Shown one piece after another: positions 1 to 64,000 of a stretch of 64,000 bases of DNA; position 1 is the stretch's first letter, and the number at the start of each line of letters is the position of its first letter. The notes beneath the pieces were generated by a model. The model was not told the DNA's origin. It did not search any database and was given only the letters and a program-made list of their open reading frames with translations. Source of the DNA: Hydrangea macrophylla (Eukaryota; Streptophyta; Magnoliopsida; Cornales; Hydrangeaceae); the NCBI GenBank assembly GCA_033977485.1, contig CM066994.1:84444871-84508870 (forward strand), given 5' to 3'. Position numbers and translations under genes: made by a program.

Positions 1-576
1 AAATGCCCATTTTCTAAGATGACACATAATCAATCCAAATCTACAGGAGTTCGCTGCAAATCATCATTTATCGACTATCTTCAAGCAGTGGTGCCCTCGA
101 TTCTTCATTTCTGTGGACTTTCCTTTAATTCTGAATAGTTATCAACCAAGATTCAAATTCCCAAGTGTCCTTTAGACCAATTCCAACAAGTTTCAAGCAC
201 TCTTAAGGCTTATACATTAAGATTTGACAAGTTCTAGGGGGCCAAAATGCGAATATAGAGCAAAATGGGGAAATGGCAGGAAGTGAACAGTAAATGGCAG
301 TCCTCCACACCTTCTTGGGAGCTTCCAGCCGTAACTATAGGGTTTTAAACCCATTTTTCTTCTACTTCATTTATCTCATCTCAAATGCATCACCTTTCTT
401 TTCCAAGGTATTAATGTCTTCTAATTTCTTGATGTTTTGAGTGGTTTCATGCATCAAAACCTCCAAAAACCTTGTTGATTTCATCAACTCCTCCCTATTC
501 TAGAATATTCAAGTGCCAAGGCCTTCACTATTCATCATCTTCAACCTCTATCTTCAAGCTTGAAGCATCAACAACA
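1..576 (+). other. 5' flank of the antisense PMD gene in Tat element A
   Basis: No coding segment is visible here. The stretch is AT-rich and ends just before the first plausible ATG of the plant-mobile-domain gene at 577. Short ORFs (for example from 472) run into that exon but show no conserved domain before it. I infer 5' flanking or promoter DNA of the antisense gene inside the Tat element. The 3' LTR of the element should lie further left, outside the window. Confidence 0.4.
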
Positions 577-2689
577 ATGAGTTCCCATGGACAAGGTGAG
601 AGTTCTAAAATGTGTAGAAACCAATTTCAATCTAGTATAGCTTCATCATCTCAATCCATGGAGTATCCAACTGTGAAGGAGCCAATAACTCATATCTCTA
701 AGAGGGCTTTTCATCAAGAGGTAACCCTTTCTTCAATTTCTCACTATTTCTTTGCTTCATGTCTTCATGTGTGCTTCCAAATTCTTGCAAATACTTAGAA
801 ATCATCCTTCAATTTCTTTCTAGAATGTGCTAGGGTACCTCAGAGGTCATGGTAGCCATGAAAAATGCCTTGAGTGGTTCAATGAATTATCAAAATCACG
901 CCCCCAAGTAGTTGCCAATATTAAATAACCGGGCTTTGGGTCTTTTGTAACTTTGATGGAGAGACCTGCTAATGATTTGGCCATGATTCAAGCTCTTGCT
1001 GAGAGGTGGTGGGATTCCACAAATACTTTCCATATGCCTTTTGAGGAGATAACCATGACCCCACTTGACTTTGCTATGATTACAAGCATTTCATTTGGTG
1101 GGCATCGTCTTGCATTTGTGAAGAACATCCACAGATACCCCACTATTATCGAGCGACTTCTAGGCATTATTCTGACCTAGAGAGATCTTCACAGATCGAG
1201 TGTGGGTATTACATGGTTTACCAACAACTTTTGACCTTCTAAAAAAGCAGCTCGATTCACTGATATGCAGTTTACCCATGCTTTTATCTTATATTTGCTC
1301 GGTTTCTCTCTTCTCTCTACTCGAGTTGAGCAAATTACACTGAACATGCTTGATAGCCTTCATAATCTTGAGGAGATTATGGACTTTGACTGGGGCTCTG
1401 TCGAATTAGCCATTCTTTATAGTCATATGGGGGAGCATTCACAGGCAAGTCCCCTGGATTTGGTGGCTTTTGGAGAGCTTGGAAGGTAATAAAATATTTT
1501 CATTTCAAGTTTTATCATTGATATTATGTATTCTGACCACTGCTATATAATCTTTTGTAGGTGTGGGCCTTTGAGTACTTTTCCATGACAGCTCCATCAT
1601 CCCGGGAAGAAGAGATGCATATTTTCCAACGGGCTTTAAAGTGGCATCGCCAAGCTGTATAACAATTCATTTCTTGTCAGGATTTCCTTACCCATCTCAA
1701 GTTCGATCAAGTTAACTGGCATCCTTGGGTGACAAATGATGATGTGACTGAGATTGACTTGGCTAGATAGATGATAGGAGAAAGGATTCTTCTTGAAGGT
1801 CCCTTTGTTCTTGAGTGGTATCTTGGAGAAAGAGTAGCTCCTAGGACTAATTTGGAGGATCATCTCTTAGTGCTACAGGATCCGCATTCTTGTATAAGGT
1901 CTCCGCTGAATTTGGAAGATGATGATCTTGTCGATGCTTTGAACAAAATCCCTTTTACCTCATTTACTCTGTTTGAGGAGAACTATGACGTCTTCAGGGC
2001 CACTTATCTAATGCCCAATTTCTAGCTTTTAGATGACTCGCAGGTATTTCATAGCTTCTTCATTTCTAATTAAATGGTTGTTTTATCTTATTTCTTATTA
2101 TCATTTGTAGGGGAGCTCTTTTCTGGATTGCCCTGGCTGACCTTTACCTCCCATTCCTTCTTGTAACTGGCGAGCCTCGACTATGTTGTACAGAGTTATA
2201 TCCTTAGTGGAGATTCCCCATGATCTTGTGGAAACTCAGCTAGTTTTAGAGCAATATGAATCGGTTCCTAGAGCTATTTTCAATATAGAACGGGCTTATG
2301 CACAGAATCTGAGAGCTTATGGGCTTGCCCAGGAGGGACATGTGAGCACTTTTATACAAACCCATTACTTCTGATTCTCCTGATCTTTCTGATCTCGTGT
2401 TTCTTCTTTTATAGTGGGATGGTATGTGTCAGACTTGTATAGATTGAAATATGACTCTGGTAAATTTCTTGATCTTTCCTTCTTTTCATTGCATTTTCAA
2501 CCCTATTCTGATTATTTCTTTCGACAGGTGGCCCAAGTCAGGTAGCTTCAATCATAGCTAGAGCAGATAAATACAGCTCCTTCTGGTAGGGCTGAAGTGT
2601 CTAGGAAAAGGTGCTAAATTAATGATGATGATAGTTCTATGGCCTCAGATATGCTTGCTCGGTACCCACAAGCTACTCGTCATCGCTGA
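577..2689 (+). pseudogene. Plant mobile domain (PMD) gene, multi-exon, antisense within Tat element A
   Basis: The translation resembles the aminotransferase-like plant mobile domain family: LAERWWDSTNTFHMPFEE, then TPLDFAMITSISFGG near 950-1110, then tryptophan/acidic blocks to about 2340. GT..AG introns fit between coding blocks: 721-823, 1486-1560, 2044-2110, about 2342-2414 and 2460-2527. They leave exons near 577-720, 824-1485, 1561-2043, 2111-2341, 2415-2459 and 2528-2689. In-frame stops (TAA at 926-928, TAG at 1178-1180 and others) show decay. It lies opposite in strand to the gypsy polyprotein and beyond integrase, the position where antisense ORFs are known in Tat elements. PMD genes occur both as host genes and inside transposons. 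The identity is fairly sure; exon ends are inferred from splice-like sites. Confidence 0.72.
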
Positions 2690-3678
2690 TTGTGATGATT
2701 ACCCCTTTCAAATGTACCCATGACTGTCTTTCATGTTCTCTTGCTTTCTGTACTAAGACTGATGTTGACGCATTCTGTTTGAGACTTGAAAGGCTTGCAC
2801 CCTTGACTTTGCTTGATGCTACTTTATGCTATCCTTTGCTATTTCTTTACATTCCTTGTCACGAGGCTGACTTGCTTGACACTTTGCACATCGACACATA
2901 GGACTCAGTTTCAGAGAAAGGAAAATTTTAGATTCCCTTTCTCGACAATGTCTTTTGAATTTGATGTTTAAATTTCAAAGGATTTGCATGTTGAAATGAA
3001 AATTCATCTTATAGAAGGATATCATATTGACTTTGCATATAATCTTGAAGCTTTGAAAATTTTCCACGTAATGTCTCAATCTTGACATTGGACTCGCATC
3101 TTTAGATTGCTTAAGACCTTTTCAACTTAATATCAAGAATTACCAGATTTTTCACTTAGGTGCTTAATTCTGATAGCGAAGTGATCCAGAGAAGACATGT
3201 AGCAGGGTATGGGCAAATGACAGCTCGCGCCTAGTTGATAGGGATAAATGAAAGTTTGGGCAAACGCAGTTTGCCCCGAGTGTGGCAGTGATATCTTGAG
3301 GCTCTGGGAAAACTTTAAAAGTTTGCCCCTAGTTTGGAAGGTTTAGGGACCGAGAGCCAGGGAAGCTCACCTACTCATCCCTAAGTGGGAATCAGGTCCA
3401 AAGTAGTTCTGCCGAGGTTTGAAGGAAGCTATTTGAGATGTGGCAGAGTGTTTCAGGAGCAGTGACCGAACCAAGTAGGTTGCCTACGTATCCCCAATTG
3501 GGAATCAGGTCAAGCGTAGTTCCTCAAAAGTTGGATATTTTGAAAGAAAAGGTTTTAAATGAAAGGTTTTAAGCATAGTATTTCTTGAGACGATCAAAGT
3601 TGATTGGCTGATTGAATTCAACTCCATCAGGTATGCTCTTCCACCAGAGAAAAGCTTCTAGATGATGTGCTGACCAAC
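2690..3678 (-). other. Tat element A 3' untranslated region, downstream of integrase
   Basis: Non-coding DNA between the integrase end and the antisense PMD gene. It holds a duplicated motif block at 3345-3525. The short ORF at 2692-2901 has no recognisable domain and is probably chance. Confidence 0.5.
3345..3525 (-). repeat. Two imperfect direct copies of a Tat 3'-UTR motif
   Basis: Copy 1 (3345-3413) and copy 2 (3460-3524) share GACCGA, then CCTAC followed by GTAT or TCAT, then GGGAATCAGGTC and GTAGTTC, with a period near 115 bp. Such GGGAATCAGGTC-type sequences are common near the 3' end of plant Tat/Ogre-like elements as I know them; no role is visible. Confidence 0.5.
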
Positions 3679-4694
3679 CTAATTTGGCTTAAATTTCCCT
3701 TTGGGATCATAACCTGGTGCTTTTAATTCTGTAAGCACAAGGTCGGCTTCCTCAAGTTTTCTTGGATGGACCTTCTTGTTGAATGCTTGAGCTATTCTTC
3801 TCTGATACACATGCACATGATCGATTGTAGCTAACCTCTTTTCATTAAGTAACATTAGCTCTTCATATCTGTTTCTTAGCCAATCAAATTTTGGAATATC
3901 GGATTCAGCCACAATTCTTAGCGATGGTAGTTCTACTTCAACTGGGAGTACTGCTTCCATTTGTAAGCCAAGGAATAAGGAGTGGCTCCTGTAGATGTTC
4001 TGATTGACGTTCTGTATCCCCACAATACATATGGTAGTTTCTCATGCCAATCTCGGTATGTATCAGACATCTTTCTTAGAATCATCTTCAAATTCTTATT
4101 TGCTACTTCAACTGCCCCATTTGTTTGTGGCCTATATGGTGCTGACATGTGATACATAATCTTATATTCTTCTAGTTAATCCAAAACTTCTATCTAGAAG
4201 TGACTACCATGATTGGATATCAACTCATGAGGGACCCCATATCGACAGATTATATTTCTTCTGACAAGTCTGGACACATCTTAAGCCTTCAATGTCGTAT
4301 AGGACTCTGCTTCTACCCATTTTGTGAAATAATCAATTGCTACCAGGATGTATTGATACCCATTAGACGCTTTTGGGGTTACTTCTCCAATAACATCTAT
4401 ACCCCAAACTAAGAATGGCCAAGGGGTAGTCATGTTGTATATTAGTGATGGCGGCATATACTTCATATTGGCATGAATTTGACACTTGTGACATCTTCTG
4501 ACATATTCGTAGTAGTCTCTGTCCATAGTAACCCCTGTCGGATGATCTTTTTGGCTAACATGTGTCCACTCATCTAAGGACCACACACCCCTTCGTGAAT
4601 TTACCTCCATCATCTTCTTTATATTGTTCCCATATAAACACGTCAAGATGAACACATTATAAGACTTCTTTAGCAGACTTCTACCGCAAATCAT
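3679..4694 (-). pseudogene. Tat element A integrase
   Basis: Integrase inserts element cDNA into chromosomes. The zinc-binding part (CHKCQIHANMKY, 4500-4440) is followed by the catalytic core with WGIDVIGEV and ILVAIDYFTKWVEAE (4420-4300). The third catalytic region is APYRPQTNGAVEVANKN (about 4145-4090). The C-terminal part (4023-3679) contains GMQ-like, LPVEVELPSLRI and KKVHPRKL segments. Frames change between 4280 and 4157 and again near 3960, so no single reading frame covers it. It is the last pol domain before the 3' untranslated region. Confidence 0.88.
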
Positions 4695-4994
4695 GAACTG
4701 AGCTGAGAATCATCTTACTCTTGTCTTTCTCGGATGCACCTTCTGGATATTTCCCATTTTTAATGAAGTTCCATACGTCGGTGTACCACGGAAATTCTTC
4801 TACTTCTTCTATTTCACCAATCATCTCATAAGATGGCATTTCTCTCTATTCAATCATCAATAGAGTTAATTTTATCCCCACAGGAATCTCAATTATCGAG
4901 GCTAAAGTAGCCAAGGAATCTGCTATCTGATTTTCTCCTCGAGGTAGGTAGAAGAACGTGATATGCAAGAAATGGTTCATAGAGAATCAAGGTA

Positions 4995-5263
4995 ATCATG
5001 ATAAGGCTTTAGCTTTCTTCATTGACACTCTAGTCTGCTCGAACTTGGGATATGATTAGATTGGAATCCCTGTATACATAAAGTTTTCTTACTTCCAAAG
5101 AAAATGCGGCTTCTAACCCCAAGATACAAGCTTTGTACTCAGCAGTGTTGTTGGTGGAGATGTACTTCAACTTAATAGCGAATGGGGTATGTGCTCCTTC
5201 AGGGGATGCAAGGATGATCCCTACTCCATACCCTTTCTGGTTTGCAACTCCATCAAAGTACAT
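4995..5263 (-). pseudogene. Tat element A second (archaeal-type) RNase H
   Basis: This extra RNase H between the normal RNase H and integrase is a hallmark of the Tat lineage. YFDGVANQKGYGVGIIL carries the first Asp, NNTAEYKACILGLEAA the Glu and YRDSNLIISQV the second Asp, so the core acidic residues are retained. The downstream part to 4700 is broken by stops. Confidence 0.82.
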
Positions 5264-5266
5264 TTT

Positions 5267-5692
5267 TCACACATCTTCTCTTAATTCCATCAATCCTTTG
5301 TCAGGGAACATGCATTCTTCTTCAATTTTTAGACTTATCGAATGTTCTGCTAAATGTTCTATGACAGCCCTTCCTATAACAGATTTACTCGTAGCATATG
5401 TCAAGTCAAACCCAGATAGAATCAAGGTCCATCTAGAAATTGTACCTGTCAATGCTGGTTTTTCAAAGAGGTACTTCAAAGGATCCATTCGAGAGATCAA
5501 AACAATAGGGAAGGCCAACGTATAATGCCTTAGACGACGAGTGGCCCAAACCAAAGCCCAACATATCTTTTCTAGCGGAGAACACTTCAGCTCGTATCTA
5601 GTCAACCACTTGCTCAAGTAGTAAATGGCTTTCTGTGCATGCCCTTCATCTCCTTCATGGGCTAACATACATCCCATAGCATTCTCCGACAC
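5267..5692 (-). pseudogene. Tat element A RNase H (RT-linked)
   Basis: Gypsy-type RNase H removes the RNA strand during reverse transcription. Visible blocks are GCMLAHEGDEGHAQKAIYYL, YELKCSPLEKICWALVWA and RRLRHYTL. After them comes the conserved tail DPLKYLFEKPALTGTISRW. The frame stays open for 141 residues, then shifts into the second RNase H. It follows the RT directly. Confidence 0.85.
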
Positions 5693-5749
5693 GGATAACT
5701 ACAAAAGTGAAGGCTTCCCTGCCTTTGGGGGTGAAAGAACCGGTGGATT

Positions 5750-6690
5750 TAATAGATAAGTCTTGATTTTATCAAAAGCTTCTTGGCACTGGTCGTCCCA
5801 TTTAAATTTTTTCCCTTTTCTTGACAAGCTAAAAAGCAGATCATAAGTTGCAGTGAGCTTAGCTATGAAGTTACTAATGAATTGGTTTCATCCCAGAAAT
5901 CCTCTTACTTCCTTTTCATTTGTTGGAGGCAACATATCTATAATAGCCTTGATCTTCGTGGGGTCAACTTCAATTCCCCTCTATAAAATGAGAAATCCTA
6001 GCAGTTTCCCAGTGGTTGCTCTAAAAGTACACTTCTGTGGGTTTAATCTCATCCTGTATTTTCTCAATCTTTCAAAGAACTTGGTGAGGGCTGCAAAATG
6101 CCCACTTCTTTCTTTGGACTTGACAATCATGTCATCCACATAGACTTTTACTTATTTATGAATCGTGTCATGTAACAAAGTAGAAGCAGCTCTCTAGTAG
6201 GTTGCTCCAACATTCTTTAACCCAAATGGCATCACTCGATAACAGTACGTCCCCAAGAGTTGTGCATGTGGTCTTTTCTCTCTCTTCGGGTGCCATTAAA
6301 TTCTGATTGTGCCTTGAGAAACCATCCATGAACGATAACAGTTCATGCCCTGCCGTGTTATCTAATAAGACATCTATATGTGGGAGCGGGAAATCATCTT
6401 TGGGACTGGCTTTGTTCAAATCTCTAAAGTCAACACATACTCGGATCCTTCTATCTTTCTTTGGCATGGGAACTATACTGACTATCCATTCAAGGAATTG
6501 GGTTACCATCATGAATCCGACTTTCAACTACTTCTTAACTTCTTCTTTAATTTTCAAAGTCCATTCAGGTCTTATGCATCTCAATTTCTACTTAATAGGT
6601 TTTGAATTAGGAAAGAGAGGGATATGGTGTTGGACAATCTCTGGATCAATGCCTGGCATATCTTCACAAGACTAAGCAAAAACATCTTTA
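5750..6690 (-). pseudogene. Tat element A reverse transcriptase
   Basis: The RT is read from about 6690 to 5750. Seen are IVSIVPMPKKDRRIRVCVDF, DLNKASPKDDFPLPHID and HELLSFMDGFS (6490-6330), then a frameshift near 6260. Beyond it the catalytic YVDDM motif is still legible at 6124-6143. Further finger and thumb remnants reach 5750. At least one frameshift and several stops make it non-functional. Confidence 0.86.
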
Positions 6691-7010
6691 AATTCTTTTC
6701 ATAAATTGATTAGTTTATTGCTTTCTTGTGAAGTGAGCGTGGTGCCAATATAAACATTTTGTGGATTATCTTCATTACCCAAGTTTATTATCAAAGTTTC
6801 TTCAATAATCTTGCATGCAGATTCATTTTCTTTTTCAATTAATCTTTGCAAATCCTTAAAAATTTCAAAATCAAGATCATCAGACACAAAAGAGTAAGCA
6901 AAATCTTCGTTCATTTCATTAACATTTTTGGGTACATAAAAAGCAAAAGCAGACTCAACATCATGGCTCATATTGGCCTTTACAGACTTCCAAGGGAGTA
7001 GGAGAGGGGA
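6691..7010 (-). pseudogene. Tat element A acidic linker before RT
   Basis: A 90-residue open stretch (6971-6699) is rich in Asp/Glu and Asn and has no recognisable enzyme motif. It lies between the G-patch-like region and RT in the usual place of the long Tat linker. Its function is unknown. Confidence 0.5.
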
Positions 7011-8059
7011 TCAGTTGACTCTTGATTCTATCACCCAATTGTTCAAAGCTCCCTCCATCGATTTCATTTCTTTCACATTTCCTGGTGATTCTTCAGCATC
7101 CATCAGCATGTTTAGTTCTTCACCCATTAGTATGTTCAGATCATCACTCGTCATCAGATCAACCCAATCCTTCTTTTCTTTCTTGATAGGTGGAGCATAG
7201 AAGAACGGATCCTCATAGTCGGCGAACTCATGCTTGAAGAAAATCTTAAATCTAGGCTTGATGCTCTTGGTAGCTAGATTATACCACAATTAAGGAAAAC
7301 CACAAAAGGGAAAGTCATCACCCTCTTTTACGAAGTACCCATTAAGAATTCTCGGCCCAGAAACAATCATCGGCCCTTTTCCTTTTACCATCTTCTTCTC
7401 GTTTTCTTCAATCAATTGATACCCGAGCCCAAATTTATCTTTCTGCTCATGTAAGTCAAGTGATTCAGTTATTCCTTGATGATGACAACCCAATCCCATT
7501 CCAGGGAAATAATTCATCTTTCGCACCATGTGAGCTTCTTTAGGATTTGCATATTAGTCAAAGTACAATGGCATGACTTCAAGGATCCAATTATATCCCT
7601 CTTCTTCTTGTAGGTCTTCAACAACTGGGTTTCCTTTCTCAAACATCTTTCTATACTCGTGCCTAGTGAAGAACGACTTCTTTTTCTTGAACGATGTGAT
7701 TTTTTTGCCCCAGATAGATGCATCAGGAAGTCTTTTCTCTTTGTCATAGCTGAGTCGATCCCATACATAATTTTTTGTTGAACCCTATCCCAGGTTCACC
7801 CATACAGTTTCTTTCCTTCATATAGCATTCCCACAAAGTTGAATCCTCCTAACTCACTTTCTTCTTTAGGAGTTTGAACTTCCAGCACAGGGCTATGGCT
7901 TGTTCCTTCTTCCTTGATCCAGTTGTCCCCAAAGATTGTTACAATATCCTCTTCCTATATGAACTTGACTTTCTGGTGGAGAGTGGAGGCGACTACATCA
8001 TTTATATGTAACCACGGACGTCCCAATACCAGATTGAAACTAGCTAGAATATCAATCAC
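7011..8059 (-). pseudogene. Tat element A protease-RT linker with G-patch-like segment
   Basis: The most coherent frame runs from about 7790 to 7290 with one stop near 7556. It contains YDKEKRLPDASIWGKK, a basic lysine-rich run, then FPGMGLGCHHQG and KFGLGYQL. GMGLG and GLGYQ are glycine-rich G-patch-like motifs often seen in Tat polyproteins between protease and RT, where their role is unclear. The following part (7289-7011) includes KIFFKHEFADYEDPFFY. Confidence 0.65.
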
Positions 8060-8416
8060 TTAGAATTCAACTTCTTTGTTCAATGGTCCAACTTTAATTT
8101 TTAGCTTAATCATTCCCACGATAGCCGTTTTAGTATTATCATAGGCCCTCATAGTCTGTGCCAATGGTAAGAGTTCTAAAATAGATAGCCCCATTCTGAG
8201 AGTTGTTTGGAGAGGACATACATTCAAAGCTAATCCACTATCTACCAAGCAAATGGGTACTCTATTCCCCAGGGAGTGTATAGTGATGTAGAGAGCCCTA
8301 TTGTGGTGTGCCCCTTCTAGCGGTAAATCATCTGTGAATGTGATTACAAGCTTGCGAAGTTTTGAAGAGATCATATTCACTAGATCTTCGAAAGTAGTAT
8401 TGATAGAAACATCCAA
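8060..8416 (-). pseudogene. Tat element A aspartic protease
   Basis: A retroviral-type aspartic protease that cleaves the polyprotein. The active-site region reads ICLVDSGLALNVCPL, keeping Asp-Ser-Gly. The flanking blocks LPLEGAHHNRALYITI and TAIVGMIKLKIKVGP match the expected strands around the site. The frame is open for 118 residues. It follows a conserved upstream stretch (8646-8420) that is frameshifted once near 8462. Confidence 0.8.
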
Positions 8417-9460
8417 TCAGTTGAGCGTATCGAGCATAGCTTGCCTGTGTTTGTGAGAGTTCATAAGCAAACCCATACTGAGATCCAGGCTTGTGATTTC
8501 TTCATCTGCCTTAGGATTTCATCTTTTTCTTCGCTCAATGTTCCCTTATTAGTTTCTTTTGCTTTGATGGCTTCTTTTTCATTCCATGTTTCATTTCTAT
8601 GATTTTTTAACTCTTGAGGTTTGAAATGACGCCCAAAACGGGTCAAGCGGTTGACTTTGTTGGTGATCCAGATAGACTCAAGTTCTTTGGCTAACTTTTC
8701 AGTGCCATCAGTGACTTTCCAAACAGAATCATCGGGGATTATGGTATTGTTAATGGAATCATCTTCATCATTATATCACCAATCTTCTTTCTCTTCCATC
8801 ATTGCAATGAGATCATAATCTTTGAATTCAAGGCTTTTGATGGACTCCACCAATTCTTCTATCGACTTAGTGCTTTCTTCCTTGGTGACTGCTTTAATGG
8901 GCTTTTCTTCTTCATACCAAATTGAGTAATCAGTGATGGTATTAGGATCCCACCATTCAATTGTGAAATTTTTGTTGTCTATCTCCTCTTTAAAAGCCAG
9001 TTCTTCTTCAACCCACTCTTCTTCTTCCACATTCCTTAAGATACAAATTGCAACATTTTTTGGGAGTTAAACATCCATGGCTGGCTAATCTAAAGATGTG
9101 ATGTAGACCATTGGATTAGAAGCCTGAGACCCTTTCTCTACAAGGTTCACATTTGGCAGGTATCCCTTATGATTAGGGAGAGGATTCTTTTAAACATTTG
9201 GATGAGCGGGAGGAGAGGAGATGACTCCCTTTTTAATTAAATCTTCAATCTCATGGCGAAGTCTCCTGCATCTATATGTGCTATGTCCACGACCTTGATG
9301 AATGTCATAATAGAATTCAATTTTGAAGCCTAATGGAAGCGGATTAGGCTCTTGCTTGGGTTTTAATTTCTACAAATACCCCTTTTCTAGCATTCTCTCA
9401 TGTGCAGTGCTTAGCGACACTTCTAAATTGGAAAATTCTCTTTTCTCTTTTAATTACCTC
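8417..9460 (-). pseudogene. Tat element A gag C-terminus and acidic gag-protease linker
   Basis: From 9460 to 9060 the frame shows a degenerate zinc-knuckle-like block YYDIHQGRGHSTYRC (first Cys is Tyr), then EIEDLIKKGVISSP, with stops at a few points. From 9030 to 8776 an acidic stretch (MEEEEWVEEELAFKEE) follows; then TRFGRHFKPQELKNH and KKSQAWISVW lead into the protease. The N-terminal and central gag are missing: 9460 is almost joined to the leader. Confidence 0.75.
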
Positions 9461-9529
9461 TGGTTTTGATTTTTTCTTGCATTAGCCATACTTTGACACT
9501 TTTTCTAAAAAGGCTGAGGAGATAGCATA

Positions 9530-9604
9530 TTGATGTCAGTAGACTGATGATAGACTAGCTTTTCTGTCTTTCTGTATTGATGTCAGCAGACTGATGATAG
9601 ACTA
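9530..9604. repeat. 46-bp-period direct duplication at the gag-leader junction
   Basis: TTGATGTCAG followed by AGACTGATGATAGACTA occurs twice (about 9530-9557 and 9577-9603) with two differences. It marks the join where most of gag is missing. Confidence 0.6.
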
Positions 9605-10552
9605 ATCCAATCATTATCTAAGGATATTTAGCTTTGAAATTCTTGATGGCTCAGGTTCGCAAAATTGATTTTTTTTCCATGAAAATCTTGGAAGGAAGGG
9701 GTGGATTTGTAATTTTCAAAAGCACTTTTGAACCATCAATGCCTGAGGTGTGAAATCATGATTCTCGAAAACCAAGTAGGAAATTTGTATTTCTAAAATT
9801 TGAGAGGAGAATTTGAAATTGAATCATCAATGTGCGAAATCATGATTTTTGAAAACCAAGGTAGGAAATTTGAAACTCTCTAAAATGTAGTGAGAATTTT
9901 TTTGGAAGGATTTGTGAAAGTGAATTTCAAAGTGAATTTTCAAAAGGAATATTCTTGGAATTTTCAAAAGACTTTGGTTTTTCAAAGAAGTGCTTGTATT
10001 TTCAAGATTTTCAAAAATCATCCTCGAATAATGATTGGATGTTTGGATAAAGACCATACTACCCTAGAGGAATCTACCATACAAGGTTTGATGATACCTT
10101 CGCATACACGTCCTCATCATCCACATAATCCTTTATAGGCAAACACAAATGATTCATCACATCGTCCTAATAAAAGATGATAATCAAGATCCTAATTGAA
10201 GGGTTCTACAGAAACTATATGCAAAGGCCAGGTTTTAGTCTCATAAAGGGTCCATTAGCAATCTCAGGAGTGTGGATGACTGCCTCCCCAAGGGCATTCC
10301 GTTCACACATGGGCTCTATATACCGCATACAGTACAAGGCTGACGGTGACTACATGCTACCAAGTCTCTCAACAAATGGAGGAAAGGGGCCCTCCACCCT
10401 CAAGGCAATGGTCTCAAGCAGTCGCGGTGATAGAACAATGCAAGTGCAAATACATGCAGAAACAACACGATTATTGAATTAATAACAAGGATATTTATTG
10501 GCTAAAGTCAAACCCTCGAAGGACAAGAAACCATAAATTTCATGTTCAAATC
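9605..10552 (-). other. Tat element A leader (5' untranslated region)
   Basis: Non-coding leader between primer-binding site and gag. It contains many TTTTGAAA/TTTTCAAAA words (9620-10010). It matches the leaders of copies B (18245-19230) and C (35075-36170), for example the block around GACCATACTACCCTAGAGGA. Short ORFs here (9890-10482) are not conserved as protein. Confidence 0.75.
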
Positions 10553-10571
10553 CCTAGTAGAGTTGCCAGAT
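10553..10571 (-). other. Tat element A primer-binding site
   Basis: On the minus strand TCTGGCAACTCTACTAGGG directly follows the LTR end CCACA. The same spot reads TCTGGCGACTCTGCTAGGG in copy B and TCTGGTGACTCTGCC in copy C. Tat/Ogre elements typically carry a TGGCGACTCTG-type site at this place; the tRNA was not checked. Confidence 0.72.
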
Positions 10572-13454
10572 TGTGGAATCCGTACGTGGGCGGTCTCTCG
10601 TTCCTTAACAGTGTCCCAGGATGGATCCAAGGAGCACACTTCAAGAACTAGAACTCCTCACACGATCCTAGGGACAAAGAGTCGCCACCTAATTTTTATG
10701 GGAATTAGGAAACCAAATTTGACTCGCCCAAAATTGAATAGAGTTACTCGTACTTCTTCACCAGAAACAAGGTTCGGGTGACTTAGTATGAGAGGGGAAG
10801 GAGCCCGAGTACGACTAAAGCACCCCTTCCTCGCCCTATCGAATGGTAGGCCTTGATTCAAATATCCTTATTCTTAATTCATAGTAGGTGTTGTTTCCTC
10901 AATCATACTAGATAATATATACATGGCAAAATGAACATCCAATGAAAATCATTTCAAGAGATTAAATTAAGTACCAATCGGATGCACATGCAATACAAGA
11001 GGGAGGTATACTTACAGTGTCTACTCTTTTCTGGGACCGATGAAAATAAAGGAAACATGTCATGATATGCAAAAGGGAATAAGAAGACTTACGTTGGATT
11101 GACTCAAGCAGAGTCACAAAAAGCAAAAGAAAGGAAATGTGTAATGCAATCATACAACAATCTTAGATAAGCTGTCTCTAATATATAAGCACATAAATAG
11201 AGACTATCCTAAAGGAATCGTGTCATTGAAAACAATGTTGTAAACCTAGAAAAATTCTAAGAGAAAGGGTAGAGATAGTACATAATACATGGGCACAAGC
11301 CACATGTAGACAAAGCAAACCCACAAATCAAAATCCAGATCCACGACATTCAATTCTCTGCACTAAGACACCAAGGAATACCCAAGCATGTCAAAAATAC
11401 AAGCAAACAAATGATATGCATGATAACAAGAAGAAGATGTCATCAATTAAATTTCCAGATTCAGTGATCTCTACATTGATCTTAAACATAAGCAGACGAT
11501 TTCAACTCGATTGTATGCTCATGATTTTACATCGGCATATTAATACAAGAGTTAGGAATCATCCCTAAAAAGTAGATCATCGATATTTATTGTAGATTTT
11601 CTTAAATTCAAATACAAAGAGACTATATTGAAATTTGTTAACCAATTTCTCAATAATTTCTAAAAATAGCATATGGATCTAATGATTCTCAAAATGGATA
11701 AGCTAATTCATCAAAGTTTACCCAGAAAATTTGAAATCCATCAAACTATGGGTTTTGATGGACCAGATCCTATGGACAAAACCAATCTGTTTTGCTGAAT
11801 TTTAACTAATTCATTTTAAAGTGTGAGAAAAACATCTTAGGTGTTGGTTTATGTTTATTAAAGAGATCAAACTCAGGCATCAACTTGATTATCATGATTC
11901 CCAATCAATTTAGTCCTCAAGATCTATGAAGAACTTTGGATCATGGATCAAAGGGACTTGCAAATATCCTCTTGGAGATGAAATTCAATAAGAATTCTGG
12001 GTAATAGGAACAACCAAGAGAAAGGTATGAACATAGGAATCATCCTTCTCATAGATCATACTTCCACACCATCATAGAATTCAAAGTAGATACATATATA
12101 TAATCATATATGCATAGATCTAAAATAAATAGAAGAATGAAATCAAAATTAAAAATCAAAGTAAAAATCATCTCTAATCATGAATGATCAACAAAGCCAA
12201 GGAGGACTTGGATCTAGTTTGTGCGTGTGTGAAGAACAAGAGAAGAAGATGAGTGTTATAACAAAGAAAACAAAACTAAACTAGATCCAAGTCTTATCGA
12301 TCTATATGTAAAAGAAAGAATTAGAGATGAATTGTGATGTTTACCTCTTGGTGGATTCTCAATAATGTATTCAAAGTTGATTTGAAGGATCTTCTTCTTC
12401 AAGTGTTGTTCAAGTTCTTCAAGCACTCATCCATGGTGGAAGTTAAGGGAGACAGTTGATGTTTAATTTATTCTCTAATTCTCTAAGATAATTATCTTGA
12501 AATTAGTTATAAGAAAATTCCATTCTTAATTCACTATTCTCTCTTTAGAAATCTCTTGAATTCAAAGTATATTTAAAGTTGTGATCTCACATATATGCTA
12601 TGGTATCTCTAGGATATTCAAAGTATCTTCCAAGTCCTCCTTTTCATATGAGATGCAAGGCATCAATATATAGAATTTTGAAAACTTAATTCTTAAGTTT
12701 TAGGGTTAAAATAGAGATTTTAGAGATCAGAAAAGGGTTAAAATTGTCATTTTAGTGCCTAAATACAGCTTCTGGGTAATTTCCTAGCAATGGGAACCTC
12801 TTGGAAGGGTTTGGAACTCAAAAAGTTTGATGGGGAATGCCACATAGAGGTGGAGGTTTAGGGGGGGAACCGCCACCCCTTTGTGGGACCCGCCGCCATA
12901 TGCTTTCTTGGTCCTTCGGTTGCCATCATGCCCTGTTTCAAAAATTACATGCACTGCTTTTCCATATTTTCATAAAAATGCTTTTTGTGTCCGAAATCAT
13001 CCGTTTACGTACCGTTGGAAAGTTGTCGAGTTGAATTTCAGTATAAAATATTCCAGGAGGATTTGAATTGAGAATTGAAGGTCAATTGAAGTCCGAAAGT
13101 CCTCTGGAACTTTCTTCGTCTTTTTAAAATTACTTCTTTTTCAAAATTGCTTTTCAATGTTCATCGATTTCGAGTTTATCTTTGAAATTGAATCTCTGAA
13201 TACCTATAATACTGCATTTAGAACACTTTATGTTCATATAACCTTGAGTGAATATCAATTCTAATAGACAATTTTGACAACACCGGTATTTGATGCTGGA
13301 AAATGGCTTTTCTGAGCTCAAAGTCACTTTCTGAAGTTCGATCTTTTGATTATGTGGAATCCAGTACCTTCCACGGGGTACTTTTCATCATTGAATCCTC
13401 CAAGACGTTGTCCACCCTAAATCCTAATAGTGTGGTCAAATTTGATTGTATACA
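10572..13454 (-). mobile_element. 5' LTR of Tat element A
   Basis: On the minus strand the LTR starts TGTATACAATCAAATTTGAC at 13454 and ends CCACA at 10572, next to the primer-binding site. It is collinear with LTR B (19249-22692) but lacks about 560 bp present there (20160-20740). A GC-rich inverted repeat lies at 12846-12880 and a TATA-like CTATATATTG on the minus strand at about 12668-12677. Length is 2883 bp. Confidence 0.82.
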
Positions 13455-14743
13455 CATATGACTTGGGAAAAATGGCCATTAAGGTCTCAAACAAAAATTC
13501 TAAGAGTCCAGTAGCTCAAATTCAAAAAATCTTTCAAAACTGGTATGTATAGAAAGTAAATTGTGAAAACGAGAATGAAAGAGCATAAGAATTCTGGGAG
13601 ACTTCCAAACCAAAGCTAATGTTAAATTCTTATTAAAATTACTCCCAAGATATTTTTAGATTGAAATTCAATCTTACAGCTTTCCAATGGCGCGAAAATA
13701 GGCAATTTAAGAGGCCAAAAATCAAATTTTAAGAAAATCCAGAAGGGCTACAGACATGAAATTTGACAGGGAAGCAAAGGATACAAAGGGGAAGGCAAAA
13801 AGAAGTGGCAGCTGGAAAAAGGAGGTGGCAGGTCCCACCATAGCTGCCACCTCCCATTGTTGGTCACCACTTGATTTTTCTCTCTCCCACTATATATACA
13901 CATGTGCTGTGAAAAGAAATCGCCCAGTTACATCATTTGGTCCCTAAATTGACACTTTTACCCTCTTTCTATGCATTAAAAGACACCCAAATCCTACTAC
14001 TCTTGCCTATAAATTGGACCCCTTGGTCCCTCCTTTAAACCATGGGAAGCACACCATGAAAAACACTAAAACACCTAAGAATATAGGGAGAATCCACCTA
14101 GAACTCATACACATGAAGTGAGATGTGCTTGTCTTTTCTTGAATAGAAAATGAAAAAGTAAGAAATGCATTTTTTTTTATTTTCTTGAAAACTTAAAAAG
14201 AAGTAGTACTTTAGAAGATCTAAGCTATAGTATGACTTGACATCTTTGCACTCTTGACTTGGAGCTTGAAAAGGAGAATGAATTTTATTCCAACATCTTT
14301 GAATTTTATTGAGATCTTCAAGAGGTAAACTCCAAAACTACCTATTTAATCTACTAGATTTGTATATATGTATTTCTATAACTTGGATCTTTTCTTTCTT
14401 CTTTTTGTTTTCTTTACACATTTGCTTTGATTTCTAACACAACTTGCACAAAGATCCAAGTTCTAGTTGATTTTGTCGATAAAAGATGGATTAGAGGTGC
14501 TATTTTCATATTTTCTTTCACTTTGAAGATGATTGGTGTTCTTGGGTTTGTTTCCTCTTTAATTAAAGAACATGTGTGCACACACTTGAACACACATCAT
14601 TATTTGCCTTTTGCTTTGAGTCCATGATGAAGATGTATATTTCCTTCTATGACTCTACATAAGTAAATGTACTTTTATTTTCTCTTTTGGGCATACCAAG
14701 ATGATAATTGTAAGTCCTTTAACCAACTAGTTTGGTGTTCTTT
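13455..14743 (+). other. Unassigned LTR-like promoter DNA
   Basis: No protein is recognised. There is a perfect 11-bp inverted repeat (GGAGGTGGCAG at 13821, CTGCCACCTCC at 13844) 37 bp before a TATATATA at 13891. It is followed by a purine-rich leader with TCAAGAGGTAAAC at about 14317. This resembles the U3-R-U5 layout of a gypsy LTR, perhaps chromoviral, with neither end clear. It is bounded by Tat LTR A on the left and copia LTR 1 on the right. Confidence 0.35.
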
Positions 14744-16225
14744 TGTTGGGTTTGTGCCCTCAAACCATTACTTTATGTATGAGACATTGACATTTTAATA
14801 TATGGATATCAGCTTTACATTTTATACGCATGATTTTTTCATGAGATGATTGTTAATCCTAAAGTATCGTAGTACATACAAGTGAGATACGAATCACTAT
14901 TCTTTGATACTTAGAATTTGTCACTGTGGATTATGAGACTGGATATCTCCTCAAGTTCACATTGTAGCATGATTAACTACCATGGGATGGAGTGATGAAT
15001 CTCAATCACTAGAGCATAACACTTAGTTAGTATGCTAGTGCTTATAGTGCATTGATGGACCTGAGCTTTCCTATTGACACTTAAGACTGTCAATAGTCGA
15101 TAGAAACTCATAACTTGTATAAGGAAAGAGTTCTCAATCTTGAGACGATTATCAACACAGACTATGGATATGGCTGCTTTGACTTACCAATCAGTGAGGT
15201 CTTAAATATCAACACTTGGGTATCTTGGGTATATCATGTTCACGGGGTTGTGAACATATATTGTCAAGATAGAATCTACCCTATGATAAAGAGTATGCAT
15301 TCCCTTGAGAATGTCACCAAGTTGATTTCTGAGAACTGCAGTCTTGTTGATAAGCAGTTATCAACATGTTTGGTAATCATGAGAGGTGAATGGGACTCAA
15401 GGAATACAAGATGTAATCATGATTTAGGTTGACAGTAATAGTTTATCTGACTACCTGAATATGATTACGGATGCTGATGGTAGAGGGACATTCGTATACT
15501 ATACAAGTCTAGACATTACTTTAGATATGTTCTTTTGCATTATAGTTTAGTTATCATTTTATAGTGGAGTAAACGTTAACAGATCAATTGGTCAATTTCC
15601 TGATCAAAGAGTTTGGTCATGGGAATTAACAACTAATTTGAGCCAACAATTAAGAGCCTAGGAAGTCTCACTCTCAGCTTCGATAAAATGCTTGGAAAGG
15701 CACAAGAGGATGTTGTCATGACATATTCGGTCGATCGAAAAGGTTTCGATTGATTGAAGTTAAGGCAAGTTTGATCGATCGAAAGTTATTCAATCGATCG
15801 AAGGTTCAATCGATCGAAGCCACTTCAATCGATCGAAAGCTTAAAGTTTGTTTGGAAATCTACAAATAGGACAGGTGCGTACAAAATATCTCTAATCATT
15901 ATTTTATCACCCAGATGGCTGTAAAATTTATTTAGGGTTCCCAAACCTTCTCTATCCTCCCTACTAGAGATGCCACCATCTCTAGCCTCTTTGAAAGTGT
16001 TCAAAGGAGACATAGGAGTGAAGACCATCTAGTGGAGGCTCCTGCACCACCGAGGAAGAAGACGATCAGAATTGGGTTCAAGACCATTAGGTACAAACTC
16101 TTTTCCCTCTTATATACGTATCTATAGAATTGTTGAGTAGTAGATCTAGGCTACCAATAATGTTTCCAAACTTTATCTTTCCACTGCGCGTTTAAATAAA
16201 ACTTTTTAAACCCTTTTCCCTTTAA
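14744..16225 (+). mobile_element. Ty1/copia LTR 1 (5' LTR of copia unit I)
   Basis: Starts TGTTGGGTTTGTGCCCTCAA and is homologous through its length to LTRs at 26991 and 31503. It ends just before a primer-binding-site-like TATATCAGAGTCA. Six palindromic TTCAATCGATCGAA-type words at 15725-15840 precede a TATA-like CTACAAATAGG at 15860. ORFs inside (15115-15432) are also present in the other LTRs but decay independently and are not genes. Confidence 0.85.
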
Positions 16226-17585
16226 TTTATATCAGAGTCACGCTTATTTGGATCTATAGATGTGTTTTGGAACACTAGTTTAATTTACATGATAGCATTT
16301 AGTACTGTTCTAAAACTGTATCCTCACACATCTATTTCTATAGAAGTTTTGCATCAGAAAACAAATCTGTGATTGCATTAGATGCATGGCAATTTCAATC
16401 GAGCGAACCTGTTTTGATCGATTGAAATTGTCTGTGTTCCATCAATTGAAGCATTTTGATCGATCAAATCAATGCAGGCTTCAAGCGATCGAACTTGGTT
16501 CGATCGATCGAACACTATTTTCTGTCTCGATATCTTTTCACAGTTTTAAACATTTTCAAATTATTTACTTTAATTTTGTAATACTATTCTTGTAAAATTT
16601 TAAATCATTCTGTGAAACTGGAACTTCAATCGATTCAACAATGTTCAATCAATCGAACCCGCTTCGATTTATCGAAGTGTGAGAGAGAACCAAGATGCTG
16701 TTTTATGTTCTAAAATCATTTCATGAAGAGTTCATGGAATATACAAGTTAATTAGGGTTCCAATAGACATATATATTATGTTATATATGCATGGTTGTTT
16801 GTGCCACTAACCTTTTTGCAGAAAGTATAAGCCCGCTATCTCCCATGGCACCAAGATCTATTTAATTTTGTATTTAAGTTTGTGATTGGTGTTTAATTAT
16901 TTTTGGTTTATTTTAATGCGTGTGTAAAGGCACTGCAACTTCATTCCTGCAAAAAGGAAAGTAGCACCAGTTTCCCTAGCCTTTTATTTTTTATTGTTGT
17001 TTTCTATTTCTAGATAAATTATAAATCTTTGAAAGAAGCATATGACCAATGTAATAGAATTAGAAAGTTCATAAAGATGGAAGAGCAAGCCGTTGTCCAT
17101 GAAGACGGAGCTAGAGGCGATCAAACCAAGAATAAGGTTCTATAGAAATAGAGCCATGGGAGATAGAGGCATTGTTTGAATGCTTTTATTTCATTTTAGT
17201 TTTTTGTTTTATGTGTTTGGTTTGTGATTGGAATTTAATTATATTGTTACAACATGCATATAAAACAAGTTTTCTAAAATAAAATTCTAAAACTATTTCA
17301 ACACATTAGTACACATTGGATGTTTATAGGTAATGTGTAGAAATAATTTTTTTCCCAAAAGCAAAATCCTTAATTAATAAATCTAGTGGGAGAGGGTCTT
17401 ATTAATAACACCGACGATCTTCCATTAACGGTTCACTGTAAGATGAGTAGTGCTTTCTGTGTCACCTTGCCAGGGGTGATCATTCCATACGGAGGAGGGT
17501 ACACTACTCATTGGTTTACTACATGTGACTCGCTTATTCCTCTCAAGCATCCATTTGGCTTCAGCAAGCAGCTATTCCAAACATC
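16226..17585 (+). mobile_element. Copia unit I primer-binding site and leader
   Basis: TATATCAGAGTCA at 16228-16240 resembles the TGGTATCAGAGC primer-binding site for initiator methionine tRNA used by copia elements. The rest is AU-rich leader with more GATCGATC palindromes (16385-16680) and a block at 17385-17560 without an open frame. No gag is readable. The right boundary with Tat copy B is approximate. Confidence 0.6.
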
Positions 17586-17586
17586 A

Positions 17587-17850
17587 TCACTTCACCACTT
17601 TCTTGAGCTTTCCATTCTCCACCAAAGGCTCAAGCTCCTCGGTTAACCCTTCAGGCCTATACTCATTGTCTTCGAGGCACCAATAATCTTCCTTGGTAGA
17701 TTGCATCCAGTTCATCTTCACAAGCAGTTCACTGATTTGGTTGACAGTCGATTCCATAGCAGTCATCCCAGCATCCATATTTGCTTCATGTGTTATCTTT
17801 CCAACCCTGACTGATTCAGCTGATCTTACCCCAAATTCTAATTTGATCAA
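17587..17850 (-). pseudogene. Tat copy B gag N-terminus (fragment)
   Basis: An 87-residue frame beginning LEFGVRSAESVRVGKITHE aligns with the gag start of copy C (36425-36600; IEFGEKSVEPVRIEKII), including a shared M-x-A-x-MTAM pattern. The gag fragment stops abruptly at about 17587 and the rest of copy B is missing to the left. Gag would form the particle. Confidence 0.62.
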
Positions 17851-19230
17851 ACAACTGTTCGAAGTTCTGACCCAGGAGGTAGTACAACTTTTTGCTTATT
17901 AGGGACTTTCAAAATAATCAGGTATCTTATTTGCAAAAGAATTTTCAAAGAATGATATTTACAAAAGTGGATGGAAAATCAAAGATGGAAAATCATATCT
18001 TTTTCAAAAATATTTTCTAAAATTGAAGAAATCTTTTTCAAAATTTTGAGGAAGACAATTCTTTTATTTTCAAAAGTATTTTAGAGGCGTTGAACTCGTG
18101 AGTCGTATAAGCAATGCTCGTGTAGTGTATGCAATGCAGATGAAATGCAATCTAATCTAAATGCATTGCACCTTAATCTAGCTTAGACCTAGCATATCAG
18201 CATATAAACACATAAGATTCCTTGAGTATGCTAATTACCTTACTAATCCAAAAATTATCCAAGGATTTTCAGCTTTGAAATTTTTGATGGTTCATGTTTT
18301 ACAAAATTGAATTTTTTATGAAAATCTTGAAAGAGAGGGGGGATTTGTAAATTTCAAAAATAATTTTGAACCATCAATGCTTGTGGTATGTAATCATGAT
18401 TCTTTGAAAATCGGGGTATGAAATTGGAATTCTAAAATCTGAAATTGAATCATCAAAGTTGGAATCATGATTTTTTTTCTTGAAATTTTGAAAACCAAAG
18501 TAGGAGTTTGAAATCCTCTAAAATTTGATAGGAGAATTTTGAAATTTGAATCATCAAAGTGGGAATTTTGAAATTCTCTAACAATCTAGAGAGAATTTTG
18601 GAAGGATTTTGTGAAAGTGAATTTCAAAGCAAATTTTCAAAAGGGATATTCCCAGAATTTTCAAAAGTTTCAAAGAAGTGCTTGTATTTTAAAAAATTTT
18701 CAAAAATTGTCCTTGAATAATGATTGGATGTTTGGATAAAGACCATACTACTCTAGAGGAATCCACCATACAAGGTTTGATGATGCCTTTGCATACACAT
18801 CCTCATCATCCACATAATCCCTTACGGGCAAACGCAAATTATTCATCACATTGTCCTAATCAAAATCCTAATTGAAGGGTTCTATAGAAACTATATGCAA
18901 AGGCCGGGTTGTAGTCTCATAAAGGGTCCATTAGCAAGCTCAGCGGTGAGGGGTTACCGCCTCCCCGAGGGCGTGTCGTTCACACATGGGCTCTATATAC
19001 CGCACGCGGTACAAGGCTAACGGTGACCACATGCTACCAAAACTCTTGACAAATAGAGGAAAGGGGGCCCTACACCCACAAGGCAATGGTCTCAAGCAGT
19101 CACAGTAAAAGAACCATGCAAGTGCAAATGCAGGCAGAAACAACACAATTATCGAATTAATAACAAGGATATTCTTTGGCTCAAGTCAATTCCTCGAAGA
19201 ATAAGAAATTATGGTTTCATGTTCAAATCC
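17851..19230 (-). other. Tat copy B leader
   Basis: Non-coding and collinear with the leader of element A from about 18245 onward. It is rich in TTTTGAAA and TTTTCAAAA words. The part nearest gag (17890-18245) matches copy C in inverse order but is missing from element A. Confidence 0.72.
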
Positions 19231-19248
19231 CTAGCAGAGTCGCCAGAT
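19231..19248 (-). other. Tat copy B primer-binding site
   Basis: Minus strand ATCTGGCGACTCTGCTAG lies directly inside the LTR end. It is the best preserved of the three Tat primer-binding sites in the window. Confidence 0.75.
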
Positions 19249-22200
19249 TATGGATCGGTGCACTCGGATGAGGTCCTGGCGTCTTCCCTCGATAGTGTCC
19301 CAGGACGGATCCCAAGGAGCACACTTCAGGGAAGACTAGGACTTACTCACGCGATCCTAGAGACAAAGAGTTGCCACCTAATTTTTATTGGGAATTAGGA
19401 AATCCAAGTTTGACTCTCCCAAAATTGAATAAGGTTACTCGCCCTTCATTACCAGAAACTAGGTTCGGGGGTCTTGGTACGAGAATAGAAGGAGCCTAAG
19501 AAGGACTAAAGCACCCCCTCCTCGCCCTACCGAATGGTAGGCCTTGATTCAAATATCCTTGTTCTTAATTGATAATTGGTGTTGTTTCCTCAAACATACT
19601 AGATATATATACATGTCAAAAGGGAACATCTTATGAAAATCATTTCAAGAGATTAGGTCAAGTAGCAATCGGATGCACATACAATATGAGAGAGAAGTAT
19701 ACTCACAGTGGTTAGTCCCGCCCGGGACCAATGCAAATAAAGGAAACATGTCATGATATGCAAAAGGGAATGAGAAGACTTATATTGGTTGACTCTAACG
19801 GAGTCGTAAAAGGCAAAAAGGAAGGAAATGTCTAATGCAATCACGCAACAATCCTAGATAAGATGTCTCTAACAAATAATCATATTAACGGAGACTATCC
19901 TAAAGGAATTTGTGTCGTTGAAATAAAGTTGTAAACCTAGAAAAATTTTAAGAGAAGGGATAGAAAAGGTACACGATACATAGGCACTAAGCCACATGTA
20001 GACGAGGCAAGCTCACAAATCGAAGTCCGGATCCACAGCATTCAATTCCCTGCACTAAGACACCAAGGAATACCCAAGCATTGTAAAGACACAAGAAAAC
20101 AAATGATATGCATGAAAAACAAATAAGACATGTCATCAATCAAATTTCCAGATTCAGCAACCTCTAATGAATCCTATCAAAAGTCGTCTTAAACATGAGC
20201 TGGGTTAAAACCCTTTTACAGAAAGTTAGATACATATCTTAAGGAACTTCTCGAAAAAGTAGAAACTCCTTACCATTTTTGAAGTTTTAGAAATGAGAGT
20301 TTTGGGAACAGTAGATCAGGATTGTCCACTGTTCTTGTAAAAATCATAATTAATACAACAAAAATCATGTGAAGCTCTATTTGGTGTCAAAAGAAATCTA
20401 TTTCACCATAGTATATGACAAAAATAATCACATAGATATGTCATGATCTTAAGGTTTCTGAAAAGTTATTTTAAACAGACTTTGTTATTCTGGAAGTTTG
20501 ATGTCTTTTGACAAAAGAATGTAAAATACAATAGAAGCATAATAGAAAATCATGAATCGTGTTAATAAAGTAGATCTAAGCTTTTGACCTCTCATCTATT
20601 TATCCTAGATGATTTCTAAACCAAGTTTTATTCATCAATTGTTGTTGAGTGATCAAGGTATGACCATTTTGTATACATAATCATAATTGTAGTTAAACTT
20701 AGAAAATTCCAGAATAGTAATATCAACTTCAAATGCTTAGAAAATGATCTTAACTAGATCGTATGCTCACGATTTTACATTGGCAAATACATACATGAGT
20801 TAGGAATCATCCCCAAAAAGTGGAACATCGATAACTATTATAGATTTTCTAAAATTCAAGCACAAAGAGCCAGTCTTCAAATTTGTCAACCGATTTCTCA
20901 ACTATTTCTAAAAATAGCATATGGATACTAGAAGTTCTCAAAACGGACCGGATGAAAGTTAATTCATCAAAGTTCACCTTGAAAATTTGAAATCCATCAA
21001 ACTATGGGTTTTAATGGACCAAATCTTATGGAAAAAACCAATTTATTTTGCTGAATTTTATCTAAATCATTTTTAAAGTGTGAGAAAAACATCGTAGGTG
21101 TTTGATTGAAGCTTATTAGAGAGATCAAATTCATAGATCTACTTAAATATCATGATTTCTAATCAATTTAACCCTCAGGTTCTATGAAGAACTTTAGATC
21201 ATGGATCAAAGGGACTTACAAATATCCTATTGGAGATGAATTTCAATAAGAATTCTAGGTTATAGGAATAATCAAGAGATAGGTATGAACGTAGGAATCA
21301 TCCTTCTCATAGATCACACTTCTAAACCATCATAGACTTCAAAATAGATACATATATATAGTCATGTATGCATGGATCTAAACTAACATAGAAGAAATAA
21401 AATCAAAATTGAAAAACAAAAGGGAAAATCAATCTCTAATTACAAATTATAAATAAAATCAAAGAGACTTGGATCTTAGTCATGTGAGTGTGTGAAGAAC
21501 AAGAGAAGAAGAGGATGAGTGTTCTAACAAATAAAATAAGACTAAACTAGATCCAATTCTTATAGATCTACATATAAGAAATAGGAATTAGAGATGAATA
21601 CTGATGTTTTCCTCTTGGATTCTCAATTATATGATCAAAGTTGATTTGAAGATTCTTCTTCTTCAGGTGTGCTTCAAGCTCTTCAAGCACTCATCCATGG
21701 GAGTTAATGGAGGCAACTGATGTCCAATTCATCTAATCTAGTTATCTTGAGAATCATTTTTCAAAGTTATAATTCACTTCATCTCTCTAGAAATCTCTCT
21801 TAAGTTGAAAGTATTTTTATATCTAGCAAGTATATGAACTAGTTTCTAGCATATTCCAAGATCACTCAAGATGATCTCATATGAGATGCATGAGATCTAT
21901 ATATAGAGTTTTAAAAACTTAACTCTTAAGTTTCTGGGTTAAAACAGGGATTTCAGAGAGTAGAAAAGGGCTAAAATGGCCATTTCGGTGCCTAAACGCA
22001 GTTTTCAGGCAATTTCCTCGCAGTGGGAACCTTCTGAAAGGGTTTGGAACCAGAAAATTTCAATAGAGAACACACATTGTAGGTGGAGGTTATGGTGGGA
22101 CCCGCCACCCCCTTACCCACAACCACCAATTGCTATTTTGGTTCCCCTGGTTACCTTTAAGCCCTGTTTCAAAAATTACGTGCACTGCTTTTCCAAATTT

Positions 22201-22692
22201 TTGTAAAAATGCTTTTTGGTGTCCGAAATGGTCCATTTATGTACCGTTGGAAATTTGTAGGGTTGAATTTCAGTATAAAAATATTCCAGGAGGTTTTGAA
22301 ATGAGAATTGAAGTCCAATTGAAGCCCGGAAGTCCTCCATAACTTTCGTGGTCTTTTTAAAATCAAACGACGCCTTTTTCAAAATTTCTTTTCAGTGTGC
22401 ATCGATTTTGAACTTTTCTTTAAAATTGAATCTTTGGATACCTAGAATACTGCATTTATAACACTTAATGTTCATATAATCCTGAGTGAGTATGAATTCT
22501 GAGAGACGATATCGACAAAATCGGGATTTATGCATGGAAAAGGGCTTTTCTGAGCTTGAAGTCACTTTTCAAAATTTGATCTTTTAATTTTGTACAATCC
22601 AGTACCTTCCACAGGGTACTTTTCATCATCGAATATTCCAAGACATTGTCCACCCTAAATCCTATCAGTGTGGTCAAAATTGGGTGTCTACA
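19249..22692 (-). mobile_element. 5' LTR of Tat copy B
   Basis: On the minus strand it begins TGTAGACACCCAATTTTGAC at 22692, a very common start for plant Tat/Ogre-type LTRs, and ends at 19249 next to the primer-binding site (terminal CA now TA). Length is 3444 bp. The minus-strand TATA-like CTATATATAG is near 21897-21906, about 175 bp after a GC-rich inverted repeat (22081-22110). It abuts Athila gag on the right, so B probably inserted there. Confidence 0.85.
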
Positions 22693-24640
22693 CGGTACCT
22701 CAATGTTTGGTGGGAAAGGCAGTTTTGGAACATGATTATTTAGGACCAGTTCATCTTCTTTCTTAATTTGACTCATCTCTTCACCTTTCTTTTGATTCAA
22801 ATTAATGTTTGGATCTCTGCTACTCTTCCTCAGGATCTCAACAACTTCTTCCTCCCGAGTAGTTGGCCTAGTTGAAACAGCATTCACTTGCTCATTTGTA
22901 CCACCCACCTCGTATTGTCCCTTAGGTTTCTGAATAGGTTGACTTGGAAACTTACTCTCAGTCAAATGGTTTAGTGTGTTAGCTATTTGTCCCACTTGGA
23001 AATCTAGCTTTGCAATGGACTGCGTGTGAGAGTGTACTAATTGGATCACCGAACCAAAACTTTCAAGTGAGGCCAACACTTTTTCCTCAAATGCAATATT
23101 ACGCAGAGGTAGAGGAAGAGGAGGGTTGGGTTGTGTATATTGATATTGTTGGGACTGATGTTCCCATGCATTAGGAAAATTAGTTTCAATTTAAGGTCTT
23201 TGGGAGGAATATGAGCTCTCATTATTTTGAGATCGCCACCCAACATTTGGGTGACTTCTCCATGGCACATCGTAAATATTTCCCGAAGGGTTGTGATCAT
23301 TTCATGAGAATTGTTGAATAAAGCTAATGTGTTGCTCGACAAACTCTCAGAATTGAGAAGCAGAAGGATATGCGAAGATATTATGAGAAGGTTCAGAACA
23401 AAATGCACATACTTCGAAAGGAGGTAGACTGGACGCCTTATGTATTGAAATTAATTGGTCTAACTTTCTAGATAACTCATCAACCTTATTAGACATATCC
23501 ACTGAAAGACCCGACTCTAACTTTCCTCCCCACTTAGAAGGACTAGGATGAATTCCATCTGGCCGTTTAGACACCGCTTGGTGCATTGAGTTCTGACTTA
23601 ACGTTTCAAACATGGTCCATGCCTGGTCGACACTCTTATGGAGGAAAGTGCCTACACAAATGACATTAACCATGTTTCTAACTTGGGGGGTAAGTCCCTC
23701 ATAAAGAATTTGGACTAGTTGCCATTTTGGAATTTGATGATGAGGACATGTGTGCAATATTTCTTTGAAGTGTTCCTAAGTGTCATAAAGTGTGTTATAA
23801 TCTTTCATTATGAAATTCATAATAGACCTCCTAATTTGATTAGTTTTTGTAATTGGGAAGAAATTTTGTAAAAAGGCTTTGTGCAGCGTATCCCAAGATT
23901 TTATTGAATTGGGTTTAAGTGATTGAAGCTATTGTTTAGCTTTATCTTTTAAAGAAAAAGGGAATAATCTGAGTTTTAGTTCTTCATCCGTGAAGTTTTG
24001 AAACTTAAGGGTTGCACAAATATCTTGAAATTAGTTTAAATGGTGATATGGATCTTCTTGTAAGCGACCATGAAACGAAGGTAAAAGTGAGATTGTGGAG
24101 GACTTAATTTGAATATGAGATGTTATCACCTCTGGAAACTCGATACAAGAAGGCGAAGTGTATGTAGTGGGAGTAAAATAGTCTTTTAGTGGATGAGGTG
24201 GGGGTATATTAGGGTTCTTCCCATTATTTTGCTCGTTCCCATTGTTTCCAAGGTCAGCCATTGGAATAGGACCAATGATATTCACACGTGGTTTCTTTAG
24301 TCTTTTATGGGTAATTCGTATTTCGGACTCAAACAACGACGACGGTTTCGGTATTGATTCGTTGTCTAGCATCAACTGAGCTCTAGAAGGTTGGGTTAAT
24401 GACCTAAGGACTCTTAGGTACGTTCAAGTTCGGGATCAAAAGAATGTAATTCGGGTTTACTCGAACGCATACCAAACATAAACTAAAAAAAAACCACACT
24501 AGATAAAGACTGACTCAAACAAATACGAAGACAATCATGAAATTAAGACAACAAGCACACAACTACTATGATGCATGAAAGTTATCCTGTAATGCAGTGA
24601 TTCGCGTCAAAGCCCAGTGCCCCAAGTTTCCTAGCTAATG
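22693..24640 (-). pseudogene. Athila-type gag (minus strand)
   Basis: The gag is read from about 24400 to 22693. Segments in order: PLKDYFTPTTYTSPSCIEFP and HGRLQEDPYHHLN (24375-24031), then QLVQILYEGLTPQVRNMV (about 23720), then VDELSRKLDQLI. Next is a CCHC-like block CAFCSEPSHNIFAY with the last Cys changed to Tyr (about 23400). The final part is SFGSVIQLVHSHTQSIAKLD and QVGQIANTL (23079-22528). Frameshifts fall near 24030, 23350 and 23080. The sequence ends inside NIEVPC at 22693, where Tat LTR B begins, so the C-terminus and all of pol are lost. Confidence 0.85.
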
Positions 24641-24955
24641 CACGTGCAAATCACCCCTAAACTAATGCAAATAGTGCGTCTCAGCGCCCTAACTTACAGT
24701 GTTTTGAAGCAAATTTTAAAGGAAGAGATTTACTTGTATTTTTGTTATTTTTTTTAATTGATTCGCGTAAGCTCCTTTGATGTGCTAAGCTCTTCCACTC
24801 CGAAACGCTCGAATTTGATTACTCGAGAAACTACAAAACAAAAAGAAAAGTTAGTGACTCAAAAGAAAAATGAAAAATACTAACAAAAAGAAAACATAAT
24901 CTAATATTTATGAATTAACTAAACTAAGATTCTAAAACTAAAGGTAGTAATTTGC
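24641..24955 (-). other. Athila leader (minus strand)
   Basis: Short non-coding leader between gag and the primer-binding site. No motif recognised. Confidence 0.55.
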
Positions 24956-24975
24956 AATCCCTGGCAACGGCGCCA
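24956..24975 (-). other. Athila primer-binding site
   Basis: Minus strand TGGCGCCGTTGCCAGGGATT follows the LTR end after five bases. This is the classic Athila-type site, complementary to a plant tRNA 3' end (usually given as tRNA-Asp). Confidence 0.88.
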
Positions 24976-24980
24976 AAAAT

Positions 24981-26464
24981 TGATCTTGTCAAAATCAAGA
25001 TATAAAAGTATGCTTTACTTTCTAAGGATTTGTAGTATGGAAGTAAAGGTCGAACCCACAGAGATTGAATTACTAAAGCACTTTAATTTAAAAAACCCTA
25101 AGTCTAGTTAATTAAGAAAACAAAACTTTGATTTCGATTTTAATTAAAATAAGAACAATGAAAATTAATCTAAACTATAAAAGCAATTAAAAGTTGTTTT
25201 GATAAATATGTTCGTTGAACCTAGGATTGCAAATCCACCACTAGCTTCATAATAAGGGTATTTATGCACTCAATTAGCTTATTACATTGGATGATAATGG
25301 GGAATCATAGCTACAAGCCCAATTCCTCCGTCAAGAAGATAACTCTGATTCAAGCATCAACATAATTCATCTTTGGTTAGCACGGTGTGGCTAACACTAA
25401 ACTAGGATTGCGGCACACTCTATTTTTCCTAGGCATGAACTATTCGACTACTTGATATCACAATTCAATTAAGCACCATTACATGTAAATAATTCATACA
25501 AGCACAGCAAATATAGATCATTGAGCACATCACATTCAAATTAGATCTAAGACAAGAATAAACTTTGAAAGTAACGATTTGATCAATAGAAGTTTGATTT
25601 TATTATAAAAAATCCTCTAAACATGTAATCATCATCCATACATAATAAATCTAAAAGAAAAAAAAACATAAATAACTCCCTATTACTTGGCTAGGGTTTA
25701 ATTGAAACCCTAGATCTTGGACTAAGCGGCCATAGAATCAAGGATTGGCAAGAGGTTGATGGAGGAGGCCATGAGAATCCTTGGTCTTCTTCTTCTTCTC
25801 CTTGCTTCTCTCTCTTCAATGGCTGAAGTTTTTAGTTCTATATGGATGTATCTAATATTGTGTAATGATGTGTAACCCTAAATTTGATATAAAATATGAT
25901 TTATATAGATTTTGGAAGGATTTAGGAAGCTTTCCTAAGCAAAATCGCACTGAAATTGCTATATTTACGTTTCTGGACGTCATATACACAAACCACCTTC
26001 GCTGGGCACTCAAATTTGACAAAATACACATTTTTGATTTTTTCACAGTTCACTCACGCGGCCCCGCTTGCGTGAGGTAGTTTTTACTACACTGCACACC
26101 GATCGTAGAATTGTGATAACTTTTTGGTTGGACTTTGGATTGACTCGCTGTTTTCAGCCATGCGACCGTAACTCGAAGAGCTACATTTTATATCGCTGGA
26201 TAAATATCTTAAATCTAAAGTATTCCTTGTCAAAAATGCAATTTACCGAGGCTGCTACTGTCTCCAGCTTTCACCGGAATCACCTTTTGAGCGCAGAATG
26301 TCTTCCAAAGTCACTAATCATCAAATTTTAGTGCATTTTCAAGTTAAAGTTCCAAAACCCACAAAATATAGAATACTTATTAAAAAACAACTAATGACTA
26401 AATGAAATGGGCTAACAAAGCGTATCTTTAGGACTATAAAATACAACTATTCGTCGTCGATCAC
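24981..26464 (-). mobile_element. Athila 5' LTR (minus strand)
   Basis: On the minus strand it starts TGATCGACGACGAATAGTTG at 26464 and ends GACAAGATCA at 24981. It shares start and end with the plus-strand Athila LTR at 52089-53426. GC-palindromic sequence (CACGCGG..CCGCTTGCGTG) is at 26050-26075 and a minus-strand TATA-like TCTATATAAATCATA near 25895-25909. The right end interrupts the copia RNase H region exactly at 26464/26465. Confidence 0.85.
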
Positions 26465-26990
26465 GTATGTATGGCGGGGATGAGATAATTCTAGACGGAT
26501 ACAATGATTGAGAGTTTATGTCAAATAAAGATTCGAGGAAGTCGACATTCAGAGATCTCTTTACCTTGGGAGGTAGTGTTGTTAGTTGGAGGAGCATTAA
26601 GTAGAAATACATTACAGACTCAATACTGAAGCTGAGTATGCGGCTGCTTGTGAAGCCACAAAGGATGCTGCTCAGCTCAAAAAGTTCCTTATGGAACTCA
26701 GGTTGGTACCAGCATTGCTATCACCTATTACGCTATACTGCCATTATAGTGGGGCAGTGGCTTAGTCCAAGGAGCTAAGGAACCACGGAATGGGAAAACA
26801 CGTGGAGTAGAAATATCATCTAATCTAAGATATAGTTCAACGTGGAGATGTGACTGTCAGCAATATTGCCACCTATGACAATCATGTTGATCCGTTTACA
26901 AAGGCCTTGCCTTAGAAGGTCTTTGATCGTCATCTTGATAATTTAGGTCTCAAATGTAGTCCTTAATGGTTATGAGTACAAGTGGGAGTT
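26465..26990 (+). pseudogene. Copia unit I RNase H (3' end of pol) and polypurine tract
   Basis: The translation shows SRKSTFRDLFTLGG then SWRSIK and EAEYAAACEA-like remnants, the copia RNase H. The same region is present in copia unit II at 30950-31480. Several stops and a frameshift are present. AAGTGGGAGTT at 26980-26990 is the polypurine tract just before the LTR. Upstream copia pol is missing because the Athila element cuts in at 26465. Confidence 0.8.
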
Positions 26991-28427
26991 TGTTGGGATT
27001 GTGCCCTCAAACCATTACTTTATGTATGAGACATTGACATTTTAAATTATGGATATCAGCTTTACATTTTATTATGTATGTTTTTCAAGAGATGATTGTT
27101 AATCCTTAAGTATCATAGTAAGTAATTCATGTGTGTATGAGATACGAATTACCATTCTTTTATACTTAGAATTTGTCATAGTGGATGATGAGACTCGATA
27201 GCTCATTAGGTTTACACTGTAGCATGATTAACTACCATTGGATGGAGTGATGAATCTCAATCACTGTAATATGAAAAACATTGCCAGAACGAGATAAGAA
27301 AGCTAATGCTTATAGTGCATTAACGGACCTGAACTTTCCTATTGACACTAAAGGCTATCAACAGTCGATAGGAACTCATAACTTGTATAAGGTACGTGTT
27401 CTCAATTTTGAGATGATTGTGAGCACAGAGTGTGGATGTGGCTGGTTTGACTTACCAATCAGTGAGATCTTAAAATCAACCCCTGGGTATCTTGGGAATG
27501 TCATGTCCACAGGGTTGTGAATATATAGAGTCAAGATAGAATCTACCCTCTGATTATGAGTAAGCATTCCCTAGATTATGTCAGCAAGTTGATTATTAAG
27601 AACTACAGTCTCATTGATAAGTAGTTATCACCATGTTTGGTAATCATGAGTGGTGAATAGAACTCGAGGAATACAAGAAGTAATCATGATTCAGGTTTAC
27701 ACTAATAGTTATCCGACTACCTGAATATTATAATGAATGTTGACAGTAGAGGGACATTAGTACACCATACAAGTCTTAGATATTGCTTTGGATTTTTTCT
27801 TTTGCGTTGGAGTGTAGTTATCGTTTTAGAGTGGAGTAAACGTTAACTGATCAGTTGGTTAGTTTGATGATCAAAGAGTTTGATCATGGTAATTAACAAC
27901 TAGTCTGAACCAATAAGAAAGAGCCTAAGAGGTCTTACTCTTAGCTCTGCCAAGATGCTTGGAAAGGCACATGAGGATGTTATCAAGACTGGTTTAATTG
28001 ATTGAAGTTATTTCAATCGATCGAAGTCACTTCGATCGATTGAACTTATGGTCAGTTCTGGGAATCTATAAATAAAACAGTTGCGTCAAGAAGAAGGAGT
28101 TTGTCATTTTAATATACCAGAAGTTACAGAAACTATTTTAGGATTACCAAACCTTCTCTACCCTCTCTATTAGAGTTCCCACCAATCCTAGTCTCTCCAG
28201 GAGCATCCATAGGAGTCATAAGAGTAAAGATAACCAAGTGGATGCTGATGTACCATCAAGAAGGTCGAAGGTTTCAGAATTGGGTTCAAGACACAAAGGT
28301 ATAATCTCTTCTTGTATATACGCATTTATAGAGTTAACGAGTAGTAGATCCAGGCTACCAATAAGTTTTTGAAACTTAATCTTTCCACTGCGTGTTTAAA
28401 TTAAATTTTAAACCTATTTTTCCTACA
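26991..28427 (+). mobile_element. Ty1/copia LTR 2 (middle LTR)
   Basis: Starts TGTTGGGATTGTGCCCTCAA after a polypurine tract, so it is the 3' LTR of copia unit I. It ends TTTTCCTACA at 28427 and is followed, without a primer-binding site, by the gag zinc-knuckle region of unit II. Three palindromes (27995-28047) precede the TATA box TATAAATA at 28067. Confidence 0.85.
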
Positions 28428-28794
28428 TCCAAGGCAAAGGAATGTATTTCCAATGCAGTGAGAAGGACCACTGGAAAAGGAACTGTCTAGAATTCTTAGC
28501 TACAAGAGTTTAAGGGTTCAAATCAACCAGGAAATGTAGTGATGGAGATCGTGCAGACTCTAGGATCTTGCACAACTGTTTTCGCGGTTGCTATAGGGGT
28601 AGTAGTTTTTGAGTTTTTGGACAATAAGACAATAGTTTTATCATATGTAGTTTACATCATTTTAATGAGACATAATTTAATTTCTATTTAAGATTTATCG
28701 AATAAAAAATTATTCTTTTTATTTTGGACTAGAAGTTGTCATTAAAAGAAATGGTTCTTTTATATGTTCTGGTGTTAAAACTAATGGCTTTTAT
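28428..28794 (+). pseudogene. Copia unit II gag zinc knuckle and protease remnant
   Basis: YFQCSEKDHWKRNC near 28445-28490 is a CCHC knuckle lacking the first Cys. Stops follow. A short block like the protease-integrase spacer (SYVVYIILMRHNLISI) is near 28640-28690. The primer-binding site, N-terminal gag and most of protease are deleted. Confidence 0.65.
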
Positions 28795-29595
28795 GTGATA
28801 ACTTCCAACATTTCTAAAGACTCTTGTAAGGAACTTAATAACTCAGTGGTAACTGTAAAATTAAAAAAGGAACCTTCCACTAATTCAACAAGACTTTGGC
28901 ATATGAGGCTTGGCCATATCAATCTAAATAGGATTGGCAGACTAGTTAAAGAAGGGGCCTTAGGCGATTTGGTTCTCGAAGTAATGGAAGTCTGCAAGTC
29001 TTGTTTAGAGGGTAAGATGGCCAAAAGACCCTTTCCCACAAAGGGCAATAGGACCAATGCATTGTTAGAATTAGTACATATTGATGTGTGTGGACCAATA
29101 AATATTAGAACAAGGGGTGGTTATGATTATTTCATTACATTTACTGATGACCACTCTAGGTATGTATATGTGTTACTAATACAACATAAGTCTAAAGCCT
29201 TTGAAAAGTTCAAAGAGTTTAGGGCTAAAGTGGAGAAGCAATTGGGCACACATATCAAGGCCATTCAATCTGATCGAGGAGGTGAGTGCATCTCTAATAA
29301 GTTTATTTATCAACTCTTACAGAATGGGATTCTATCACAATTAACTGAATCTGGTAAACCTCAGCAGAATGGTGTAGTGGAGGGAAGGAACCGAACTCTT
29401 TTAAACATGACTAGGTCGATGATGAATTATTCAGAGTTGCCATTATTCGTTTGGGGTTATGCCTTGGAAACCGCTATGTACATACTAAATCTAGTACCAA
29501 GGAAATCTATTCCCAAGACACCACGGGAGATTTGGATTGGGCACAAGCCTTCTTTGCAACATCTCTGGATATGGGGAGTCTGGCACATGTGCTGA
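28795..29595 (+). pseudogene. Copia unit II integrase
   Basis: A 266-residue open frame. The GAG-pre-integrase zinc module LWHMRLGHINLNRIG...CKSCLEGKMA keeps its His-His-Cys-Cys. The catalytic core keeps D (VHIDVCGPI), D (IQSDRGGEC) and E (NGVVEGRNRTLL). It ends in PLFVWGYALETAMYILNLVP followed by a frameshift near 29580. It is the best preserved retrotransposon enzyme domain in the window, yet lies in a defective element. Confidence 0.85.
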
Positions 29596-29904
29596 AAGGA
29601 AAGATGAACAAGATGGATTCTAGATCGGAAGTATGTTACTTTGTAGGGTATCCAAAGGGTACTTATGGATGGTATTTTTATGATCTAAGAGAGTAGAAAG
29701 TGTTTGTTAGAATAAATGTTGTTTTCTTGGAGGATGATTATATCATGAACAATAAACCTAAGGGAAAAATAGATCTGAAAGAGATAGAAGGAGTGCCCTT
29801 AGTCCTACCCGCAGTTGATAATGATTTAAGACAAGATAATGCCACTTCTTCACCCATTTTTGCACCGGTACCACGTCATAGTGGGAATTATCAGCCAGCC
29901 TGAT
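29596..29904 (+). pseudogene. Copia unit II integrase-RT linker
   Basis: Continuation of pol in shifted frames: YFVGYPKGTYGWYFYDL at 29640-29690, then FVRINVVFLEDDYIMNN after a stop. No catalytic motif is expected here. Confidence 0.7.
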
Positions 29905-30960
29905 AGATACATGTTCCTAGGAGAAGTTTTTGAAGCTGTCTCCATAGAATCCAAATCGGATCCTACGACATATGAAGAGGCAATGGATGATGTTGACTCA
30001 GCTCATTGGGTTAAAACTATGAAAGCTGAATTAGAATCTATGCATTCTAATCAGGTCTGGGATCTTGTAGAACTTCCAGCTAATATCAAATCCATAGGCT
30101 ATATGTGGGTTTACAAGAGGAAAAGTGGATTTGATGGGAAAGTTGAGACCTTTAAGGCTAGGCTTGTAGCGAAAGGTTATACATAGAGGGAGGGCATTGA
30201 CTATGAGGAAACCTTCTCACCGGTAGCCATGGTCAAGTCCATCAGAATACTCTTATCCATTGTTGCATGTCTAGATTATGAGATCTAGCATATGGATGTC
30301 AAGCCTGCATTCTTGAATAGCAATCTTGAGGAAGACATCTATATGCAGTAACCAAAAGGGTTCATAGCTGGAAAAAAAGATAACTTGGTATACAAGTTAT
30401 GAAAGTCCATTTATGGGCTTAAGCAGGCATCTAGGAGTTGGAAAGATGTAGGGAATAATGTAGCAGCATTGTCAATGGTTAAGGTTTGTCTGGCTAGTAC
30501 TTTCGATATGAAAGATGTAGGGAAGGTGAGCTATATCATTGGGATAAAGCTCTTTCAAGATCACAAGCGAAAGATAATGGGATTATTTCAAGTTAGTTAT
30601 ATCGATAAGGTGCTAACTAGGTTTTTCGTGGATAATTTGAAGAAAGGTTTATTACCTTTTAGACATGGTTTAGCGTTCTCTAAGGACTAGTGTCCAAAGA
30701 CACAAGAGGAGAGGAATTGTATGGCAAGAGTTCCCTATGCTTTGGCAATGGCAAGTCTCATATATGCAATGTTATGCATTAGACATGATATCTTCTTTGC
30801 CATTTGCATGGTTAGCAGGTATCAATCGAATCCAAGTTCAGAGCACTGGACAACCGTTAAGCGCATTCTTAAGTACTTGAGAAGAACTAAAGATTACATG
30901 CTTATATACAAGGATAATGAGTTAATTCCAGTAGGATACACTGACTCGAACTTTATGTCA
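29905..30960 (+). pseudogene. Copia unit II reverse transcriptase, catalytic YVDD region deleted
   Basis: N-terminal RT is clear: HWVKTMKAELESMHSNQVWD, VYKRKSGFDGKVETFKARLV and YEETFSPVAMVKSIRILL. MDVKPAFLNSNLEEDIYMQ and KSIYGLKQASRSWK follow. At about 30450 the sequence jumps to DVGNNVAALSMVKVCLAS, skipping the segment that should hold the YVDD catalytic motif. The thumb and connection follow (STFDMKDVGKVSYIIGIKLF; MVSRYQSNPSSEHW). Several stops are present. Confidence 0.82.
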
Positions 30961-31502
30961 GATGGTGATTAAAGAAAGTCGACATCCAGACATCTCTTTA
31001 CTTTGTGAGGTGGTGATATTAGTTGGAGGTGGTGCTGTCAAATAAAGATTCGAGGAAGTCGACATTTGGAAAGTTCTTTTGGAGGTGGTGCTATTAGTTG
31101 GAGGAGCATTAAGCAACAATGCATTGCAGACTCAACTACAAAAGCTGAGTAAGTGGCCGCTTGTGAAGCCGTAAAGGAATATATTTAGCATAAGAAGTTC
31201 CTCATAGAACTCAGGGTGGTACCAGTGTCACTATCACATATTATGGTATACTGTGATAATAGTTGGGCAGTGGCTCAGTCCAAGGAGCCAAGGAACCATA
31301 GAAAAGGAAACCATGTAGAGCACAAATATCATCTAATTTGAGATATTTTTCAACGTGGAAATGTGACTGTCAGCAAGATTGCCTCCACTGAAAATCTTGC
31401 AGATCTGTTTACAAAGGCTTGCCAAAGAAGGTCTTTGATCTTCATCTTGATAGTCTAGGTCTTAGATGTAGTCCTGAATGGTTATGAGTGCAAGTGGGAG
31501 TT
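30961..31502 (+). pseudogene. Copia unit II RNase H with internal duplication, and polypurine tract
   Basis: A GYTDSNFMSD start is followed by GGAISWRSIKQQCIADS, AACEAVKEYI and HKYHLI. A block of about 50-60 bp is present twice (30976-31036 and 31057-31102), shifting the frame. CAAGTGGGAGTT at 31491-31502 is the polypurine tract. Confidence 0.8.
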
Positions 31503-32966
31503 TGTTGGGATTGTGCCCTCAAACCATTACTTAATGTATGAGACATTGACATTTTAAAATATGGATACCAGCTTTACATTATATTATGTATGTTTTTCAT
31601 GAGATGATTGTCAATCCTTAAGTATCATATTAAGTAATTCGTGTGTGTATGATATACATACAAGTGAGATACGAATTACCATTCTTTTATACTTAGAATT
31701 TGTCATAGTGCATGATGAGACTGGATATCTCATCAGGTTTACACTATAGCGTGATTAAATACCATGGGATGGAGTGATGAATCTCAATCACTTGAGTAAA
31801 TCTCTTAGTTAATATGCTAGTGCTTATAGTGCATTGACGGACCTGAACTTTCCTTTTCACACTATAGGCTATCAACAGTCGATAGGAACTCATAACTTGT
31901 ATAAGGTACGTGTTCTTAATTTGAGATGATTATGAACACAGACTGTAGGTATGGCTTATTTGACTTACCAATCAGTGAGGTCTTAAAGATCAACACCTGG
32001 GTATCTTGGGTATATCATGTTCACAGGGTTGTGAACATATATTATCAAGATAGAATCTACCCTCAGATAAAGAGTAAGCATTCCCTTGAGAATGGCACCA
32101 AGTTGATTATTGAGAACTACTATCTTGTTGATAAGTAGTTATCAACATGTTTGGTAATCATGAGAGGTGAATGGGACTCAAGGAATATAAAAAGTAATCA
32201 TGATTCAGGTTACCAGTAACAGTTTATCTGACTCTCTGAATATGATTATGAATGTTGATGGTAGAGGGACATTAGTACACCATACAAGTCTAGACATTGC
32301 TTCTGATATGTTCTTTTGCGTTGGAGTTCAGTTATCGTTTTATAGTCGAGCAAACGTTAAATGATCAATTGGTTAATTTTTCGATTAGAAAGTTTGGTCA
32401 TGGGAATTAACAACTGATCTGAGCCAACAATAAAGAGCCTACGAGGTCCTACTCTTAGCTCCACTAGAATGCTTGTAAAGGCACAAGAGGATCATGGAAG
32501 GTTCGATCGATTGAAAAGGTTTTGATCGATTGTAGTCAAGGCAAGTTTGATTAATCGAAAGTTGTTCAATCAATCGAAGGCTTAAAGTCGGTATGGAAAT
32601 CTATATATAGGGCAGCTGCATAAAGAATATTTATCGTCGTTTTATCACCTAGACAGCTGCAAAACTATTTAGGGTTTCCAAACCTTGTCTATCCTCCCTA
32701 TTAGAGATTCCACCATCTCTAGCCTCTCTGAAAGTGTTCAAAGGAGACATAGGAGTGAAGACCATCTAATGGAGACTCCTGTACCATCGAGAAAGAACAC
32801 AATCAGAATTGGGTCCAAGACCGTTAGGTATAAACTCTTCTCCCTCTTGTATATGCGCATCTATAAAATTGATGAGTAGTAGATTTGGGCTACCAATAAA
32901 GTTTTCGAATTTTGTCTCTCCGCTGTGCGTTTAAATAAAACTTTTTAAACCCTTTTCCCCCTTTAC
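31503..32966 (+). mobile_element. Ty1/copia LTR 3 (3' LTR of copia unit II)
   Basis: Starts TGTTGGGATTGTGCCCTCAA and is homologous to LTRs 1 and 2. Four GATCGATT/GATCGATC palindromes (32499-32582) precede a strong TATA box CTATATATAG at 32601. The end is near 32966, judged from collinearity with LTR 2. No clear target duplication is seen at either side of the complex. Confidence 0.84.
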
Positions 32967-35053
32967 CCTTCATCTGTACCAAGAAAGGCATATTTGATTG
33001 GAAGTCATCTTGAACTTCTTCATTCTTGATTTTGACCTTTCTAAAGGGCTTCTCACCTCACTTAAAGTGTGTTTGCCACAAGATAAAATAATGCACTAAG
33101 AATTGTTTATTGAAGAAAAGTTAACTTTATCCATGATTTTAGAACTCATTACCACCCTTGAGGCTTAACTTCAAAATTCATGGATGAATATAGATGAAAT
33201 CACTTCATCCGGTTTGCTTTGATGAACCTCACTTATTCCCAAAAGATTATCATAAAGACTGTTAATATACTTGGATGTGACTTATTTATGGTTGAAGGTT
33301 GGAAGATGGCTAGATGATGCAAGTGACATTCTTTTTGGATGTAATTCTTAGCTTGATAATATTACACTAGCACAAAGTCAAGATAATCAATCTAAGGTAC
33401 TCTTTCAAAAGTATGAAGAAATTAAGACTATCCTAGAATCTTCTAAATCTCTATTGTAAATGAATTATGTGTACAAGATGATCGTACATTTTTCTCGATA
33501 ATGAAAACTAAAACATGGAGGAAAGATAAAAAAAAAACTTTAAAGAACATGTTTGAGTGATTACGCTTGCCTAATTTGCATATTTTTCATTTATCACATG
33601 ATATCAAAATTTCAGAATAATAGAGTCTGATTCAACTCAGTTTTCAAATACCTTAAGTTCAATCTGGACTTATGGAAGTGTTTTTCCTATAAACTTCAAC
33701 GAAATATCTTTCTTTTAACATAAAATAGACCTTCATAGGTGCATTGTGAATTAAGTTTTGGTTCTGGCAAGATCAGTCAACAAGTCTGGGCAGAAATTAT
33801 TTATATTAATATTCCAGAATAGTGAAGTCTATTTCAAATCCATTTTCAAAAAACTTAAGTTCAATCTGGGTTTATGAAAGCATTGTTCCCATGACATTCA
33901 ATGAAATACCTTTCTTTTGACATAAAGAGACATTAATAGGTGTTTTGTGAATTTAGTTATGATTTTTGCAAGATCAGTCAACGAGTCTAGATAGAGACTT
34001 TTAAAATGAATAGAACCCAAAAATCACTCATGAAAATGGGGTCTCACTTATTGGAAAAGCTTCCTAAGTCATTGAACTTATAATCTAGAAAAGGAATTGA
34101 ATTATTTCATTGTTTAGACCTAATTTTGGAGTGATTTTATTAAGTTCTTCAATTCTGGAATTTTGATTAATGACTATCTTTCTTCTTTCTTATGCATTTC
34201 ACTTGTGTGCTTGGATTTTCCTTTGTTCTTTTGCAATGCTTGGTTGTTTTGTAGTATTTTGATGCAGAGATTCGAACGACTTAGATTCAACTCTTTGGAT
34301 CGATCTTGCCTCTTCTACGTGTGACTTAGTGTCCATGTGTCATGCACATTCTCCTATCCTTCTCTTTAGAGATTTTGCTAGGTGTACAACTTTTTGCATC
34401 AACAACAAAAATCCTTTAGGATAGTCTCCGTTACATGCTTATTTGTTAGAGACAAATTATCTAGGATTGTTGCATGCTGCATAGCATGTTTACCTTTGAT
34501 TTCCATGGCAACCCAGCATGAGTCACCCGAATGTAAGTTCTCTTGTTCCCTTTGCATTCTATGCACGTTTCTTTTCTTTGCATTTGATCCTGAGTAGGAT
34601 TGGCCCACTGTGAGTATTTCTATCCGTTCTCTAGCATCACATGTACATCCACTTGCTATTTGAACTTAATCTCTTGATTGATTTTACCTAAATGCTCTTT
34701 ATGCCATGTATATATTATGTAGTATGATTGAGGAAAGAACATCAGTTATGAATTAAGAACAAATATATTAGCAAGGGCTACTGTAAGGTAGGGTGAGGAG
34801 GGGGTGCTTTATCCCAAGCATATGGCTCCTTCCCCTTTCATACCAAGACCCCCGAACTCGTTTTCTGGCAATGAAGGGCGAGTACCCTTCTACTTTAAGC
34901 AAGTCAATTCACGGTTCCTGATACCATAAAACTTAGGCGGTGACTACAATCAAGTGGATTAAAAGTAGTAAGGCCTAGGTCTCTACATGTAACCTTGGAT
35001 CTGTCCCTGGAAATTATTAAGACTGACAGAACTTGCGACCTGCAACATCCACA
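32967..35053 (+). mobile_element. Tat copy C LTR (plus strand, truncated and diverged)
   Basis: From about 33600 to 35053 it is the reverse complement of LTR B (20700 to 19249), including the region around GGTAGGGTGAGGAGGGGGTG at 34790. It ends CCACA before a primer-binding site. Homology left of 33600 is weak; the LTR start is absent and copia LTR 3 abuts at 32966. A segment of about 200 bp is duplicated at 33611-33990. Confidence 0.7.
33611..33990 (+). repeat. Duplicated segment of about 200 bp in Tat LTR C
   Basis: Unit 1 (33611-33797) and unit 2 (33822-33990) share CAGAATA..GTCT, TTAAGTTCAATCTGG, TCTTTT.ACATAAA and GCAAGATCAGTCAAC, with a period near 211 bp. LTR B has one equivalent unit (about 20290-20720, inverse strand) and LTR A has none. 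Confidence 0.65.
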
Positions 35054-36400
35054 GTCTGGTGACTCTGCCTGGGGATTTGGAACTTGAAACTGCGGTTTCT
35101 TGTTCTGTGTGGGTTTGACTAGCCCTATATCTTTGTTATTATTTAATTAACGTGTTCTTTTTGACATTTTTTTCACTTCCATGGTTACAACCGCGACTGC
35201 ATGAGATTATTGCCTTGGAGGTTTTGGGGAAGGAAACTCCCCATCTGCTGAGCAACTTTGATAGCATGTGGTCACCGTTAGCCTCATACTGTACACAATA
35301 TATAGAGCTCTCTGAGCTTGCTAAAGGACCCTTTTTGAGACTAAAACCCAGCCTTTGCATATAATTTCTATAGAACCTTTCAAATAGGATCTTTAATTTT
35401 CATCTTTGATTAGGAATGTAATGAATTACTTATAATTGCCCATGAGGGAATATGTGGATGGTGAAGATGCCTACGCAAATTCATCATCAAACCTTGTATG
35501 GATAGATTTCTCTAGAGTAGTATGATGCTCACCCAAACATTTGATTATTATCCAAGGACCATTTTTGAAAAACTTTTGAAAACCAGTTTTGAAAAGTTGA
35601 AAACTATTGAAAACCTTCTTTTGAAAGCACCCCTTGGGAAATTTTTAGAATTTTTTAAAACCATTTTGAAAACCCCCAAGCTTTTGAAAATTTTGAAATC
35701 ATCAGTTTTGAAAAATCCATTTTACTAAATTATGCATGGTATTGATTACTATTTTGAAAATTTGCCTTAAATTTTGAAAAGATCCAAATCTCCTCATCTT
35801 TGGAAAATTGCAAATTTGAACTCTGAACTATCGATAGCTTAAAATTCATTTTTGAAAATTCGCCGAGTCACCCTCCAGATTTAAGATTTTTTTCCAAAAT
35901 TACCCTTCTTTGAAAATCTAAGCCATCACATGATTATTTCAAAATCCCAAGTCCTTGGATAAATGATTAAGTTAGCAGGATGAGTCAGCATACTCAAGGG
36001 ATCTTACTTGCCTCTGTGTTGAAATGCTAAGCTAGATTAGGGATTGCATTTCATTCTAGATTAGGATTGCATCTGTATGCATTTGCATACACAAGCATTG
36101 CATACGTCTCACAAGTGCGACACCGTTACTACGTCCTAATGAACTCCTAAGAAGAAGGAAATTGCGTTGAAAATTCTATAAAAAGAATGTTTTCACTCTT
36201 TACTTTAGAAAAAGCTTTTGAAAATCAAAAGCGGGTATCTTCAAAAACTCAAGAATGATTTTTGACAGAAAACATTTTGAAAATATCACTCTCTTATAAA
36301 ATTGATTCTTTTGTAAAGAAAATTCTTTAGAACACTAATTCTTGATTCTCCAAATTAAAGCAATATAAACAATTGAACATAAGAAGCATATTCCCTCCAC
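35054..36400 (+). other. Tat copy C primer-binding site and leader
   Basis: GTCTGGTGACTCTGCCTGGG at 35054-35073 follows the LTR end. The leader to about 36400 mirrors copy B. It carries a dense run of TTTTGAAAA-type words at 35560-35900 and 36180-36330. No ORF is conserved. Confidence 0.72.
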
Positions 36401-36731
36401 ATGGGGCAGAGCTCCAAATAGCACGGTGAGAATAGAGTTTGGGGAAAAATCAGTTGAACCAGTCAGGATTGAGAAGATAATATAGGAAGAAGAAATGGAA
36501 GCCAGAATGACTGCTATGCAAGCTGCTTTGGATCATAACAGAGATTAGAGCAGGGATCAATGTTCTATCATAATGGGTATGATGGAAAGGTTAACCAACC
36601 CGCCTCCGTCACCTCATCCCGAAGAAGAATGGTTTAGGGACTTGTGTTGGATCAAGAGAGACCAAGGACAAGATAGCTAAGATTGACAAGTCAGAATACT
36701 GTTATGAGAAAGAGCAAAGAGGTGGATACGT
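36401..36731 (+). pseudogene. Tat copy C gag N-terminus (fragment)
   Basis: In shifting frames: an RIEFGEKSVEPVRIEKII block (36425-36480), then EEEMEARMTAMQAALDHNRD and MGMMERLTNPPPSPHPEEEW (to about 36640). It matches copy B gag (17850-17587). It is cut at 36731 by a chromovirus-like LTR. Confidence 0.65.
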
Positions 36732-39077
36732 TGTCACACCCCAACCCACCTCGGGCGGATTAGGACACGTGTAACAATGACCACATGCCAAATCACCCTT
36801 AATTTACTAAGAGAACACAATTTAGACCTCATAAAATAGCCTTAGTGACACAAAACAGTCACAAGGGAAAAATTGTTATTAAATAAGTATATCCAAATTT
36901 TACATCAAAAGAAAGGTCTTTGAGTCCCGGTTGCAACGCAAAAAATAGCATGCAAATCCGAGTTATGTAGAAGGAGATATGCTAGTTTCCGTAAAAGTTA
37001 GCAGCTGCCAGAAACAGGGGCGGATCGATCCGCCCTTTAAATCTGGATCGATCCGGTTTGCTAAATTCTAGCAGAGAGTTCTCGAAAAGGGGTTGATCGA
37101 TCCCCCTTTAACACTGGATGATCCGGCTTTCCCAGAACTGCTCCCAGCTGATAAAAACAACATACTTTCATGTCCAAAACATTTCCAAATCAAATCAAAC
37201 TTGATGGAAACATTAAAAACCATCGTAGAAACATTTCCAAGTGCATAAAACATTTGTGCAACATATGTAAATGTGAAATAACAATGAAACACACACAAAT
37301 CTCTCACATAAATCAAAGTTTTACATCAAAATCCACATTTCTCTCATCATGCTCATGATCATTTAACCTAGGAAGAGCCAAGTTAAATTTACAAATAAAA
37401 GACTTTTTCCAACTTGTTTAAGTTTCCTCCCAACCTTGTACAACTTGTGACTAATAAAAATCACCCCATAACATAGGGCATAGCTAACATCAACCCAATC
37501 ATTCAAGATTCAAGTCCTCCAAAATACAAGGTGATCCCAATACTTTCAAAACACAAGTTATTTATAACCTATGAATTACAAGGATTACAATGATAAAACA
37601 TCCCTACAAATGAACATATCAACACAACTTGCAACTTCCACACCCAAACCCGTCGCGTGGATCATAACCTCACCTCCTCCCGAGCCATACCAACGATGGT
37701 TATTCATAACCACAACAGAAAATATATATTTGTTTAAGCTTTCACTTAGTGAGGGAACTAATCATGCTATTGGAATGTTCAATATGAAAGTGCAACAATC
37801 ATTATGAACAACAAATTGATCTCCGGAAAGTTAAGTCATTCCAGCCGCCATCCTCATGTCCTTCTCACCCCAGATCTTTCTCACTTTTGACCCATATAGC
37901 GCAACACACACTCTCTTGTGACCCTGAAGGCGTCATCGGCATTTCATTATGGTCATCACCATGTCCTACTCATTGAGAACTTCATATCCCTTACATATGG
38001 GACCTATAAATGGTGACCATTACTTGACTTCCCTTTAATCCACATAAGCTTATAAGCAGCTTTGCATATAAGCATAACAAATTTACATACTTGACATGCT
38101 TTCTACCCAAATACATCAATGTACATGTACATAAGAAAGAGTTAAGCATCGACTAACAACAATTACCACATAAAAATAACTAAATATCCAATTTCGGGAT
38201 TAGAGCACTCACCTCTTTGATTGATACATAATTAAGCTCCTAAAACCCCGATTCAAGCTAGAACCAAACCCAATTCTTACACTAGAGTAATCCTACATAA
38301 TTTTGGTACAACAAAACATCGTCTATCAAGAACGGTTGCCAAAAAATTGTTGCTGAAAATGAAAACAAATTACGTGCATGTGATCCTCTTACCTCTATGA
38401 GTCAAAAAATGGTCTCGGATTGAAAATCCGGCGTCGAACGGCGAAGGAACGGCAAGAAACGTTGTCGAGGAACAGCATCGTCTTCGTCGAAGCTCTCGGC
38501 TCACTCTCCGACACAAAACCCAGCTGTGTTTTACAAGTGAGAGACACTTGTGCACACATGCATATGTGTTAACATAACTTTCCTTTATTCCCATTTACCT
38601 CTCCCAACTTTCTTTAAGTTTTGTTATGAAACCCCCAAGTTAATTACATTAACTACCCACATTTTCTAAATGGAATTAATCTAAGTCCCGCTTGGGTCCC
38701 AAACGTGGTCCCACATAAATTATGAGGTTGTTATTTAACATACCAATTATGAATCATTTTCAAATACGTCCTTACATGGGTACCCAAATTGGTCCCCTTA
38801 ACCTATCATAAGACCTAATAATATCTCTAAGCATTTCAACAAGTACCCATATAAATATATAATGACATTAGAATGTAATTATTTTAACTAGACCCTCATT
38901 GGGCCCCACTTTTATACCAGTCCTGCCTTTTCACAGGACTTTCATCCGTGCCCGTATTTGAGTACCTTTTCACATGTGGGTTCATAACCCCACCTTAAAT
39001 CATCTCATGCATTAATTATCTTTAATTAACACATACTAATATCAAATTAATCTTCTCCTCCAGGTACGGGTGTTACA
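36732..39077 (-). mobile_element. Chromovirus-like (Del/Tekay type) LTR, minus strand
   Basis: On the minus strand it runs TGTAACACCCGTACC (39077) to GGGGTGTGACA (36732). On its upstream (right) side lies a polypurine tract (AAAAGGGAGGGAGAAA on the minus strand, 39078-39095), so it is a 3' LTR with internal DNA to the right, not a solo LTR. GGATCGATCC-type palindromes are at 37018-37130. Length is 2346 bp. It interrupts Tat copy C gag. Confidence 0.72.
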
Positions 39078-40659
39078 TTTCTCCCTCCCTTTTAAGAAGT
39101 TTGTCCCTAAACTTTTCTCATCTTGAAATATCCATAAACATACATCTCCATCCCAACTTCTAATAGTACATAAGCATTGTCTTGATTTAATCTCAACAAT
39201 TACCACTATAACACGAACGCTTGAAACACATCACACTTCTTTAGTTGTTTTGATTGCAACTTTTGTGGGTAAGTTACCGGTTACCAGTTCATATCCCTTT
39301 CAACTCTCCAAACAATCCCATAAATTTGATTTGCAACCTTATTCTTTTTTTTTAAATCTTATTACTTACCACAGATAGTACTGTTAGGATTAATTCTTTT
39401 CCCATTATAGATACCCTTCTTCAATGATTCTGAAAATAGAATTCAACTACCTGTAATACATTTTTCTTCCCTCATTCACCGACTTATGGTAACTTGTTCT
39501 ACTATCACTTAATTTCATTCCCATTGCTTCTTGCAAAATGTCAAGATTTCAATACATTTAAATACGTCATTCTAGAATGGTAAGTATCAATTTCTACCCA
39601 ATCTCACAATTTCCTTGACATATAATTCAATTAACCCTTGTAAATTCGCAGCTTCAACCAATAACCACTTATTGACCCAGTCATCCTATTCACAATCGTT
39701 CACATATTGATAACTCAATCCCGATAACTTTAACAAGCCCATCACACAATTTATCACAACACATGTTCTTTTTTATTGGTCATCAATATCATTTACAATA
39801 ACCCCTCGCTACTTTGCCTTACTTTTCTCAATATACAACGCATCATATAGAATGCTTTACAATTCCATCTAGAGCATTCGCCACTGTATCTTAAATTTTA
39901 ATTAATAGTACCCAGATTTCAAATCAATCTTCAAGAAGACTTGTACCCCTTGTAACTGATTATCAAGTCATCATATATAGCAAAAATGCGATCAATACCA
40001 TTCCATACTCAATCATTAACAACTTCTTCTCCACAATCTCATTTACGACTTCATCCCTTTTTGTAGCAAATAAACGACATGAATTCTTAGGCCAACCTCT
40101 TATAATCTGATACAATATTTTCTATTGATTTTGCACTACGACCATCTATTCCTTTCACAATTTCCAGAGTAATTTCAGCTTCTAGCAATTCTGAATCTCC
40201 ACCAGCTCATATCGAATAATCAAAGCATATACTATCTTTCCATCTTCAATCACTAACTGGTAGCTTCAACAACCACTTGAGTATGCTTGTCTATGTTATG
40301 TTTTCATATCGTTGCTTATCATGAATTCCAATATTTCTTTTACCACGTAATCAATTTTACATAAATCATATTTTGGATCCCAATAGTCCTTATTAACTCC
40401 TTACTCATAGAAATATCTCTGCCTATTCCAAACCTTACATCAAATAGTATTCCCATCAGGTTTCAATCTTTTATAAAGCACAAGTAATATTTTCAATGCC
40501 ATATAGCCCAATCCCTGACATTATACGTCATCCGAACTAGTACATTTCCTAATGTTAATCAATCTAGTTAAGGGCTTTTTCTTCTCAAATCAATTCTTTA
40601 ACTCCCAAAAACATTCATACGTACTCCGAATCACCAACCGAACATGTTCTGTAATTCTA
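39078..40659 (-). other. Decayed internal DNA next to the chromovirus-like LTR
   Basis: The polypurine tract is at the left edge. The rest is AT-rich, has no reading frame above about 60 codons and no recognisable pol motif. It is probably mutated internal sequence of the same element. The junction with the following Athila segment is not resolved. Confidence 0.4.
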
Positions 40660-41880
40660 AATATTATCAACCTCTAGTCCTTTTCTTTTCTCAAATCAAA
40701 CACTATTACTGGGATGACTCGCTTCTTTTTAAACACTATTCTGATCAAATTATACGACATTGTGTTCCGAAGAGTGAGTTTAATTCTATTTTGAACTTTT
40801 ATCACTCTTTAGAATGCAGAGGTCACTTTGGAGGCCGTCGTACGGCCGCTAAAGTCCTTCAAAGTGGGTTATATTGGCCAACCCTATTTAAAGATGCACA
40901 TGAATTCTATCAAAACTGCGTGTGTTGCCAATAAACAGGTATCATGTCACGTCGTGATGCGATGCCCCTAATCCCAATCCTTATTATTGAAATATTCGAT
41001 GTGTCGGGCAGTGACTTTATGGGTCCGTTTCTGTCATCTTTTGGGTTTAAATACATTTTAGTCGCGATCAACTATATGTCTAAGTGGGTGGAAGCAGTTG
41101 CGACAAAAATGAACGACCACAAAGTCGTGGTTCAATTTATAAAAGATAACATATTTTATCGTTTTGGCACACCACGAGCGATTATAAGTGACGGGGAAAA
41201 ATATTTCTGTAATCGTCACTTTGAGCCGCTCGTCTGAAAATATTCTGTCACCCATAAAGTAGGAACTGCGTACCATCCGCAAACCCAAGCCCAAGTAGAA
41301 GTCTCAAATCCGGAAGTGAAAAGTATATTGGAAAAATCGGTTCGTCCAGATAACAAGGATTGGTCGCAACGACTAAGCGATGCGCTTTGGGCATACCGAA
41401 CAGCGTGTAAAACTCGTATAGGAATGTCTCATTACCGACTAGTCTTTAGAAAAGTGTGCCACCTACCTGTAGAACTGGAACATAGATCTTACTGGGCTGT
41501 ACAATCGCTTAACCAAGATATAAGGGCAGCAGGGTGCCATCGAAAACTTCAATTACAAGAACATGAAGAATTGAGAAAAAAGGCATATGAGAATGCAAGA
41601 ATCTATAAGGAACGTTCAAAAGCCTTTCATGACAAAATGATCGTAAGAAAGAATTTCGAGGTTAGATAACGTGTCTAGTTATTCAATTCAAAATTAAGGT
41701 TGTTCCCTGGAAAGTTAGGTTCCCGTTGGGATGGTCCATTTATAATAACGCAAGTGTTTCCACATTGATCAATAGAAATTCAAGATACAAACGGCGGAAC
41801 ACCTTTTACGGTAAACGGTCAACGGTTTAAGCCGTACCAGTCTGATGAGACAGATGAAAGAGAGATAGAACAATAGATTT
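40660..41880 (+). pseudogene. Athila-type integrase (plus strand)
   Basis: Zinc-binding part: FYHSLECRGHFGGRRTAAKV with CVCCQ (40800-40932), keeping His-His-Cys-Cys. Core: GSDFMGPFLSSFGFKYILVA (first Asp), AIISDGEKYFCNRHF (second Asp) and [17 protein letters not shown] (Glu). C-terminal: [38 protein letters not shown], then GSRWDGPFI and NGQRFKPYQS near 41730-41845. Stops occur near 40932, 41236 and 41668. RT and everything upstream are missing. Confidence 0.87.
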
Positions 41881-42057
41881 GGGAGATCCAATTTATTTCA
41901 ACTTAGCGCTTCTTGGGAGGCAACCCAAGCTCTTGTTAGAATTTTCTTTAGTTTTATTCAATTTTTAGGAGTTTTTCTGCCAATGTCTAACTTTTGAAGA
42001 CCCAAAAAGAGAGAAAATTATTTATTTCAACCCTTTTACAAGAAAACAAAAGAGAAA
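41881..42057 (+). other. Athila pol 3' spacer
   Basis: Contains CTTCTTGGGAGGCAACCCAA (41910-41929), a stretch I associate with sequence just after pol in Athila elements. No gene is seen. Confidence 0.5.
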
Positions 42058-42480
42058 AATGATAAACGCAAAATCGCGCGCGCGGCCCGCAGGCGTGAAA
42101 AGTCGCTCGCGCGATCCGTTGGCGCGAGCAGGCCCCTTAGACAAATTTTTTTAAAATTTTTTAAAACCAGGTTCTGCTCAACCTCGCGCCTTGGATCGCT
42201 CGAGCGAATTCCTCGCTAGACCGGTCCACTCGCGGGAATTTGGGATTTAGGAAAAAGTTTCACATTTTATTGTGATAAAGACATTGCTTCATCTCGCACC
42301 TTGGATTGCTAGAGCGAGTCATTCGCTGGAACGGCCCGCTCGCATGATATTTTTCCTTAGAAAAAAAAATTTCCATCCACAAATACAAGTCTCTACTTCT
42401 CCTCGCGGAGGGATCCGTACAAGCGAAGCTCTCTCGCGCGATCTCCTCGCGCGAGGTCCTCTTTAGTATATATATAGGGC
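42058..42480 (+). promoter_or_regulatory. GC-palindrome cluster and TATA box inside Athila
   Basis: Repeated CGCTCGCGCGA/CGCGCGAG-type words at 42073-42130, 42190-42230, 42300-42345 and 42420-42453 lead into TATATATATA at 42467-42476. A CT-rich stretch follows. This is the layout seen in the U3 of the LTRs of this window, but here it lies between integrase and the env-position ORF, so I infer an internal promoter. Confidence 0.5.
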
Positions 42481-42738
42481 TGAGCCCTAATCCTTTTCAG
42501 AATCAAACTCTCTTCTCTCTCTTCATCTTCTTCTCTCTCTCTCTCTCACAATTCTCTCTCTCTCTCTCATAGATCTCTCGTCTCCTTCCCTTCCAACCCA
42601 TAAACACCACATCATCACAACCACCACGAGCCACCGCCGGACAACCGTAACCAACCGTCGTCGCTAAATTGCCATCGCTGCCGCCGCCATAACCACAAAT
42701 TGCGGCCAATCTTTTTCACCACCCCTCTCTCACTACAG
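42481..42738 (+). other. Putative 5' untranslated exon with (CT)n
   Basis: CT microsatellite at 42508-42570, then C-rich sequence, ending in CACTACAG followed by GTATAT, a good 5' splice site at 42738/42739. Minus-strand ORFs here are low-complexity shadows. Confidence 0.4.
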
Positions 42739-44610
42739 GTATATACATTACACATATCTATATATATGCATAAATACATTCAGATATCCATTTTGTTGGG
42801 TGTATATACATAAACACTCATTAATCATACCTAGGTTTAACTGATTGGGGTACTTTATGGATCTACTTATGTAGGTACATATGTAGATACATATATATAT
42901 ACAATTATATAACTATAGATGTCAATACATCATCGGATGGAATCAGGTGTATCACCTAACCCTAGCCTCTGATTCGGATCAGTTTTGGGGGTAAAATTTA
43001 GGGTTCTTAGAAACCCTAAACTCAACTCACACATTGTGTGTATCTATATCTATATCTCTAATATATACACACACTGTGTAGGTTTATGGTTTATGATTTT
43101 GGGTAAGTTTTCTCTGAATCCACACATAGATATACATATATATATAGATACTGATTTTGATATAAATATATATAGACTGCTATACACACAGATTGAGACA
43201 CACACAACCCTAACCCCTAATTTGGATACCATTAATAGCATTTAGGTTTCTAAATTAGGGCTTTGATGTATACATCTATACATGTATGTTTTCATTCAGA
43301 TCTTCACACACACATAGACCCACACTTTTGATACACTTGTAAATTTTCAATATATGAACCAAACCCTAATTTCATACCATATATATGTATGTTCGTATGC
43401 AGAATTGAATCAACATACATACAAACAGATTCGTTTTTGGGTTTTGTGAATTCGGAAATTTCTGGATTTGTATCTATATTCAGATGTTTGTGTACACATT
43501 TGCTCACCTACTTATATAGATTTATGGACAAATCAATTCCCACATACACAAACCCTAACCCTATTTAGTGTTTCATTAATTCTCACTACGTTTTACATAC
43601 ATGTAAGGGTAATTGACGAATTTAAATCTTGGATCCTTAAACCCCTACGTTGAATACTATCTTTTCCTTGTTTGATTACAATGTGGGGTTTTATTTTTCT
43701 ATACACGTCTTCGTGGATATATCTACATAGAGTAACATATAAATCAAACATTAATGATCTGCCCAATATGCTTTGTATAAAGATATACTTCTATATTTAG
43801 ATACGATTTACATGCTAATAGAGTTACTCAGAAAATTTTGGCCCTAACCTAATTATTGATTACATTATTAAGTACATTATTGAATAATACACAATGATTT
43901 AAAACCTTGACTTTATCCCACATTTGTTAGGATGTAGTCTGTATCATTCTGTGAGAACTAGTGCACGACATTGGAATTCACACATAAGTGGTATATTTTG
44001 ACATCGAACTTGAGTATTCGAATTCTGTAATACAAACTTGTGAATTTCATATCGGCACTTAAATAAATTAGTCAGCAGGAATAATACATTATGTTATTGC
44101 TAAACCTAAGACTCTAGACGATCTTGAACCAATGTACAATTTTTAGTTTAAAGTCATTAGATGCTTGCGCTCGGTATTGCAATCTCATAAGTATGGAGTC
44201 CCTAATATTCCTGAGGACGTTAAAATCAGAATCGAACCTAAAAGCATTGTCAAATCTATTTAGGAATGGAATTCAATTGTTGAAAATTCTTTAATACGAC
44301 TTTCCCTTTACCTTTGTAAAGTTTAAAGTAGCATTAACGTACAACAAACTAGTAAATATCACATGGGCATCTCGCCTAACTGTGTCGGCAACTGTGTTAC
44401 TATCATCTGTTTATTTATTTACATTGATCACGAACAAGCGGCAAGTACCCCGTGACTTGCTGCAATGTGTGTGCCCTTATCAGGACAGTGAGTGGGAAAG
44501 GGGCAGTCTATTCTCACAGTTGCTGGGTGTTCCCCCGTGAACCCTAATATTATTTCAACTGTTGAATATTCAGTGATTGTGTCCCTTGCTGGGAATTACT
44601 TTCATTGCAG
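42739..44610 (+). other. Putative intron upstream of the env-position ORF
   Basis: A 1.87-kb AT-rich stretch without coding signal and with (TA)n-rich parts at 42740-43200. It is bounded by CAG|GTATATAC and TTTCATTGCAG|GTGACC. The intron is inferred; no transcript evidence was available. Confidence 0.38.
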
Positions 44611-44729
44611 GTGACCCTTCCCTTTGTCCCTCGACCCCCTTTTTCTCTTTTCTTTCCTGGGCAAATTCAAAATTTAAAGCCCGAATTTTCTAATTTTTTT
44701 AGAAAATTTCTTACACACCTTTGTAAACA

Positions 44730-45995
44730 GTGACTAAAAGACCAGTAAAATCCTCCTCATCCTCCCACCCCCTCAAAAGAAAACAAAAAGAAAAGAAAAA
44801 TAAACCCCACCGCCCCCTCCACCTGACGACCCAAACCCAAACGAACTCGGCCCTAAATACACCAACCGTGGCCTAAACTATGAGGCCGCTATCGACGTTG
44901 ACTACTTCGCGTCAGATAAGGATACCAAGTGGGGCCACAACACCTTAACCACCTAAAATTTGGCCCCACAGCTCTATTTCATAAATGCCAACCTAATTAG
45001 CTACCTACGCCTAGTCCGTCTATTTTACCAAAACCTTAGATACCATAAACAATCTCTTAGCCAACATGCCTATCTGTCCATAATCATAGACAGCCGTGGC
45101 ATCACCCTAAACCCTGACAATATCGCCAATGCCCTCCAGACCCCCTCTCATTACTACGAAGTGCCTAAACTCAATGTCCTAAATGAAGCCCACTCCTTTA
45201 TCCACATTATCCAAGACATGTGTGGTGGTCGGTCTTGTTCGGGGCAATCTTTACGCCGATCTCATATGCCCCAACAGATGTGGTTTGTCGACCATGTCTT
45301 CAAACACAACCTGTACCCCCTGGTCACGAGCAAGAGCGGACCAAGGAAATCCACCATGCCCTCTACTTAGTTTACCACAGAGACTAGTTTCATCCAGGCC
45401 TCATGATTATGGAGGGTATACGTCTCACCAGCCAGACCATTGACCACTCTGCCAACTCTAAGCTCCTACTACCTTATCCTTGCATCATCACCGCTATCCT
45501 CCAGGCCAAGGCCTTTCCTTTACCTACCGACGAGCCCATAGATGGACGTATCCCAGAGTTCGCTTTTGCTGATTGGAATTTGAGCCTAGATCACCTTTAT
45601 TTAGAGGTTAGGAGGGCCCGTGAGTAGGCCTAGGCACGTCGAGAGCAGGCAGCACAGCGTCCACCTCAGCCGGAGGACACCCTTTATATATGGACTTATG
45701 GGGACATTTGTGCATTCTGCGGGGAGTCCCTTAGGCTACAGTCCTACATGCGTTCATATTTCCAGCAGGCCCATCCGGATCAGTTGGATGACATTCTAGC
45801 TCAGGGTGAGGTTGTTTACCAGTCCGCTTTTCTGTGACCGAAGCAGCAGGTGGGTAGGGAGCAGGGTGAGGTACCAGGTGAGGAGGACTAGACTAGAGAC
45901 GATGGAAATGATGAAGGAGACGGGAGTGACGGAGATGGTGATGGTGCTGGTACTACAGGGTCGGAGATTGTATTGGTGGAGGCTGAGGATGATTG
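44730..45995 (+). pseudogene. Athila env-position ORF, plant transposon-protein (Transposase_32-like) domain
   Basis: A start-like TKRPVKSSSSSHPLKRKQKE (basic, possible nuclear signal) follows GTG at 44730, where an ATG is expected. The core reads RGLNYEAAIDVDYFASDKDT, APQLYFINANLISYLRLVRL and SIIIDSRGITLNPDNIANAL. Beyond a frame change, EGIRLTSQTIDHSANSKLLL and IPEFAFADWNLSLDHLYLEV follow. The tail (45820-45995) is acidic. Frameshifts (about 44800, 45370) and stops (44957, 45627 and others) inactivate it. The family name is from memory of this domain; function unknown. Confidence 0.6.
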
Positions 45996-46656
45996 ATGTG
46001 GGTTGGGTATTATACAAAAATTTGTTTTTGTTTTCTTGTATTTGGTTGGATGGGATTTAGACAGTTCAGACATTCGGCATGTATAATATTTTATTGTTCC
46101 AATTTTTTTTATTTTCCGTTCCTTCTGATTATTATTAGGATTATGATGTACCTGGCTTCGACCTGCCTAGTTTATTGTCTGTCTTTCTTTTCATTTTCAT
46201 CATTTGGGTCTGTAATCAATATTAGTTCTGCACTTTTTACTTTCTCTTTTGTGATTTAGTTATATTTTTGAAATGTATATTAGTCGCACTGTTCACTTTC
46301 CTACTTATTGATTATGTATCCACGTGAATAGTTAGTTATATGATGCTTTAAACTTTTCACTTATGCAGTTGTCGTACAAATTGTTCATACAAATACAGTA
46401 CAGGAATCTGTTAGGTTCAGGTTTTGGGGAAATTATGTCAAAATTTTCATTATACTTCAATACTAAATTGCTTAAGTTAAACTATAATTCATTCCTGGTA
46501 TACAGTCTTATAATCAATACCGAGAATTTTGTTTCTTATTTTAATAATCAAACTAATAAAGTTTCAGTTGTGACTTATTTTTGGTTTCAAGATTATAGCT
46601 TCCATATTTTAATATAGCCTACCTTGATCCTCATATCTCATTAGCATCCCCTCACT
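45996..46656 (+). other. AT-rich spacer between two env-position ORFs
   Basis: No conserved frame. Short hydrophobic ORFs (46010-46260, 46363-46617) look like AT-rich chance frames. It may contain an intron, but no clear site pair was chosen. Confidence 0.35.
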
Positions 46657-47436
46657 ATGGACCATCCTATATCTCCACCCTCTCCACCCGATAGGTCTTC
46701 GAGTGTGTCGAGTCAATATTCAGACTTTAGTTCTTCCACTTCTGACACTGTACCGAGTCCTAGTGTAGTCAAGTCTTACGGTCCAGTCGGTCGTCCCGGC
46801 CGGTGTTGTCGTCATCCTCGCATTCCCATTCATGTCTATTTTGATTCTTCAGACGAGGATGATCTTTTCGACAATGACCCTACTATCATCGACGGCCATT
46901 ATGGCGCTCCACCCACATCCTCTAAGTCTTCTTCTTCTTCGGATTCAGCTGATTATTCGACTGATGATGATGAGGTCGAGGATGATGCGGGTATTATTTC
47001 GAGTCTAGAGGCCTTTTCATTGAGAGCTTCCATTTCAACCGATGTACCTACACCTGAGGTCACCTATCCATATAGGGACCTACCTGATTATGTGCCGAAC
47101 GTTGTTCGACAACGTCTGGGTCACCCTGACTGGTCACCCGAGGACATTGCTTCGATATTTTCCCTTTATGCCGGTCATGTGGATGACATGGCTGATTTGG
47201 GACCTGGTGCCGCTGATGAGGATGAGATAGTTGTGGGTCTGGAGTTGCCTGTTGAGGATGAGGATGAGGAGTATGTGATGTCGTTCGACCCTGCTGAGCA
47301 TCAGGAGTGGGAGCTGGTTGATTGGTACTTCCGAGTTGGTGTGCCACCCCCTTCAGACGTTTTTCGTGGCACGGATGTCCTAGCCATCTTCTATGCGGAT
47401 TACATCCATGTCACTGTCATGTTCCCACTTGCATAG
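46657..47436 (+). CDS. Uninterrupted acidic Ser/Asp-rich protein, 259 residues, unknown function
   Basis: The ATG at 46657 is preceded by AGCATCCCCTCACT. The N-terminal third is Ser/Pro-rich (SPPSPPDRSSSVSSQYSDFS). A basic patch GRPGRCCRHPRIP is followed by VYFDSSDEDDLFDNDP, another Ser/Asp run and an acidic centre with VEDEDEEYV. The C-terminal part has EWELVDWYFRVGVPPPSD and a hydrophobic tail. There is no signal peptide and no obvious membrane helix except a weak one at the end. It lies in the env region of Athila just before a purine-rich GGTTTGGGGGAGAG. I do not recognise a family; it may be a transposon accessory protein. Confidence 0.5.
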   Translation: MDHPISPPSPPDRSSSVSSQYSDFSSSTSDTVPSPSVVKSYGPVGRPGRCCRHPRIPIHVYFDSSDEDDLFDNDPTIIDGHYGAPPTSSKSSSSSDSADYSTDDDEVEDDAGIISSLEAFSLRASISTDVPTPEVTYPYRDLPDYVPNVVRQRLGHPDWSPEDIASIFSLYAGHVDDMADLGPGAADEDEIVVGLELPVEDEDEEYVMSFDPAEHQEWELVDWYFRVGVPPPSDVFRGTDVLAIFYADYIHVTVMFPLA

Positions 47437-49174
47437 GGACATTCAGTGATTTGGTTTGGGGGAGAGTATTATGGATATATTTCTTTTATTTTGTTTCGTT
47501 TATTTTTAGTTGTTATTATGTTTTAGTAGTTAAGAATTCTTTTAATTTCGTTTATTTGTTATTCTTTTCGTTTCGTTGTAAGAACAAAAAATTAAACAAT
47601 AAATAATAAATAACAATAATGAAAATTTGAAAACAAACATTTTATTTTAGAAGTTTTAATATTACATGAAGTACATTTTCGTATATGATTTCTTAATATT
47701 ATTCAATGTTGCATTATTTCTTGTTGTAACTAGATTTTAATTGAAATTTGAGATTAAGAAAGTATGTAGTCCAATTTCTACTGAAACTGTAAAGGTATGT
47801 CTTGAAACTATATATCCTTAGAAACATTGTTTTATATCTTATACTTGCATATCTTGTTGTACAGCACGTAGTCATGTGGATGCATGTTGGTATTGAATTA
47901 TAATATAACTTGGATTTTTAAATAGCAATATTGTGGAGACTAAACCCAATGAGCTTTAGAGCCTGTCTTTCTTTTTGAGGGTTTAAATTTACTTTTATCG
48001 AATCTCATTCACGTAGCGCATTATTTCGTTGATTAGTCTCAATATTTATTTATTTTGGTTGAAAGTCGAGTGAGTATTATAATTACCATGTTTAAAAAAA
48101 TTATATACAAAAAATCTATTCCTTTAGATATCGTAACATTAAAAAATCATGTGACTCTAGAAGATAATATTAGGCCATCTATCTTTATAAACCCTTCTGG
48201 CCATTGACTTACCTTATAATATAATTTATATCCCTTGTTAACCCTTTGAATCCTACCCACTTTGATATGGAGTTTGTCACTATAAAAATATTACGTAACC
48301 TATGTCCAAGAGTAGTTGAAGAATAGTTTTCATAAAGAAATCGAGCTAATAACGACTCATGTAAAGTGGAGAATTGAGGAGAAAAGGTTATAAAAAAAAA
48401 AGAGAAAAAAATCGATATAAAAAGGAAAAGTAGATGTTGGAAAAATGATTGAAAAAAAAGGAGATGAATCTCTTGAAAAAAAATATATAAAAAAATAATA
48501 AATAGTCGTTGTAGTAAAGCCCTTGTGTTACAAGTTACAACTATTTTTTTTTATCTACTCAAGGACTCTTTGAATTCCTTTTTACCTTTCTTTTCTTAGC
48601 TATAACTCTTGACCAAACATTACAACCCTTGTAAAGTCCTAATTGATTCTAGGGAAACATGATTTGAATATGGAACTGACAGAAAAAGGGAATAAAAGCA
48701 TGGTAGTAATAATATTTACTTGACGATCGATATCTATTCATGAGATTATTTTTTTTACGTCGTGTTATACATTGTTCTGTGTCATAATCGAGTTTATTTG
48801 TTTTGTACGTAATTCTTCTTCACATATATCCGAGTGATTGCACCTATTTTTGAGTATTTTATTTTAGAGTGTAATTAACAACGTGAGATTTGTAGTCGAA
48901 GCATCACTAGATGGTTATCCGATTTATATTTCAAGATTCATAGTCACTGTGTATCCACTTGATTACTATTCACACACATGCAAGTCTTCGATATGTTCTA
49001 TTGATTCTATTGATATATGTTTTTGGATTACTTTTATAATTTGGGTGGACGTACGATTATTTTACTCTTGATAATTTGAATTTTTTTGAATTTAGTTTAA
49101 TCAAGGAATGATGTTGACATTGAGATATTAAAATTTTGAATAAAATTTTTCTTTTACAAGTTAGTAAAGATGGT
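47437..49174 (+). other. Athila 3' untranslated region, part 1
   Basis: A polypurine-tract-like TTTGGGGGAGAG at 47455-47467 is followed by T-rich then A-rich DNA (runs of A at 48390-48500). There are blocks around AAACCCTTCTGGCCATTGAC (48189) that resemble the long Athila 3' UTR. No gene is seen; the ORF at 48883-49071 is not conserved in composition. Confidence 0.5.
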
Positions 49175-49577
49175 TGTGAGCGACTTGTTGACGAGAACCC
49201 TCACGAGACTTCACTCGTCCGACTAGGGATACCTAGAGGTTTAAAAGGCTTGTTGCATAGGCTAAGTGCAATCGTGTCATAACTCAAAATTTTAGTAAGG
49301 GTAAAATTGTCTTTTAAGTGCTTACGTGTGAGTCCGTATTTAATTGTGCACTACTTAAATTAATTTCATCATGTGCTACTGTATTTATTTTTTTGATTAA
49401 TTTAGGGCTAAATGGGACATGTTTTAATTTGGGTGTGTAACACTAGACCACACACACACACACATGCTTTATACCCCTTCAAGTCATTCAAAGGTCAAAC
49501 CAAAAACCAAAGCAAGCTAGTGGGCCCCACCTCTCCCCATATGGCCGGTCAACTCTCTCTCCTCCCCTCACTTTTCA

Positions 49578-49634
<57 letters not shown>

Positions 49635-51260
49635 TCTTCTTCTTCTTCTTCTCCTCCTCTCTACGATACATACACCATTTTTGTTCCATGGCTTCATCTT
49701 CCTAAAGCTTCCATTAGAGCACCACAGAGAGATTTTTGAAGATTTTCCTATTTCATATATGAGTCTTAGAATTTCAAGAGGTTCCTAGTGGTGTTCTCCA
49801 AATTCATTTTCATCTCCAAGGTTTACCCAAATTGCCTAGGGTTCTAGCTCCTCATCTACAACCTTAGAGAACTTTTGGGAGATTCTTGCTTTGGGAAGTA
49901 TTGTTAGATCAGCTTCGACTTCATTCTTCCACCACTAGATTTTATTTTGGAGTTCTTTGGTTTTCTCTACATTTTGGGTGTTATTCCATTTATTTTGCAA
50001 GGATCTCCTTAAGGTAGATATCATTGTTTCTTTTAATATGATTTTTATGGCCAAGGTGATTTGTGCTCATTAAAATGTTAGGAGGATAATTTAGACACAT
50101 GTGTTAGGTTTCCCCCAAAGTTGTAAACTTAGGGTTGTTTACCTAATTTATGACTTGTATGTTTAGTTGTGTTAATTGTGATTATGTGATGATAGATGTG
50201 ATTAGGATGCTCCCTTATATGTGTAAAAGTATGTTAGAACGTTAGTTCAGAAATCCTTGTTAGGATTGTTAAATTATGAACATTGATTTAACTCCTTGGT
50301 GTTCTTGATACTTTGTCGAACATGCTAGAATTATCCTATTATGTTTGATCATCCATGATGACATTTTCACATCACATGCATTAAGGCCTAATCGACGAGC
50401 ATTTCACTTAGCACAACATAAATGATTTGTTTTGCAAAAGAGAAAAACCCCATGTGAAAGAATTTCATTTAAGAAATCCAGATGTGGATTGTGATGTGAT
50501 ACAGGGAGAATGACCCTTATAAACATTCAAACTCCAACTATATTCGGTTAGCTCCCGAAAGTTGGTATGCTACACTCTATGTATGGGTGGCTCATAGTCC
50601 GGTAATGAGAGGAGTGCACCCATCTTGCATAGCCCGTAAGGCTTGTCATTTTATTTTAGCCTTGGTGGCGTTTCATTGCACCTCTTCTCATACTTAGCCA
50701 TGGAAAGCATATCGATTCGTCTCAATGTTTCCTACTGAGTCGTTGTGCTTAATGAATCTATAAAACTATTTTTTTTCAGGTGACCTCGATAAAGGGAAGG
50801 GCCATATGTGATCCGACGTTTAGACGTCGTTATATTTTGAAGGCTAGGCCTTAACTTTGTAATTAGTAGCTTCCCATGTTTATTTGTCCTTGTAGGAGTT
50901 TGTAATAGTTTAATGCTTATAGAATTGTTGTATTATGCCGTTACACAACTCCTTGAACTTAAGTTCCATAATTTGTCATCGGGAAGCCTTTATTGTAATT
51001 TGATGGACATGTGTTAGTCCTTGTTCTTTCATACTTGTCAAACTTAATTGTATTAGGTAATTATGTTTCTGAGATCGTCGTGTCTCTCTTCTAACTCTTG
51101 TTGTATAAGCTTGTTGTGTATTGAGAATCCTTGCCGGATTTATATCATGTTACCACTCCTTGTCGGAATTCTTGTTATACCTCTAATCCTAGCCGGATTT
51201 GTTAAATTTTACTTATTAAACTTCATTCCGTCAACTTGCCGTCGATATCGTTCTTGTTAG
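49175..51260 (+). mobile_element. Probable chromovirus-type LTR nested in Athila 3' region
   Basis: Starts near TGTGAGCGACTTGTTGACGA at 49175, with CGACTAGGGATACCTAGAGG shortly after. It has a CA-rich block and TATA-like CTTTATACCCC at about 49468, a TC/TTC microsatellite in the leader, and GAAGGGCCATATGTGATCCG near 50798. The layout is that of a long gypsy LTR. No pol lies next to it; it could be a solo LTR. The right end is a guess and no target duplication was confirmed. Confidence 0.45.
49571..49660 (+). repeat. (TC)n-(TTC)n microsatellite
   Basis: An uninterrupted TC run from about 49579 to 49631 is followed by TTC triplets to about 49651. It lies about 100 bp after the TATA-like box of the LTR, in the presumed 5' untranslated part. 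ORFs across it (49412-49705) are artefacts of this repeat. Confidence 0.9.
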
Positions 51261-51289
51261 AAACACCTTTTGAATATTGTATAGTGTTC

Positions 51290-51640
51290 ACCCTAATTGA
51301 ACTTTTTGTGCTTAATCCAACTTTTGTGGAGTGAACTCTCTCCCCATAGTTCACTCAATCGAACTTTTCTTTGCTTGATTCAACTTCTGTAGAGTGAATT
51401 CTCTACCCATAGTTCGCTCAATTGAACTTTTTCTGCTTAATCCAACTTTTGTAGAGTGAATTCTCTGCCCAGAGTTCGCTCAATCAAACTTTCTTTGCTT
51501 GATCCAACTTCTATAGAGTGAATTCTCTACCCATATTTCGCTCAATCGAACTTTTCTCTACTTAATCCAACTTCTGTAGAGTGAATTCTCTGCCCAGAGT
51601 TCGCTCAATCGAACAATCTCTGTGTGATCCAACTCTCATC
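51290..51640 (+). repeat. Tandem array of 62-63 bp units, about 5.5 copies
   Basis: Units begin at the AATCGAAC/AATTGAAC word near 51294, 51357, 51420, 51482, 51545 and 51608. Each has CTT.ATCCAACTTCTGTAGAG, then TGAATTCTCT.CCCA and GTTCGCTCAAT. Alternate units are more alike, suggesting a two-unit higher order. The array lies between the nested LTR and the Athila polypurine tract. Confidence 0.85.
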
Positions 51641-52088
51641 AGAATACATTGATTAAAAGCATAAGTCCCCTATGCGATATCAATGTTTAAATGAGTATCC
51701 CTCCTTATATTATAATACCTCATTTTAAAAATATTTATCACTCAAACCTTTTCGTTTTATCCTTTGATCTTGAAATCTTTTGAATAATCTTGCAGACTTG
51801 GTTTCTGTAAGCTTTTATCTTTGTTTGACTCGTTGACATCTATGTCCATTTTGGATTTATGTGTTAGTAAGTCATGTTTGTAGGAGTTCCTGTGGAATTT
51901 CAAATTTGCTTCCGCGTTGTGCTTGACTTTGGTATTGTTTTCCCCTTCTTTCCTCCCATTCATGTGCCTCGGTTTTTGGGGAGTAACAAATCGTTATCCA
52001 TGCGAAAATGGATTAGAAATTTTTATTATTAGAAGTTTTATTTTTCTTTTCTTTATGCTCGAGGACTAGCAAAATGTAGGTTTGGGGG
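51641..52088 (+). other. Athila 3' untranslated region, part 2, with polypurine tract
   Basis: Contains GCTCGAGGACTAGCAAAATG (52058-52077), a phrase typical of Athila just before the polypurine tract, and GTTTGGGGGTG at 52080-52090 next to the LTR start. No gene is seen. Confidence 0.75.
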
Positions 52089-53426
52089 TGTGATCGGGAG
52101 AGAACAAATCCTAATCATACGCCTTAACTCACATTTGTTAGCCATTTTTATCCTGTTTTTGTATAATTTTACTCCGTTTTCCACTTTTTGTCAGGTTTTA
52201 GATGAAAGTATGGATTCCAGGTTAAATGGGGTGAAAAGCAAGAAGAAAGAATAAAAAAAGCCCAATCGCGTGCACGGCTTGCTTGCGCGAGAATCCAGCA
52301 AATCGCTCGTGCTGCCCGCTCACGCGACCTTCCAGAATCGCGCTCGCACGATCCATACAAAAAATGTGAAATGCGTATTTTTAAGTGCTGAAGACCCATG
52401 TGTGGACGAAATTGCCCAATTATGTCCAGAAAGCAATTTACAGCAGTTTTAGTCGGATTAGGTTTATAAAAACCTTCCTAACCTCTCTAAAACTATATAT
52501 ATCTCATTCTAAATCAATTGGGGGAGGTTACACATTGATTCATACATCACTTTGAAGATAAGAAGAAGGAGAAGATCTAGCTTGAAGGTCTATAATGGCA
52601 ACCATCAACTCAATCTTCATGCTCTCATCCACCATGTGCAACTAAACTCCTATTCTAGGGTTTCAATGAAATCCTAGCTATGTAAAGAGGGAATTCTATG
52701 CTTGATTATTTTAGGATTTTATGTATTGGATAGTGATTGTATGTTTGTGGATTATTTATATATAATCAATTTTTAATGATAATAATCAAGAGTATTTTGG
52801 ATCTATTCTTGTCTTAGATTTTTCCTTACGCTTATTGAACTCAATAGTCCTTGATTTCTATGATTGATAGGAGTATTTACATACAATAGTGCTTATATGA
52901 TTGTGATGTTTGGATCTTTTATATTTCATGCTTAGGAAAGATAAGTTATGCTACACATTAGTTAAAGGTAGATAATTCATGTGAACCGAAGATGCGTTTT
53001 GCTTAGATCAAACTAGTGATATCCTCTTGTTGATACTATTGGGCTTGTAGCTACAATAGATCGTGACTATCCAATTATAGAACTTAAAATAGAAAGTCTA
53101 GACCCCCGATGCATAGTTAGTGGTGGATTTGCAATTCTAGATCTCATCCACTTATATTTTAAACGATCTTAAATTTTGCAATAGTTTACTTGGATTTAAT
53201 CTCATATTTTATTGTCATAAATTCATAGTTTAATTTCATAGTTGAATTAATAGTAATAGTTAAATTCACAACCAATCAAACTTCCATTTTTCAATAACTA
53301 AATAGATTTAGATTTTATAAATTAAAGGATAAAAGTAAACAATCCCTGTGGGTTCGACCTTTACTTCCACACTATAAATCCTTAGAAAGTAAAGTATACT
53401 TTTATATCTTGATTATGACAAGATCA
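52089..53426 (+). mobile_element. Athila 3' LTR (plus strand)
   Basis: Starts TGTGATCGGGAGAGAACAAA after the polypurine tract and ends GATTATGACAAGATCA at 53426, matching the ends of the minus-strand Athila LTR at 24981-26464. GC palindromes (CGCTCGTGCTGCCCGCTCAC and others) at 52264-52345 precede a TATA-like TTTATAAAAA at 52463. The right side abuts a Tat RT fragment, which it presumably interrupted. Confidence 0.85.
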
Positions 53427-53870
53427 GTTACCTTGGCATTTTTGAGGCCGAAGGGCATCACCTTGTGGCAATACTTCCCCTGGTCAGTGATCAAAGAAAT
53501 CTTCTCATTCCCGGGATACATACTGATCTGGTTGTATCCTAAGTAGGCATCCATGAAAGAGAGAAGTAATTGACCGGTGTGGAGTCCACAAAAAGGTCTA
53601 TCCTAGGTAGCGGATAGCAGTCCTTGGGACAAGCCTTGTTCAGGTTGGTGAAGTCCACGGACATCCTCCATTTTCCTTTACTCATCTTGACCAGTACCAC
53701 ATTGGCTAGCTATTGGGGATATTGCACTTCCTAGATGGACTTTGCTTTGAGAAGCTTCCTAATTTCTTCACGTACTGCTTCCTGCCTCTTGGGTATCATA
53801 CCCCTTCTCTTTTGCTTGACTAATCGGATGTTCGGGTTAATATTGAGTCGGTGGGACATGATCGGGGGTC
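53427..53870 (-). pseudogene. Tat element D reverse transcriptase N-terminal part
   Basis: Read from 53870 to 53427 on the minus strand: VKQKRRGMIPKRQEAV, KGKWRMSVDFTNLNKACPKD and YPLPRIDL are clear across frame changes near 53570 and 53700. Downstream RT is missing where the Athila LTR begins. Sequence identity to element A RT is clearly limited, so this is another Tat family. Confidence 0.78.
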
Positions 53871-55030
53871 AATTCCCAGCATGTCCTCATGACTCCAAGT
53901 AAATACCTCTTGGTTTTCTCTTAGGAACTGGATCAACTATTCTTTGAGTCTCAGTTCCAGGAGAGTACTGATGCTGACTGACTAGTGGGGGAATTAAGGG
54001 TTCAGCACCACCTGATCCACTTCTTCCACCGGGCTGACCCCATCCTGCGCATCTCTTGGGTCCATCTCCTGGATGTTCAGGGTTTCTACAATCGCCTCTC
54101 TGCATAGGGAACTAACAGTATAGCTCCGGGCTGTTACTGGATCTCCTCTTAGGCTTCCCGGACCCTAGGGGGTGGGGAACTTGACCACTAGGTTGTAGGT
54201 CAACACCACCGCCTTGGTTGTGTTGAGCGTTGGTCTCCCGAGGATGACATTGTAGGCAGATGAAGCCCCCACTAGCACAAAGTTTGCCAATACTGAGGTT
54301 TGCTATGGATATGTTCCCATCAAGACTGGCAGCTCGAACATTTCATGCAGTTGTGTGCTTGAACAGTTAAACCCGACCAAGAGAGTGGCCACCAGCCAAG
54401 GATGGTGTGTCGATATCCCAAACTGATCGAAGGTTGAGGCAAATAAAATATCTAAGGAGCTATTTATGTCCACCAACACTCTCTTTACCATGAAAATGGT
54501 TATAGAAAACGTCACCACCAACGGATTATCGTGGGGGTAATACAAATCCTTTACATCGTCGAATGAGAATGTCAGAACATTGGTTTGTAGGGAGTTGACT
54601 AGGTGGATATGCAAGACATCCGCTTGGGATGCCAAGGCATGACTCTTTCTTGCCAACTGTAAGTCCCCTCCACTCAATGTTCTTCTAGAGACAACATTGA
54701 TATGTCCGAGGGGCTGTGGCTACTCAGGAGCTCGGGTGCTTGGCAGAGGCCGTTTGTCTGTGATGATGAACTCGGCAACATAACCCTGCTCTATGAGCTT
54801 TTCGATGGCAATCTTCAGCTTGAAGTAGCCCTCAGTATTGTGGCCATGATCCTTATGATACCGGCAAAACTTGTCCTGATTCCTCTTCTTGAGCGGGTTC
54901 TTCATCTTTGTCGACTTCCTGAGCAGTCTTTGAGACTCGGCCATGACCATGATGTCCTAGATAGCCCAAGAGAGTGGCATAAAAGCATTCGGGGCCTGAT
55001 CCCGAACTCCTGGTGGCTAATCATGCTTTG
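53871..55030 (-). pseudogene. Tat element D gag zinc knuckle and protease region
   Basis: From right to left, the knuckle CRYHKDHGHNTEGYFKLK (last Cys now Tyr) is at about 54870-54815, within an open frame 54950-54720. The protease region is at 54677-54303, with LYYPHDNPLVVTFSI and RVLVDINSSLDILF; the catalytic Asp is present but its usual Gly is Asn. The linker to RT (54300-53870) is degenerate. N-terminal gag is cut near 55030. Plus-strand frames here are shadows. Confidence 0.75.
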
Positions 55031-55824
55031 ACTAGTAGGAATAGTCAGTTTACCTCGTGTTCACCTGGAGATTCTATATTTTATCGAGGTCCAGCATTTA
55101 GTATTGATGGAGATGGTTCACTTAGTTAATAGTGATGCCTTTATATCCCTTTAGAGGTCCTGTTGGTGCATGCTCATCTTGCACAGCTCAATATATCCCT
55201 ACTGGTCGTTCTAGCCAAGGACCCGATAGTTCCAGTTGATGAGGATGATGATGATAGTGACCTCATGCTTATCCCTATTGCTGAGGACGATGAAGAGGAG
55301 GACGGTTTTGGTCTAGATGACTTTGCTGCAGACCTCGAGGAAGAGCTAGCATTTAAGCTAGTTTTGCCTAAGGAAGTGTCAGTTGAGGCTGGTACTCGAG
55401 GGTATGCTCCATCACTGGCTTCCCAGAGCAGTGACTTTGATATGATGGGTCCATTCCATGTTCAGCGATTTTACCCTATCAACTCGCTGGATTTACTGAT
55501 GGACGCCTATAGAGACGACTGATGGTTTAGATATAACTTTGTACATATTAACTATATTAACTCATACCCTATCTCTTTTTGCAAACTATATTTACATGCA
55601 TTCGAGTATAGGGCAATGTTCCCATTTTTGGCATTAACTCTTGCATGGACGATGTACGTCCTAACCCATACGGATAGGGTAGGCATTGAACTGATCATAC
55701 ACGCTTTTTGAATCTACTTGATGAGAAGATAGAAATACGCTTTTGATATTGTCACTGTGTAAATTGATTTATATTCCTGCTTCATTCATGTTTCTCATTC
55801 TTTTATCATTGGCATGCATGTAGA
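55031..55824 (+). other. Chromovirus leader with an acidic upstream ORF
   Basis: Region before gag. It contains the acidic ORF at 55163-55522 and ends in CATTGGCATGCATGTAG directly before the gag ATG region, a plausible 3' splice site. No LTR or primer-binding site could be found to its left; the 5' end seems lost. Confidence 0.45.
55163..55522 (+). CDS. Acidic 119-residue ORF upstream of chromovirus gag, unknown function
   Basis: VPVDEDDDDSDLMLIPIAED and EEEDGFGLDDFAADLEEELA make the centre strongly acidic, and FYPINSLDLLMDAY is near the end. The frame also extends a few codons upstream. It is on the gag strand, 300 bp before gag. No family is recognised; it could be an accessory ORF or the tail of an env-like ORF from another element. 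Confidence 0.35.
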   Translation: MVHAHLAQLNISLLVVLAKDPIVPVDEDDDDSDLMLIPIAEDDEEEDGFGLDDFAADLEEELAFKLVLPKEVSVEAGTRGYAPSLASQSSDFDMMGPFHVQRFYPINSLDLLMDAYRDD

Positions 55825-56940
55825 ATGGCTGGGAGACCAAGGATGAATAGGAATCTGATCGAGGAGGCACCTTTGGCTGCCAATCCCGCGGGAATGTTTG
55901 AGGCTTTCGTCAGATGCCTCAAAAGAGTTAGTAATCTGACTGAAAACCGACGAGACCATCAAACTGGGGATAAGTTGCTGGAGAGATTCCGTGCATTGGG
56001 GTCCGAACAGTTTGCAGGAACCGCAGAACCCTAGAAAGTAGAATAGTGGTTGAGACAGATGGACCGCATGTTTGAAGCTGTTCAGTGCAATGAGATGGAT
56101 AAGAGGAGGTTAGCTACCTTCCAATTAAACAATGCTATCGTAGACTGGTGGGACTCGGTGATAGCTACTTTCGGGAACAAAGCTGCTGTGGGAATGACTT
56201 GGACTGCGTTTAAAGGGAGATTTCTGGAGAAATACTTCCCATCTACCAAGAGACACAGAAGAGATAAAGAATTCATAGAGATGACTTAAGGGATGAAGTT
56301 GGTGCAAGAGTACACCACACAGTTCAAGAGCCTGTCTCGGTTCCCTCCCCACCTGGTTGATATGGAAGAGAAGAAGATACGTAAGTATAACCAAGGGTTG
56401 ATGCCGCAGATTCGCCGCCTGACTCTTGGTCACCTAGATAAGTCTTTTGAAGAACTCATTGGTGTGGCCACTGATCTGGAAGAGGAAGCTCGGGTGAACC
56501 GTTAGCAAGTCAAATTTCGGCCGCCTCAAAGGGGTAATTTGGGGAATAAGCCACCAATGTATCGTACCCAAAGATAGAAGAGGAATTTTGATGGAAGCAA
56601 GAAAACCCAACCTATCACCTATCCGACTCAACCTCAAGTTAGTGAAGGAAGTAGTGCTCGGAAATGCTTTAACTATGGCAACCCCGACCATCTAGATCGA
56701 GACTACAAGACACTAACGTGCAGTACTCAGCAAAGTATAGTCTGTTATAACTGTGGTAAACCTGGTCACATCAGCAAGTTCTGCACTAATCCTAAGTAGG
56801 TGACTTATGGTCAACAGGGTTAGACTCGCTTGAATGCTGTCATTCCTGATGCTGCTGGATATAATGAAATTGTGTATGAAGAAGGGGATTATGGAAAAGA
56901 TCAGCCCGATCAGTAAGCGGTAGAAGATACATCAACTCTA
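55825..56940 (+). pseudogene. Chromovirus gag
   Basis: Gag forms the particle. Blocks: QMDRMFEAVQCNEMDKRRLA and VDWWDSVIATFG, then AFKGRFLEKYFPSTKR and EYTTQFKSLSRFPPHLVD, then KYNQGLMPQIRRL. These are the Retrotrans_gag core. Two zinc knuckles follow: CFNYGNPDHLDRDY (two Cys lost) and CYNCGKPGHISKFC (intact, about 56740-56785). Single stops occur at 56032, 56287, 56503 and others. The LINE interrupts the frame after 56935. Confidence 0.85.
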
Positions 56941-59446
56941 TTTTTTTATGAAAGTGGTAAATAAATTCCAAAAAAGGATATGTACAAAAGTACAAGGGGC
57001 ATACCCCAAGATATACAAAAAAGTTCAAAGCATGAGGACATGAAGCAATGCATGAAGCAATGCAAACATCAATAGGACAAAAAAGGACCCCTGAAAGTTA
57101 CAAAACTAACTAATAGATGGAAACAAAATGAACACAACGAACACAAATGAAATTTTTAACTCCAATTACAAAGAAATCTGTCAACATGTGCATGGTGTTT
57201 CCACTTAACCCTGATTTGTGCATTCACTTGAGAAATTAGATTCTTCAGGAGAGTTTCTTTGGATTTAGATGAATTCTTGAATGTTCTATAATTTCTTTCT
57301 TTCCATAAACCATAAACTGACACTCCAAGGCACATCTTGGGTATCACATGTTGGAATGTCTTTCCTATCAGTCTTTGGGCCATCAACTACAGAATGTCAT
57401 TCCATCTCTGACCTACCCAATTTATACCACATCGAAGCATCAATTCATGCCCAACAAAAGAGGAATAAGGACAAGCAAAAAATAAATGATCATGAGTTTC
57501 CATTATCTAATGACAAAGCATACAAGCTAAAGGGTCGGAAGTGAACTAAAGATTCTATCGTGTGTAGAGAGTTTGTTCTGAGCTGCTAACCAAATAACAA
57601 AGTTTTGTTGGGGAACACCCCCAAAAAACCATACAGTGTTATGCCATGGGACCATCGGGTGATGAGTCCTTAGATGGTTCCAATTAAGAGAAGAATCGAA
57701 CATACCATTAGGAGTAAGAATCCATCTCACAGTATCAGTGTTGTTGCTAGGATTGTAGAAATTAGTCAAGACTACTCTAACTGCATTAAGTTCAATGGTG
57801 TTTGAGCCAGGCCAATTCCACTCCATCCCTCTTATTATGCTACTAACCTTTACATCAATATTAATAGCAGCATCATAAATAATTCTTGTGGAATAGTTAT
57901 CCAACAAGGGGCCCATTGGGATCCAATTATCAAACCAAAGAGAAGTATGATTACCATTACCAATTCGATGAATCAATAAGGGTTTAGCAACCTCTCTGAG
58001 TTTTAATAACTTACTCCAATACCAGGAGCACTAGGATGGAGTCTTGGAATGCCAGAAACTCTTATCTTTCAGCATATACTGGTGGATCCATTTATTCCAG
58101 AGGGATATATTGGAAAGATCCAATAAATTCCCAATATGTCTATGGTTCAAAATAGTGTTAACCAGGAAAATATTTTAAAACCCAAACCCCCTTCCTTCTT
58201 TGGTCTACACACTTTATCCCACGCAACTTTAGTTCCTGAAGCTTTATCAGTTTTGCTAGTCCAGAGAAATCTAGCCATAGCATGAGACACTTCCTTGAGG
58301 ACACTTTTAGGGAGCATAAACATTCCAGACCAATAGTGTTGTATCCCTATCAAAACAAAGCTAATAAGATGTGCTCTACCTGCATAAGATAAGAACTTTA
58401 ATTTCCAAGAGTTAACCCTAGCACAAATTTTATTAACCAAACCATCACAGTCAATTCTCTTAAGTTTTGAAGTGATTAAAGGAACTCTAAGAAATTTAAA
58501 ATATGTTCCATCCTATCATCCTCAACATTTGAAAAGAAAATGCAGCTTTTAGCATTATTGGCTTGTAGGCTGATTAAATAAAAAAAAACTGATCAAGGGT
58601 TAGTCTGACCATCTTGGTAGATTCCACATCTCCGTTAAATAAAATAAGAAGATCGTTAGCAAAACAGAGGTGTGAAATCTTCAATTTATCACATTTCCAA
58701 TGATAAGTAAAAGACTCATTATGTATATTATGGATTAATAATTGACTCAGGGAATCCATAATAATAACAAACAAGTAGGGAGAAATAGGATCACCTTGTC
58801 TTAACCCTTTAGCCCCTTAAAAAAAAAACCCACTAATTCTCCATTAAAGTTGATGGAGTATCCAGGAGTAGTAACACAAGCAATAATCCATTTCTTAAGA
58901 TTAGGAGGGAAACAAATCACATCTAATAGATCAATAAGAAATTCCCAACTAACACTATCATAGGCCTTCATAATGTACACCTTAGCAGCAGCTCTAGGTT
59001 TCCCTTTTTGTTTATGATAAACTCTAAGTAGATTTTGGGCGAGAAGGACATTATCACTAATATTCCTACCCTTCACATAAGCAGATTGAGCTTGATCAAT
59101 AAGATCAGGGAGGATTATTTGGAGTCTATTAGCAAGAATCTTAGATATACATTTATAAATAGTATTGCAATAGGAAATAGGACTAAAGTCACCCATCTTA
59201 GATGGGTTAGGGACCTTGGGGATCAAAGCAATAATAGTAGTATTAGATTCTCTTAATAATTCCCCATTCTGAAAGAACTCTTTGACAGCTCCAACAACAG
59301 AAGTACCAATAGTGTCCTAAGAGTCTTGAAAAGAAAAAATCATTACAACCATCAGGGCCAGGAGCTTTATTACTATGCAAGTTAAAGAAAGCCTTCTTAA
59401 TCTCATCATTCGAAGTGATTCTATCAAAATCTGCCTTTAATTTCGA
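56941..59446 (-). mobile_element. 5'-truncated L1-type LINE inserted in the chromovirus
   Basis: Minus strand, oriented right to left; the T-rich end at 56941-56948 is the poly(A) tail. Flanks ATCAACTCT (left) and ATTAACTCT (right, about 59446) look like a 9-bp target duplication with one difference. RT: DLIDQAQSAYVKGRNISDNV, then a KVYIMKAYDSVSWEF block (59226-58801), then SHLCFANDLLI (58650) where the FADD motif has become FAND. A zinc-binding RT-associated region WFFGGVPQQNFVIWLAAQNK is at 57620-57570. A C-terminal part is at 57386-57156. The endonuclease is missing, so the copy was probably truncated at insertion. Confidence 0.85.
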
Positions 59447-59454
59447 TTAACTCT

Positions 59455-59810
59455 GTTTAACTCCCATGTTAAAGTTTTATTTGATACAGGTGTTGTAGTT
59501 TCATTCATATCTACTAAGACTATTCAGAGATTCGGTATCCTACCTCATCATTTAGAGAAAGCTTTGAAGGCTACCTCACCCTTAGGAGCCATAGTCAAGT
59601 TAGGACATGTATGCAAGGATTGTCCCCTACGATTAGGAGGGTGTGAGTTCCCTACAAGGCTGATCATCCTATCGATGAAGGAGTTTGACATAATCCTAGG
59701 AATGGATTGGCTCTCTCAGAATCAAGCAAAGTTGGATTGTGCGAGGAAGAGAATTACATTCTCCGACAATCGGAATCAATCCTTTGATTTCTAATGTAAC
59801 TCGTTGGAAG
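59455..59810 (+). pseudogene. Chromovirus aspartic protease
   Basis: VKVLFDTGVVVSFISTKTIQ carries the DTG active site. FDIILGMDWLSQNQAKLDCA is the usual second hallmark. The frame remains open from about 59455 to 59793. It was separated from gag by the LINE. Confidence 0.85.
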
Positions 59811-60860
59811 ATATGTTCCTCACGAGGTGATTAGCTAACATCGAAGTCATCAGTACAAAGATTACAGTGTCATCTATACCTGTAGTCAAGGACTTCAAGG
59901 AAGTATTTCAAGACATTTCTAGCTTACCACCTGAGAGAAGTATAGAGTTCTGTATTGAGCTTATACTAATTACCACTCCGATCACTAAGGTTCCCTATAG
60001 AATGGCCCCCGCCAAACTATTAGAATTGAAGGAAAAAGTTTAAGAGCTTGAGAATCTCAATTTTGTACGTCCAAGTACATCGCCCTGGGGAGCACTGGTA
60101 TTATTCATGAAGAAGAAGGATGGGACGCTTTAGCTCTATATCGATTATAGAGAATCAAACAGTGTGACTATCAAGAATAAATATCCCTTACCTCGGATCG
60201 ACGATTTATTTGATTAACTACGAGGAGCTACAACATTTTCCAAGATAGACCTACGGTCAGGATATCACCAATTGAGGCTACGAAAGGAAGATATACCTAA
60301 AACTGCTTTCAGAACCTGATATGGTCACTATGAATATTTGGTAATGCCATTTGGAATGACGAATGCCCCAGCAATAATTATGGATCTGATGAACAGAGTG
60401 TTCAAGCCTTATTTAGATCAGCTTGTCATCATCTTCATAAATGAGGTTTTGATCTATTCTAAGTCAGCAGAAAAGTATGAACAACACCTACGGATTGCGA
60501 TATAGACGCTTAAGGACCACCACTTGTATGCCAAGTTCAGTAAGTGTGAGTTTTGGTTACAAGAAGTAAAATTTTTGGGACACAAGGTGTCGTCTTAAGG
60601 ACTTTCTATGGATTCATCCAAGACAGATGCTATGTTGAATTGGGTTAGATCGAGAAACCCTACAGAAGTTCAGAGTTTCCTTGGACTTTGCAGATTATTA
60701 TTAGAGATTTGTTGAAGGATTTTGTAAAATAGCCACACCATTGACCGGACTGACTAAGAAAGCTCAAAAGTTTGAATAGAAAGAGAAGCACGAGCGTGCC
60801 TTCCTAAAATTGAAGAAGAGACTCATCACAGCACCAGTGCTAGCTATACCCAAGCCTGAT
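59811..60860 (+). pseudogene. Chromovirus reverse transcriptase
   Basis: Blocks: PPERSIEFCIELI, KVPYRMAPAKLLELKEKV and STSPWGALVLFMKKKDGT, then [27 protein letters not shown] and YLVMPFGMTNAPAI. The catalytic site reads FINEVLIYS (60445-60471): both catalytic Asp of the usual VDD are changed. The thumb region is [20 protein letters not shown]. At least eight stops are present. Confidence 0.87.
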
Positions 60861-61250
60861 GAAAAGTTTACTATCTTTAGTGATGCATCATATCAAGGAT
60901 TGGGGTGTGTACTTATGCAAGATGGTAGAGTAAAATACGGATCTAGACAGTTGAAGCTGAACGAGTTGAACTAACCCACCCATGATTTGGAATTGGCGGT
61001 AGTGGTATTTGCACTCAAGATTTGGAGGCATTATCTCTACGGTGAGAAGTTTGATTTGTTCTTCGATCGCAAGAGTCTGAAATATTTGTTCACACAGAAA
61101 GAGCTGAACATGAGGCAGCACAGATGGATGGAATCGATCAAAGATTATGACTTCACGTTAGATACAACCCTGGTAAAGCTAATGTGGTTATTGATGCTTT
61201 GAGTCGGCAAACTTGTGGAACGATCGCCTCCTTAATGGTTAGAGAATGGT
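60861..61250 (+). pseudogene. Chromovirus RNase H
   Basis: FSDASYQGLGCVLMQDGRV, then [20 protein letters not shown] and [17 protein letters not shown], keep the Asp, Glu and Asp of the active site. It ends near ALSRQTCG at about 61200. Frame changes occur near 60870 and 61170. Confidence 0.83.
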
Positions 61251-62395
61251 GAGTATTGGTGATGTTGGCGGAGTTTGATGTGTAGAATGCTAAGAAAGGA
61301 GAAGGATAACTTTTTAGATTTCTTATCCTACAGCCTATCCTTATCGACCGCATAATTGAAGCTCAAAAAGAAGATGGAAAATTTCAAACATGGTTTATTA
61401 AGATGTCCGAGAAAGTTCCAATGGAATGGAAAGTGGAAAGTGATGGAGGGTACAAGTGCATTGACAAGTTATATGTACCGAACTATGAAGAGCTAAGGAA
61501 GGACATTCTAGAAGAAGCACATAAGTCTAGATTTACAGTCCACCCTGGAGGAACAAAAATGTACAAGGATTTAAAGAGGAATTTCTGGTAGGAAGGTATA
61601 AAGAAGGACATGACCAAAATTGTATCCAAGTGTTTGATGTGTCAACAAGTCAAAGCCGAACATCAAAGACCCTTGGGATCGTTACAACCGCTACCTGTTC
61701 TAGGTTGGAAGTGGGAGCACATAACCATGGATTTTGCAGTGGGATTGCCTCAATCACAGCAAAATCATGATGCCATTTGGGTAATCGTAGATCGATTGAC
61801 TAAATCGGCTCACTTCATTGCTTATAGTATGACATACCCGGTAGGAAGGATGAGCCAGATGTACATATAACAAGTTATACAACTTAATGATGCACCTGTG
61901 TTGATTGTGTCAAACTGCGATGCACGTTTTACTTTGGATTTTGGGAAAGTCTACAAGAAGCTATGGGAGCCTCGCTCAAGATGAGTACTACTTTTCACCC
62001 TTAAACAGATAGATAGACTGAGCGTGTTAATCAGATCATGGAGGATATGCTCAAGGCTTGTGTCATCGATTTTAAAGAATCTTGATAGACGCACTTGCCT
62101 TTGGTCGAGTTTGCCTATAACAATAGCTACCACATGAGTATCAGGATGGCTCCGTTCAAAACATTATATGGATGACCATGTTGTTCACCGTTGTGTTGGG
62201 CAGAGGTTGGAGATACAGAATTGTTGGGATGAGATTTAGTTAGAGAAACCAACGAGAAAATTTCTTTGGTCAAGGAGAGGATGAGGATCGCTCAAAGCAG
62301 GTATAAGAGTTATGCCGATTGACACTAGAAGGATTTGGAATTAAGTGTCGGAGATCACTTACTTCTTAAGGTCTCACCGACCCGAGGAGTGGTGC
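61251..62395 (+). pseudogene. Chromovirus integrase
   Basis: Zinc-binding: AHKSRFTVHPGGTKMYKDLK and CLMCQQVKAEHQRP (61520-61670). Core: HITMDFAVGLPQSQQNHDAI (first Asp), LTKSAHFIAYSMTY and IVSNCDARF (second Asp, 61900-61925). The third catalytic region (about 62010) is out of frame and stop-ridden. The sequence after 61960 needs several frame changes. Confidence 0.83.
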
Positions 62396-62760
62396 GTTTT
62401 GGTCTCAAGAGAGGGAAGTTAGCCCCGCATTTCATCGGACCGTTTGAGATTTTGGATCGTGTTGGGAAAGTAGCTTATTGACTTGTACTGCCACTAAAGA
62501 TGTCTGGGGTTCACAATGTATTCCATGTGAGTATGCTAAGAAAGTACACACGAGATCCCTCGCATGTGGTAAGTTTTTATGATATTGAGACGAGTCATAA
62601 TGTTTTCTAGAAGGAGAGGCCCATGAAAATTCTATATCAGAGCATCAAGAAGCTGAGGAATAAAGACATTCCGTTGGTAAAGGTTCAGTGGAATCACCAT
62701 GACAAGAATGAAGTCTCGGGGGAAGTTGAAGCTAATATGAGGATGAAGTAACCGGAGCTG
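62396..62760 (+). pseudogene. Chromovirus integrase C-terminus with chromodomain-like tail
   Basis: FGLKRGKLAPHFIGPFEILD and MSGVHNVFHVSMLRKYTRD are followed by KERPMKILYQSIKKLRNK and DIPLVKVQWNHHDKNEV. This is the tail layout of Tekay/Del-type chromoviruses, in which a divergent chromodomain is thought to direct integration to particular chromatin. Two stops interrupt it. Confidence 0.78.
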
Positions 62761-62799
62761 TTTCAAGACTAGTTAGTCTTGATTTCGGAGGCAAAATCC

Positions 62800-62817
62800 T
62801 GTTTAAGGGAGGAAGGA
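62800..62817 (+). other. Chromovirus polypurine tract
   Basis: TTTAAGGGAGGAAGGA lies directly before the LTR start and would prime plus-strand synthesis. Confidence 0.8.
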
Positions 62818-64000
62818 TGTAATAACATGCTTTTTCATTTAACTTTTAATTTCATTCCCATATTTTAAATTTGGATTTCTTGTTTATCTAATAGAATTCT
62901 TTAATTGGGGCCAATTTGTAATTCTGTATTAATTCTAGTGTACCTGTGTTATCTGTTCATAACTGTATTTGCATAGGACAGGCAATACCTTTCATGTAGA
63001 TTTCATAACTATATTTTTATATAACCGGAAAATTATTTCTTATGTCAAAATGGATTTTCTATACTTTTGTGGTGATCACTGCATCGCAAAAATACCAGTT
63101 TATATTCAAAACTGTCCTCGTCTCGTTGATCTCCCACAATCTAGAATTCTCCACCAATCAATATGTGACATTTGCTTTTCCATTTAAGGCAACTGATCAT
63201 TGCTTATGCCTTGTTTGGATAATGCATTTGTATGTGTTATGACTTATACCTATAATCTAGTTACCCAAACACCCATGTGTGACCCCTATGAATCTATATT
63301 TGGCCCTTAGCCTAACCAAAGGATTCTTACAACCTGTGATTAAACTTGTACGTAGGTATATATCTGTGTAAATGTTAGCTTTTAGTTAATTAAAATACAA
63401 AATTCATTTATAGAGTATAAATCAAGGGACTTGGAGCCCAAATTCACCCAATTGGCTTCTATATATGCACTTCACTCTCTCACAATCTGATTATTCTTAC
63501 AAGCTAAAAATACAAAGAGGGTTTGAGAGTTCATTTTGCTGAAATTTTTAGAGAGAGATAAATAACTTCATCACCATAGCTTGCAAGATTCAATTGGATT
63601 CTTTATTTCTTGATTTCTCTCTTAACACACTTCATCTATATCTCAGTGAGTATTCTAAACTCACTCAGAATGTATTTCATATCTTGTTTAGTGTTTGCAT
63701 AGTTTGATTTGAAAATCTCCATTGATGATTTTACATTTGAACTCCATAGCTTAAAAACATGAATGTTTCAACCTGAATCAAAATGAGTTTTTAGAAATGA
63801 TTTTGAAAGATTGTAGTTCGTAGAAGCTATGGTTAAAATATTAGAACCTAACTCATTCGTATCGCTATACATATTAAAAATGAAGTTTTGACGCCTCTTA
63901 GTTTTTCGTAAAATCTGAGAGCTACAGTTCAATTCAGGTAAATCCGAATGTAGATTTCTAATCCTTGCAAAAACACGAAGAATATCATATACTATATAGT
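62818..64000 (+). mobile_element. Chromovirus 3' LTR (runs off the window)
   Basis: Starts TGTAATAACATGC after the polypurine tract. TATA-like CTATATATGCAC is at 63460 and CT-rich sequence follows. The end is outside the window. ORFs at 62969-63242 are short and not conserved. Confidence 0.78.

Follow-up and report, generated by a model that had tools for sequence, protein, structure and literature searches.

A six-exon plant-mobile-domain gene, antisense to pol in a Tat-lineage LTR retrotransposon of Hydrangea macrophylla, whose product is predicted to have a VANC fold

How can a gene divided by several introns persist in an element that copies itself through RNA? The question is raised by positions 577-2689 (+) of a 64-kb stretch of the Hydrangea macrophylla genome (C13:84444871-84508870, the whole of which we call the window), where a six-exon plant-mobile-domain (PMD, PF10536) gene lies on the strand opposite to a Tat-type pol. 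That PMDs occur in Ogre elements and that Tat elements carry antisense ORFs is already known (PMC6317226, PMC11963269, PMC7264820): PF10536 is given for 57% of Ogre elements (PMC6317226), and PMD-A clades are described as exclusively Gypsy-encoded (PMC5418596). Among open-licence PMC papers we found none in which an LTR element bears an antisense PMD gene with several introns. A sequence-only reading of the locus had proposed that five short GT-AG introns split the domain; in the window copy they measure 103, 75, 67, 73 and 68 bp, all five with GT-AG ends, and a Pfam profile search with the spliced translation bears out the identity of the domain (E 5.1e-22 with exons 1-2, 7.8e-6 with exon 3). 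Exons 1-2 reach 79 bits, above the PF10536 gathering cut-off of 34.9; the match of exon 3 alone lies under it.

The structure of the gene can be read from its relatives in the same genome (2.22 Gb, 19 sequences). Among the best 40 of 2812 first-look candidates, the PMD block gave 45 matches, a sample thereby biased toward relatives of the window copy; 13 partial matches were excluded, and the 32 full-length ones were aligned, comprising the window copy and 31 others that are 81-88% identical to it. All 32 retain the five introns (89-108, 70-77, 60-69 with one of 39, 61-73, and 57-73 bp with one of 45), so that the antisense gene does keep several introns inside the element, as the sequence-only reading had held.

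Exon 1 (577-720; 144 majority columns) begins with the ATG at 577 and is followed by the phase 0 intron 1 (721-823; GT in 29/32 and AG in 29/32 copies); intron-like ends are seen by eye right before exon 2 in the unspliced relatives P0067, P0044, P0050, and P0081. Exon 2 (824-1485) holds the main part of the PMD and is separated from exon 3 (1561-2043) by intron 2 (1486-1560), again in phase 0, with GT in 30/32 and AG in 31/32 copies. Intron 3 (2044-2110, 67 nt; GT and AG each in 29/32) shifts the frame when retained, and leads to exon 4 (2111-2341). Intron 4 (2342-2414) is the weakest and least certain of the five, with a donor that is GT in 21/32 and AT in 11/32 copies and an AG acceptor in 30/32; beyond it come exon 5 (2415-2459, 45 columns), intron 5 (2460-2527; GT in 32/32, AG in 24/32), and exon 6 with the stop codon (2528-2689), all on the plus strand. 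Two conserved stretches flank the gene on this strand: the copies become more alike at about 350 (mean pairwise identity 0.76 before it, 0.86-0.90 after), and the block from 350 to 576 likely serves the antisense gene as promoter and 5' UTR; from 2690 to 3170, identity stays at 0.83-0.89, falling to 0.80 or less beyond, and this stretch is likely its 3' UTR.

On the majority columns of the 32 copies, the exons measure 144, 663, 501, 231, 45, and 162 nt, all multiples of three, and in the spliced frame none of the 581 codon columns carries a stop in at least 16 copies. The other two frames have 3 and 5, 12 and 15, and 11 and 13 such shared-stop columns in exons 1-3, and 2 and 4, 1 and 0, and 1 and 6 in exons 4-6; the exception among the wrong frames is frame 2 of exon 5, which has none and fewer stops than frame 0. 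Exon 6, also free of shared stops in frame 0, shows no codon-position signal. Read in frame, introns 1, 2, and 3 contain 1, 2, and 1 shared-stop columns, and introns 4 and 5 none. A control on the splice dinucleotides is neutral: in the 32 copies they are not reliably more conserved than the intron interiors, the share of interior positions conserved at least as well as the donor being 0.33, 0.19, 0.33, 0.84, and 0.04 for introns 1 to 5, and as the acceptor 0.33, 0.10, 0.33, 0.19, and 0.71.

Sequences from outside the alignment bear on the borders of introns 2 and 3. ORFs from unspliced public assemblies lose their likeness to the PMD at the border of intron 2: in a comparison that omitted two proteins of more than 700 aa, 52 came from sources without splicing (ena, lgn, jgi, src), 31 of which reach this border, and in 27 of these the next residue is Val (GTN), the exceptions being P0047 (S), P0075 (A), P0082 (I), and P0104 (I). 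Annotated proteins that reach the border continue with W-[AST]-[YF]-E in 18/25 cases, and P0046 reads in frame through intron 2 to resume with LWAYEF. In L044, an apparently young copy, 801 bp read at the expected place of the PMD cover part of exon 3, intron 3, and exon 4; the spliced frame is open through the exon 3 part (161 codons) and through exon 4 (77 codons, 0 stops, against 4 and 5 in its other frames), and intron 3 is again 67 nt with GT-AG ends. P0036, a public protein from a Logan assembly that is 99.5% identical to L044 over 199 aa, continues through intron 3, as happens in gene calling without splicing; an IMG/VR scan with P0036 gave no lead. The exon lengths in multiples of three, the frame-specific stops, the Val at the border, and L044 reject the notion that the introns are chance GT-AG pairs.

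The pol that faces this gene runs on the minus strand, from a protease-like piece (8060-8416) through a G-patch between protease and reverse transcriptase in the polyprotein (7290-7553; PF01585 1.3e-7, above cut-off), a reverse transcriptase piece (6168-6527), an RNase H (5267-5887; PF17917 9e-20 at 5267-5698, above cut-off, and PF17919), and an additional RNase H, or aRH (5030-5266; PF13456 8.8e-10, above cut-off), to an integrase in pieces (3679-4709; PF13683 6.6e-4, PF00665 0.009, PF17921 0.015, all below the Pfam cut-offs); the protease-like and reverse transcriptase pieces are recognised by eye and give no Pfam match. Two RNase H domains are the criterion for the Tat lineage (PMC6317226), and both are present; their order, with RH at 5698-5267, aRH at 5266-5030, and the integrase from 4709 down, places the aRH between RH and integrase, as in Ogre/Retand, the angiosperm Tat elements. 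A primer-binding site (one for tRNA-Arg, together with an intron separating gag-pro from RT, being the criterion for the Ogre clade) was not recognised in the stretches viewed, nor was PF04195 (TRP28, Retand clade) found in the pieces scanned, which make up part of the region.

In the other copies, the gene occupies the same place: 23 of the 31 run into the integrase past window position 4100, the remaining 8 breaking off earlier in the fetched flank. An LTR edge lies 2281-2783 bp upstream of the ATG in 15/31, counting the copy that supplied the query, and, as the scan covered 3 kb upstream, the rest may carry the edge farther away; L010, which has an LTR edge on the other side of the gene, is excluded from this count. 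The common edge ends in TGTCTACA or nearly so (the alignment is two bases short in four copies); a GTTTGCCCCTCTTT-like pyrimidine tract comes next, which is what an LTR end and a polypurine tract should look like when viewed from the opposite strand. Around the gene at C1:44068833-44070941 there is a same-strand pair of LTRs, the second at 44048245-44050051 (87% and 94%), the outer edge of which, in L043, is 93% identical across the last 344 bp; in the L032 copy no 5' LTR was found at +8 to +14 kb, and it lies farther off. With its same-strand LTR pair and common LTR edge, the PMD gene is thus internal to the element and antisense: it lies opposite pol, between the integrase and the 3' LTR of a Tat-lineage LTR retrotransposon present in many dispersed copies. 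We regard the gene model and its membership of the element as nearly certain. The view that a lone PMD gene of the host, captured or neighbouring, instead stands beside the element by chance could appeal to the occurrence of PMDs in host genes and to the lack of a visible 3' LTR in the window copy; the recurrence of the family (the 45 matches and the 23 copies reaching the integrase) and the LTR edges flanking it elsewhere refute a lone host gene for this PMD family, and we give this reading hardly any credence.

The window copy itself is a pseudogene, a dead member of its family, which the sequence-only reading had overlooked. Its reading frame is interrupted by 11 stops and broken once by an indel. 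Exon 2 has lost 1 nt after 1442, and exon 3 a longer piece after 1659 that leaves the frame intact. The placement between integrase and 3' LTR that had been claimed for it is seen in the other copies; the window contains no 3' LTR of this copy, and homology to the family stops some 940 bp to the left of the window, so that none of its own was found. On the gag side, it is interrupted at about 9600 by an LTR block of the same family (9601-13454, its right edge shared with the family LTR), which is 81% identical to a second such block at 18242-22692, possibly the 5' LTR of the window copy. A third LTR-family block, at 33812-36521, is inverted and more diverged.

Full-length copies that lack the PMD block, which would speak against the sequence-only reading, do not occur among those read, a thin test, since the 31 copies were picked for holding a PMD. 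A search by pol alone (window 3700-5700) gave 40 rows from 7547 candidates; six of these were considered for the PMD, namely the window copy, four known copies, and one newly read at the expected place, and all six have it. In 33 of the 40, scores lie between 2516 and 2562 bits at 88% identity to the window, and this near-equality suggests a recent burst.

Whether the protein matters to the element can be judged from the changes that the copies share. Those found in at least three copies fall on the three codon positions as 168:122:252, an excess at the third position, and singletons as 323:316:332 (p 2e-6; changes common to exactly two copies are ignored); taken by exon, the bias is significant for exons 2 and 3 only (p 7.5e-4 and 4.8e-4). 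It is not significant in a non-coding intergenic control (46:45:54, 30 copies) or in the introns (30:36:42), is significant in the integrase core (12:15:41), and is not so in two other integrase stretches (integrase counts from 20 copies). Bias also appears when the block is read unspliced (210:165:275), since in most copies the lengths of three introns are divisible by three; the test is thus better evidence for coding than for any single border. Mean pairwise pN/pS, with codons containing gaps or stops dropped, is 0.376 for exon 2, 0.382 for exon 3, 0.551 for exon 4 (0.588 and 0.922 in its other frames), 0.610 for exon 6, and 0.357 for exon 5, a weak value since this exon is short; wrong frames range from 0.59 to 1.11. 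Exon 1, at 0.823, has no selection signal of its own (0.82 versus 0.92 and 0.81 in the other frames). Overall identity is nearly equal in exons and introns. Codon-position bias and pN/pS together indicate selection on the protein while the element spread and neutral decay after insertion; purifying selection kept the spliced coding sequence as the copies spread, and a selected protein function is very probable.

Two alternatives bear directly on this result. The first is that the gene is a passive passenger, kept for its length or as a relic, without a present role; that all 32 aligned copies are broken would fit, yet selection on the shared changes and the frame open through exons 3-4 in L044, the one apparently young copy read, make it very improbable. 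The second takes the antisense RNA, not the protein, as the active product, which would pair with the sense genomic RNA and feed small-RNA silencing or limit copy number; such regulation has been discussed for antisense ORFs (PMC7264820), and 175 PHAS loci are reported at PMD genes in tea (PMC10673657). The codon-position bias and, for exons 2 and 3, a pN/pS of 0.38 are marks of selection on a protein, which reject a protein-free antisense RNA as the selected unit, and we consider this reading improbable. The sequence-only reading had left it between a gene that helps the element and a captured host gene: selection across the copies favours use by the element, and an ancient host origin of the PMD is possible. 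Whether Gypsy or host PMDs came first has been called fully open (PMC5418596).

As to what the selected protein does, its predicted structure offers a lead that the sequence-only reading had also missed. Two models predict a VANC fold for the PMD protein, a link between PMD and VANC of which we found no report in open-licence PMC papers. By sequence, the scores against DUF1985 (PF09331) stay below its cut-off of 35.1 bits (window copy 16.5, P0002 22.7), and the relatives P0045 and P0052 carry PF09331 among their precomputed domains; Foldseek alone returned 10 matches with E <= 10 and none with E <= 0.001, and the PDB gave no convincing match by sequence. Arrays of tandem repeats, with units of about 31-44 bp, adjoin the gene; counting motifs in them does no more than restate that they are repeats. 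VANC21 and VANC6 of the VANDAL MULE transposons (PMC5735166, PMC10398659) thus share with the present protein the fold, in the two models, the similarity to DUF1985, and tandem-repeat arrays in non-coding DNA, but belong to a DNA transposon instead of an LTR retrotransposon; the window copy stays below the DUF1985 cut-off, and DNA binding and demethylation are here predictions.

The mechanism that we propose starts from a promoter near the ATG, from which Pol II would make an antisense RNA; this RNA would then be spliced and translated. Copying would spare the introns because they exist on the antisense strand only, the sense genomic RNA remaining unspliced there. The protein would most likely serve its own element as an accessory factor that binds DNA in a sequence-specific way; its targets would probably be the tandem repeats found between the ATG and the 3' LTR, and it would probably counter host silencing. 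A VANC-like anti-silencing role as the selected function is a tentative proposal, which we put at a little under even; the explanation as a whole, of a selected, spliced, antisense PMD gene encoding a DNA-binding anti-silencing accessory with a VANC fold, is in our judgement evenly poised. Alternatively, the protein could compete with host PMD proteins, pairing with MAIN/MAIL or with their partner PP7L and disabling silencing in trans; MAIN, MAIL1, and PP7L are reported to interact and to be required for the silencing of transposable elements (PMC7156037). However, VANC21, the closest solved fold, binds DNA, and tandem arrays beside the gene suit DNA binding better, so that we think competition unlikely.

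The age of the introns is touched by the types of PMD that carry them. A tree of 64 sequences separates a TP.DF-type (48, the window copy among them) from a T[LI].DV-type (11), with 5 of neither type and support of 100/100 for the split; built without named PMD-A, PMD-C, MAIN or MAIL references, it gives no placement of the window copy inside the TP.DF-type. Val occurs at the intron 2 border in four unspliced ORFs of the T[LI].DV-type (P0076, P0088, P0090, P0097). Copies of the DV-type in the same genome show a gap, probably an intron, no more than about one codon away from intron 1, and match straight across the place of intron 2; sharing of the introns by both PMD types is for this reason only suggestive. 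These DV-type copies share about 55% identity with a Camellia MAIN-LIKE protein; in 11 of them the frame is open over 273-466 codons without internal stops, and seven have the gap near intron 1. Separately, of the 122 rows from this search, 18 match the PMD over an open frame of 258 codons, with near-equal scores and no internal stops, apparently a different and young PMD-bearing family.

Among known systems, PMD-bearing Ogre/Tat elements agree with the present one in their Tat lineage, in the aRH between RH and integrase, and in carrying the PMD in an extra gene. The survey that described them sought uninterrupted extra ORFs of at least 250 codons (PMC6317226), whereas five short introns interrupt the present gene, the full frame of which arises only by splicing; surveys for uninterrupted ORFs would miss or truncate such antisense genes. 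The antisense accessory ORFs of Retand, Grande (gene23), and RIRE2 likewise lie between pol and the 3' LTR; the Grande gene has a promoter of its own, and about half of the recently active Retand elements have tandem repeats in the same zone (PMC11963269, PMC7264820). Retand antisense genes, in contrast, mostly encode TRP28, and term searches of these two papers gave no occurrence of 'intron' or 'PMD'. The host proteins MAIN, MAIL1, and their relatives have the PMD in common with the present gene and differ in being host genes that promote silencing (PMC5418596, PMC7156037).

The PMD has been termed a domain of unknown function (PMC7156037), and it has been proposed as a counter-silencing factor of transposable elements (PMC8616336), a role also suggested for MULE elements (PMC5418596). 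The predicted VANC fold turns this into a concrete hypothesis for PMD proteins, namely sequence-specific DNA binding, which, if true, joins an anti-silencer of DNA transposons, an accessory gene of LTR retrotransposons, and a host silencing pathway; and the present gene shows that an antisense gene can retain several introns through retrotransposition under selection. More speculatively, and on the doubtful side of even, PMD and VANC may form one anti-silencing family made by transposons, whose member in LTR retrotransposons, encoded by an intron-bearing antisense gene, would bind the tandem repeats beside the 3' LTR and whose host members MAIN/MAIL would represent the opposite use, the antisense strand preserving old spliceosomal introns.

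Several further features lie in and near the window; a plasmid search gave no lead. Outside the window, some 2.4-2.7 kb to the left of its first position, the opposite strand carries another, divergent PMD fragment (L040:3296-3601, -), 48% identical to P0001 over 42 aa. A weak Retrotrans_gag match at 23347-23775 (-; 0.0021, below cut-off) perhaps marks the gag of a different element, one lying right of the second LTR block. At 44960-45370 (+) the putative plant transposon protein Transposase_32 is weakly matched (PF20167, 1.5e-4, below cut-off). GAG-pre-integrase and rve domains at 28681-29595 (+) are Copia-like, and zf-RVT and RVT_1 at 57527-57976 and 58801-59226 (-) are LINE-like. Another repeat family occupies 14742-16220, 26519-28414, and 31036-32951, its members being 77-83% alike, and a short tandem repeat array is found at 51286-51634.
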